64,000 bases of DNA from Branchiostoma floridae (lineage: Eukaryota > Chordata > Leptocardii > Amphioxiformes > Branchiostomatidae). Each line of letters begins with the position of its first letter. The stretch's first letter is position 1. This document shows positions 1-64,000 of the stretch, piece by piece. Below the pieces are notes generated by a model that saw only the letters and a list, made by a program, of their open reading frames with translations, was not told where the DNA came from and ran no database searches. A program made the translations under genes and the position numbers. The DNA lies in contig NC_049980.1 of the NCBI RefSeq assembly GCF_000003815.2, forward strand, positions 8,171,558 to 8,235,557, in the 5' to 3' direction.

Positions 1-152
1 GCCGAATATGGCAAGGTGGAAAATTTGAATACCGGATTCGGACGTTAGAATTGCTGTTATTACGATCTTTTGCTAGAGGACACAACATTTTCTCAACTTC
101 TGGTGCATTTCGCATCAAATTTTTCTTTAAATCGAAATATGTGGGTATGACA

Positions 153-299
153 TAAATAAAATACAACACAGTGTATTCTGCATCACCCTTGGTCCCAGTC
201 CTCTCGTGGGTCGGATCACCCTCCGGCCTTCGGGCGATCCTTCCTGCGGTCGGGCTGGTACCTCGGGTGATACGGAATACACTGTGTTGTATTTTGTAT
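153..299. mobile_element. Short palindromic MITE, hAT-like, 8-bp target duplication
   Basis: Arms of about 31 bp at both ends are reverse complements (core AATACAACACAGTGTATTC at the left, GAATACACTGTGTTGTATT at the right) and flank a GC-rich centre of about 80 bp. The 8-bp sequence GTATGACA occurs at 145-152 and again at 300-307, which fits an 8-bp target-site duplication of the hAT type. No coding capacity. It lies in the NSUN4 intron before the last exon. The family name is inferred only from duplication length. Confidence 0.65.
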
Positions 300-403
300 G
301 TATGACAGTTGTTTTTTCAATTTTACCAAACCTATCAAAGACCATTTGATATCTAGTCTGATATCTAGCTTGTCTTTGGATTTCTTATGTTGTATCAAGC
401 TTA

Positions 404-769
404 GGCCATGTTAATTTGATTATATGGATGACATCAAGCATGTGAATAAAAAAGAGATTGGCCAAAAAACTTGCCTTCATTATGGGATCCAAGTGGTCAG
501 GAAGGTTAAACAAATGACTGAATACAGAGGGTATGGTATACCGAAGAATAGATTCTTTATTTTTGTTCTTTCACATCTTCTTCTTTGATTTTGGGATTCT
601 ATGACATTAGTAGCTGTTTTTTAGATGATTTTTTAAAGTCTATGGCATACATTTGCTCATTTTGAAGCAACTCTGTACAATTTACAGTATGGTCAAAAAC
701 ATTTCTTTGGAAACAGCCGAAAATTGATGCATACGCAGATGTCATCCATATAATCAAATCAACATGGCC
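404..769. mobile_element. MITE family A copy 1 (PIF/Harbinger-like, TTA target duplication)
   Basis: A 366-bp non-coding element with terminal inverted repeats of about 33 bp: it opens GGCCATGTTAATTTGATTAT and ends with the complement ATAATCAAATCAACATGGCC. TTA lies directly on both sides (401-403 and 770-772). A second copy of the same family lies at 41533-41877 with TAA on both sides. Three-base TWA duplications plus termini starting GG(G)CC are typical of PIF/Harbinger MITEs. Located in an NSUN4 intron. Confidence 0.8.
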
Positions 770-886
770 TTAGTAGTTACCAGTCAGTAATGCTTTGGGT
801 CTATGGATGGCATGTAGTGTAAAACTTAGACTGTACTGTCATTATACACACATTTAGATAGAATAATCTATATGTTTTTCTTCCAG

Positions 887-1160
887 ATCAGCCCTGCATG
901 CAGTGAAGCCGGGTGGCTCCGTGGTGTATGCAACCTGTACACTGTCACTGAAGGAGAATGATGATGTTGTGGAGTCTGTCTTTGAACAATTCAGCAAGAA
1001 CAAGTCAAGAATAGATGTCATCAACTTAAGTTACCTCACTGAAAACTTCTGGAGGATTTTCAGATTTGACTCTTCAACAAGATGTGGACAGCTTGTGTTG
1101 CCCCATCTTGATGCCAACTGGGGTCCCATGTACTTTGCTAAACTGAAGAAAGTACACTAG
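887..1160 (+). CDS. NSUN4: NSUN4-like rRNA m5C methyltransferase, last coding exon (partial gene)
   Basis: This is the C-terminal coding exon of a NOL1/NOP2/Sun RNA cytosine-5 methyltransferase. It begins after the acceptor TTCCAG (881-886) with one base of a split codon and ends at TAG 1158-1160. The segment PGGSVVYATCTLS carries the family's Y-[SA]-T-C-[ST] motif, whose Cys belongs to the active site. The C-terminus LDANWGPMYFAKLKK matches human NSUN4 (NFGPMYF...) better than NSUN3 or NSUN2. In vertebrates NSUN4 acts in mitochondria, methylating 12S rRNA and partnering MTERF4 in ribosome assembly. Earlier exons lie left of the window. The gene converges with TP53BP1. Assignment to NSUN4 rests on recalled similarity. 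Confidence 0.85.
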
Positions 1161-1220
1161 TAAATATGAGTTAAGTTAAGTAACCACATATATCTACCAT
1201 TTTTTGTATGTTATGTATTG

Positions 1221-1226
1221 AATAAA
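1221..1226 (+). terminator. NSUN4 polyadenylation signal
   Basis: AATAAA 61 bases after the stop codon. It is the first canonical signal downstream, which implies a very short 3' UTR. Confidence 0.6.
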
Positions 1227-1239
1227 GAATGTGTCTTCA

Positions 1240-1428
1240 GCACCAGGGACAGGTCTATTTGCCCGAGACTGTGTGGATGGTGTTCAACACTATAAAGGAC
1301 GATCTATTTGCCTATGTGTTGATAGTGTTTGGCACTTAGGGCAAGTACAATGTAAGTTTGCCTGTGTGGATTGTGTTCAGCGCTAAGGACAAGTACAATC
1401 TAAATTTGCCTGTGTGTGGATGGTGTTC
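1240..1428. repeat. Left part of a 43-46 bp minisatellite, degenerate units
   Basis: Units of the type TTGCCTGTGTGGATGGTGTTCAG followed by an interval like CACYAWGGACAG repeat about four times with divergence. The same unit resumes, cleaner, at 2598-2745 on the other side of the LINE, so the array was one tract before the insertion. Two isolated CAGCACCATGGACAG units also occur at 51338-51375. Confidence 0.7.
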
Positions 1429-2597
1429 AGAAACGGTTGTGCTTGATGGAGAGCGTTCGGACCCTATGCCAGTGACCTCGGGCGTTCCCCAGGGTACAGT
1501 GCTGGGGCCCACCCTCTTCTTAGCATACATAAACGATCTCCCAGAACACGCTGCAAATGCAAAGGTGAGGTTTTCGCCGATGATTGCATTTTGCAGATGC
1601 CCATCCATGACAGCACTGATTGTAATAAGCTACAGGAAGACATAGACAACATCTGCCTCTGGGAACAAAGGTGGCTGATGGAGTTTAATCCATCTAAGTG
1701 TGAGGTTATGACCATACCATCGTCCAAAACACCCATCACCCACACATACAGCCTTCACAACCATCCACTAAACAAGGTAAGTACCACCAAATACCTTGGG
1801 GTCACCATCTCTTCCAACCTTACATGGGGCAGCCACGTCGACGCCATAACATCAAAGGCCAACAAAACACTGGGCATGCTCAGACGCTGCCTGCGGGTTG
1901 CCAGCACTGCGGCAAAGGAGAGGGCCTACAAGGCCCTGGTAAGACCCCACCTGGAGTTTGCCTGCAGTGTGTGGGATCCGCACACCCAAGATCAGGTGAG
2001 GAAGGTCGAGATGGTCCAGCGACGAGCGGCCCGGTATGTAACAAACAACTACCAACGAGACTCATGCTCTGTCACTGCTTTAATCAATCAACTGGGCTGG
2101 CAGTCCTTGCAATCCAGAAGGAAGAACGCCAGACTCATTACCATGTACAAAATCATCCATAACAACATCTCTGTCCCACATGCATCCAAACTGGTCCTGG
2201 CGACTCGATGCTCCCGCCGCACCAACCACGCTTTCAAGCTGCAGGCCATCGCGAGCAAATCCAACTTCTATAGGCTCTCGTTCTTCCCTCGTACCATCCA
2301 AGAGTGGAATGAACTTGAGCCTGGTGTGGCGGAGGCGGGGTCTCTCTCCCAGTTCAAAACTGAACTGGGGAGGGCCCTGCTGCATTGAGTCGCCCCCACA
2401 CGTCCTTGTATATATGTAAATAACACTGACCCACCGCACTCACTTGTCTTGTCCCTTGCACCCATCAGTTGTTTATGTCCTTTTGTGTTTTGCCTTTATT
2501 TTCCATGTGTTTTAAGGCACTATCACCCGTAACTAACAAAACATGCGCTCTGCTAGTAATCCCCGTCAAGGGGGCTGAGCAGTACAAAAGAAGAAGG
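1429..2597 (+). mobile_element. CR1-like LINE fragment, 5'-truncated, frameshifted reverse transcriptase
   Basis: The reading frame enters the RT domain just before the motif [11 protein letters not shown], then loses one base near 1570, exactly in front of the catalytic F-A-D-D box. Translation resumes in another frame (1591-2388) with the thumb and C-terminal region, including the TTKYLGV motif. A stop at about 2388 is followed by a short 3' UTR and the tail AGTACAAAAGAAGAAG. The frameshift and 5' truncation make it non-functional. The shared 3' end is present again at 33538-33878. CR1 superfamily membership is inferred from motif style; L2 or Rex1-type relatives cannot be excluded. Confidence 0.8.
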
Positions 2598-2745
2598 TGT
2601 GCTTGCCTGTGGGTGGGTGGTGTTCAGCACCATGGACAGGTGTGCTTGCCTATGGGTGGGTGGTGTTCAGCACCATGGACAGGTGTGCTTGCCTGTGGGT
2701 GGGTGCTGTTCAGCACCATGGACAGGTGTGCTTGCCTTAGGGTTG
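2598..2745. repeat. Right part of the minisatellite, three clean 43-bp units
   Basis: Three near-identical units built on CTTGCCTGTGGGTGGGTGG and TGTTCAGCACCATGGACAG, plus the start of a fourth, follow immediately after the LINE tail. A spurious reading frame runs through them; it is not a gene. Confidence 0.85.
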
Positions 2746-5700
2746 TTAACTGGCCAGTTTCAATATTAAGGACAGTTTTCCCACTAATGACTTTGCACAT
2801 CTTAAACCTCATATATGTTACTACTTATATTTCATAGTCATTATATGGTCAGATCCCCAGGTTTTCTTGGAGGATTATTCAAAGTTCACCCTATTCGGCC
2901 ACGTGTTTTACGATTTGAGCCACCTGCATGGTGTATATGTAAGTACATTTTTGTGGTGCAATTAACTTTCGTGAGCCACTGTCTATTTAAATTATAATTT
3001 TCTGTGTCTAAAATGACATACCATCTTTTGCCTCTGTGATTTTTATCTCCGCTTGAGGTACTGTAACCAAGTACATAAACGAGTTTAAAGCCTTTGGTTG
3101 CAGTACTTCAATAAGTTGTATGGTGGCGTCTCTATTCAACCGTGTCTCCAGCAAATGGTAACTGTAAGAGCGTCATAAACTAATATCTTTTATTGGTCTC
3201 GTTGTACACCTTTGGTTATGAGATCCATGCTCATCGATTTCCATCAGTTTTGAAAAAGAGACGACCCTGAAAATTGGTCCGAGGTATGGCCCCAAAACTA
3301 CGAACTTGTATGAAGAAAAGGAGACAACTGTATCTGGCTACCTAGCTGTACATTGATGACGCTGATGACGACGCTCTGCCTGCATTTAAGTGACAATGTA
3401 CAGTGTACATAGCTTTTAGATTTATCATTTACATGAACTGCAGTGTCATAAGTGCCTTCATTTGCCAGATGTTAAAAACTTAACCCCTATCAAAAATGAG
3501 ATTGCTCAAGACGACTTGTTTATTTACATGCATGGGCTCGTTCACAGTGAAGCTACAGGAAACCTCCCCATATTTAATTGTTCATTCTATGATATTCTAT
3601 TCTATGATATTTCCCTAGATCATGAGAAAAAAATGACAATGACCAATATACATGCGTTCTTTGTTTAAAGCAATTACAAACTACACTTTGTCACTCTCCG
3701 CAAGAGGCACTTTTCGCTAGCGCTGTTCGTGTACAACTACACCACTCAGAAGCTATGGCTGTGTACGTGTAGGACTTTGCGCGCGATTGCCTTTCACCAA
3801 TCTAACTTTTGAGATCAGTTGGACTGGCTAAAAGGGAATACCGCTAAAAGCACGTGTTCATGCAAGGGTTCAGTGTTTGGCTCGGAACGGAGTAATACAT
3901 GAATGAGACAACAAAGATCACAGGAAGAGTAACTACAATATATGTTGACAAGCTATAATTGTGGATCTGAATAAAGTCAAGTCAAATCAAGTCAAACATT
4001 TTAGAATGGTCTTTTAGAGTTTGCCCGCCCTCCTGAAAATCATAGCATCACCGGTTCCCTAACCACTTCTGAAACATCTTGAATCGCAATGTCAAGATTC
4101 ACTTAGAAATGTCTTAGATAATAAGGCTGATTTTCATCATTTAGATTCATCGATTTTGAAGATTGTAAGGGAGGCCAGTTTTCACGGTAGGGCCAGATAT
4201 TTGTGAAGGACCATAGGAATCAGTCCGGGCCCTCCTTAAAAATAGCTGTATCGTTTTGCAACCAGAGTCAAAGAACGTTATTTGCGTTTGGCAGGCTTCA
4301 CTCTCTGAATTGTAGCTAGTTTACAATTCTTAAAAACTAACTTCCCTATAGTGTTATTAAGTTGAGAGGAATAACCAGAAAATTATTATACAACCACACT
4401 AAAATCTCAACGCTAAGACTCAAGGAGAGATACACGAGTTATAAAACTCATTGTCATCTCATAAACATATCTATAGATCCCTTCATCTGGAAGAAGTTGT
4501 TGGGAGGAACAATTTTCATAGGTAGACCAAATATCTTAGAAGAGCCATAGAGTCTACCTGCCCTATTAAAAAGGCCGTATCGTTCCACAACCATTTCTGA
4601 AACATGTTAAAGTCCTTTTCTGCTTTCTAACAAAGCGAGTAATATATAAGTTAAAGGAATTGGAACGCTGGTCTGAGCTATTCTCTCCTCTCTTGTCCAG
4701 GTTAGATTATCACGCGGTGTCCTGGGTACGAGACTTGGAAATTTCCAAGATGGTGGACAATCAAAACACACCGACGTTGCGTTGTTTTGAGAATCGCATT
4801 AATTTGCTCGTTATAGCTTCAAAATTGGATACCACTTGCAGTCGAGGAAGGCGGCACTTGTTGTGGATTATAAGATATATCTGGGTTTCCTTTTAATTGA
4901 ATTCTGGTACCGTGACCAGGAATATTTTTCGTCACTTGAACAAGAATCGTGTGCCCTGAGGGCACAGCTGGCCGCCAGGTGCTACACAAATGTCTGAGGT
5001 GGGTGTCTTCCTTGTTGTAATTTTGGTTAAACATCAATGAAATTATCTACGTCAATTCAGACAAAAAAAATCAGCATTTCAAAATATGATAAAAAGACAC
5101 GTAGCTATTCAGTTTAAGTCACTACTATGTATGTTTTTGTGAAGTTTCATTAATGATCATCGTATTGCAAGCCAAGAGAAACATCTTTTAGCATTTTCGT
5201 CTTAAATGAGCACAGCCTTATAAATATAATCATTAATCGCGTCGTCATGAATTTATACTAATTTGCATAGATTATCTTTAATCGATGACGTACAACCGAA
5301 AACAACGTCTCAAATTCAATCAAATACTGAACAAAACCCTCTGTGAGGGTATTACGTTCAGGTGAGGTTCAGGTTCCGTGCGGCCGGTGGCGTGAGATGG
5401 AGATATAACAGAAAATAAAGTGCAGCAAACAAAACCGAAAAAAAGATTTGTACGTGGCTATATACAAGGCCGTAGATATCACCGACTTACATCTGGGAGA
5501 TGGGGTGGCCCATGTGTTGAACCAAACCAAACTTGAAACTAGTAATTGTGATGATACAGTGACAATGTGTGTTGGTAGCTTGTTCCAGTCACTTACTGTT
5601 GTTAGAAAATAACTGGTTCTGTATGTTTTAGTACGGCAAGAGAGTGCGTTAAAGCGGATAGCGTGTCCTCTAGTGGGGGTTGTGTTCCTAGTGATGTATC

Positions 5701-5893
5701 GATGTTTGGGTATAGATACTTGTCCTGTGTGTCGGTAATCCGCATTGAAGGTTCCGGTTCGAAATTATCCGTGAAAATAAGACGCAAATGATAAGTCACC
5801 ACCTTAGTTTTGACTCTGAATTTTTCGACTACCACTAAAGCAGTGTATGATCTTTTTTGTTTCCCAAAAAAACCCGTTCTTCGTAGCGTTTTT
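2746..5893. other. Intergenic, no gene recognised
   Basis: No exon-like reading frame with splice signals was found. About 4000-4280 and 4480-4610 share a diverged segment (for example GCTGTATCGTTTTGCAACCA against GCCGTATCGTTCCACAACCA), which looks like an old duplication or a decayed repeat. The rest is AT-rich with no recognisable structure. Confidence 0.5.
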
Positions 5894-5948
5894 CAATGGC
5901 ACAGAATCTGAAACAAAATGTGCGTTACTTTTTTCACTTGAATTTAAC
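5894..5948 (+). repeat. Isolated partial satellite monomer
   Basis: The segment CAGAATCTGAAACAAAATGTGCGTTACTTTTTTCACTTGAATTT (split here only in description) matches the end of the satellite unit found at 6807-9704. It marks a degenerate outlier or the old left edge of the array. Confidence 0.6.
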
Positions 5949-6493
5949 GGTGCACACCCAAGTTTATTTGGGGTCTCAAATTGGGGCTGCGCACCCTCAA
6001 GTCGAGAGGCCGTCTCTTGATGAAAATAAATCTAAAGCAGAAAAGCCGTGTATGGGAATAAAGGGTATCACATCAGCTTTACGAACAGCCGGGTTTCAGT
6101 TTCTTCAGTCTCTCTACTTTTCGTAATTCTTTGGGGGAGGAAAGTTTTTTTACGTAAAAAAATATGCAAAAAAAAGGGGAATTTCGACGTGGAAATAAAC
6201 CCATCGCCTATAATTTAGTCATGAAAATAACTGATATTGTCGGAAAGAGAATACACCTAGAAGTAATCAAGCAAAAAAAATCGTAACACTGAGATTTTTA
6301 CAATAACCCTACGCGCAAGGCATAACAACACGGCTCACAGAACGCATATATAGACGGTGAATCTGGGTCAACGGGCGAATCACTTCCAACGCGTAGAAAT
6401 ACAAGTAAGTGAAACTCGGGCCCATAACCAATTTGCAACAAAACCACATCACTTGTTAGTAACGCCATGCCAGTATCAACTATCTGGAAGCAA

Positions 6494-6806
6494 NNNNNNN
6501 NNNNNNNNNNNNNNNNNNNNNNNNNNNNNNNNNNNNNNNNNNNNNNNNNNNNNNNNNNNNNNNNNNNNNNNNNNNNNNNNNNNNNNNNNNNNNNNNNNNN
6601 NNNNNNNNNNNNNNNNNNNNNNNNNNNNNNNNNNNNNNNNNNNNNNNNNNNNNNNNNNNNNNNNNNNNNNNNNNNNNNNNNNNNNNNNNNNNNNNNNNNN
6701 NNNNNNNNNNNNNNNNNNNNNNNNNNNNNNNNNNNNNNNNNNNNNNNNNNNNNNNNNNNNNNNNNNNNNNNNNNNNNNNNNNNNNNNNNNNNNNNNNNNN
6801 NNNNNN
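6494..6806. other. Assembly gap (N)
   Basis: 313 N at the left edge of the satellite array. Probably unresolved monomers. Confidence 0.99.
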
Positions 6807-7684
6807 CATAGTAAAACCGGTAACGAGTAGGAAGAAAGCAATTGGAGTACTAAAAATTACTTCCTTACTTTTCTACAAGGCTCGAAAGCGAATGAAGTTT
6901 CGGCTTCGGGGAAACCGCTAAGCGAACCCTTCGGTAACCGCAAAGTGACCTCATACGGTGGAACTTCCAGAATCTTCAATAAAATGTGCGTTACTTTTGT
7001 CACTTGAATGTCATAGTAAAACCGGTCACGAGTAGGAAGAAAGCAATTTGAGTACTAAAAATTACTTCCTTACTTTTCTACGAGGGTCGAAAGCGAATGA
7101 AGTTTCGGCTTCGGGAAACCACTAAGCGAACCCTTCGGTAACCGCAAAGTGACCTCATACGGCGGAACTTCCAGAATCTTCAATAAAATGTGCGTTACTT
7201 TTGTCACTTGAATGTCATAGTAAAACCGGTAACGAGTAGGCAGAAAGCAATTTGAGTACTAAAAATTACTTCCTTACTTTTCTACAAGGCTCGAAAGCGA
7301 ATGAAGTTTCGGCTTCGGGGAAACCGCTAAGCGAACCCTTCGGTAACCGCAAAGTGACCTCATACGGTGGAACTTCCAGAATCTTCAATAAAATGTGCGT
7401 TACTTTTGTCACTTGAATGTCATAGTAAAACCGGTCACGAGTAGGAAGAAAGCAATTTGAGTACTAAAAATTACTTCCTTACTTTTCTACGAGGGTCGAA
7501 AGCGAATGAAGTTTCGGCTTCGGGAAACCACTAAGCGAACCCTTCGGTAACCGCAAAGTGACCTCATACGGCGGAACTTCCAGAATCTTCAATAAAACGT
7601 GCGTTACTTTTGTCACTTGAATGTCATAGTAAAACCGGTAACGAGTAGGAAGAAAGCAATTTGAGTACTAAAAATTACTTCCTT

Positions 7685-8444
7685 NNNNNNNNNNNNNNNN
7701 NNNNNNNNNNNNNNNNNNNNNNNNNNNNNNNNNNNNNNNNNNNNNNNNNNNNNNNNNNNNNNNNNNNNNNNNNNNNNNNNNNNNNNNNNNNNNNNNNNNN
7801 NNNNNNNNNNNNNNNNNNNNNNNNNNNNNNNNNNNNNNNNNNNNNNNNNNNNNNNNNNNNNNNNNNNNNNNNNNNNNNNNNNNNNNNNNNNNNNNNNNNN
7901 NNNNNNNNNNNNNNNNNNNNNNNNNNNNNNNNNNNNNNNNNNNNNNNNNNNNNNNNNNNNNNNNNNNNNNNNNNNNNNNNNNNNNNNNNNNNNNNNNNNN
8001 NNNNNNNNNNNNNNNNNNNNNNNNNNNNNNNNNNNNNNNNNNNNNNNNNNNNNNNNNNNNNNNNNNNNNNNNNNNNNNNNNNNNNNNNNNNNNNNNNNNN
8101 NNNNNNNNNNNNNNNNNNNNNNNNNNNNNNNNNNNNNNNNNNNNNNNNNNNNNNNNNNNNNNNNNNNNNNNNNNNNNNNNNNNNNNNNNNNNNNNNNNNN
8201 NNNNNNNNNNNNNNNNNNNNNNNNNNNNNNNNNNNNNNNNNNNNNNNNNNNNNNNNNNNNNNNNNNNNNNNNNNNNNNNNNNNNNNNNNNNNNNNNNNNN
8301 NNNNNNNNNNNNNNNNNNNNNNNNNNNNNNNNNNNNNNNNNNNNNNNNNNNNNNNNNNNNNNNNNNNNNNNNNNNNNNNNNNNNNNNNNNNNNNNNNNNN
8401 NNNNNNNNNNNNNNNNNNNNNNNNNNNNNNNNNNNNNNNNNNNN
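7685..8444. other. Assembly gap (N) inside the satellite
   Basis: 760 N, close to 3.7 monomers; satellite sequence abuts both sides. Confidence 0.99.
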
Positions 8445-9193
8445 AGTAAAACCGGTAACGAGTAGGAAGAAGCAATTTGAGTACTAAAAATTACTTCCTT
8501 ACTTTTCTACAAGGCTCGAAAGCGAATGAAGTTTCGGCTTCGGGAAACCGCTAAGCGAACCCTTCGGTAACCGCAAAGTGATCCCATACGGTGGAACTTC
8601 CAGAATCTTCAATAAAATGTGCGTTACTTTTGTCACTTGAATGTCATAGTAAAACCGGTAACGAGTAGGAAGAAAGCAATTTGAGTACTAAAAATTACTT
8701 CCTTACTTTTCTACAAGGCTCGAAAGCGAATGAAGTTTCGCCTTGGGGAAACCACTAAGGGAACCCTTCGGTAACCGCAAAGTGACCCCATACGGTGGAA
8801 CTCCCAGAATCTTCAATAAAATGTGCGTTACTTTTGTCACTTGAATGTCATAGTAAAACCGGTAACGAGTAGGAAGAAAGCAATTTGAGTACTAAAAATT
8901 ACTTCCTTACTTTTCTACAAGGCTCGAAAGCGAATGAAGTTTCGGCTTCGGGAAACCGCTAAGCGAACCCTTCGGTAACCGCAAAGTGATCCCATACGGT
9001 GGAACTTCCAGAATCTTCAATAAAATGTACGTTAATTTTGTCACTTGACGTTCATTGTAAAACGCGTAAGGACTAGGCAAAAAGTAATTTGAGTACTGAA
9101 AATTACTTCCTTACTTTTCTACAAGGCTCGAAAGCGAATGAAGTTTCGCCTTCGGGAAACCACTAAACGAACTCTTCGGTAACCGCAAAGTGA

Positions 9194-9410
9194 GCATAGG
9201 AGGCTCCCCGATTTACTATGATTTACCTGCGATTGACGCAAATACGCTCTAATGACCTCATCGTACGATGCACTACGATCCTTGTGACCACGGCTTCATA
9301 TATTTAAACCATTGCTTCCGATTCTTCCCCGACTTACGACGTACTGCGCTTATGCCGCGCATAAAACCTCCATCGCAGTCAATCGTACGATTCTTGTGAC
9401 CGGGGCTTAA
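9194..9410. mobile_element. Insertion inside the satellite, remnant of a TTA-targeting element
   Basis: The satellite sequence breaks after GCAAAGTGA and resumes at GGTGGAACTTCCAG. The inserted sequence of about 217 bp ends ATCGTACGATTCTTGTGACCGGGGCTTAA. The reverse complement of that end resembles the start of the element at 14090 (AGCCCTGGTCACAA, GCGTACGATTCC). The left end is not a clean terminus, so the insert is truncated or rearranged. Confidence 0.55.
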
Positions 9411-9809
9411 GGTGGAACTTCCAGAATCTTAAAGAAAGTGTGCGTTACTTTTGACACTTGAATGTCATAGTAAAACCAGTAACGAGTAGGCAGAAAGCAA
9501 TTTGAGTACTAAAAATTACTTCCTTACTTTTCTACAAAGCTCGAAAGCGAATGAAGTTTCGCCTTGGGGAAACCGCTAAGCGAACCCTTCGGTAACCGCA
9601 AAGTGACCCCATACGGTGGAACTTCCAGAATCTTAAAGAAAGTGTGCGTTACTTTTGACACTTGAATTTTAAAGTAAAACCCGTAACGAGAAGGCAGAAA
9701 GCAACAGTGAATTTAGTTGTACGTGGCGCATTTTGCAGATGTTTAGCTACTTTCTCCTCCAAACTATTAGTACACATCTTGGCCGTCCTGTTGAATTGGG
9801 AATAGCACC

Positions 9810-10378
9810 NNNNNNNNNNNNNNNNNNNNNNNNNNNNNNNNNNNNNNNNNNNNNNNNNNNNNNNNNNNNNNNNNNNNNNNNNNNNNNNNNNNNNNNNNNN
9901 NNNNNNNNNNNNNNNNNNNNNNNNNNNNNNNNNNNNNNNNNNNNNNNNNNNNNNNNNNNNNNNNNNNNNNNNNNNNNNNNNNNNNNNNNNNNNNNNNNNN
10001 NNNNNNNNNNNNNNNNNNNNNNNNNNNNNNNNNNNNNNNNNNNNNNNNNNNNNNNNNNNNNNNNNNNNNNNNNNNNNNNNNNNNNNNNNNNNNNNNNNNN
10101 NNNNNNNNNNNNNNNNNNNNNNNNNNNNNNNNNNNNNNNNNNNNNNNNNNNNNNNNNNNNNNNNNNNNNNNNNNNNNNNNNNNNNNNNNNNNNNNNNNNN
10201 NNNNNNNNNNNNNNNNNNNNNNNNNNNNNNNNNNNNNNNNNNNNNNNNNNNNNNNNNNNNNNNNNNNNNNNNNNNNNNNNNNNNNNNNNNNNNNNNNNNN
10301 NNNNNNNNNNNNNNNNNNNNNNNNNNNNNNNNNNNNNNNNNNNNNNNNNNNNNNNNNNNNNNNNNNNNNNNNNNNNNN
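9810..10378. other. Assembly gap (N)
   Basis: 569 N between the decayed end of the satellite and the presumed 3' UTR side of TP53BP1. Confidence 0.99.
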
Positions 10379-11017
10379 AGTTCTTTACTCATACATTTAT
10401 AACCTTTCAAGGATAGTATCAAAAGAAAACTACAAACAATGATTAAGCAACTTGAACATTTTAATAACGATTTGCTGACTGCAACATTACATGAAAGTGC
10501 ATGTACAATAGCCAGTACAGTATGACATCCTTTACATGATGGGAGATATCATCTTGTAGTAACAACGCAAAAATGCATCAGAAGGTTTGCTTACTGATTA
10601 TGCAGGTATTAAAAAGTACAGTGGTTCATTTCACTGTAACAACATATCTCTAATGGGAAACATTGATAATGTCAGACAGTGTTGAAAATCAATAAAATTA
10701 AATGTAATAAATGTTCTACACTTAAGTAAACAGCACCATAAGCTTTAAAATACTCCACAAGATTTTAAACTCCTCTTCAATACTTTACATACATACATCA
10801 TTCTTGTCATAAAAAGGTGTTACTCCTATCATCTACTCTTGGTCAAGTAATCAGTCACACTTTTCAAGAGATCCTTAGAGTTATAATGCTAAAATTGCTA
10901 CTCAAACTTTAGGTGGTATGGTTGATGTTTAATGGTTGTATCCATATTTCCTTGCCTTGGCAGTGATCATGAAAGTTTTTATACACTTGTTGGTCACATG
11001 ATTATGCTAAAGACTGA
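10379..11017 (-). other. Region downstream of the TP53BP1 stop, presumed 3' UTR
   Basis: AT-rich sequence without exon signals. I found no clear AATAAA on the minus strand before the N run, so the polyadenylation site is either non-canonical or inside 9810-10378. Confidence 0.4.
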
Positions 11018-13595
11018 TCATGAGTCCTTAAAGTCGTGCCTGTACTTGGCATGCCCTGTGTACCCGACTCTGTGCGAATGGATCAGGCACTGGATGACCC
11101 ACTCCGTGGACACCACGCGGACTCCCAGCTGCCCAGCCCTCTGCACAAGGGCCCCAGGACAGGAGGGGTCACTGACCACAAGGTCGCAGTCCAGGGGGGC
11201 ACCTGGGAGGTACAAGAACCAGTTGGAGTTACATGTTATGTAAAGACATCTACATCTACATGGCAGTACCCCCAAATGGCCCCGCATGGGGCATCGTAAG
11301 GGGGAGGGGGTTGAGGTCCCAGGTCAAGACTTGGTCATCATGAAGGTTCATCTTCATTGGCAAATTGTAGCTAACACACAGTTGACATTAAGCTGAACAA
11401 TGTAACCTAGGCATAAAATGTCTTTCATCATATCTTATTTGACCCTTCCCTCTTGGAGCTTCTGATGTACAAACAAAGGTTCAAACAAACAAACATATGC
11501 CACACATTCATTTGGTGTATTTTACATGCTGGAAAGAAATGGTAGTCATCAACAAAGGTGTATTGCTGAAGACAAAATGGACAACAACAGAATCTGATAC
11601 ACATTAAGATATTACTATCAATAATCAAAATAAAGATATTTGCAGTATTTTCCCAGGTACCATAAGTAAGTTATAAGGAAAATCACTTACTTTCTGCCTC
11701 CTCCTTGGACACCTTCTTAGCCATGACACATCCAGCAGCTACCAGAATGTCTGCCCACACGTCTCTGAAGTCCCTGCTTTCAGAGACCACCAGCACATCC
11801 ATGTTTTGGAAAATCCGACCTCGTGGGACCCTAGAGGAAGGGAAATAAATATTAAATTTCCTTATCGTAAATGCATCGCAAAACCAAGATCAGTTTTAAT
11901 GTATCTGCCTCTAAACACAGAAGTGTCAAGAGCAACATATGTGAGGATAAATTCATCCTTTGACATGCACACAGCAATGTAATTTGTACCCTTCACAGCT
12001 GATATTTATATCTTCAAGGTTAACATTATATCTTTGGTAAGGAAAAGCACATTCAAAGCACTTGTACCCACCTCACATGTTTAAAATGGACCGCATAACA
12101 TACAACTTATGTCTGTTACGCTTCTTACCATTCTATGGTGTTCCTGGTCTCCAGACTCCTCCCAGCTGGTAGAAGGTAAGCCTTATAATCCTGTAGACGT
12201 CCCTGTAGGAGGTTACAAACATTTCATTGTACATGCTGCATGTAACAAGGTTTTAGTCAGTATCTTACAAGTAACAAACTGTACATAAGCAACAACTTGC
12301 CATTGGGACCATTTTTTTTGTGGTCCCTTGGATAATTTTTTCCTTGACACAAGCATAAAGAATTCTGTCTAGTGTCAACATGTACCTTGTTTTCTTAGTC
12401 CCTTGGTCTTTTTTGGCAGTTTTGACCGTACATTGTACAATTATCAAGTCTGTAAGTTTCTATCAAGCTGAATTTTTAGTGCCCAGCAACAACCGGCAAA
12501 CATTTCTGTAAAACTGGGAAAATGGCTCTTTTTTAAGCAGCTCCTTGAAAGCTGCAAAATTTTCACAAATTGTTTTACTTCAAACACAAAGTTAATGAAG
12601 TAATTCCTCAATCAATGACTCTTGAAAAAAAAACCTCCTTTTGTGTGTTTTCAAGTGTCACTGGTTGAAGAATTAGTCCTATCAACTTACTCATACGTGA
12701 CTGATGAACCTCTTCAAAGATACCAAGTTGAGATACATGCACAACTAATCAACCTGTACCTGACTACAGCTGTCCCTGATCCACTGGTGAGACACACAGG
12801 GGATGCCGTGTGCCAGGGACAGGAAGTACTTCTTGGTACGGCAGAAGCTGTCCGCTATCAAGTAGAGATGGGTGGATTTCGACCTCTCCTGCATCCTCTT
12901 GAAGTCCTCGTAGACCTTCCCTCCACCCTGCTCGATCTGACGTTGGACATGACTCTTACTGTAGGGCAGTGTGCTCACTTCTGTAGACGATACACATCTC
13001 TGTTAGGGTCCATGCCACAGTAATACAATGTAACACTCTTGCAGTACACACTGAGCAATCAGTAGTGCTCTATCTTTTCTTATACCTCGGTTGCAATAAC
13101 GTTTGATATGGGTGTTCCAGACCCAGTAATAGCTTGGGTTCTCACATGGGATTCTACTACCAATATTATCACACAGGCTCCCACTTCGATTGCACCGTTT
13201 TAGATAATTCGTATACCAAATTTGGACAGTGGTATCTTTTTGGACAATAGACTTTCTCAACTTCTGAAGCACTTTGAGAAATGTGTTTTCTTGTGTAGGT
13301 GTATTCTGTATGAGTTTAAACATAAAGACAATGAAATGTAATCAGCTCACACAATCATCATCTTATCGCTGCTAACAATTCTACCAATGAATCAGTCATT
13401 TGCTGTGTTCCTTATCCAACGAGTGTATGTACATGTGCAAATGCAGTAAACACAGCCTACCCTCTTCACTGTCCTCACTGGACTGAGACTCGGCAGCGGC
13501 TGAGGCCCTCTCTGCCTTGTCTTTGGGTGCAGCCGTTAGGATGAAGGCACAGCCTCTGAACAACCTTCTGTTGGTGGGGAGGGGACCCAGTTGCT
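11018..13595 (-). other. TP53BP1: TP53BP1 tandem BRCT domains
   Basis: BRCT1: GPLPTNRRLFRGCAFILT (13461-13595), EQGGGKVYEDF, FCRTKKYFLSLAHGIPCVSH and WIRDSC (12760-12980), then YLLPAGRSLE (12129-12202). BRCT2: MDVLVVSESRDFRDVWADIL (11691-11830) and LDCDLVVSDPSCPGA, VVSTEWVIQCLI, HAKYRHDFKDS-stop (11018-11202). Order and spacing match human 53BP1, whose BRCTs bind gamma-H2AX and p53. The stop TGA is at 11018-11020. Confidence 0.93.
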
Positions 13596-16500
13596 CTGTA
13601 TGTGGAATATCAACTATTACAAACTTACATAGATATCACACCAGTATTTTAGTTGAACAAAAGCAAATCTATGTCAGTTGAAATGACAATGTAATACAAT
13701 GTATTCCATTCTTTTGCTTGGTACAGAGGAGAGGACAACTTTACTGCCAGTGAACGATATCACACAAGTATTCTAGTTGAACGAAAAGCAAATCTGTGTC
13801 AGTGAACAATGTCTATCAAGTATTCCAGTTGAACCAAAGCAACCCTGTGTCAGACTCACCTGCGTCTTCCTGGCTACGCAAGGAGCGACGGGCAGACTGG
13901 GTCTGGGGACTGTCCATTATACCTGCAGGCAGGGTGGGGACACCTGGAGGAAAAACATCTATCATAATTGTACATTCAACATACCAAATATAAAAGTATC
14001 ACTCAAGTGTTTTCAAGATATTTTCTCTATGACACATAGACTTTGAATACATGCTTCATATTACGTACTAAGCCACTCACAGCATGTTAAGCCCTGGTCA
14101 CAAAGCGCGTACGATTCCTTGCGATGGACTATTCCGCATATCGTACGATGAGCGCAGTACATCGCAAGAAAATCGTAAGCATCGCAAGCCATCGCAACGC
14201 ATCGGATGGTGTTCAAAATTTTTCCAGCGTCGCACGATTTTTCACTTGTGTCTCTTCTGTATAGCCGTCTGACCGCTTTTGTGCTTCTTTAACCAACAAA
14301 ATGTGGACATAGCTGTTTAATACCTTCCTATAATATCTTTAACTGTAAAAATAAATTCAAAAAGACCATGACAACAAGAGTATTACAAGCAAAAGTTCAA
14401 ATCAAGCGTGAGTACTGGTATGGTTATCTCGGTCTGCTTGCCGGCTCTACGTGTCAGGCTCTTTCGAAGATCGTCATGATCATGATGTGCTATCAACAAA
14501 AAGATGCCATCATACAAAAATCAAATGATAAGAATTATATCATATATATTTCCGACTCATAAAGCCTGCCTTTATGTTCGAGTTGTCCCCATGGTTATTA
14601 CGATTATGGTAAACTGACCCAAGACCGACGAGAGCTGAGATTTGATCTAATTATAAACTCACGTGCATGAAGCGATCAAACAATTTGTCTGCATCACCTG
14701 TGCGTGGCGCGCTGTTCTCTGGTTGCGACTGTGGCAGTTGCGACTGATATATTTCCCCTTTTCGTCAATATCGACAATATCAGGGAAAACTGAAACCATC
14801 ACAACATGCTAAAAAATCATAAATCTATAACCTCATCAGTAGACAAAAAATGCCGTAATGAACTCTGCTATGGGGGCAAATAAAATCTTACGACGATAGN
14901 NNNNNNNNNNNNNNNNNNNNNNNNNNNNNNNNNNNNNNNNNNNNNNNNNNNNNNNNNNNNNNNNNNNNNNNNNNNNNNNNNNNNNNNNNNNNNNNNNNNN
15001 NNNNNNNNNNNNNNNNNNNNNNNNNNNNNNNNNNNNNNNNNNNNNNNNNNNNNNNNNNNNNNNNNNNNNNNNNNNNNNNNNNNNNNNNNNNNNNNNNNNN
15101 NNNNNNNNNNNNNNNNNNNNNNNNNNNNNNNNNNNNNNNNNNNNNNNNNNNNNNNNNNNNNNNNNNNNNNNNNNNNNNNNNNNNNNNNNNNNNNNNNNNN
15201 NNNNNNNNNNNNNNNNNNNNNNNNNNNNNGTTGGGGGCACCTGGAGGAAAAACATCTATCATAATTGTACATTCAACATACCAAATATAAAAGTATCACT
15301 AAAGTGTTTTCAAGATATTTTCTCTATGACACATAGACTTTGAATACATGCTTCATATTACGTACTAAGCCACTCACAGCATGTTACCGACAAGGAACAT
15401 TAAGTTAACAAACCTACATTTCAGATTCTACTCTAGATTCTGATACTTAATTGCAGTGGTTTTCTTTTCAAGTTTTTTGCTGGGCTTGCACATTTCAACT
15501 ACAAAATTAATCAATAAAACAGTAAAACAGAGAAGGTATCTTTTTTTCTCCGGCAAAATGACAGCACTATGAATGTAATAATTTTTTATTGAATTTACAG
15601 TATCTGAATGGTTTGAGACAACATGTGAGGTAAGCATGATACATTCTGTGACTTTGACAAACTGACCTCTGACAGGGGAAGAAGTAGATGGTTTAGGTGT
15701 TTGTCCTGTCCCTGTGTCCATCTCCCCAGCCTCCTCCATAACCCTCCTCCTCTTAGTCTGTGGTCCCCTTGGGGTTGTTATGCTACTGCTTGTGCCTCCA
15801 GAGCTGTATTCTGTGTCCCTTGTTGCCCTTCCTATTAAAATCAGAATGAATGGTTGATACGCACACTGTACATCTTTGGAACACAAAAATGCTGGAGATG
15901 AGCCTATCAGTACGTAACACCAAAAAATTGAAAATATTTCAATCTATGTTTATTTATTATCATTGAAAATTACCTCTGTCTGGAGTTTTCTGTTCCTTAA
16001 CTGCTCCAGGTCTCTTCCTCTTCCCAGTCACGAGATTGTCTGGAAGGCAAAGTTTAGAAAAAGCACATTTAGGTGGAATCAAATAAATTTCTATAAATAA
16101 CTAGTTGTAGAAGTACGTAGTAATAGGAGTAGTAGTAGTAGTAGTAGTAGTATATAGATCTAACAAATCCCTGAAATTAATGTGGAACATTGCAGACACT
16201 TTTAATGCATATGACCTTTGCGTATGTCAAATGACAATCTCAGAAGTCATACATGTAGATTGATAATAAATTATGTCATCACAGCCACAGTTTTGTAATG
16301 AATGAAAATCATTGACTTGGAGTTGGATGTCTTTACAAACATAGGACAAAACAAATTGCTAGCTCACCCAAAGAAACAGAGGCAGACACTTCAGCAACTC
16401 GCATGACTTGAGCCCGGTACGCCGCTGCCTGTTCTGGGTTCAGGATCACATTGGCATGGGGTGCTCTGTGGGAAAGACACTTACTGCACTTTACAACTGA

Positions 16501-19500
16501 TCATAGGAATCCATTTTCACACTGTTTATAAACTAGGGATTCTTGCATCATCTTTTGTAGCAAATTGTACATCAGGCAAGTAAGGATGGACCTGACTGAT
16601 GGTTTCAGCAGACTATTGTCCTCTCTTACCTGACAGTGGATCCATCATTGAATTCCACCAGGTACTCTTCTTCTCCAGTCTCTCCATTGTGATGGTAACC
16701 TCGAATAATACCTGAATAGATAAAAAAAAAGTAACTTCAACTGTGCCAGAAATTGTAGTCCTCACCTCAAGAACCACATTCTACCTACTGTCTTTTCCGC
16801 ACACTACACATGTTTACACAATCATGTAACGTTATTGGAAAACAACTTGACACAGACCTTTGTTAAAGATGCAGTGCTCAAAATACTTTTTTCCGGCAGG
16901 TTGCCACCTGTCAAAAGCAAGGTTGCGCCATCAACATTTCAGGTTGCCCCACTTTCGTCAAATTAGCTACTAATCCGTTATCCTTTCTTTCAGTTACACA
17001 TAACTACTTAATATGTTTTACCTTATCAAGAAATAGATACAAAGGCTTAATATGCACATAGGTGGGGGAAAAGCAATGTTCCAACTGCAAAATGTCAGGT
17101 TTACCTGGGTTTAGAATTAAGTTGCACCAAGCAAATGTGCTTGCAGTTGCAAGTGTGTAAGTGGGTATTTCAAGCACTGAGATGTGACTACACAGAGTCT
17201 TAGACATAGACTACCATATCCCCACCTGGCGCGTAGACACAGTCCTGCACATCCTCTACACTAGCCAGGACAGCAGTGTTAACGGGCAGGCGGGACACCA
17301 CCATCATGTTCCTGGCTGCGATCTCCCTCGGACGGACGGTAGTCTCATCCTCATCCTCAAACCTGACAAGATATCTGGACACAATAGGGAAAGGATTGAT
17401 GGATTATGGATTAGTCCATTCCAGGTTAAAGCAAAGATGATCTTAAGCTTATCATGACTTTACCAGAATCACTTAAATACATGTACAAAAGATCTACATC
17501 AGAGCTTTACAACCATCCCTGAACAGAGACAGTGGGTGCCATAGACTTCCTGCAACCTATGATCCACTGCTTACTGAGTCACATGTTCTGCATAACGTGA
17601 CGTCACGACAACAGTGAGTTGTGCATTCCTTGACAAAGACTGGTGCTGCATGTCCAGTCAAAAATTTGGGTAAGTCCAATTTTTGTGTTGGATGTTCAAC
17701 TAGTTCCATAATAACTTCTACCAACACAGACGAACTTTCAAGTTAAAAAGATTGATCTTACACCAACTTTCCTAAAGATATTTTAAAGTAAAAAGTCAAT
17801 GGAGGAAGCACGTAATACCTGTCATTTTTCAAAGTCTTGAGAATGACACCAGGGTACCAGTGCTTGTCACTCACAAGCAGGGCCATCACGCGAGCACCCT
17901 CCCTCGGCTCGGAGCTGCCGCTGTCCGAGGATACAGTTTCTAGAAACAGGTTGAGACATGCGACACAATTCATACAGCATTTGTCACCAGTGCTACTTGT
18001 CAAACATCCTAAACATGCAGCAAAAATTGTGGCAGATGAATGAAATGAGAATATATCTTATTTAGATATTGGATAGGACAATGGTAAAAGTCAAAAACAT
18101 TGATGAAGGTTATATGTCCAGGTAATACGATATGCCAAAGAGCAGTTACTCAAACAACTGGATATGATTATAGGATTTTGACAGTTTCAGACAACTATCC
18201 ATTGTCTCTTGTCAGTGACACTGGAGAGATCTGTCAGAGAGAGTTTTTATATCTTAGGTGTGAATTGATATGCAAAAGAGATCTAGTTGAAGAATAGGTT
18301 TATCCTAACTATGAAGTAATGTGCAAAAAGGGGAGGAAGACATTAATTCATAACATATCAATTCATACCTAGGATAAACTTGTTCTTGGCAGAGGAAACA
18401 GTTTGACAAAACCCCTCACCTCTACTCGTATCCTCTTGTGGTTTCTCACTTCTGCCAGACAGCCTCTGCTGCACCCCCTGAAAGGGAATCTCGGGAGTTC
18501 CTGCCCTCTCCTCAGAACTGTCACTGCTCTGCTCGTCACTCTCATGCCCTCTAGACGACCTTGACGACCTTGCTGCTGAGCTACTCCTGCTTTCCTTTCG
18601 ACCTTGTGGTTTTTTAGAAAGTTTTTCTGTAGACAATGACCTGCTACCTGCAGAAGCTCCACCTCTTCTACCTCTTCTTCTAGGACTTCCCCTTGTTCTT
18701 CCACTGGGTGTCCTACCTCTTGGAGTCTTCTTCGGAGATGGTTGTACGGCTGCTCCTTCTTCTACTATCTCCTCTTCTGCAGTTTTGTCACTGTCCTTAC
18801 CAGAGGGGCCAGCTGTTCTAGTTCTGCTGTGTCTGCCTGTCTCTTCTTCTGTGCTGTCAGATGTCTTCTGTACAGCTGAGGCTGATGCTGTTGCCTGACC
18901 TGATCTTAACGCTCTCCTAGGAGAGTCAGTTTCCCTCCCGGGCTCTTCTGGACTCACTGTTTCTGTCTGTCTCGTACGACTACTCTTTCTTCTTCTAGAC
19001 TGTTGTTCTTTCTCCCCCTTTTCATCTCCTTCTGGTCTACTCCCTCCTTCACCTTTACCCTTGTCCTTTGCATCTTTGCCTCCAGCAGCCTCTGTCTGTG
19101 TTCCAGTTTCACTGACCTCCAACCTTTGACTCCCACTTGTGACCTTTGACTGTTGACCCAGAAGCTGACTGCCTATCCCTGACCTCCTTCTCCTGGGTGA
19201 CCCCACAGGTTTGGTGAAGCCCTCCTGGTCCTTGTCCCCTCCCCCTGTCCCAGGGGAGGAGCTGGAGGACTTGGACTGGCTGGAGGAGGTCCTCTCTAGG
19301 CTGGCCAGGCTAGGACCAGAACTATAGGGTAGGAAAGAATAAAGTCTCATGAGTAACAGTGTAGTCTGTGTGTTTGTTTCAATACTCATGTAAACTTATT
19401 ATAAAGCCACACTGTAGTTATAGTACAGTGATAAGATTCCTTTCAACACAAACGTATACAATGGGAAGAAAGTGAAGCATTGTACAATGATAACTTGCAA

Positions 19501-20139
19501 CACAGAGCTTCCATGACCACACTGTACTTGCAATTGTTTCTACCATTACACTTTGCGCAGAAGCAATACGACTACTAAGTTGATAGCTACTAACTTGATA
19601 CTCTAAATCTATATCAAATTCATACTAGATAAATAAATGGATATCAAACCAAATAAAAACATTCCATCCTTCAGCATACTGTCATATATTACACAATACA
19701 GTGTCAATTGGATTCAATTTTTTTTCAGCATACTGGTAACATAGGTTGAAAGGCAGCTACACATACTGTACATCTACATTCAATTTATTGTAATTCAAAC
19801 CATCATTGTGGCAACAAACACCTACACACCTGTTAGTCCTACTCAAGCTGGATGAGCTAAGGCTCTTAGACAAGCTTGAAGGAGATGATTTTGAAGCTGA
19901 TGTAGACAGGGAGCTGATGTCTGCTAGTTCTCCTGACATCAGTGAGCTGCCAGTTCTGGACACACTTGGTGAGATGGACACTTCCTCCTCTATGTCTACT
20001 ACTGGCTCCTCCATCTCCTATACAGAAACAGGAACAAGGAGATTCAGAGAGCTACAGTACACATAGTTACTATACAATGTATGTTTCCTATTGACATCAC
20101 TTACTTAGTATATTATTCTCACTTACTCGCTTGCTCACA

Positions 20140-20179
<40 letters not shown>

Positions 20180-23100
20180 CACACACATACAAAATACACC
20201 ACATATAAATGAAACCATAAATGTAAGTCATTGCATTGTGCTGATAGTGTGTTTGGCCAAGAATTCAAAGGTACTGTTTCGAACCAGATGTTGTGTCCTT
20301 GGCACTTAAAGTTTCCTCTTTTCTTTCAAGTGAAGATGAGGACTTAGCTTCAGTTATTCCCTCTGACAGGACATTAAACAGAGATTCTGTTTTTGAGAAG
20401 AGACAAACTTTGAGGAGGTTAAAGAACTCACAAGACTTATCAAAAAGAATAGCAGTCCTTTTCAGTGTGAATGGATCATACAGGTCTCGAGGACTTGGTA
20501 TGATAAAAATCATCAATAAGACAATGGGCACTAGAAAGGCCGACATTTGCTTGAGAGCACATGCAGCATATTTCAGCCCTCTCCCTCCCCATGCAACAAT
20601 AGACTATTCCAAAATCACTTTTGTTTAAAAGTCACTTCCACTAATGACACTTAATGACACCCAAAAATGAATCTTACAAAATTCCTAGTGCAAGAATGGA
20701 CTCTTCCAGTGCACCCCATGTGAATTTGCACAATAGACCAGTCCAGAAATACTCCCATTGAAAACATGGCCAAGGTTGAACTAAGCAAAATAAGGCTTCC
20801 ACTTCCACTAAAAATGGAATATTGAATCATCACCTTTCTAAAACTAAATTTGAAAACATCCCCATGCAAGAATGGACTCTTCTTGCGATGCCCATATGTA
20901 AAGTGGTGCAGTCCAAAAATACATCCGCTAAAATTGGACTTGGACATAATCACCAAAGTCCCAAAAATGGATTTTAAAAGGATGTAAGGATGGACTCTTC
21001 CAGCACAACCTATGTAAAATTGCAAAGTTGACCAGTCAAAAAATAACCACACTGAAACACTTTGACATATCAAATCACCAAAGTCCATAAACAATTTTTT
21101 TTAAATGCCCCCCTCCATGCAAGAATGGACTCTTCCAGTACACCCCATGTAAAATTGCAAAATAGTCCAGTTCAAAAATACTCCCACTGAGAGACATTAT
21201 ATAATCAACAGTCCAAAGATGAATTTAAAAAATATGTACCCCCTCCGTGCCAGAATGGACTCATCCAGATAACACCGGGCTCAGATTGGCTGCCAATCCC
21301 CTTCGGAATGTTGACTCTGGGTACGTGATTGGTTGCCTCTTTAATCAAGTTATTAGTATATATAGACATGTGCATATGCTGTCTTCAGGTGGGAGAGGTC
21401 AACGACCTGGCCAGTGGAGAATTACCAAAAAAGTCCCCAAATATATCATTTTGAAGTGGTTTATGCCAGAAATTATACATGGGTCATTTGAATGAATATC
21501 TAGTGCACCTATTTACCAAAATGTAGGTCATTTGGTTACAAGACCAGGGAACAGGAGCCAAAAGCTTACGTTTTTGGTCAAAGAATGTCCCAAAAATTCC
21601 AAATTTAAGCATTTTGTTGTACCGTATGCCAAAAGTGTAAATGCATTCATATGCGCGTATGTAGACAGCACTCCTATACCAAATTTCAGGTCATTTGGTT
21701 GTAAAATGGGGGTATAGGAGCCAAAAATGTCATTTTTGGGGCAAAAAATGGCAAAAAATGCCAAAATTAAGCATTTTGCTCTACCATATGCCAAAATTGT
21801 TTTTGGAACCTTGTGGGCATATGATCAAGGCACCTCTGTAGCAAATTTCAGGTCATTCGGCTGTAATACCAGGGTACAGGGGGGCAAAATGTACATAAAA
21901 ATTGCAAAAAGCAGGAATAAAATCATTTTAAAGGAAGATATGAAAAAAATTAGAAAAAAGCACCTGGGTATTGACCCACTCTACCCTTGTGCCAAATCTC
22001 AAGTAATTCGGTCCAGGAACGACGGAGTTGAATCGATTTGAAGATTTGACAGGAGAAAGAAAGAAACATTACGAATACAATATATTTCACCATACCTATG
22101 GTATGGCTGAAATATAATTAAAGGAAAGACAAGAAATCACTCGCTCAACAAAATACACCACATGATTATATAATGGAACCGTGAAAACATAAGGTATAAA
22201 GCTCACCTCTATCACTTGGTAGTCCACAATTTTCTGACCTCGTTTGATCTTCTCTGTGATAACTCTCTTGACAATTGTTTCAGTGATAGTTGTGATGGTA
22301 GTCTCACGGACATACTGGGGTGGGCTCTGTGGAAAAAAACTTGTACATGTACTTGAATTTTCTAAAAATCATATTCTGAACATGGCTGTCTCTAGGACCC
22401 ATACCTCAGTCCTGGGAAGGAAAGTTGCTTGCTGGGACAGAAAAAATATTAAACTGTCCTTCAAAATCATCTGAACTCCATCACATAATACATTGTATTG
22501 ATGAAAATAAGATTGATAAAAATAAGATTGACGGATCTCACAACGAAAATCAGCATGGGCTCTCAAACAATGGATGGCCCCCTTGGTGGGACAGAAACAA
22601 ATTAAAGCTCACGACGACTCTGATTCAGGCTGAAACTTGTAACAAATAAAAGTCTTTGTTTTCGTTACTTACCTCCTCTTCCCCTCCTGCAGATTCAGTG
22701 TCATTGTCCTCGTCAATTTTCACCCTCTTCCGGGGTGGCTGCCCCTCCTCCCCATCTCCATCTCCTGGGATCCTCTCACCATCCCCTCCCTCCTCCTCCT
22801 TTTCCTCACCCCCATCTCCACCAGTGGGCTGTCCCTCCTCTCTACTTGTACTTTGGGCACTAGGGGTTGAACCACGTCCTGATGGGGAGGTTCCCCCACC
22901 ATGTGCTCTGAGTTTGGCAGATTTGCGCTGTTTATCTTTCGTTTTTGTCTTCACCGTTGTTGTAGGTGATGGTTGCGTATTTGCCTGTGTACAAAGAGAA
23001 TCAAGTCATTATCAGAATAGATTTTTTTGTAACATTCCATGACAGCAGCAAAAAAAATTTAAATAGACTCAAGAGGAATCAAGAGGAGTCTGATGCTGTT

Positions 23101-26100
23101 GCCATTGGAGAACTTCTTGCCTACTCTATACATACAGTCTGATTCAACAACAACATAGCGCTACTGGGAATAGTCACTAATGGCATAATTCATTCTAGAT
23201 TTTTACACTATATTGAGTCAAATTTTCTGCCATCTAATATTCTAATTCATAGTGTGTCAGTGGTTGTGGTGCTTCATGTGGCCTTCTGGTTATATTATAG
23301 CATATATCAAGGCATATTACACCATTTTCACAGTACAGTAGAGTGTACGAACATGCCCCTGTCTAACATGTGCCCAAAAAGGACACATGGATTTGGTGTG
23401 TCAGTGTGCAAAATCTACACATTTGCCACAAAGACCAATAAACTGTGTTTTTTTTTCAAAATTCTAATGTATCAAGATCATATTTAGAATTTTTTTCACA
23501 TACAAAGAGAGCTACAGGTGTTCCCCAGCCTACCTGTACCCCCACCACCCTGGTAGCTGAGGATGTCTGTGTACAAGGGCCCCTCCATGTGGGGATGGAT
23601 GCTGGTGGGCTCCCCAAACCTGCTGCAACCACATGCCTCCTCTTTCTCCTGTCCAGAATCGGGCTCACCTGTTAGGGGTTAAATACATTAGGTCCATCTT
23701 GCACAGACATCCTACTGGTTTTCTGGCTGAGATAAAAATCCCTGTTCTTTAAATCTCTGTGTCCCAATGTTTTGTCTTACAATAGAAGGACAGACATTGT
23801 CTTTGATCTAAGTTAAGAAACATTTTCCCAAGATTTCTTTTTTATCTGTTATGAGCAGGACTGTCTCCAGTAACCTCTCTCCTAGGATAGATATCATAAA
23901 AAAATCTGAATTTCAAGGAATTAAAATGTACTCTTTAAGCTTAGAATGACAGATGCAACAATGAAAATCAGCAATATATGGGCTTCTAAATTCCAACTGA
24001 CACTTGGTGAAATGTGTAAATAAAAATATTTTTTTAAGATTTGCCTTTCCAAAATTTTCTGAGGAGAAGATCCCTGAAGACACTTATAGTTTTGCAAGCC
24101 CCAACACCTATAGCCCAATGGGTGGGACAGAAAACCATTTCAAAGCTGGAGACAGTCCTGGTGCAAGAACACTGCAGTCAACAGGTTGCTTCAAGGTCCA
24201 ACACAAATTGACACAGATTAAGCAGTGCCTACCTGTGAGGTGTACTCATAAGGATCCTTCTCTTCTGCTGAAAGTTTTTCAGGAGTCGTTGGATCTCCTG
24301 TTAAAGTTGGCCTCTCATCTTTTCCAGCAGTGTCAGGTGCAGCAACCGTCTCTGCTGTAGTTGGGGATCTTTTTCTTTTCTTGGTTACCTGTGCATGGCC
24401 ATCACTTGCTTCATCTTTTCTCTGTCCTCTTTTCTCACTCTCATCATCAGGGACCTGATGCCCAGGCACCTGCTCTCCCTCTTCACTACTTCTCCAGTAC
24501 TCAAGTGTGTCTGCATTAGATGACGTAGACAGTGACTTTTTGAGAGGCTGGATCGCCTCCTCCGTCTCTCCAGATGTGCGATCCATAGGCCGCTCCCTGC
24601 CTGCTGATTGACAGGAATCATTTGCTTCCGCAGGTGCCTCTTCTTGTTCTTCTGCCTTTACTTCCGCCCGTGCCAACGTCTCTTGGTATAATCCACACGT
24701 GTGCTGTGCCAGAGAAACATCAACTTTTTCTTCTTCCACGTCCATCACATCTGCCTGGCTGATCTCATTACCTTCAATGTGCCCTTCAGTCTTCTGTACT
24801 GACATCTCTGACTCCTCAGAGTCCAATAACTGAACCGGCCTCCTCCTGTGACCTTTAACCTTCTGTCCTTTCTTCCTGCTGCTTACAGGAGGATCAAACA
24901 AGTCTTCACTGCAGAGAAATACAAAATGTACATCATGAAAAACATGGGCAATGAACAAGCTAGAAAATATTCTCAGGGTTGGACAAGTTTTCTAAAATTC
25001 ACATACAAAAAAAATTTACTTGCCCAAACCAACTTTTCACTTGCCCGAAATTCAAATGACCTGTATTTTTACTTCCATCGATGGCATTCTTGTTATTGAC
25101 TCTATATTTCTCTGTTGACCAATGCTTGATGCCATGACTGAAAAGTGGCAAGTACATGTATACAAATGTATAAAGATCTCACTCATTGAAAAATCTTGCT
25201 TGCCCAATCGGGCAAATGGGATAGGACATGCACTTGCCCGACCATCACTTTCACTTGCCTGGGACAATAGGGCTAGTCCAACCCTGACTCTCTATTGTTA
25301 CATCATCTATTCATAAAGAACAATCATCATCCATATATTATACTCAACATCTATCTAACTGACTAATAAACTGGTGAATGTACCAACAAAACACATCTAA
25401 CGTTATAACCAGCTCAGAAATGAACAAGGAATAACAATGAGTTATCTACCCAGAATTGAAGAGTTCAAAAATTTGTTTTTCCCTAGAACTAAGTACTGAA
25501 GGAGCATCCTTATTAGATATCTTGAAACAGAGCAAAGGTTAGGTGTGAAGGTTGTTTGGTGTTACAGTAATATAACCACCTGCTGCTACACTGTGTGCCT
25601 AGCGTGTTATGACAATGGGCGATTGTACTGGCTGAGAAACAGATACAGATATCAAGGTGGCCAATTTGTTTCAAAGCTGAGTTATTAAGGCATTATCTGT
25701 TACCTGTCTGCTGGCCCGGGTGCATCATCTTCCTCAGAGCTGCTGTCCTGTTCCTCCTGCTGGGCTCGCACTTTCTCCCTCACCCTGGTGAAGAGGGAGG
25801 GGAGCTTGCTGGGACTCTCTTTGATGGCCTTCAGCTGGTCGGCATCAAGTTCTGGGGGTTCTGAAAAAGGTAATAACCTTGAATTGATAAGTAAGTTTTG
25901 ATAGCTTATTTTCAGGTTTAACCACCAGAAAGTACTAACTGCAACATTCCAGTTTTCCATGTGTAATTCTTTGCACACAATGTTTTCTTCAACCAATGTT
26001 TCGATGGCCGCCTGTCCCCTTCCTCGCGATCAGGGCAATTCTGACTGGTACATTTTACGCTGCAGTATAGGTGTTGTTGCTTAAGCCCCCTTCACACGAG

Positions 26101-29100
26101 AGCACGAATGAGCCGGAATGCCGTCCGAATGAATTTTTTTTTCTATTCGTGGCAATTCCTCGCAATTCGTACTGTATTCTAAACATTTGTACTGCGTTCC
26201 AGATATTCGTCCCCGTTCTTTTGGCTGGCTCGAAAGTTTTTGACATGTCAAAACCTGTCGAGGTGCATTCGAAGTGTAGAAATATCGAATGGCATTCCAA
26301 ATGGATTCTAAGTGGATTCTAACTAGTCTAACTGCAGTCTGACCGCATTCTGTGGCATTCCAACATTATTCGAAACGTTTTTATCTCATTCGAAGGAGAA
26401 CCGAAAAGGCAAGCCACTTCGAATCCTGCCCGAATGTGGCCAAAAGAATATCTCGAATGCAGTAAGAATTTCTAGAATACACTACGAATTCCCAGGAATA
26501 GAAAAGAATTTTCATTCTGACGGCATTCTGGCTCATTCTTTCTCGTATGAAGGGGATATCAAGTCCATTTGGAACCCCCGCTCGGAATGGCCCCGAATGT
26601 GTTACGAATTTTGCAAATACTTCATTCCGACTGGTTCGGCTTGATTCCTGCTAATTCGATTTCCGTGTGAAGGCCCTATTACAGATGCAGTCGCAAAAGT
26701 ATTTACATATAAAACAGATACTCACTATCAACAATACAGTCCAAAACATAAAGGAGCACATATCATTATCTACTTCTTAAGAATGCAGTCCTAACTTGAC
26801 AGAGTCTATATCCCATATCATTAGGTAATGTTAATGTTGAAGGCCATTGGTTTAACTGCTTCCTTAGATTAGCATTTGGTAATGTATTTTGTCACAACAA
26901 CCATGCAAAAATGTTTCCATTGAAATAGCTTGAATATAAACCTTACTTTGTAGCTGAAAGAGAGGCGGCTGATTGTCCTCCTGTGTATGGTCAGACTGAC
27001 TCTCCAGCACAGCTCCCATCCTCATCTGTAGTGGAGCCCCTTCCCCAGGCTGTCCACCCCTGTTGGCTGCAGTGGTTAGTCCCTGCCCACCACTGGTACC
27101 TGGGTCAGCAAAGACACTACCATTCCCTTCTGGGGTGGTGTCAGCACTAGTGACTGCACTGGTCGGGGTTGTGTCAGTGGGAGACTCTGTGTAGTCAGGG
27201 ACAGGAGTGCTGTGTCTGGGCAGGCGGGGTCGCGTGGCCTTCATGAGGGGAGGGGTGGTGGCAATTGGTCGGAACAGCCCTCCATCTTTGGGGAGGGCAA
27301 GGTGAAATGGAACTGCAAGGAAGAAACAAAGTATCATCAAGTCTTCTTTATGAACAAAGCAAAAGGAAGAAGTTTTGTATATACTACACTATGAAAACAG
27401 TTTTATAGCAATACAGTGAATTGTTAAAGTTTAGAGCAAAGCTGGAAAGCAAAGTACATTACAATCATCTCCATATACATGTACATGTAACGTTACCTGA
27501 GGACTCTGAGTTGTTGGCCTGTGCTGATGGTGTAGCCCTGCTCTCTCTTGGTGTCTCCTCTTTTTCAGTATCACAAAGAACAACTTCAACAGAGGAATCT
27601 TCTTTGCAAGAAAAAAAGCAACATTTAGAGATCATCTAATTGGCACAACTTAATTCAAGTTACTAGTTATTTCCTGTATTTATACTCAATTCACCTATAC
27701 AAGTGACATTTCATCAGCTTGAAAGTCCGTCTGTATTGGTAGAAGTCATTCTACAATGTACATCTAAGTTTAGCCTGTGTTCATACAATCTCTTGTTAGC
27801 TGGGGTTAATGACCTTCCCCCCAATCCCCCCCGTCGGGCTGGCCGCTAGTCAGGCTAGATCAAAGTTGTACTGAAATTTCCAACTCAAAAATTGGACTTA
27901 CCAAAATTTTGATTGCTCATTTCTTGAAGAGACTAGAGTTGGTCAGTCAAAAATTCAATATTTGTGTTGGAAACAACAGTTTGAATTTGATCCAGATATT
28001 TACAAACCTTCCCTGTATTGACTTCTCTGAAAAGTGATGAAGAAAAAGCAAATTACCAGTATAGCCTACATGTACATGATAAAAAAATCCCTACCCTTTT
28101 CTGCAACTGAAATATCAGCTTCCTCTTCTACATCTGGACCGTTGCCTGCTTCTTCATCTTTTTGGGAACTAGTGTCTGTGACACCTACATGTACGTCTTC
28201 TACTTCTTCCTTGGAATGTTCGGTAGGAGCTGGTCCCACTGGCTGTTTAGTAACTTGACCTTGAGGTAGGAAGAGCAGCTGACTTGGTGCTAACTCTGGC
28301 TCCGTCGACTGGTCTTCTAAATCCTCAACCATTTCTCTCACCCTACTTTGCACGTTTTGAGACTGGGAACCATCTAAAGATGGGGTAAAATGAAGTGCCC
28401 AATTGTCTTGCACATCATCAGAGCCTTCTTCTTGTTCATCAGTGATATCTTCCCTTTGCAAAGACCTGCCTTCACCCTCTTGTACTGCAATGTCCTCTGT
28501 TCTGACTTGCTTTTCATCATCTTCAGACTTTCTGACATCTTCTTTTTCTTGGTCCGCATCCTCTTCAATCATTTCAACCTGGCTATAGGATGTCTGTGGG
28601 TCATCTTTGCTGGTACTCGCCAATTCCCAAAGTGAAACCTTTTTCTTCTGAGCAACGTCTCCTCCAGACGTCTGCAAGACATCTTCAGGATTTTCTACTG
28701 ATTGCACCCTGACCGTCACACTTTCAGGTTTGCCTTGTGTTTGAACGTCCTCTCGCATTTCCACTGACACCCCGATTGCTCCACTCCCTTGGCTCATCTC
28801 TAGAAGCTGCTCAATGGCAGCTTCCAGCAAACAGTTTTGTGCCTTGTAAACGCTGATTAGTATGTCTTCATCCAGACTAGGAAACATACCCTTCAAGAAG
28901 TCTAATGTTTGTTTCAACTCCTGTCTTTCACTCTTCCTACCAGTCTGACTACTTCCAGAGGATGATGATGAAGATGCAGCCTTATTGTCTTGAAGTCCCT
29001 CTGCTTTGGTTTGTTCTGTAGATACAGATGGACGACCTTTGTTGCTCACTTCCTGGGAGATGCTTTCATCATGTTCTGATGATAGTTCTGTATCTGGGAG

Positions 29101-32100
29101 CTGCAGGTGAAGGGAGGGAGGCCTGCTGGTAGAGTCCTTGGTCATGTCCGCAGACTTGGTCCCACTTGGTCCCTCACCATCAGGACCTGGTGCAAGCAGA
29201 TCCTAGACCAAATGATGAAGCAGATATATGACAAGATGACCAGAAGCCCGATGCCAGTTTTTTAGAGAGAAAGAAAGGCTCAAACAATAAACTGTAGCAT
29301 CTGTCATGTATTCAATCTGCCAAAGTAGAGGACATTTTCAGAGACATTTGAGATGAAATACAATAGTGCAAATCTTAACTGTATTGATTACTAGAGGAGA
29401 AAGCATACCTGAGACCATTGTGGTTCACTGGGCTGCCATGGATGATCTACAAGTTCCTGCTGAGACTGGGCAGAATTGTGTGATGATCCTTGTAATGATG
29501 GAACAGGAGGGTCTTCTGCAACTTCCAAAGACTTATCTACACAACGAAACATCATTTTTCTTATCATGACATTGTGAATCATAGAGGTTTGCTATGCCTT
29601 GTCCTAAAACTTTGCTACAGACTTATCAATCCATCTACAAATAACATTATCTTACCATTATTTTAATATATAATTGGTAAACCTGATTTCAATTAGATTA
29701 TCTAAAGTGTCATGTTCACCTTGTTCCTCTGTTTCCCCTGTTGGTGATGATGGGATGATGTGTGGGGTGTGGCCGTACGCCTCTGGTGATGGGGAGATCA
29801 CAGTCTCAGAACCTCTGGAATATGGAGAACACATTTTGTCTGTTCAGGTAAATCATGTACAACAGGTGGAAATTGTCAAGTTTTGCTACTTCTGCTTGTC
29901 TTTTGGTTCTATCATGTCAAGAGGTTGGTTTCTACAATGATGTTCAATCACTGCACAGCAGGTACAGTACATTGTAAAGTTTGTCTGTTTAGGTACATCA
30001 TGTACATGTAACAACAGGTAGAAATTGTTCAACAGTATCGAAATCAATTATTTTCATGCCATTGACATCTAACGTCCTACAAAACTTGAGTTCTTGTCTC
30101 ATGACTCTACCATGTCAAGAGGTTGGTTTCTACATACAATGATCTACAACCACTGCACAGCAAGTACAATACATAGTAAAGTCACATCCATACCCCTCTG
30201 ATGACAGACTGGTGTCCTGTACCAACATGGGTTCTCCTGAGAGCTGCAGACAGCCCAGGTTCTCAGCTGGGGTGGATAGGACATGCTCCTCTTGGGGTCC
30301 TGAAGGAAATGGAAAAAAGTATAACATCTATTTAAAAAGTACATTACATAGATAGATTGACTTTGTTTGAGAGCTCATCAAGAAGGCATCACTTCAAGCT
30401 GAACACAACTGGACTACCCTTATCTTTGGTATACACCGTGAGCGCCCCCAAGCAGGTACTGCAGGAACTGCAGAAGTAGACATGTTGATGTGAGGCTCTA
30501 TAGTGATGGCATTTGTTATCATCCATGTGTTAGATATTCCAACGCTACCATGCAAATCATACCTTTCCATTAAATCTGAACATGAATTTTTGGCATATAA
30601 GAATCTTACTAATACACAACTAGTGATCCTGGGGAGACCAGCCAATCAGACCTTTGTGATGTTGATTCCACACACGTTTTAACAGATTTTCTAATTGTCT
30701 ATAACATGTATTATCAACAATACAAAAGAAAGATGAAGTGACGTACTCTGGACATCTTCCATGAACATATCCTGCCATTCCCTTATTGGTCAATTTCCTA
30801 ATTAGCAGGCTACCATTGGTCGAACTGCTACTTATGATGGACAGCCTTTTGTTTGCCACATTGAACTCGTTTTAGATCTATCATGGCCGCCGCGTGAGAA
30901 AGGTGTACAGTGATGGCATTTGTTATCATCCATGTGTTAGATATTCCAACGCTACCATGCAAATCATACCTTTCCATTAAATCTGAACANNNNNNNNNNN
31001 NNNNNNNNNNNNNNNNNNNNNNNNNNNNNNNNNNNNNNNNNNNNNNNNNNNNNNNNNNNNNNNNNNNNNNNNNNNNNNNNNNNNNNNNNNNNNNNNNNNN
31101 NNNNNNNNNNNNNNNNNNNNNNNNNNNNNNNNNNNNNNNNNNNNNNNNNNNNNNNNNNNNNNNNNNNNNNNNNNNNNNNNNNNNNNNNNNNNNNNNNNNN
31201 NNNNNNNNNNNNNNNNNNNNNNNNNNNNNNNNNNNNNNNNNNNNNNNNNNNNNNNNNNNNNNNNNNNNNNNNNNNNNNNNNNNNNNNNNNNNNNNNNNNN
31301 NNNNNNNNNNNNNNNNNNNNNNNNNNNNNNNNNNNNNNNNNNNNNNNNNNNNNNNNNNNNNNNNNNNNNNNNNNNNNNNNNNNNNNNNNNNNNNNNNNNN
31401 NNNNNNNNNNNNNNNNNNNNNNNNNNNNNNNNNNNNNNNNNNNNNNNNNNNNNNNNNNNNNNNNNNNNNNNNNNNNNNNNNNNNNNNNNNGTGACGTCCA
31501 CGTAGCCTCGTCGGCTTATCTGTCAAAAAGTGTGCCAAAAAACACAAGGATATGGTGTGCCAGTGCGCCAACATCTGCACATATGCCACCAAGAGGTGTA
31601 AATTTGTTGGGTTTTTTTGCAGGGTGCGAAGCCATTATCTTAACAACATATTTTTCCAGACAGTGGCCTATACATGCTGGAAGCAAATCATAGCTCAGGG
31701 TACCATACCGTAGCAAAACAAGCAATATCCGATGATCAAACCTGTACTTTGTGTTTTTCCTTTATTATATCAAATACTACAGGAATTTCTGTGGTAAACC
31801 AAGTTATCATCATCATCATCACCAGTCCCATAGCTTTTAACCAATACCAAAATTCCTCAAGTCTTACCTTTGCCGCTGAAAGCTCTTCCTCACCCAGCCG
31901 TCTCCTTGCCTTCATTGGGGACTCCTTGGCCTGGCCTGCCTTCCTTGGAGATTTGTGTGGGGACTTCTTTGGTGACTTTGTTTTGCCCTTTAATGGAGAC
32001 ACCTTGATACCTGCGGCTTGTGCTTCACTGAGGTGCTTAATATCTTTTCTTGGAGATTTGATTGGAGTCTTTCTGGGAGACTTTTTTAAGGGTGTTTCCG

Positions 32101-35100
32101 TATGGCTGCTACCGCTGGAGCTGCTAGTGAAGGAGCTGATAGTGCTGATGGTGGAGGATTGTAACTGGACACTGCCGCTAGAACTACTGCCACTCAACTT
32201 GCTGGGGCCTGCAGGGAGACAGAGTGGTAGAAACACTATATTACTGACCAAAACATCATTTGTTCAGGACAAAAAGCTATCATACGTCAAATGTAGCCTG
32301 ACTACCATCCTCCAATCCTTAAGCTAGCTAAAAACTAACCAGCAAGGGAAAGGATTGAGCCAGAGGTCACTATGGAGGATGGTACTCGAGCTACGTCAAA
32401 CAACCTTGGAATTTCTCATCATATATATATAGTGCATATTTCATAACATATTTATATATGTAAGACCACTTTACACAATACAAGGATAGGCAGAAATATG
32501 GTGTAAGAAGATACAACCTGATCAAGTACTACAGCACCATTAAAAAGTTGATGTATAAATTGAGATACAGACATAGTAGTGTAGGTCAGACATCGAAGTT
32601 AGGGCTGCCCATTGACAAGCATGTTGAAATACACTGAATGAAGGCTTCAAAAAAGTACTAACCCATAGTTCAATCTTTAAAATTCTTCTCCACCAGAAAG
32701 TCACTTGGGTCTAGTTTATAAGCATTCAAAGAAAACAGAGGGTTGTTTGGCTCATTCTCGGAGAAAAGCTCGCTCTATGAAAGAAACCTCACCTTTGACC
32801 CATTTTCCCTCCTGATACAACCAGTAGCACCCTATAACTAAAACCTGTCCTTACACCAGCTGAACTGCTGAACTGAACAAATTTTGACCCAAACAGGAAA
32901 GCTTAGACCCTACCTGTCTCTTCTAACTCAAAAAGTCTCCAGATTGGGCAAAAATTTTCAAGGAAAAGAAGGATTTTCAAGGATTTTAAGTCACACCCAA
33001 ATGGTCTTCCCATTTTTTGCCCTCTACCGCGCAACGCAACTCTGACGTCAGCCCTGTAAGTAGTAATATGTGATACTGCAAATGCCTTTTAAGTTTGCAG
33101 TGATACATTTCACAGTTGGGAGACAATGTCATGTGCTTTGGTGGTTTTAAGTTTGTGATAGCACTTAAACTCTAATCAAATACAATAATGGAAACACAAG
33201 TTTTCAGTTTGTGATGACCGTAAACACAAAAGCACTACAAAAATGTTAACAATTACAGTACATAGTTGACAGGGAAGTTCCTTACCAGGACTGGTTAGAT
33301 GAGGCACACTCTTGTAAGCAGGAGACATTTCTGAGTCAGTCACAAGAGCTGTGGATGCTTCACTCAGTCCACCCAGACCTTCACTCTCTGATGACCCTGG
33401 GTCTACTTCATGTCTTCCCTCTGTGTAACAATAACAAAGTTAAAACTATCACATTAAAGTCCAAGCTATTCCCAGAGAAGAAGATGGTTAAACTATGAAG
33501 AGTAGGAGAATGTTTCTGGCAGCTTGATGCTACCACCGCTGCAGACAATTAGGAGTAAATCCAAATATTACAGGCAGATTCTCCACTCGTACCATCAAAA
33601 AGTTGAACGAACTTGAGCCTGGTGTGGTGGCGGGGTCTCTCTCCCAGTTCAAAACTGGGGCGTGCCCTGCTGCATTAATAATTGTGTCGCCCCCATATGT
33701 CCTTGAATATATGTAAATGATACTAACACGCTGCATTCACTTGTCTCGTCACTTCGTACACAATATCAAATATCAAGTTTTCCCCTAGTTACTTGTACCT
33801 GTCACTTGTTACTGACACTATGCACAACCGCTAGTAATCTCTGCAATAGGGCCTTAACAGTACAGAAAGAAGAAGAAAACTGGAGTTACCTGTTTCTGAT
33901 AAAGCAGACATGTCCCCCTCCTCACTCTCCTGTATCTCATGTACAGGGATGACTTTTACAGGTGTGACGATGCTGGGGATGGGCCGGACAAGTCCAGGCA
34001 GGGAGCTCCTACTGGAAGATCAAACAAATAATCCAATTTGTACATCTTGTGTAGTACTACAACAATTACATCCAAACCTTATCAGAGAACAGAAGAGTAC
34101 CAGTACCATTTTCCGTACTGACCGCCGACTCAATACTTTGGTTAGCAAGTGAAACTACGTACAGAGCCAGCAGTCACTATAGAGGATGGTACTCAGGCTG
34201 GAGTAACAGAGCAATGAGAGAAGAAAATAGTGAAATTACCTCATAGTTTGAGCTACTTTTTTCCTTTGGAGAGAGGCATGTAGAAATGAGAAGGAACAGT
34301 TGTCAATATTGTTCTTTGTGAGACAGTGAAAACAGGTACAAAAATACAGTATGTCAGCAATTAAATTAGTTTCAACATTTCTTTTCTCAAGCTGAAGGTC
34401 TTACTTCTCCATCCCACTATTCAAGTACCATCTATGTCCTCCTTACCTGCCACTGCTGTTTCCACTACTTTGAGGAGTGGATGTTGATGTGTCTGCCTCC
34501 TCCTCGTGATGGCTATCATCACCTGCTCCTTCCTCTTCATTATCATTATCATCATCATCACCTCCATCACCTGACAAAAGGTAGATTGTAGCTATATCAG
34601 GCACAGGAACTGGACAGGTATGCAAAGCTCTAAGCTGACAAGATCTTATCTTCAGACTAGTACAATACTCTAATGGCTTATCAAAATGCTGCACCTGTTC
34701 TGCATTAACTCTTTGATCACTCATCTGAAAATTGAAGTATGAGTATAGCACGAATGGCCAATTGGCTAGGAGACACTCACTTCACCCAAGAGTAAAAAAA
34801 AATGGGTACCTGACTTCAGTTGGGGAAGCATAAAGATGGTGGAATGAGGGATAGTTGACTACTAACCCACTGCTCCTACGGCTATATCATGGNNNNNNNN
34901 NNNNNNNNNNNNNNNNNNNNNNNNNNNNNNNNNNNNNNNNNNNNNNNNNNNNNNNNNNNNNNNNNNNNNNNNNNNNNNNNNNNNNNNNNNNNTCAGCAAA
35001 ATGAGTTTTTCTCATTCTTACCTCTTCCTCCACCAGCACCACCCCCTCCACCGCCTTGCTCTGCTCCTCCATTCCCATCATCCTCTGCTCCCCCACCTTG

Positions 35101-36562
35101 GCTACCAGAGGGCCCAGCACCTTGAGGACCTGATAAAAGAAATAGTAAGATACAAAAATTTCATGCAACGCCAGACAAACAAAATACAAAGTTTAACCTG
35201 TACTCAAAATGGCCACACTATGTGGAAAGACATTGTCTGTTCTTGGTAAGGACAATATGGAGTTTGGCATTAAGGAAAACCATTAAAGAGTGAGCATCGG
35301 ATATTCTAACTTTGGATGGCTATGCAAATCTAAGACCTCAGCAAATGCTTGGTAGCCTGAGTACCATCCTCTGTAGTGACCACGTGGTTAGCAAGCGAAA
35401 GTCGTGAGCCAGCGGTCACTTCGGAGGATGGTACTCAGGCTAAATGCTTGGGGCTTTGCAATATTTCTCCATAGTTATACAAGTGGAAGTTGTCAGGTAT
35501 GAAAATTGCTGATCATCTGACATCTGATCATTCAGTTCTATGGCCTACATTTGCTAAATCTATAACACATAAGTTTAGTTCCCTGAACATGATCGTATGC
35601 AGATGACCAAATTATAAAAATATAACTAACTGACCTGATGCTCCATGATGCTGGCCACCTCCCTGTTGTCCTGGTCCACCAGTTGCCATGGTGATGTGGC
35701 ATTTGTGTCCATTTGCCATCATCTCTACTTCCTGCATTTCACATGTGTTGGAAATCAAAATGGTACAAGATTTGTTACCAGCTACTTGATTAAATGTGTT
35801 TCTTCCAGTGTCTAGTTAGCTTTGCAATTTTATGTACGTGTAGTTTGATCAACCTCCAGGTTTTCATTCGTTTGGTAATGTTTTATGTACATTCCTATGG
35901 TAATTAAGACACTTCAATGTGAAAATACAAATGGTGACTATAATCATATAATGATAGAGCTAAAAAAAACAAATATCCTCTTCTACAATAATGGGTGGTC
36001 ATTACATGCATCATGAAATGATACCCTTTCTGTATAACTATTAACAGTTGTTATATAACTTACAAAGCTGCATGATCATGCTATATATATATATAAGGAT
36101 GTTCCTGTAGCTCAGATGGTAGCTGCTTCACATACAGATGGGCTCCAGGTTCTATCGGACTAAAACTGGGTCCGGAAAGGGTTACCAATCTAGTTGGAGT
36201 TGCGAGCACCATCTTTCAGAAGGGACATAAAAATTATGGGGGGCCGTTCGAGGATCCAGAGTTGCCTTTCAACAGCATGTTACAATATACAACTGCCAAA
36301 TTACTCTGAGCGAGATGGGTACCTACGTATACTGGATGTAATGATACAACAAGGTGAATAACTATATCAAACGTATACGGACCATGATAGGACTGGTGCT
36401 GCTGTCCCTCAGAGCTCCCAACCTGGCCAACATCTTGTGTCTGAAGATGGTGTCCTCCCCATCACTGCAGTCTACCTCAGCCTGGGTCTCCTGCTGTGAG
36501 TTCTCCACCAGGAAGCACGGCGTGTCATCTCTCTGACTCAAGTCTGGCTGACTCAAGTCCAT
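11018..36562 (-). CDS. TP53BP1: 53BP1 (TP53-binding protein 1) orthologue, 32 coding exons placed, one missing
   Basis: Chromatin reader that steers double-strand-break repair. Exons in transcript order: 36383-36562 (ATG), 35635-35731, 35022-35129, 34447-34570, 33890-34011, 33286-33420, 31868-32208, [missing exon], 30194-30299, 29720-29814, 29409-29536, 28095-29202, 27497-27601, 26947-27312, 25704-25860, 24233-24908, 23534-23668, 22673-22984, 22207-22326, 19830-20017, 18420-19321, 17819-17939, 17226-17374, 16630-16711, 16368-16465, 15974-16039, 15667-15831, 13860-13943, 13461-13595, 12760-12980, 12129-12202, 11691-11830, 11018-11202. All junctions keep phase except 31868|30299, which needs an exon of length 1 mod 3. 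The protein is about 2340 aa plus that exon (human 1972). N-terminus, STP-rich region, oligomerisation segment, GAR, tandem Tudor, UDR/NLS and two BRCTs are all recognisable. Confidence 0.93.
13933..14089. repeat. Duplicated segment, copy 1 (likely allelic)
   Basis: This segment, from the end of exon 13860-13943 into its intron, is repeated almost exactly at 15230-15386 (offset 1297; one change, CACTCAAG to CACTAAAG, plus two in the exon end). Between the copies lie a TE fragment and an N run, as expected if two haplotypes were laid end to end. Confidence 0.85.
14090..14280 (+). mobile_element. TTA-targeting transposon end (PIF/Harbinger-like), right end lost in gap
   Basis: Copy 1 of the duplicated intron ends CATGTTA and then reads AGCCCTGGTCACAAAGCGCG, rich in CGTACGAT and ATCGCA words. 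Copy 2 at 15386 continues CATGTTACCGACAAGG without the element, so 15386 preserves the empty site. The same terminus in reverse ends the insertion at 9410. The body may continue to 14899 and into the N run. Confidence 0.6.
14900..15229. other. Assembly gap (N) at a haplotype junction
   Basis: 330 N. The sequence right of the gap restarts a few bases inside a duplicate of exon 13860-13943, so the gap may hide a second copy of that exon. Confidence 0.95.
15230..15386. repeat. Duplicated segment, copy 2 with empty TE site
   Basis: Near-identical to 13933-14089. It carries the uninterrupted target CATGTTACCGAC. Confidence 0.85.
15974..16465 (-). other. TP53BP1: TP53BP1 UDR (H2AK15ub-reading motif) and basic cluster
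   Basis: Exons 16368-16465 and 15974-16039 join to give ASVSLDNLVTGKRKRPGAV, against human ADISLDNLVEGKRKRRSN. The core S-L-D-N-L-V-x-G-K-R-K-R is kept; this ubiquitination-dependent recruitment motif contacts H2AK15ub and the nucleosome acidic patch in vertebrates. A second basic cluster (QTKRRRV) in exon 15667-15831 is a probable nuclear localisation signal. Confidence 0.87.
16128..16151. repeat. (AGT)n microsatellite
   Basis: Eight consecutive AGT/TAG triplets in a TP53BP1 intron. Confidence 0.9.
16630..17939 (-). other. TP53BP1: TP53BP1 tandem Tudor domains
   Basis: Tudor 1: GARVMALLVSDKHWYPGVIL (exon 17819-17939) plus YLVRFEDEDETTV (exon 17226-17374). Tudor 2: GIIRGYHHNGETGEEEYLVE (exon 16630-16711) running into 16368-16465. 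Ungapped comparison with human residues 1488-1527 gives W1495 to Leu, Y1500 to His, F1501 to Trp, Y1502 kept, F1519 kept, D1521 kept and Y1523 to Asp. The fold appears intact, but the methyl-lysine cage is incomplete by the human standard. Confidence 0.88.
17496..17690. repeat. Dispersed repeat related to one arm of the foldback at 61747-62075
   Basis: CTTTACAACCATCCCTGAAC, AGACTTCCTGCAACCTATGA and CCTTGACAAAGACTGG match 61927-62070 in the same orientation. A related AAATTGGACTTACCAAAATTTT segment lies at about 27884-27990 in the opposite orientation. Confidence 0.7.
18420..19321 (-). other. TP53BP1: TP53BP1 Ser/Arg-rich exon with GAR-like motif
   Basis: Long low-complexity exon with many S-P and R-R-x-S sites. 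PRGRTPSGRTRG and SPRRRGRRGGAS correspond to the glycine-arginine-rich (GAR) methylation motif of human 53BP1 (RGRGRRGRP), and GTPEIPFQGV to human SPEIPFQAA. A TQT motif (SETGTQTEAA) could bind dynein light chain LC8. Two donors keep the same phase: 18420 (GAG|GTGAGG) and 18369 (CTAG|GTATGA); alternative use would change the protein by 17 residues. Confidence 0.85.
20142..20190. repeat. (CA)n microsatellite
   Basis: About 49 bases of CA repeats with a few CTCA interruptions, in a TP53BP1 intron. Confidence 0.95.
20575..21265. repeat. Diverged tandem array, five units marked by GCAAGAATGGACTCTTCCAG
   Basis: Starting words at about 20690, 20869, 20983, 21118 and 21249 introduce units of roughly 115-180 bp. 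Shared parts are the CACCCCATGTAAAATTGCA-like block, the ATAGACCAGTCCAAAAATAC block and a final CCAAAGTCCAWAAATGRATTTTAAAA block. Units are 70-85 per cent alike by eye. No coding sense. Confidence 0.8.
21504..22113. repeat. Tandem-structured repeat, 150-165 bp subunits, MITE or LINE tail
   Basis: The word CAAATTTCAGGTCATTTGGT recurs with variation at about 21517, 21680, 21840 and 21991. The last unit ends GTTGAATCGATTTGAAGATT and a terminal hairpin CACCATACCTATGGTATGG with TGAAATATAA. The layout, internal subrepeats followed by a distinct end, suggests a transposon tail. Confidence 0.7.
24974..25286. mobile_element. MITE with CAGGGTTGGAC termini (hAT-like)
   Basis: Begins CAGGGTTGGACAAGTTT and ends GGCTAGTCCAACCCTG, the reverse complement of the start with small changes. 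The body repeats CTTGCCCRAA/CACTTGCCC several times. CAGGG termini are usual in hAT elements. The flanking 8-mers are only partly alike, so the duplication is decayed. In a TP53BP1 intron. Confidence 0.65.
26000..26083. repeat. Left half of a dispersed repeat split by the 595-bp insertion
   Basis: AGGGCAATTCTGACT, ACGCTGCAGTATAGGTGTTG and TTGCTTA parallel 61195-61307 (AGGGCAATTCTGACT, ACTGCAGCATAGGTGTTG, CTGCTTACAG). Sequence resumes after the insertion at 26682 with CAGATGCAG. Confidence 0.75.
26084..26678. mobile_element. 595-bp TTA-targeting element with long internal inverted repeats
   Basis: Outer termini are AGCCCCCTTCACACGAG and CCGTGTGAAGGCCCTA, flanked by TTA at 26081-26083 and 26679-26681. 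Inside, CCCCTTCACACGAG...GAATGAGCCGGAATGCCGTC has its reverse complement at about 26518-26560 (GACGGCATTCTGGCTCATTC...GTATGAAGGGG). The body is dense in GAATNC/GCATTC words and non-coding. The host repeat around it occurs uninterrupted at 61160-61310, which confirms the TTA target. Confidence 0.8.
26947..27312 (-). other. TP53BP1: TP53BP1 conserved LPK...RHSTP exon
   Basis: VPFHLALPKDGG, TTPPLMKATRP and RHSTPVPDYTESPTDTT align with human 53BP1 FHFTLPKEGD, ATPPLIGHLKLEPK and RHSTPIGISNYPESTIATS. This anchors the order of the central exons and confirms that the CUE exon lies N-terminal of it, as part of the same gene. Confidence 0.9.
28792..28929 (-). other. TP53BP1: CUE domain (ubiquitin-binding) inside TP53BP1
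   Basis: Within the large exon 28095-29202, 46 codons read ERQELKQTLDFLKGMFPSLD, EDILISVYKAQNCLLEAAIE and QLLEMS. This has the CUE signature: M-F-P at the end of helix 1, an acidic turn, a central helix ending in a small/polar turn (KAQNC), then the AAIE-x-LL di-leucine helix. M-F-P and L-L are the residues that contact the ubiquitin Ile44 patch in Vps9/Cue2-type domains. Reading frame and splice phases on both sides (phase 0 in, phase 1 out) tie it to the 53BP1 transcript. The flanking sequence is Ser-rich or acidic and disordered, so the domain stands out as a folded island. Confidence 0.85.
30502..30582. repeat. Duplicated 81-bp segment, copy 1 (likely allelic)
   Basis: Identical in length and nearly identical in sequence to 30909-30989. 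Copy 1 is preceded by GGCTCTAT; copy 2 by the end of a MITE (AAGGTG-TA) and followed by an N run. The best explanation is two haplotypes joined in series. Confidence 0.85.
30771..30905. mobile_element. MITE family B, partial copy (TA target)
   Basis: Ends GATCTATCATGGCCGCCGCG and TGAGAAAGGTG followed by TA. The inner part (ACCATTGGTCGAACTGCTAC, GGACAGCCTTTTGTTTGCCA) is the reverse complement of 46862-46965 in the complete copy at 46849-47242. The other terminus is not present where expected. Confidence 0.75.
30909..30989. repeat. Duplicated 81-bp segment, copy 2
   Basis: See 30502-30582. It abuts the N run at 30990. Confidence 0.85.
30990..31490. other. Assembly gap (N), probable site of a missing TP53BP1 exon
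   Basis: 501 N between exons 31868-32208 (ends phase 0) and 30194-30299 (needs one preceding base). In human 53BP1 the sequence just before the LQLSG block carries the STQEDLFD motif, which I do not find elsewhere in the window. Confidence 0.9.
31868..32208 (-). other. TP53BP1: TP53BP1 exon with SPKK/SPRK motif cluster
   Basis: After a Ser-rich stretch the exon encodes KKSPRKTPIKSPRK, then KVSPLKGKTKSPKKSPHK, SPRKAGQAKESPMKARRR. At least seven [ST]-P-x-[KR] units lie within about 65 residues. Such units are minimal CDK sites and, in histone H1 and HMG-type tails, bind the DNA minor groove. The exon ends phase 0 at AAG followed by GTAAGA. Confidence 0.85.
32294..32393. mobile_element. Small hairpin MITE family C, copy 1
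   Basis: TAGCCTGACTACCATCCTCC ... GGAGGATGGTACTCGAGCTA, arms about 20-25 bp and diverged, total 100 bp. In a TP53BP1 intron. Confidence 0.7.
33538..33878 (+). mobile_element. CR1-like LINE, 3'-end fragment
   Basis: Matches the last part of the LINE at 1429-2597: CTCGTACCATC, GAACTTGAGCCTGGTGTGG, TCTCTCCCAGTTCAAAACTG, the 3' UTR and the AGTACAGAAAGAAGAAGAA tail. Strongly 5'-truncated, as usual for LINE copies. It sits in a TP53BP1 intron, antisense to the gene, 11 bp from the donor of exon 33890-34011. Confidence 0.88.
34101..34200. mobile_element. Small hairpin MITE family C, copy 2 (left arm decayed)
   Basis: The right arm AGTCACTATAGAGGATGGTACTCAGGCT is clear; the left arm AGTACCATTTTCCGTACTGACC is diverged. 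The inner GGTTAGCAAGTGAAACTACG matches copy 3. Confidence 0.65.
34447..35129 (-). other. TP53BP1: TP53BP1 glycine-rich and acidic linker exons
   Basis: Exons 35022-35129 and 34447-34570 encode a Gly-rich stretch (EQGGGGGGAGGGRG) that passes directly into an acidic one (DGGDDDDNDNEEEGAGDD). Phases 1 to 1 and 1 to 2 match. I know of no equivalent in human 53BP1. It is low complexity with no predicted fold. Confidence 0.75.
34893..34992. other. Scaffolding gap (exactly 100 N)
   Basis: A fixed-length run of unknown real size, 29 bp from the donor of exon 35022-35129. Confidence 0.99.
35353..35442. mobile_element. Small hairpin MITE family C, copy 3 (best preserved)
   Basis: A 90-bp unit with 29-bp arms matching at 27 of 29 positions: TAGCCTGAGTACCATCCTCT at the left and AGGATGGTACTCAGGCTA at the right, with a loop containing CACGTGGTTAGCAAGCGAAA. 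Confidence 0.8.
36101..36355 (+). mobile_element. tRNA-derived SINE
   Basis: The head GTTCCTGTAGCTCAGATGGTA has a tRNA-like A box and CCAGGTTCTATCGG a B box at tRNA-like spacing. It is followed by a body containing CACCATCTTTCAGAAGGGAC, a block I associate with invertebrate tRNA-derived SINEs. There is no tRNA cloverleaf 3' half, so it is not a functional tRNA gene. It ends about 28 bp from the donor of the first TP53BP1 coding exon. Confidence 0.7.
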
Positions 36563-36573
36563 GTTCACACAGA
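36383..36573 (-). other. TP53BP1: TP53BP1 first coding exon: S/T-Q-rich N-terminus
   Basis: Acceptor CTTCTAG, then TCTGTGTGAAC and ATG at 36560-36562. The protein starts MDLSQPDLSQRDDTPCFLVE, which parallels human 53BP1 (SQQDTPCLIIEDSQPESQ). S-Q at residues 4, 9 and 22 and T-Q at 26 match the ATM-site cluster that recruits PTIP and RIF1 in mammals. Donor after ATCATG, phase 0. Confidence 0.88.
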
Positions 36574-37520
36574 CTAGAAGTAGTTAAAGGCACCTGATTA
36601 TAAGCCATGCATACTTCTGTTATTTTCAAAAATATCATCCATACTCCAAACCTAAAATTCCTAGCAAGCTGTACTGTATGTATGATCCCGTGAATAATGG
36701 TTCGTTCCAAACGAAATATCGTTACGATCACGCGTATAATACCTTCATGTAATCGTGTAGCATGTCCACGTCCACCGGCTCCAGCGCGTCTGTTGTTTTG
36801 ACGCGTGTTACGACGCAGGTAAAAGGATTAAATCATCGGCAACTCAAACAACAAGACTTCCCGCCACAAACATGCCTGGGCATGTCTGAAAGTTGAAAGG
36901 TCATTGGTTGTTTCTACTTCCTGGGTATAAAAATATCTATATTCCAATGCATCTTTACTNNNNNNNNNNNNNNNNNNNNNNNNNNNNNNNNNNNNNNNNN
37001 NNNNNNNNNNNNNNNNNNNNNNNNNNNNNNNNNNNNNNNNNNNNNNNNNNNNNNNNNNNTGCTTTAAGTGATAGGATGAGGTGGATTGTGTCGTGTCGTC
37101 GGTTCGGTATTGCAATATCGTCCTCAGATGACTGCCACAGTGTGTAGATTTGCACACGAAATCCACGTTTGACTGGGAAAATGTAACTGTTACGAAAGTT
37201 ACGGATCAGAATTTTTGGTTTATAAAAGTACATGTTGATCGTCTCGCGCTACCGTGCTTTGTTTTGAGTCTGAATAGTGACAAATTATCAAGTTATGAAT
37301 TATTTGTTGCAACATGATGAGGGAGGGGGGTTGGAACTTGTATGACTACGTAGTACATATGATGAGATACAGATAATCTATTCGGAACAGTTTCTGTTGC
37401 CTTGTGTGCCATGCAGGTGTACCTATGAATCAGAAGCTTGTCTTATGTTGTGATCATGTTTATAATTATACCCTGATTATGTTAATAACTTATCTTTGTC
37501 ATAATTATTACTATATCTAG
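36574..37520. promoter_or_regulatory. Divergent TP53BP1 / RPS6 promoter region
   Basis: About 0.95 kb separates the first TP53BP1 coding exon (minus) from RPS6 exon 2 (+), including 100 N. A possible non-coding TP53BP1 first exon ends at a donor ATGAAG|GTATTA (exon edge 36743, minus strand). RPS6 exon 1, needed to supply Met-Lys, is not visible and is probably in the N run. Both genes therefore appear to start within a few hundred bases of each other. No TATA box was assigned. Confidence 0.55.
36960..37059. other. Scaffolding gap (exactly 100 N), probable site of RPS6 exon 1
   Basis: A fixed-length N run in the divergent promoter. A search of 37060-37520 found no ATGAAG followed by GT on the plus strand, which RPS6 exon 1 should contain. 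Confidence 0.95.
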
Positions 37521-40005
<2,485 letters not shown>

Positions 40006-40044
40006 GTGTGCAAAACAATATATAGATCCCTCCAATGGGAGAAC

Positions 40045-40050
40045 AATAAA
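40045..40050 (+). terminator. RPS6 polyadenylation signal
   Basis: AATAAA 40 bases after the stop, typical of the short 3' UTR of ribosomal-protein genes. Confidence 0.8.
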
Positions 40051-41529
40051 CTTGAAAACATGTCTTAAAAGAAGTCTTGTGTTTCTTGTGTGTTTACCTT
40101 GCAAGGATAATTGGGGTAGTGATTAAAAACCTAGCTAATTTTTAGCAACTTTTGGACAACACCCCTGATACTGACTCCCAAATTGTCGTCATAGTTGAAA
40201 AATGTTTCTCTTCAGTAAGTACAACTAAGTGTTTAGACAGGAATTTCTTACTATAGAAAGTTACTAGAAATTTGTGACAATGATGGATTAAACTGAGGAA
40301 GCCAGTTTGAATATTTAGTCACAAAATTCTTTGAGAAACACTGTCAATTAAAATAAATAGTATCATTGTCAACTATATTGTTTGGGAAGGAATACCTTGT
40401 ACAGTATTCACCTTGTGAATTGCTAGGAGGTGCACTCGTGCCAAAAATAATGTGCCTACCAATGATGCCCCTATCGTACCATTTTCCTCTGTGCTTTGTA
40501 TGAGAGTTGTGTACATTGCATTGGGTCCAGTACTCCAATTCTTAAGTTAAGAAATCATTTCGTGGCTGGCATTTCTATAACAAAATTGATGTTACAGAGC
40601 AAAATGCTGGCTTACAGAAAAAAGGCATTTTATTGACTTTCCTTGGTTTCAACAAGTTAAGTTCATAAGATGCATGGCAGAGTTCACCTAAGTCTCAGAA
40701 AACAACCACTGTCAACACAATCTCATGAAAATACAGATAATGACCAGCCTCAACAAGAATTGTGACACCAATGATTAAAGAGAACTTCTCTTATTTTACC
40801 AATACTGTATCTATTATCCTCTTGTGATTTAGATTTGGTCTGGAGGGCCTTTTGCACCAAAATGGGTTATTTTTGTAGCCCGTGACAATCCCCCAGTAGT
40901 TGGCAATCCCCCCTACCTCATTCTCTACTAAAAAGTGCTAAGTTCTGATACAGGCCAGGAAGTAATAGGGTAATGAATGTTGAATGCTTGACATTCATGT
41001 AATCAATTTACACTCTATATTATTGGATCATTGGATGTTTGTTTTTTCCTGTCTAAAGTTTCGGCTTCGTAATCAAAATATTTTTTAATCTTATTGTACA
41101 TCTATTCAAAGGAGACGTCAGTTCAACAATCCTTTCTGTCCTACCCACTACTCTCCTCCATGCAGTAGTTATGCCTTCTTTAGATTGCAGTAAAGATCTA
41201 TTTGATAGTGTATTCTGAAATGGTCTTTGGATGGAGAGCGTTTCCAGTCAAGAAAGTGTTTCCAGTCAAGAAATCATTTCTGTGCAAGACATGTACCATA
41301 TGCACCACTGAAGTACAAAATAACTTTTTTTCAGCATTACAGTACAACCCTTAAACAACAGTAGAATGTAGATCATTCTCAGTCAGCACATCATCTTTGT
41401 CTTGAAGAACCTTAGCTTTTGTGGTTTCTGGCTTGGTCACTTAAGTCAAGTGGTAAAAGTGTACGTTAAAGTTGTTTTTTTGTCAGAGACTAGGAGATCA
41501 AAGTCTTATGTTTGGCCAAAACCATACGG
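40051..41529. other. Convergent intergenic region, no gene seen
   Basis: AT-rich sequence between RPS6 and the 3' end of CIB2. No exon-like frames. Confidence 0.5.
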
Positions 41530-41532
41530 TAA

Positions 41533-41877
41533 GGCCATGTTGATTTGACTATTTAAATGACATCCTCTGGGAACCCCAAATTGATCCAAGCATGCAAATT
41601 CTGCCCCCAAAAAAGTTATGAAATCTAAGCAGTCAGGAAGGTTGAACAGATGACCAAACAAAATGTTGTTCATTTTTGTTCTTTCACATCTTAGACCTTT
41701 GAATCAACGTGGGCATTCTTTGACATTAAAATGTTTTTTGATCTGCAGCAGACATGTGTATTTGCTTATTTTGCAGCTACCTTTTTATGATTACAACATT
41801 GTTAAAAACTTTTTTCGGAAATGGTCAAAAATTAATGCTCGCACAGATGTCATCCATGTTATCAAATCAATATGGCC
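41533..41877. mobile_element. MITE family A copy 2 (PIF/Harbinger-like, TAA target duplication)
   Basis: 345 bp, opening GGCCATGTTGATTTGACTAT and ending ATCAAATCAATATGGCC, with TAA at 41530-41532 and 41878-41880. Internal words AGTCAGGAAGGTTGAACAGA, GTTCTTTCACATCTTAGA and GGTCAAAAATTAATGC match copy 1 (404-769) in the same order. Confidence 0.85.
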
Positions 41878-41880
41878 TAA

Positions 41881-44155
41881 GTTGACATAAAAGAAATGTT
41901 TAGCAAGAACCATTTGCTGCGTATTACTCTCCAATTGTACATGGGGCAGTTCCTCTGTGATGCACTGTCCCTTTGAAACACTTAACAGCAATCGTCCTCG
42001 GTGTCAGGAAATTTGGTGCCATGCATAGTACAAAGTGATTGACATTGGTACAGAAAACACTTCCATCAACATTATATACAATTACTGATATATATTCAGC
42101 TATGCCTCTGCACAGAAAGCCACTTTGGTTACTTGTAATCAAATACAGTGAACATAGGTAGATTGTACATTGAAAAACATGCAAGTTACATATGAGACCA
42201 AAATTTGAAACACTTAACCCACATGATGTCAAACCTGCTAAAAACTTCAATACATCAACAATTCACAGCCTTTCAACAGTAAATGTATATACAATATTTC
42301 CACTGGCTTGTTCAGCCACAAAAAAGACTATAGCTCTTATTTCAGTCATTACTGCAAACCTGAGTATTGTAAAGCATGAGCAAAGTGCAGACAGGTATCA
42401 TTTAGATATGGCAAAGCTGTCAATTTGGTGAGATCATTTTTTTCCAAAACATGACAACTCAGGAAAATCTAACATCAAACATTTTTCCCATTTTGGTAAT
42501 GTTAGTTCACCACTATTCCCAGGGTAACCTATATCCATTGTTTTTATAAATGAGGAATGGTGTAAAGGGATATCAAGTCCATCAGGCAGTGGTTTCAAAT
42601 TGCAATATTTTTAAGATACTGCAATTTGAAAACCACTGTCCATTGGCTTGATATCTTTAGATACACTCTTCTCAAAAAAGATAAAGGTTACCATGTGGAT
42701 GAACTCATGCCTTGAATACAAAAATTGTTGGAGTACCAAGTATATGTTTTACAGGGTAAACAAATGTATAGCGACTTGTGTGTTTGAAAAAATTACTTTT
42801 TCATATCACCGGTAGAGAAAAATCTGTCTTGGATGGTCAAACTAATTCTACTTCAATTCAGAGCTACTTTTCAAAAGGACCTGTACATCTGAATATCTCT
42901 CCTCATCCATTGTAAATCTACATTGTTCTCCTGGAACTAGTCAAATATGAAAACTAATAGTTATGTATCAGACTTAAATCGTGGGCGAGACATACCCCTC
43001 AACTGGATGTCTCCCCTTCTTCAACTTTACAAAGTAGTACATGTATTTACAACATCATCTTCTTCTCAGATGTGATTTAACACATTTGTGTGGTCGGCAA
43101 TGTTGACCAACTGTCCAGGCCTCACCACAGATCAGTGCTGAAGAAGTTCAAAGTCAAATGCTGTACACGGCAATGAGGAGTAACCTGTACTTGTCACACA
43201 AATAATGTACAGAAATGTACAGTACTTCCTCACGTACAATTCACACGAGTGCAACCAACAATGCATTTTCCATCAATTTTCTTAAACAAAGACATAAAAA
43301 GAAAAATGAGCCCTGTTAACTACTCAACACATGGTGAAAGATTTCCCTTAAAGCCATACAAGTCCACTGTAATGTTTAAAAGTTGAATACCATTACTGGA
43401 CATGTACAACGTGTGGATACTCAACTTGTGATGTTATTATATGGAAGAATCATAGTCTCTAAGCTGCATAGCAATTGTTCTGGTACATTCATAGTGCATG
43501 TGAAAAATTGTGACGGTTTTGGTCCGAGCCAAACGACAATGTGGTCACGAACGATGAAACACTTTTGAAGGTATATCACCATGTCTGAAAATGGGCTTTG
43601 CATGAGTACAGGTACAGATAATGACATGTCCAGAAGCTCTCTGTTGAATACAAGATTGTGCAATGATTATCTTGCCTAGGATACTCCTGTACGTACTATT
43701 TGTCAAATGGATGCTTCCAGGCACCATTTTTTAGAATAATCTTACATACAGGTACATCACTTGGAGTACATTTGGACTGGTGGAAGTCAACTTTTCTGCA
43801 GCCCCCATGTAATTTACATTAGAAGCAAAAAGTAGAGGAGTATCTATTGTAAGAAATGGCTAAGATTGCTAACAAACCCTAAGCTTCCTTTTTTTCTTCA
43901 TCTGTTGGAATTTTCCTGGAACTTCACTCTTCGTAGTGCACACAGTGGTGTGTGGTGCACACAACTCTCCTGAGTTGCAGCATACCAAAGAGCCTCGTAA
44001 GTTAAACCAACAGGAGTTCCTGGACCCTGGGGTGAAGTACCCGCGATCTCTGCCTCCGCTGCTGATGAGGACCCCCGTACTGCACTGCTGAGAAGAGTTG
44101 CTAGGTGGCATCAGGGAGAATTAAGGCAACTTCTTGTGTCCAATTCCAGAGAAAT
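41881..44155. other. Presumed CIB2 3' UTR / intergenic
   Basis: No exon signals. Short reading frames near 43421-44111 have no recognisable similarity. Contains the hairpin at 42569-42655. Confidence 0.45.
42569..42655. repeat. 87-nt hairpin-forming inverted repeat
   Basis: Arms of about 36 nt: GATATCAAGTCCATCAGGCA plus GTGGTTTCAAATTGCA at the left, TGCAATTTGAAAACCACTG plus TCCATTGGCTTGATATC at the right, with a loop of about 14 nt (ATATTTTTAAGATAC). Size and pairing resemble a microRNA precursor, but a tiny palindromic MITE is as likely; the word GGATATCAAGTCCAT also occurs at 26562 in a transposon. Confidence 0.6.
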
Positions 44156-47100
44156 TCATATGCGGATGTGGAAAGTGCTGTGGAGTACAATATAATTCAC
44201 AACCATAGTTGATATTCCTGAACAGAAACAATTCAAGTTACACTGTACAAGAGACGATATGTTTGTCATCTGGTCAATATTTGCAACACCAAAGTGGAAG
44301 AAAATAGTAATATTTCACATCCCAATGATAAAGTGGTGACTTACTTGAGGAAGTCAGGTGCTCGTGATATCACATGTTCAAACTCCATATACGACAGCTG
44401 GCTGTCGTCATCAAGGTCTGCCTCCTCTAGAATCTGAATTGACAGCGGTGAGATAACAATTAACCTTGACTGAGAATATCATGCAGGGATTTTTTTTTTA
44501 ACAGGGGTGCTGCGTCCTCATGCCCTGACCATGTGCTCCCTGGGGAGCAGATCCTCTGGCAAGCATAAAATTCTGATTGACTAAGGATCAGATGTGGCCA
44601 TAGTCTTACTGTGACCTGTCTGATAGTACATGTTGTAGTTTTGGCCCCCTAGAAAGCCATAGAATGCTCCACGTAGACTTAACTCAAAAACTCTTGAATA
44701 TGCATGAATGTAAACAGCCTACATTTTGAAAAAAAAACAGTGCATCATACCATAAGCAGACTAAATTTCTGATCAACTTTGCTACCACACACTATCACTA
44801 GTATCAGTTTTTTATCCTGGCAGTGCAATCCTGATGAGGCAAAAATTTCAATGAAGTTGATGTGATTAGCCCTGACATCTTCAGGCTTGAAGCCTGGTGA
44901 TCCTATTTAGATATAAACGGCAGCAATAGCACAGCCGTTTGTCATCGTAAAAGCTTTTGTACCTTCTCCACAACTGTGTTCATCTCTTCCTGCGTGAGCT
45001 CGTCCCTTGTTAAACAGCTCAGCACCTTCCCCAGGTCGGACTTGCTCAGGAATTGGTCCCCATCAGCATCTGTCAGCAGACACACTACATTTACCTGCAC
45101 ATCTCACTGACAATGATAATTGGGAAAGCTGCTCCAAGTCAGCCATTCATACATGTACCTCTGTACTGTGCACTCACATCATCATCACAGAAAACACTTG
45201 ATAAAGGTATGTACCCTAAACTGGGACGGCTAAGGAAAAATAATCCTGTCAGCATTTGAAAAAATTAATTGCGATTCGCTAATGGTGATTAAAATAGCCG
45301 TTTTCTTCTTCCCGAGGTATTGGTATTTCATTAGACCACTTTCCCCAACTGTAATCAATGCGGCGGTTCCTCCTGAAATTACGGCTCACCATCAACTACA
45401 GCGCCGGTACCAACCGACCAGAACAACCTAATCTTGTTTACAGTACAACCTTGCACGCCTCATTTGCTCCAAAGCTGAAGGTTAATACTGACTGGCTCAA
45501 TTTTACGCAAGAGGGGGAAGAAAGGACTCCATGTCACTTAAAACATGCTCACAACAGGCCTTACGTTAGTGGATGTATCAATGTGAATATCAATTATACA
45601 TTAAATGGAATTCAAAGTACATGTACCTGTACAATGAGCATTTACATAGTTACAGGCTCTCACTTTTTTCTATGTTTAGACTAGGAAAACTTCCTTCCAT
45701 GGACATATTCATACATACATAAAGTTACTTAGATGCCCCTTTGTTGCTAAAAAAGCAAAGGTGCAAATGTAATTTGATACATACTATCTGGAAGCTTACC
45801 ATATATTTTGAATGCATAGACAGCCTTGATGTCCTGTGGTGCTTGTTCACTGAACACAGAGAACATGTCCAAGAAGTCATCAAACGTCATGTTTCCTGAC
45901 CCGTCCTCAGAGAAAACCTCACAGATCCGTCTCCTAAACGGATTTTCCTAAAATACACACGAGAGAGAAAAAATCAGAATCAGCATTTGTGCCCTCCATA
46001 TCATATATACATCTTTTAGTCCTGACCACTGCTATGTTATCTTGCACATATTCTGAGGAATCTTACTACCATCATTTGCACATTCACTGTTATTGTTAGG
46101 TCTTTGGATTGTCTTCTCTAAAAGGTAACATGTTACCTTTCAAGACGTCTTCACAATCAAAAACAAGGTGATTTATCGTTGAATCGGAATGATGGCTGGG
46201 AGCTGCCCAAGTCCTACTTACCCTTACTCCGGAAGGAGGCGGGGTGGAGGGACAGAAGATCCACGCAAGTCTTGACCTAGTTCTTGCAACTCTCGCAAGA
46301 ACTAGGTCACTCCGTGAACAAGATGGACTGGATAGCCATCGAAAATTTGGAGGTACGTTCTACTTACCTTTGATGTAGTCACTGATTGATGAAAAATTCT
46401 ATTAACAACGTGATTTATGCAGGGTGTTTCTACAAGGTAAACCACTCAGCAAAAGAATTAATCTATTTACCCCATCTGAGGAGACACGGTCTGATTCCAG
46501 TGTACATGGGATGCCATCATGATTGCCTGTCCATTTCAATTTTGTATTCAGTATACACAGCAAATGACCACAAACCACACTGAGAATGGTTTCCCTCTAG
46601 CTCCCCATATACATTGTAATACATGTTACAGAATTTCAAAGGACAGAGATGCTATGGTAAGTATCCCCAAAGCTGCCGAATAGATTAATTTCCTGCTTTG
46701 TTGATGTTTAAGAAATATCGATACCCTAGTCTGAAATTAGCACATGTATGGTTGTGTCTTAGGTCAGTGATTTTTATCCTTGCATGCAGTAAGCAGTTAG
46801 TGATTTTACTGCCAAGGAATCCACACCATTTGTGGCATGTGGGCAATACACCTTTCTCACGCGGCGGCCATGATAGATCTAAAACGAGTTCAATGTGGCA
46901 AACAAAAGGCTGTCCATAATAATTAGAAGTTCGACCAATGGTAGCCTGCCAATTAGGAACTCGACCAATAAGTGAATGGCTGCAAATTCGTTAAAAATTT
47001 GCATTATTATGTTTTTATTTTGCATCTCTTAATGGACTATGGGGTCAGTCTACACTACTCTAAATTGCTACATTTTTTCGGTGCACAACACTTCTTGTAA

Positions 47101-50100
47101 TATTCATTATTCCATCTTATATCATGAGAATATGTGTGGTTTGGGGGATAACTAAATGGGACCTGATTTTAGAAATAAGTTTTGTCTGTTTGCCTCATTG
47201 ACCTCTTCTTGGATCTATCATGGCCGCCGCGTGAGAAAGGTGTATACAGTTGTCTCTGACACTTGTTTTTATGCTTGTGTGTTTGAGACTTTGATCATTG
47301 ATTAAAAGGTCAGACAAAACATAACAAAGACACAGAATACATATGTATGATTGAAGTCATAAAAATTTGACAATTATAATATATCTTGACAATTACATAA
47401 CCTTTGTCCTCACCAGTTCATGAACTTTCCTTCAAAGCTTTACATGAACTTTTTATTTTTATTGTAGGGCTGAATGTTTGATTCACACAAATGTATAACC
47501 ACAACATGTTTGTATCCAGGACCCATCCCTCCAAATTTGCATGTGGGAACAGAAAAAAAGTTGACTCCATCCATCTATCAAAAAATGTAAGCTTCATGGC
47601 ATGAAATTGGTGGAAATGTTTATTTTTAAGTAAGCTTAAAAAGACAGATGAAAATTAACAACATTGGCTCCCAAACAATGTTTAAAGATTGAGTGGAACG
47701 GAAAAGAGTGGGACAAAAAAATGACAGTTAGAGACAACCCCGAACCGCGACCCGTAAATTGGAAAAGGAAAAGAAGTCAGACAATATAAATCCACCCGCA
47801 CCTTTGGCTGACCCTCTCCACCATGATCCCACCACAACAGAGAGCCATAATAGCAGAGCTTATGGCTCATAAATTGGTGTCTGGCAAAACCTTCCTTCTT
47901 AAACAGCTATTGACCACAAGGTCGACCCCGTCATGCTGGTTGACCTTGCTTTATTGGCAGCTCCCGTCCGCATAGATCATGGTCTCCACCTCCCCAATCA
48001 ATGGTGGGTACTGATCGGACATGTGTACTGTTTCCATTATTAACATGCAAGAATGACTCCAACAAGGCTAGGCTATGCGTCCTCCTTTAGAATAAAGTTT
48101 CTTTTAAAAATTGAAGTAACTTGACTTTTGTCAGTTTAATTTCCAGTACAATAAGTCATATAGTGATATACAGTATCTGTCAAATATTTGAAAAGTTGAT
48201 TCAGACAATTGACTTCTTGAAATGAACTAAGTGTTAAAGGTGAGGAGAAGACATACATTTTGTATTGTATTCAGTTTCTAGGTACAAAACATGTACAATT
48301 TAGGACTTTATAGTAAATTAAACATCAAGTAATTTATCATCTGCTACCTACAACTACGGGTTAACCACATATACCACAGATAGAAAGGTGTGATTATAAA
48401 TGTTAGAAACGGATGCAGAAGCCATTTTCAGTGCTAATAGACAGTGAGATAAAGTAATAAGGTCTGTGTATACAGAAGGGCATGAGTCACAGCCAGAACA
48501 CGCTCATTGCTGGATAGATTACCCAGATAACATGCTGGGTGAACACGAATAACAGCCGATGTCTGTCTGGCAGCCTGGTCTCCTGTGTAGCAGCAGGACA
48601 TATCAGCCTGCCATGGTTCAGTGTTCAGTACAGGAAGCTGACAAATTTGTTCAGAGACCTGAGCCGAGCATTGGCAGATTTTTTTCGTAACATCTCTGAA
48701 CAAAAACTACAATGGATGCCTGAGTAATGTTTAATACCATAAACCAAGACCGATTTTATGCATTGTATGTAGATAATGATATTGAAGATGAGAGTGAAAA
48801 CTAAATACCTTCTGCTGATACTATCATAGGATTTTAATAAATGGACCATGATATTTGAGATGGAGAGAACCCCACCCTATTCAATATTGACATTTAGGAG
48901 AGCAGCAGACACTGTGTATAAAACCAGTTCAGATCAGATACTCAATTTCAAAACCCATACAAGATTAATTTATTGGCCCCATAAGTAGGGCAAGGATTTC
49001 ACATTTATACCAGCAGGCCATGTTGTTTTTCTGAGTACAGCTGCTGATGATATGCATCAATCAATACCCCTGACATGACAGTACTGTTACAGTAGTAACT
49101 ATTAGCACTTTGATTTGAGGAAGATATGGGTAAAAAAAGATACAAGGCAAAAACACACAATATATAAGTAGATCAGAATAATGCATCTATGTGGATATTT
49201 TATGCATGGTACCATATATACAAAAAATCAGGTCATGATTTGATGGTGAATGAGGTTATAATTCATGTTTTATAAGAGAACCAACATCCACTGGTACAAA
49301 CATTCTCTTTAACTGGGCTCTAGTGTACCCTTTTCTGACAGCCTACCAAGGCCTGATCATTGTGTGCATTTGCCCTGAATTTTTCTGGACGGAATGACAA
49401 ATGCTTGTATCGGAATTCAATTTGTGCCAAATCTCATGTGGGGGTCTCTGCAATGGCCAAACAAATTGGGGCGGACATACAAGGATAAATGCAAGGTCTC
49501 GTTTGCATGAAAAAGTAACGAGCTGATTGGACGCATCATTTAGCAGCGTGTGCTTGGCCCGTTAAGTACACCAGTGAACCCCTCAGGCCACAAGCATGTG
49601 TGACACTTAATAACAATCTGCATTTTTCTCAAGACTTTCCCCTACTCAGCAAGATATATTCAGGATTAAGCCCCTATAACAAGAAAAGAACTATGGTTTG
49701 GTCTAGTGGGTTGGCGATTCCACATCCATGATAGTGTTGTAGAGAATATGATATGTCTACAAATAAAGGATCCAAATAAAAAGGCTAGAGACATGTCTTT
49801 ACAAATATAGGATATGTAGCAATCTGTTAAAACACTCCCGTTTCCAATACACAAGATTTTATCCAGTTGAAGTAATTCTCTGTGACCCTCTGCGACCCTA
49901 TGCCAATTAGCAGGTTCATTATTGGTAACTGAGGTTCGATTGTGGAAAGGGTGTCTGGGGGCTGCCTTGCCTTAGACTCTAAGTTAGAGTGTCGGCTTAT
50001 TATGGAGGGTCCAGATTTTTACACTTCACTATGAATTCCTCTTTTTATAGGCCACACCGATTTTATTTGTCGGTTCTCAGATTTTTCAAAGCAAAGATAT

Positions 50101-53100
50101 AGCAAGTGGACATCATAACAGCTACAGGCAGGGAGGAAATCTTGAATATGACTGTATTCACTTCCTAAAACTGAGAGCACCAAGGCATAAAACCGGTTCT
50201 CGGGTTTTTGCTTTCATTATGTTCTTCCAGTTTAGCATTTTTTCTTTTTCTAAAATCCAAGAACCAACAAACTAAATTGCTGTGGCCTTATGTATTCCTC
50301 ATGGATACAAATGTCCTTTCTTAAGCCAGCCTTTGCAAAGACAAATAAAGAATCACTGAAATCAGATAAATCATAATCCAACATTTTTTCATGCAGCTCA
50401 TCTGTCAAAGTTGATATTACACATTTGATTTCTTCTTTCTTCCAAGGATGTAATCTATCAAAGCAATATGAGCCAACAGCAAACGGAAGTGACCTAATTA
50501 TGGAAAATTGTGTTCACTGACATCCTCTTCTTGGAAAGGCTGAGGAAGGTCTGAGTCAGCGTCTACACACAGCTAAAGGAAGTGGCCTATTTCTTGGAGT
50601 ACTCCATACGTCATTCTGTACAAATACAAACTACCTCCCATATTCAATCATCATCATAACCTGGCTTAGGAGATACAGAAATAGGACTCTTCCATTCCAC
50701 TGGCCATTACATACTGGGAGGAGGCTGTATAAGAAAAAATGTACAGACAAATATATATTAAAGACAGATGTTTTAGTTAATTTGCTAAGCCAGGTGAATC
50801 AAATACATTTCAGGTCTAGACTGTGATTTGTTTTCCATATATCCCTCTTTGTAACTGTCTAGTTTAACCTGGTCTTTTGGGGAACTAGCTGGCATAAACA
50901 TCTTAACATAAATTCCTTGTGCTTAGCTAAGTTTTCCTTATCAATATGTATTGATGAAGTGTCATACATACCTTTAACTCTGGCATTTTCTCTATGTACT
51001 CAAAGGGCACCTTGATTCGGGATGCCTCACCCCGAGTGTAGCTCTTAGGAATGTGGTCAGAGTCCAGATCCCGATACCGCCTGAATATCCTACAGAAAAT
51101 ACAGCAGAAATAAAAAGATACATATTACACATGGATAAAACTGTCGTGTTTATGTCTTGGATTAAGCTGAAACTTCAGATTGGGTAGGATGTAATAAATA
51201 TCTTTGAAGTCTTCAGTTCAGAGACAAAAGCATTCTGAGTTTGCCTGACCATTCTACTGTACCTATAAGCAGGCAGGTACATACAGGCATGCCTCTCAGT
51301 GCAAGGAAAGTATTATTTAAGTACATCATAATTTTCAGCACCATGGACAGACGTCATTTTCAGCACCATGGACAGACTTCTTTACTTTAACAACATTTCT
51401 GTTTTTATTCATTTATTATTGGCTTGTCTGTTCAACACTCACTGCCAGGACTGCCCAACTAGCCTCTGGCTATTAAAAATGGCTAGCCCTGATGATCAAG
51501 ACAATACACATGGAATTTGATGTGGACAGAATACCAATGTTCCAAGTACATTCAGATGATTGCACCTATAACAGTATCTGTACAGCATCTTGTCCATTCC
51601 CCCTATCCCTGATTAGAGCCTTTAACACCAATATGTGTCAGTTGCACATTTTGCTATACTTCTCTATGTCTATCTCTTGTGCCAAGTCCACCATCGGGTC
51701 TAACCTTTGGTGCATCCAGACTGTCTGATGACCAAGTGATTAGACCTGGCCATCAGCCAGACTCCCTCACCTATGGTAAATACCTGGTTATCACTGTTCC
51801 ATCATAGCCAGCCTGGCTGATGACACCACATTTGCCAACGTGTGGCCACTTCTTGGCAACCAACCGCAACTTTTATTCTAGCTAGAGGGGATGATTAGTA
51901 CTGTCCAGACCGCATAGCCATCGACCCAAAGTTACAGGCGATAACATACCATCAGTGATTTATATATTTTCGTTGTACACATATACAAGTACCCCTGCTT
52001 AGATAATAGTCAGTGTGTCCGTCAGAGGCTCCCACATGGCTATACATTATCAGTTAGACATAACTTGTAAACCAAATTTCCATTTAATCTTATATGCTGG
52101 CATATGTCCAAGTACATCTGTCCCTGGGCCCTGGGGCAAAATAGAAGTTATCTCAATCCAACTTTGGGTGGAAGTTCCAAGCTAATAAATGGTAGACCTA
52201 AGAGGTTGGCCAAAGGACTAGGAGAGAGATGTTTGTATAGATAAAGAAGGGATGCTAAAACATATGCATAATATATCAATCTGTACATGATTACAAGTCA
52301 AGGTCGAATAATGGCATACATAAAAAAATTGCTGGCTATAGAAAGGTTTGGTCATGCATCATATGTATACTTATGATCACAATGGGCATAGATAAGTTTG
52401 TTGTCAACTGTACGTACATTGAGGAATTATTAAGGAAATCCTTCCTTAACATTCTGAAATTATACATGTAGCAGTTTCAAAAAGCAACCAATTGGCTTTT
52501 TATACTAACATTGAAAATGTATGATCAGTTCTTGTGATGACCATATGGACCCCATCATGCATATTATTCTTCACTTAGGTCTATACAGAAGCATGCATAG
52601 ATGTCGGAAAACTGACTATAGTATATACTGGTGAAATGGGCATGATGCTACAAATCCTTTAGTCAAACTTAACATTAAAACATTTCTTGAATTTCTGTTG
52701 TGTATTATTATGGTTATATTGAAACCTTTTAATTTATGTAATCTGCACTACCTTCAGTTACATGTACTTAAGCGTTGTTACATTTGACCATTCTTATGTT
52801 TGCAATTTCAGAATCTCAGTTATATTGCTTTTGAATGCTGTTTGGTACAGTTATGGTTATATTGAAATCTTGGTTATAATTTACATCATTCTTGTACAGA
52901 AGTCTTTAATTTGTACTATTATCATCAATCTGCTGGATGGTTCCACAAGTTTTTCCTTATTATTTTGTTCTTTGAAAAACCCAACATTAAAACGTTGACA
53001 CATACATGTTGTATCCTCTTTTAATTCTCAGTAAGGGGCCCAAATTCTCCCCTACCGATATTGTACAGCTCAAAGTCAAAATTAACCAAAAATTGTTAAC

Positions 53101-56100
53101 AAGCCGCCATTTTGGTTTGCAAAATGGAGACGGCCTTCTTGCCTTAGTGTGTCTGCCCCCTTTAATCTCATCATTCAATTTACGACTGTGTGCTGTTAAC
53201 ATATACGTATTCCCACGGGAGTCCATACAATTTGCAAAGTATAGATTTTGCTGCAGAAATTATGAGCAATGGATGACCCATTTATTTTGGGTGTGCCATG
53301 TTACCTCCGTTTATCAGTCCACCTTTTGGAAACCCAGATCGGTACAGCGGTCGTCTACGATATCAATCAACTGCTATAAAATAGTATAAAGATGTGGCAA
53401 GTATAAAGATGTGGCAATACATCCAACAACGCTGCAAATAGATTGCCTCTGTGTTAGTAATGTAATGAGCATTGAATCTATCTTCCCTTATTTATACTAG
53501 AAGACTTGTGATACTTTCCATTGTGCAATTCACACCATATTAAATCATTTTTGAGGAGGCAATGATATACTATTGAAATGTTATGAAAGTAATGGTAATG
53601 ATATTGAAACATCATCAAGGATGAACAAATGTTGAATTTAAAACCCAGAAATCAAGCCATTTCAAGTCTGTTATACCAACCCTTTTGATCAATTTCAGAA
53701 TTGTAATGTAAAATGAATTAACACCAAAACAAATTCATGAAGACAGATTGCTGTTATCAGATGATGGGAAAATGAATATGATGAATTATTACACAAGCAC
53801 TATTCATATCTATCAATCAAACTGTCATTCCAAGGATACACATAAATTTTAAAAAAAAGAAAACCATGGGAGCTAAGGAAGCTCGCGATGAACAGGATGA
53901 AGTGGAGAAAGTTATAGAAAGACAGATTGCAGATGCAAAGTGTCCAGACCACTGCAGCAGCAGAACACAGTGGATACTATACAAATAAATTAGTATGATG
54001 ATCTTAGAATACACACTTATACATTAACCATATCAACGATAGGAGTATTATTTTCATTGCAAAGATTGTACCTGGCACTTTGTTTTCAAAACAAAACAAA
54101 ACATTTCGAATTTAGGAATTAGGAATGCTAAAAAAATTGCTACCTCTGTTTCATTCCCTGTAAAACCCTAACAGTAGCTGCCACTTCAATCAGTAGTATT
54201 CTATTGAAACATGGCCAATTTCTTTATACTACACACACACACACACCCCTCCTTTCTTGTACTTTCCTACTTGTTTTTCACATACTCCGTACAGTATATA
54301 CAGCGATTAGTTCAACTGTCATTTAATGTATCCACTGACAAATATTTCCTGACATGTTATTTGGAACATTTTGAGGCCAGAAGGAGACAATCAATAGACC
54401 ATGTTTTGGGCACTTCTACTTTTAATCTAAAATATTGGCCAACATCATGTTCAACTAAAAAACATGTGTTATTCTTTGTATATCCCTAAATCAGATGGGA
54501 TATATGATGAAAAACAGTTGAATGCTTGTTTTTTTCTCACTAACACTTAAGTGGGTTATAGTGTTATGCAGAGATCAATATTTAGGATTATGTTTGCTCA
54601 AAGGGCCATTTGGTGGTTACTAGAAAATAGCAATCCTTAAGGACCCCCTTAAGGGTTTATATTTCAATCACAATGAAAATAACTTGAAAGGAAATTTTAT
54701 TTGAAGCCACATGTCTGGCATAATAACAGATACTAGTAGGTTACACTGTTCCATATAGAGCCATGGAATTTCATAATAAGTACCTGTGCAACTTATTTTT
54801 TACTTTTGGTGCACTACTAGTAGTGCACCTAGGTATTTGTGTAAGTAATGAATGGTACTATTATGCACTAGCCATGTGTCATTGTGTGTATACAGCATAT
54901 TGTTGACATTTGATTGTCAAGAAGGATACTAAAACTTTTGTTGTATTTAGTTCTAGTATTAGCTGTATGATTTCAGATTAATGTTCTGAAGAGGCAGGAA
55001 GGTTTGTAAGACATTTTACAAAATCAAATCTTATGTTGTACACTCAATGTCTTTTTTCTGTACACCTTAAGTTTAAGATTAGGTGCGCCAGTACACTTAT
55101 TCCCAAAAATGAATTTCAAGCACTGCTTTATCTGCATTACAACTCAAATGGTTACATGGCATATGTTAACCCTGTCCTCTGCCTTGTACATATTTTACTT
55201 CCTCAATGTGTAGCTGAATCAAATGAACTAACCGTACATTAATTAAACACTATGCAGATGGATCATATCTAATTCAAATGTGTCTAATATTTCAAATATT
55301 GTGTGAATATCATTAAAGGTCTGAGTCCGAGCTTTCAATGATAAGGAAGAGATCATTAGATAATGATTCAAACATCATCAGGACTATTTGTATTACAGGA
55401 ACTTCACTTGAGAACAAGTTGTAATTAGGCACCATGCATGAGAGGTAATTGGCACTTTGCATTGAGTATTATAATGTTGTCAACAGACATCTGCTTCTGT
55501 GAGTCATCCAGTATTGATATACTCCCTTTTCAGTTTTACAGATATACTTGAATGAACCTTCAAATGAAGTGGCAACTAAAGTTCTACAGTCAGAATAAGC
55601 TAATTCCAATAGGTAAGGATAGAGTAGAAGTCATGCATTCCTCTCTTTAAAGTTTAATAAAGGAATAGACAAGTTATTTATGTTTCCCGTAATTTGAGAG
55701 GTAACAACATTTTGTGCACTTGCCTTCTATTACATGTATATAGAAGGTTTGTCTGATTTCAGCATCAGCACTGTCAGGAGATGCAGAACCTAAGACTACT
55801 ACTAGTAGGGTGCTGAAAAGGGCCCCCTCCTTTCTTTACCTTTTTATAATCTTAATCATTTAAGATGGTCTAATTTGCATGTTACTGAAGATGTACATAA
55901 AAAGACATTCTCTGATTTTCGTGCTGATGCACAGAGAATGTATACAATAGTTGTATGCATCAGATAGACCCCTAACAACATCCAAAATCTTTACTTACAA
56001 GTTACCAATGCACATGATGTTACTTACCTGAGGATCTCTTTTCTGGTAAAAAATGTACAGTCCTGTAGAAACACAAAGAAAAATATACGTCAGTGCTACT

Positions 56101-58752
56101 AGTAGATTGCATGCAATTAAAAGACAATCTGTACATGTATCAATTTTGTTTTACTGATCCCACACTTTTTGTCAGTGTTTTTGGTTTGACTGTGTAAAAC
56201 TATGTGAATTTCATCATCATTATGCTTGAGCATGGGAAGTTCTGAATGATACGAGGAAACCATGTTTAACTGCACAGCTCATCATGGATCATTACCAAAC
56301 TAATCACTGTGAACAGGCTTCAGGCAACACAAACGTCAGACACAAACGTCACAACCACACGTCACAGCATGCCCACAGATGCCCATTTTTTTGGTGAGAA
56401 GAGATATTATAAATATATTGCATCAAAGTAGTATTACATATCTTATCAGTTAAAATCTGCTGCTACTGTTGGACCAAGGAAAAACATGTTGTTTCCTGTT
56501 TCCCGACCTACCTTAGGTAAACCTGCCGACCCTAGACTTTTTATGGGTGGGCATTAGAGTTCCCAGTTAGAATTTCCATTCATTCTGCTTCCTGTTCAAG
56601 TAAACAAAATTGCTTGTCCCATCTAATAATTTCAAGGGTAAATGTATCCAAAGATTTGTAACCATCATGCACAAAGTTAAAGTTTCACATTGAAAATATA
56701 TTATATGTCCTCATACATTTCAGTTTTACTTTGTTGAACTATATTTCATCACTTAAGGTTTGGCCAAAGACTAAAAATATTTTCAAAAACATGATAATCC
56801 TACGTCCCGACCCTAATGTTTTAGGACTGAAACAGGAATCAACATTTTTTCCTAGGCCTTAGTATAAAGTCCCACATTTCTGGTGTTACTATCATCTGGT
56901 GTATTTTGCCAGCCAGTAGGTACCCCAAGTATGAGTAATGAGGCTGCTTAACATGGTCGAGGCACCTCCTCGAGCACGGGACCCTCGTCATCAGCACTTG
57001 AATTTGCCCATCATTAAGCTATCTTATATCCCTGTCAATTATAGTGCTGACCACAAGGCACATATCTACTCATACATATATAATGCAAACTGGTGCTTTA
57101 AAAGGACACATGATACTACCTGACAGTATCTCTGGCATACATCCCAGACGTCTTCCAAGTGCTCAGCAGACAAAGTGTTTTTGATCCCAAGTCAATTCTA
57201 GACTTGCATGACATATTGATTTTCCTATGTCTAAGCTAGTCTGCTGATACACTAGGGACTGGCACTTGTCTGTAGTAGTGGTATAATTCACCATTGCAAT
57301 ACTTGAAATTGGTTTGAAGAGATAGAAACTCACCACCGGTATACATTGCACTGTATGAGTAGGCTATGCCAATGGTATTGAATAGAAGATTTCTAATAGG
57401 AGTGATTGAATTTATATGAAGGTTTGAAATACTGCAACATCAAGGTCATTCGTCTTTAAAGGAAAGCTATCAACTTTTTTAACATGTGTACTAGAATATA
57501 ACTATATTGCATACTCTGCCTGCACAGAATTCTTTGTATCATAGAAAACTGTTTATGGCAAACTGACCTGGATATAGTTTCATGCATGTCCTTGGTGCTG
57601 AACCTTATGTTACTCTAATGTTCAAGTGGTTGCTTACTTGAAGTTACTGTAAGTCTTGACATTTTTACAGTGGTTTTAAATTATGGTTTTCACTATGACC
57701 ACTTCACAGCAAACTCAAAACCAGCGTTGTTTCCAATACTTTATTTGCGACTATCACCATTTAAAACAACGGCAAATCTAAAAACACTCCATTATAGCCT
57801 TACGGCAATCACTGCAAACTTAAAGGTATTTACAGTATCCTCTATTCTTCAACTATTAAAAAAGGACCAATGCACCAACTGAACTTTATCATGTTAAAAC
57901 TTGACCAAGTTTGCTAGCTAATACCAAGAGGGTTGAAAAGGGAACTTCGATCTTTCTCTGTTGTATCTTGTAGCATGCTGGCTAGCTGTTCTAAACTCTA
58001 AACTGAAAATTCCGTATATTTCGATGGTAAACACCTTGGCGGGTGTGACCTACATACAGGGCAAAACGTACCAACGTGCAATCAGCCCGGAGAGTAAAAT
58101 GACCCCTTCCTGACCTGAATCTTGTGCCTGTAAATTACAGTAGTAGTCTCGTGGGACAGCTTGCCTCATCCAGACGCTGAGCCCAAATTGGGAGCAGTGA
58201 TACTAATTTGAAATTCAAATGAATCCACCTTGTTTTGTTCCTGGTAATTTTTTTTTAAAGCTCCACGTTTCTCTAAGTATACATGGTTTGACTGTGTGCC
58301 TTTATGTTAATTTGTGGTATTTATCATAGATGGCGGTGTTTCACGAGTTCAACAGTGTGTGAAAAAAGCGCAGGATTTAATCATGGATATTCAAAAGGCA
58401 TCGATTCTTTAATCTGATGAAGATTGGAGACGTTCTACGCCTGAGCGTGTAACCGCCCACCCCCTCTGATGTACCAGGTTAGCAACTGTAAATGCACTGG
58501 ATTTAGTGATGAACCCAACCGGGCGGTTTCAACAATACAGTTACACAACACTGTAGTACCTTTACTAAAGCTACAGAATGTGTACCTCATGAAGATATTA
58601 TCTACTTTTGCCGTAGGTTGATAGAAAGGAATGGAACGGTACAGACAAAATTGTTAGTCTGTCTACATGGATAGTTGTTGGTGAGCGACTGTAGAACCAA
58701 CCTGGTATTGCTCCAACTGCGATTCAGTGAAGGCTGCCTGCTTGTTTCCCAT
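44156..58752 (-). CDS. CIB2: Calcium and integrin-binding family protein, CIB2-like (complete, 7 exons)
   Basis: Exons in transcript order: 58702-58752 (ATG), 56028-56062, 50972-51089, 45800-45947, 44963-45069, 44345-44433, 44156-44177 (TGA). They total 570 bp, 189 aa (human CIB2 187), in phase throughout. [17 protein letters not shown] keeps the N-myristoylation signal. [12 protein letters not shown] is the CIB2/CIB3 signature. [20 protein letters not shown] starts EF-hand 2, [12 protein letters not shown] is the first Ca2+/Mg2+ loop (Asp at position 12, as in CIBs), [12 protein letters not shown] the second. It ends APDFLNTFHIRI. In vertebrates CIB2 binds TMC1/2 in hair-cell mechanotransduction. 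The last exon has only 22 coding bases. CIB3 orthology is possible; the gene probably predates that split. Confidence 0.93.
46273..46309. repeat. Perfect 15-bp stem-loop
   Basis: TGACCTAGTTCTTGC, a 7-base loop AACTCTC, then GCAAGAACTAGGTCA. In a CIB2 intron; no poly-U tract, function unknown. Confidence 0.8.
46849..47242. mobile_element. MITE family B, complete copy (TA target, Tc1/mariner-like)
   Basis: 394 bp with 31-bp near-perfect termini CACCTTTCTCACGCGGCGGC + CATGATAGATC and GATCTATCATGGCCGCCGCG + TGAGAAAGGTG, flanked by TA at 46847-46848 and 47243-47244. A partial copy lies at 30771-30905. Non-coding. In CIB2 intron 3. Confidence 0.85.
47243..50049. other. CIB2 intron 3 interior, nothing recognised
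   Basis: No exon-like or repeat structure that I can support. Confidence 0.4.
50050..50287. mobile_element. Inverted-repeat MITE starting GGCCACA
   Basis: GGCCACACCGATTTTATTTG + TCGGTTCTCAGATTTT at the left pairs with AAAATCCAAGAACCAACAAA + CTAAATTGCTGTGGCC at the right (about 36-bp imperfect arms, 238 bp total). GGCC termini suggest a PIF/Harbinger relative; flanking ATA/TTA are not a perfect duplication. Confidence 0.65.
51090..56027. other. CIB2 intron 2, nothing recognised beyond minisatellite scraps
   Basis: Two CAGCACCATGGACAG units at 51338-51375 echo the 1240-2745 minisatellite. A 127-codon open frame at 53006-53389 has no recognised similarity. Confidence 0.45.
56471..56858. mobile_element. 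Candidate MITE, imperfect inverted ends
   Basis: GGACCAAGGAAAAACATGTT + GTTTCCTGTTTC at the left pairs with GAAACAGGAATCAACATTTT + TTCCTAGGCC at the right. Interior CCGACCCTAG and CCGACCCTAA also repeat. In CIB2 intron 1. Confidence 0.5.
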
Positions 58753-59359
58753 CTCCCTTTAGGATGACAGCGTCTTCATAGCGACCCAGAAAACTCCCTC
58801 GTCTCCTCCTGACCACCATCAAATTTACCATAAGCGTCCCTTGCCCGCCGGCAACAGGTCATTTATGGGTGAATAGAACGAAATTCGCAGTCCGATTTTT
58901 TTTCGGAGAGAGATTTGTGGCTATCACAACACGACCCGTGCACGCATGTCTGCAACGTGTGACGTCAGGACGCAGTTTACGACCTTCCATTAAAAAATCA
59001 ATTTTGATAGTTTATTGATCATTGCTTATTTTTGAACTGTTATTTGTGTTTGTCTGAATATCACCTTTACGTAGAAATACACATTATTTACGCAGTGTCG
59101 TAAAGATGCGGCTAGCCGGGGGAATTGATGTCGTAAATATTGGTATTACCGTAAAATGTACCTGTCCGGCGCATACAGTACATTCTTGAAAGTATCCCGG
59201 AAGTAAGGCTGTTCTATTCCAGTGGCGGGATTTGCTTGGATTTGAACGTGATCTGAGCTCATCTACAGTGTAAATATGCATCGCAGTGGTGATCGGGGAT
59301 ATAGAGTGTACTACCAGGAAGGTTTTAAGCTTGACCTGATGAACTAGTATGCAGAGGAA
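58753..59359. promoter_or_regulatory. CIB2 / LRRC61 bidirectional promoter with CRE
   Basis: The two start codons are 607 bp apart on opposite strands. A perfect CRE palindrome TGACGTCA lies at 58960-58967, the full-site target of CREB/ATF factors, near the middle of the interval. Confidence 0.65.
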
Positions 59360-62300
59360 ATGTCCGAAGATACGGAAAAGGGCGCAGGTGAGTTACTTCA
59401 CTGTAAACTGTTAACAGGTGTACAGCGCCGTATCGTTTACATGTTGCCTAACAACAAACCGTACCACCAACTTCAAGCCAAGGAAGACACCCCATAAAAC
59501 AAAATTATATGTGTGTTTCTGTGCATTCTTCTTCTAATCATGACATATGATTTCCAACTGATAGAATTATGCAATTGTATGAAATTAAAACTATTTATGG
59601 CTCACTATTTGCTTGTACAACGTTACATAAATTTTTGAGGCTCGTATGTAAACCGTTCAACCAAACGTCGTACAGAAACGACAAAAAGAAATACTCCGTG
59701 ACCTTGGATATCAAGGAGGTTGAAATACTGTACATGTACAGTACTAGGAGTAGAGTAGATCTCTTCGGTAAATTATGGATCTACGAGTTGTTTGACTCTT
59801 TGTGAAGTTTGCAACAATCCTGCTTGAAGCAGTATGAAGATTCTAGCTTTCATGATATTCAATATATGTTTCTTCTTTGGTCTGTATCTGTAGTGTTATA
59901 TCAAATCATTACAAATACAATGCGTGGATGGGTGCATTTTGTCTTGGCATGGAAATGACAAACAGCCAACTTCTTTTCTGCTGCACTATACATAATCATT
60001 TTATCTTTGAGACTTTTTGCTGTTTTCCAGGAGAGCCCAAACCCCTTACCCAGGTGACCCGTCAGGCACTGAAGACTCACAGTGGGGAGTTTGAGTTGGA
60101 CAGCATCACTTACATCAATTTTCATGACAGAGGTGAATGCCTACCCAGGAAGAGCTGCAATGGTCATAAATCATGCAAATTAGGGCCTCATTTACATCAT
60201 TTACGAGGAAATACTACAATTTCCTTCTTTGCCAAGATAAGACTTTGATACTAGTTTGAACAACTTTTGTTTCTTGTGTAGAAAAGACAATCAACTGATA
60301 TTATTAGGCAAATGAGGACCTTATTTGCATAATCAGTGAGAAACATTTTAATATAGCATATCGCTCAAGACCCTGATTGAACCTCATTTGGCAAAGGTAT
60401 AAGGCCATGAAATTCAAGGCATTTTAAGGTTATATAAAAAGTTCTTAAACACTTTTATCCAAAATATTTTTGAATGATCCTTGTGACTAGGCTTCATGAT
60501 ATCTGAACAAAGTACCTACATGTTACGTCGTTATGTTTTGTCAAGGTATCAGCGACCTAGGCTGCATTGGAGAGTGCACAAACCTGCAGCATCTAAACGT
60601 CTCGATGAACGACATCTCGCGCCTGGCACCGCTCAGCACGCTCAAGCACCTGGTGACCCTGGACATATCAGCCAATAGGATCACTCAGCTGGGTCAGGCA
60701 CCTTATTACATTAAATCATCTTCATTGTACATGTGTATTTCAGTACAGAAAATGTTGTAATAACCTTGTACAATGTATATGCATCATACCCAAGCCATTC
60801 ATCTGTAATACAGCTTATTCTACCTTTACTCCTTTGCTTGATATTGTGCCACAGTGTAAAGAACAGTAACATAGAATGATTTGAAATTACGTTGTATTTG
60901 AATATTCTTGATTACAGATGCTCTGAAAGATGCTGACAGTCTTCACACCCTTAATGCAGCTGGTAACCTGATCAGCAGGTAATCTGTACTTTGAACAGCA
61001 TACATGTAGTTATAAATGTTAACGTTAGTCATCATTGTCACTTACTTCAACTCTTAGTGTAGACGTAATGAAAGTTGTATGATTTTATCCATGAATAGTT
61101 TCACCAGGTTGGCAAGGTACCTAATAACCAGATTTTTTGTACTAAGTGTTTTATTCCACCAACGTTTCAGTGACTGTCTGTCACCTCCCTCAGGGCAATT
61201 CTGACTTGTTCACGTTGCACTGCAGCACAGGTGTCACTGGTTCACGTTGTACTGCAGCATAGGTGTCACTGGTTCACGTTGTACTGCAGCATAGGTGTTG
61301 CTGCTTACAGATTCATTGAATCATTCCCAAAAATGACGGATTGACGTGAATAAATTACATTCCAAGTATGATGTATTTATGTAAATAGATTATGTTTTGG
61401 ACTGCATCTGTAACAGTCAACAGGCTAAGCTGCAGTGCATTGCAATGTGAACTATCAGAAATGTCCTGAGGAAGACAACAAACATCTGTGGACTAAAACA
61501 CTTGGTTGTGTACGTAAAATATTGTTATACAGTTTTGTATGATTATACTTTAAAACTTGATTGATTATTATAACCTCTTGATCTCACCTCCAGTATTGAC
61601 AAGCTTGCCTGCCTGGCTAAACTGGAACATTTCTCCAACCTGAGGCTTCAGGATAAAGTACATCAACTCTTCAACCCAGGTGAGAAACTGTTTGATATCT
61701 TATTAGTCCTCCTGTTATGTTGCAATTTTTGACTGTACAACTCCAGGCTTTGTCAAGGTTTGAGCAATCCACTGCTTCAGTGACATCACATTATGCAGAC
61801 AGAAGAAGTGACTTGGTGAGCGGTGGATTATAAGTTGCAAGAGGAATAACAGAAGCCATCTATTAGCTGTTGTGTGACGGCAAAGATTGGTTATACCAGC
61901 TACATAGATACAGGTACATACATCAGGGCTTTACAACCATCCCTCAACAGAGACAGGAGGCGCCATAGATTTCCTACAACTTATAATCCGCTGCTCACCG
62001 AGTCACTTATTTTATGTGCATAACATGACATCACAAGCAGTAGATTGCTCATACCTTGACAAAGACTGGAATTGGACTGTCGAAAATTTGTAAAAGACGA
62101 AGTTTTTGTTGGAAACATAACTTTTTGTCTTTTATAATCCCTCCCCTGCAGTATGTCATGGTGCTTCCTACAAAAAGCGGTTACTATCTTTGATGCCCAG
62201 GCTGAAGGTTCTGGATGGTAAGTCATAACAGAACTGGAACCCTTTTATACGCCAATACATTCAAATGCATGGCCAGAAAGAATTGGAGTTGTGCTCTATT

Positions 62301-64000
62301 TTAAGTAATACATTATAAGCCCCTACTTAATTATTGAAAGAAGCGATCAATTTTTTTACCTAATTCTAACCACATATAAAGCACATGCATGATTGTGTAT
62401 GGGTACTTTGCAGCAAAATTAAAAGATGTGCAAGGATTCAACAAAGTTCAGTGAAGTTTAAGCCTTTCAAAGTCGCATCATAAGCAATCAATTATGGTAC
62501 ATGCTTATATCCATGGCTACTGGTGACATAAGGCAGGTTTAATAATTTGCTCCTTGTCTGTTTATCCTTGCAGGTGAGGTGTTGTCAGGTAAAGGATCCG
62601 AGGTATTCAGGATATGCTCTGAGATCGATGCAGCCCTGCAAGGTAGGACAATAGTAGTGATGGATAATTCTTTCCTATGGGATCTGTATGCAACATTGCT
62701 TTTGAAGTATCATTCAGTCTGTTTGATTCCTTTTTTTTTACTCCTCTTGCATCTATACACCGTGGATGTAACTTAGAAACATGATGCTTTGTCACTTTTG
62801 TCTTCAGCTATCTAGCTGTAGCAAAGTTAGCCCTGAAGAAAAGTCTTTTCATAAACTGTAGCAAGCACAACGCTGTTCTACTCCTATGTCTCTCCAGCTA
62901 CAGAAAATGGAACTTGCAGCACCTCTGGTCTTCCTCTGGTAGATAACTTTCCACTGTCTTCAGAAATCTTTTTAGTTGCCTGACAGGAGATATGACATAG
63001 TTCTTCCATATACCTGTTAAAGCATGATAATGCATGTGTTAAAAGTTTTGTGATATTTTTTTCTTTCACAAACCCCTTTTCACCCCCCCCCCCCTTCAAC
63101 TTGGCAGCTGCACACGACTCTGGACTCTATGCCATAAATACGAGTAAGCCCCCTAGTGGTGCTAGTGGTGAGTGCAGTGTGCAGTTTTGTTGGTGTGACT
63201 GGTGTGCATTTTGCAGTGATTGTCCACTAATGACAGTAACCCCCCACCCCCACCGCGCACACACACACCTACATGTACCATAGGACTTGCCAAACTCAAA
63301 ACAACTTTACTAGTCTAATGTAGAATTTGATTTTGAAGCTTGTATACCTTGTTGTATCCCAGCTAACACTACAGCAACTGCTATGTGTGAAAAAACAGAG
63401 TCTAAAAATAGGTACATGTATGTGTACATAAGAGATAGGTCAGGCAACTGTCATCTGAGGCAAATAGGCCCAGCCCAAATAGGCCCAGCCCAAAGGCAAG
63501 TATTGATAACACAGTGATTGCTTTGTAGCAGTTTTAGATCTGAATAACCAATAATGATTTCATACTTAACTTTTGTAGTCTACCTTAAATCTCAAACTAG
63601 ATCAAAGAGAACATTTCAATTGACCTTGAATCTGTTCTGCCTCCTTGAGAATCAATAGTTTTGCAGGGAACAAAATCAACCACCTGTTCCTGCAATACCC
63701 GTACATTAGTGTAGGGGGTGCTAATGTATGGTAGAGACAATTATATCTTGGTAGCATGGATATAGCTGACCATTCTCACCACATTTTGTCACTGTCCTTT
63801 ACATGTATATATCCTGATAGCCTATTTAGTTGTGTGAATTATGAAGTTGTGTTTGACACATGTACTGTGCATTGATAGGCACACCTACGAGTGGCCCAAT
63901 CCCAGAAATGAGCAAACCGCAGCCCTGGTTTGCCAGTGACTCCCTGAGATTGAAGGACAGTAAAGCTCAGGATGCTGCCATAGATGATGTCACCAAGAAG
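59360..64000 (+). CDS. LRRC61: LRRC61 orthologue (leucine-rich repeat protein), 3' end beyond window
   Basis: Exons 59360-59387 (ATG), 60031-60132, 60546-60692, 60918-60978, 61594-61679, 62152-62217, 62574-62642, 63108-63167, 63879-64000 (continuing), all in phase. THSGEFELDSITYINFHDRG corresponds to human SRTGEFSLESILLLKLRGLG. LRR units: LGCIGECTNLQHLNVSMNDI, LSTLKHLVTLDISANRI and SLHTLNAAGNLIS. The LRR cap includes HGASYKKRLLSLMPRLKVLD, followed by SEVFRICSEIDAAL (human SEFYQLCRDLDSSL). KPQPWFASDS matches human AQPWVEPG. Function is poorly known; U2A'-type LRR proteins bind partners. An ATG at 59349 is out of frame and leads to a stop. Confidence 0.9.
60173..60330. mobile_element. Inverted-repeat element, 21-bp ends ATGCAAAT
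   Basis: ATGCAAATTAGGGCCTCATT and its complement AATGAGGACCTTATTTGCAT (19 of 21 paired) bound 158 bp in an LRRC61 intron. Confidence 0.5.
61195..61310. repeat. Dispersed repeat with a 32-bp tandem triplication; preserves the empty site of the 26084 insertion
   Basis: Three units of GGTTCACGTTGTACTGCAGC + ATAGGTGTCACT, ending GGTGTTGCTGCTTACAG. The same repeat at 26000-26083 is interrupted at the TTA by the 595-bp element. Confidence 0.8.
61747..62075. mobile_element. Foldback element with about 100-bp arms
   Basis: CTTTGTCAAGGTTTGAGCAA + TCCACTGCTT ... GTGACTTGGTGAGCGGTGGA + TTATAAGTTG at the left pairs with CAACTTATAATCCGCTGCTC + ACCGAGTCAC ... AGTAGATTGCTCATACCTTG + ACAAAG at the right. 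A relative of the right arm lies at 17496-17690. In an LRRC61 intron. Confidence 0.75.

Follow-up and report, generated by a model that had tools for sequence, protein, structure and literature searches.

A CUE-type domain in the 53BP1 gene of the lancelet Branchiostoma floridae: a candidate second ubiquitin-binding module

Whether a break is repaired by end joining or by recombination depends in part on the protein 53BP1, and the UDR is regarded as the basis of its ubiquitin reading. The locus considered here raises the question whether a lancelet 53BP1 carries a further module of this kind, an earlier note on the same DNA having claimed a CUE-type ubiquitin-binding domain inside one of its exons. 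The window (the whole stretch of 64,000 nucleotides that was analysed) holds 53BP1 on the minus strand, and an RPS6 gene adjoins it on the opposite strand at about 37948-39470 (plus). Vertebrate eS6 is nearly invariant; the lancelet protein shares 62 of 85 and 63 of 85 residues with two PDB eS6 sequences, both presumably vertebrate, a divergence that sets this genome apart from vertebrates. Elsewhere in the window a 313-codon open frame at 1447-2388 (plus) reads by eye as the reverse transcriptase of a LINE-type element, the start of which lies in another frame, and 204-base units form a tandem array at 6807-9704, which an N gap divides into two blocks.

The exons that identify the gene are the following.
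17819..17939, minus strand: tandem Tudor part 1 (joined-exon 53BP1 match)
17226..17374, minus strand: tandem Tudor part 2 (joined-exon 53BP1 match)
16630..16711, minus strand: tandem Tudor part 3 (joined-exon 53BP1 match)
16368..16465, minus strand: last part of the Tudor pair, running into the UDR (..ASVSL; joined-exon 53BP1 match)
15974..16039, minus strand: UDR core DNLVTGKRKR (joined-exon 53BP1 match)
12760..12980, minus strand: BRCT 1 exon (PF00533, E 3.6e-10 in a slightly longer frame; one genome match)
11018..11202, minus strand: BRCT 2, last coding exon with the stop (PF18428, E 2.2e-18)

Against PDB sequences the joined BRCT exons, in a join that omits one linking exon which was not found, match human 53BP1 (1kzy) at E 7.6e-51 with 101 of 221 aligned residues identical, and the next match outside 53BP1, the DNA repair protein Rhp9, follows at 3.8e-6. 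Single Tudor exons stayed below the Pfam cut-offs; joined and extended into the UDR they match 53BP1 (1ssf) at E 5.5e-9, and every one of the 12 sequences found with the joined Tudor exons at E<=0.01 is a 53BP1. The first segment of the tandem Tudor shares 13 of 40 residues with human 53BP1, and in the best Tudor-UDR alignment the UDR core reads SLDNLVTGKRKR in the lancelet against SLDNLVEGKRKR, with SLDNLVxGKRKR common to both. A genome-wide search with the BRCT exon at E<=0.01 returned one place, the 53BP1 gene of the window. By its sequence the gene is thus a 53BP1 ortholog, of which one copy was found. The methyl-lysine cage of the Tudor is partly changed (17819-17939 and 17226-17374, minus strand): of five cage residues, two are replaced, W1495 by L and Y1523 by D (human numbering), and the other three, Y1502, F1519 and D1521, are retained. 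A frame at 22099-22368 resembles the oligomerisation domain (OD) by eye, and tblastn matches only the segment after it (human residues 1272-1329).

The N-terminal half was placed by tblastn with human 53BP1, by splice consensus and by phase.
36365..36583 (ends not fixed), minus strand: open frame whose MDLSQPDLSQRDDTPCFLVENSQQE resembles the 53BP1 N-terminus (weak match to human 11-59, E 0.058)
30194..30299, minus strand: 53BP1 exon containing the LQLSG block (64% identity to human 333-354, E 0.099; phase)
29720..29814, minus strand: 53BP1 exon with the block SPSPEAYGHTPHIIPSSPTGE (human 356-389, E 1.2e-4; AG/GT and phase)
29409..29536, minus strand: 53BP1 exon preceding the CUE exon (AG/GT and phase)
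28095..29202, minus strand: CUE exon (1108 nt, 369 codons, enters in phase 0, leaves 1 base; nine SQ/TQ sites)
28792..28911, minus strand: CUE domain (Pfam envelope, exon residues 98-137; MFP and LL intact)
27497..27601, minus strand: 53BP1 exon downstream of the CUE exon (AG/GT and phase)
26947..27312, minus strand: 53BP1 exon containing the PFHxxLPK and RHSTP blocks (match to human 888-978, E 2.2e-6; AG/GT and phase)

The 53BP1 matches are collinear on the minus strand, running from human 11-59 at 36.5 kb through 333-354 at 30.3 kb, 356-389 at 29.8 kb and 888-978 at 27.3 kb to 1272-1329 at 20.0 kb (E 1.4e-5), which places the CUE exon opposite roughly human residues 390-888. Further alignments in the search, at E 0.015 to 9.5, were of low complexity or lay off this line. 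From its composition the long N-terminal half of the lancelet protein looks largely disordered. The six exons between 30299 and 26947 are each preceded by AG and followed by GT and translate as one frame, so that the earlier view of the CUE exon as framed by phase-consistent 53BP1 exons holds in the genomic sequence, the junctions 29202|29409 and 27601|28095 fitting in both splice consensus and phase. The CUE exon would be hard to skip, because its removal in silico shifts the frame and brings in stops.

Upstream, an exact 81-base direct repeat (30502-30582 and 30909-30989) lies inside 53BP1, and its second copy abuts an N gap at 30990-31490. With this gap the N-terminal part of the 53BP1 model is incomplete, and some of its exons may be lost there; the repeat may mark a point where the assembly joined two haplotypes. 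The repeat and gap (30502-31490) also speak for a reading in which the CUE exon is nested or mis-predicted and lies outside the 53BP1 mRNA, or in which the domain is a decaying remnant. We regard that as very improbable: the exon offers 369 open codons, consensus splice sites and intact motif residues, and the frame from 29409 to 27601 is kept with it and broken without it.

The domain itself is recognised by Pfam. When the translated exon (370 aa as supplied, from a minus-strand frame at 29202-28066 that is open for 378 codons) is searched with hmmscan, PF02845 (CUE) scores 32.5 bits at E 6.8e-8, above its gathering score of 21.1 bits, and it is the sole Pfam family listed at E<=10. Its span of 28792-28911 falls within the 28792-28929 noted earlier. 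None of nine composition-preserving shuffles of the CUE segment gave a CUE match in the Pfam search; one of the nine matched an unrelated DUF at E 0.036. Both ubiquitin-contact motifs are kept, the MFP in GMFPSLD and the di-leucine in EQLLEM, as seen in an alignment alongside seven further CUE segments, among them L005 with VLP in place of MFP. The segment forms a hydrophobic island of the exon, 38% of its residues being I, L, M, F, V, W, Y or C versus 12% and 21% in the flanks, which are rich in serine, acidic and poor in hydrophobics. A single-sequence AlphaFold2 model of 28774-28938 reached a pLDDT of 85.2 and a pTM of 0.51; in the single-sequence models helices 2 and 3 of the expected three-helix bundle run together, and no structural match reached significance, the four CUE entries among the matches included. 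Taken with the Tudor, UDR and BRCT matches and the common reading frame, the Pfam result bears out the claim of the earlier note that a CUE domain with M-F-P and di-leucine lies within 53BP1. The CUE-bearing 53BP1 is real, specific and found in one copy in the genome.

Against PDB sequences (phmmer, E<=1) the CUE exon has six distinct matches, of which four are CUE domains, namely CUEDC1 (1.7e-7; PDB 2dhy, the closest solved structure by sequence), Tollip (2.7e-4) and Vps9 (2.9e-4 and 0.0096); the remaining two are dehydrogenase sequences at E 0.15. The Vps9 CUE is thus among the closest solved domains, and Vps9 is known for coupled monoubiquitylation. By analogy, the lancelet domain might act in cis, in the monoubiquitylation or turnover of 53BP1 itself and not in the reading of chromatin. 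A passage in PMC4206297, in which the stability of mammalian 53BP1 is under the control of RNF8 and RNF168, lends this some colour; the argument is purely one of analogy, and we consider such a role quite improbable.

A CUE domain appears to set the lancelet protein apart from its human counterpart. Both have tandem BRCT, tandem Tudor, a UDR core and collinear N-terminal blocks; human 53BP1 appears to be without a CUE and has W1495 and Y1523 in its Tudor cage where the lancelet has L and D. Profile and sequence searches of human 53BP1 (residues 1-1692 and 1-948) gave no significant CUE match, in agreement with the earlier statement that none was known in the mammalian protein. Lancelet 53BP1 thus carries a CUE that human 53BP1 appears to lack and, its UDR core being conserved too, combines two candidate ubiquitin modules. 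No report of a CUE in 53BP1 was found in the open-access papers searched, and databases of the InterPro type may already label it automatically. The domain arrangement is new for this known repair protein, and its function is predicted.

In the 513-Mb genome PF02845 is found at E<=0.001 in at least five places (16 candidates scored), the 53BP1 CUE among them. Two of the four others read as CUEDC1-like and Tollip-like when their translations are compared by eye with the PDB CUE rows, another is AMFR (PDB match 1.4e-16), and the fourth, as a guess, might be SMARCAD1, its sole PDB match being Tollip at 0.92. The CUEDC1-like gene provides the single other match to the 53BP1 CUE at E<=1 (E 0.0015, 33% over 48 residues); CUEDC1 is a different protein, whereas the lancelet CUE lies amid the coding sequence of a 53BP1 exon. 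A parallel in setting is SMARCAD1, which acts with BRCA1/BARD1 in resection according to a passage of PMC9464978. Like lancelet 53BP1 it has a CUE in a chromatin and break-repair protein; it differs in being a remodelling ATPase and in its tandem pair of CUE domains, of which CUE1 binds KAP1.

What, then, would the domain do? On the nucleosome the UDR recognises H2AK15ub specifically. In CUE domains the MFP and di-leucine fill the I44 pocket of ubiquitin, through contacts that are described as often weak and small in part of PMC6688830. With a nucleosome-specific UDR and a weak CUE-ubiquitin contact, the CUE would thus add avidity or catch adjacent ubiquitin, and on balance we think it probable that it serves as a second, low-specificity ubiquitin contact of this kind. 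Close to a double-strand break it would contact ubiquitin at the Ile44 patch, engaging more ubiquitins per 53BP1 molecule, an effect that oligomerisation would multiply; the human OD is a trimer (in a passage of PMC12187134). Alternatively, it would catch ubiquitin chains or ubiquitylated repair factors beside the nucleosome held by the UDR. The partly changed Tudor cage may weaken the reading of methyl-lysine, which would make an extra contact more useful.

The same face could in principle serve another partner, the CUE being a protein docking site of 53BP1 comparable to SMARCAD1 CUE1 on the KAP1 coiled coil. Passages of PMC6688830 show that MFP-type and LL motifs do not restrict a canonical CUE to ubiquitin: SMARCAD1 CUE1 has a higher affinity for KAP1 than for monoubiquitin, via the same face, and the authors hold that the ligands of other CUE proteins are unpredictable from sequence. 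The 53BP1 CUE, however, retains both MFP and LL, and in the KAP1 case, as related in that source, changing the LL leucines one at a time made no appreciable difference, so that an intact LL leans weakly towards ubiquitin. We judge a non-ubiquitin partner unlikely and retain ubiquitin as the probable ligand.

The genome also offers candidates for the enzyme that would write such a ubiquitin mark and for its substrate. A human RNF168 query found one clear relative:
G000:C12:8928008-8928298, minus strand: RNF168 relative, locus L029 (human RNF168 query)
It matches at E 2.1e-29 with 54% identity over query residues 8-103, and its frame runs on beyond the RING and resembles RNF168 by eye; the next RING matches lie at 2.3e-7 and weaker (at least 125 matches; 150 of 292 candidates scored). 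A K-x-K-S-R tail, the counterpart of human K13/K15, is kept in all 14 of the H2A frames picked by RAG[LI]QFP (from 13 of the 20 loci fetched, L008-L027, a sample of 140 histone matches). An RNF168 relative and H2A of the K13/K15 type thus make an H2AK15-ubiquitin pathway plausible: a candidate writer, its putative substrate and the UDR are all in this genome. A remark in PMC11143218 has RNF8, RNF168, the UDR and the H2A K15ub sequence "seemingly" confined to vertebrates, on which the lancelet RNF168 relative, K13/K15 H2A and UDR bear. Other passages describe the UDR as conserved among metazoan 53BP1 orthologs (PMC9464978) and place the origin of RNF168 in Chordata (PMC3969565), and the present results side with these two and not with the vertebrate-only remark.

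As for history, it is a tentative and rather doubtful suggestion that the 53BP1 of the ancestral chordate, or of an older ancestor, was a multivalent CUE and UDR ubiquitin reader and that vertebrates lost the CUE, the alternative being a gain of the domain in the lancelet lineage. They would have shed it once nucleosome reading by Tudor and UDR sufficed; the ancestral protein perhaps relied less on H4K20 methylation, a thought prompted by the partly eroded Tudor cage of the lancelet protein. The CUE in a non-vertebrate ortholog would provide a natural test of whether ubiquitin avidity can complement or replace Tudor-UDR reading, and lancelet 53BP1 may read chromatin damage signals in one more way than human 53BP1.
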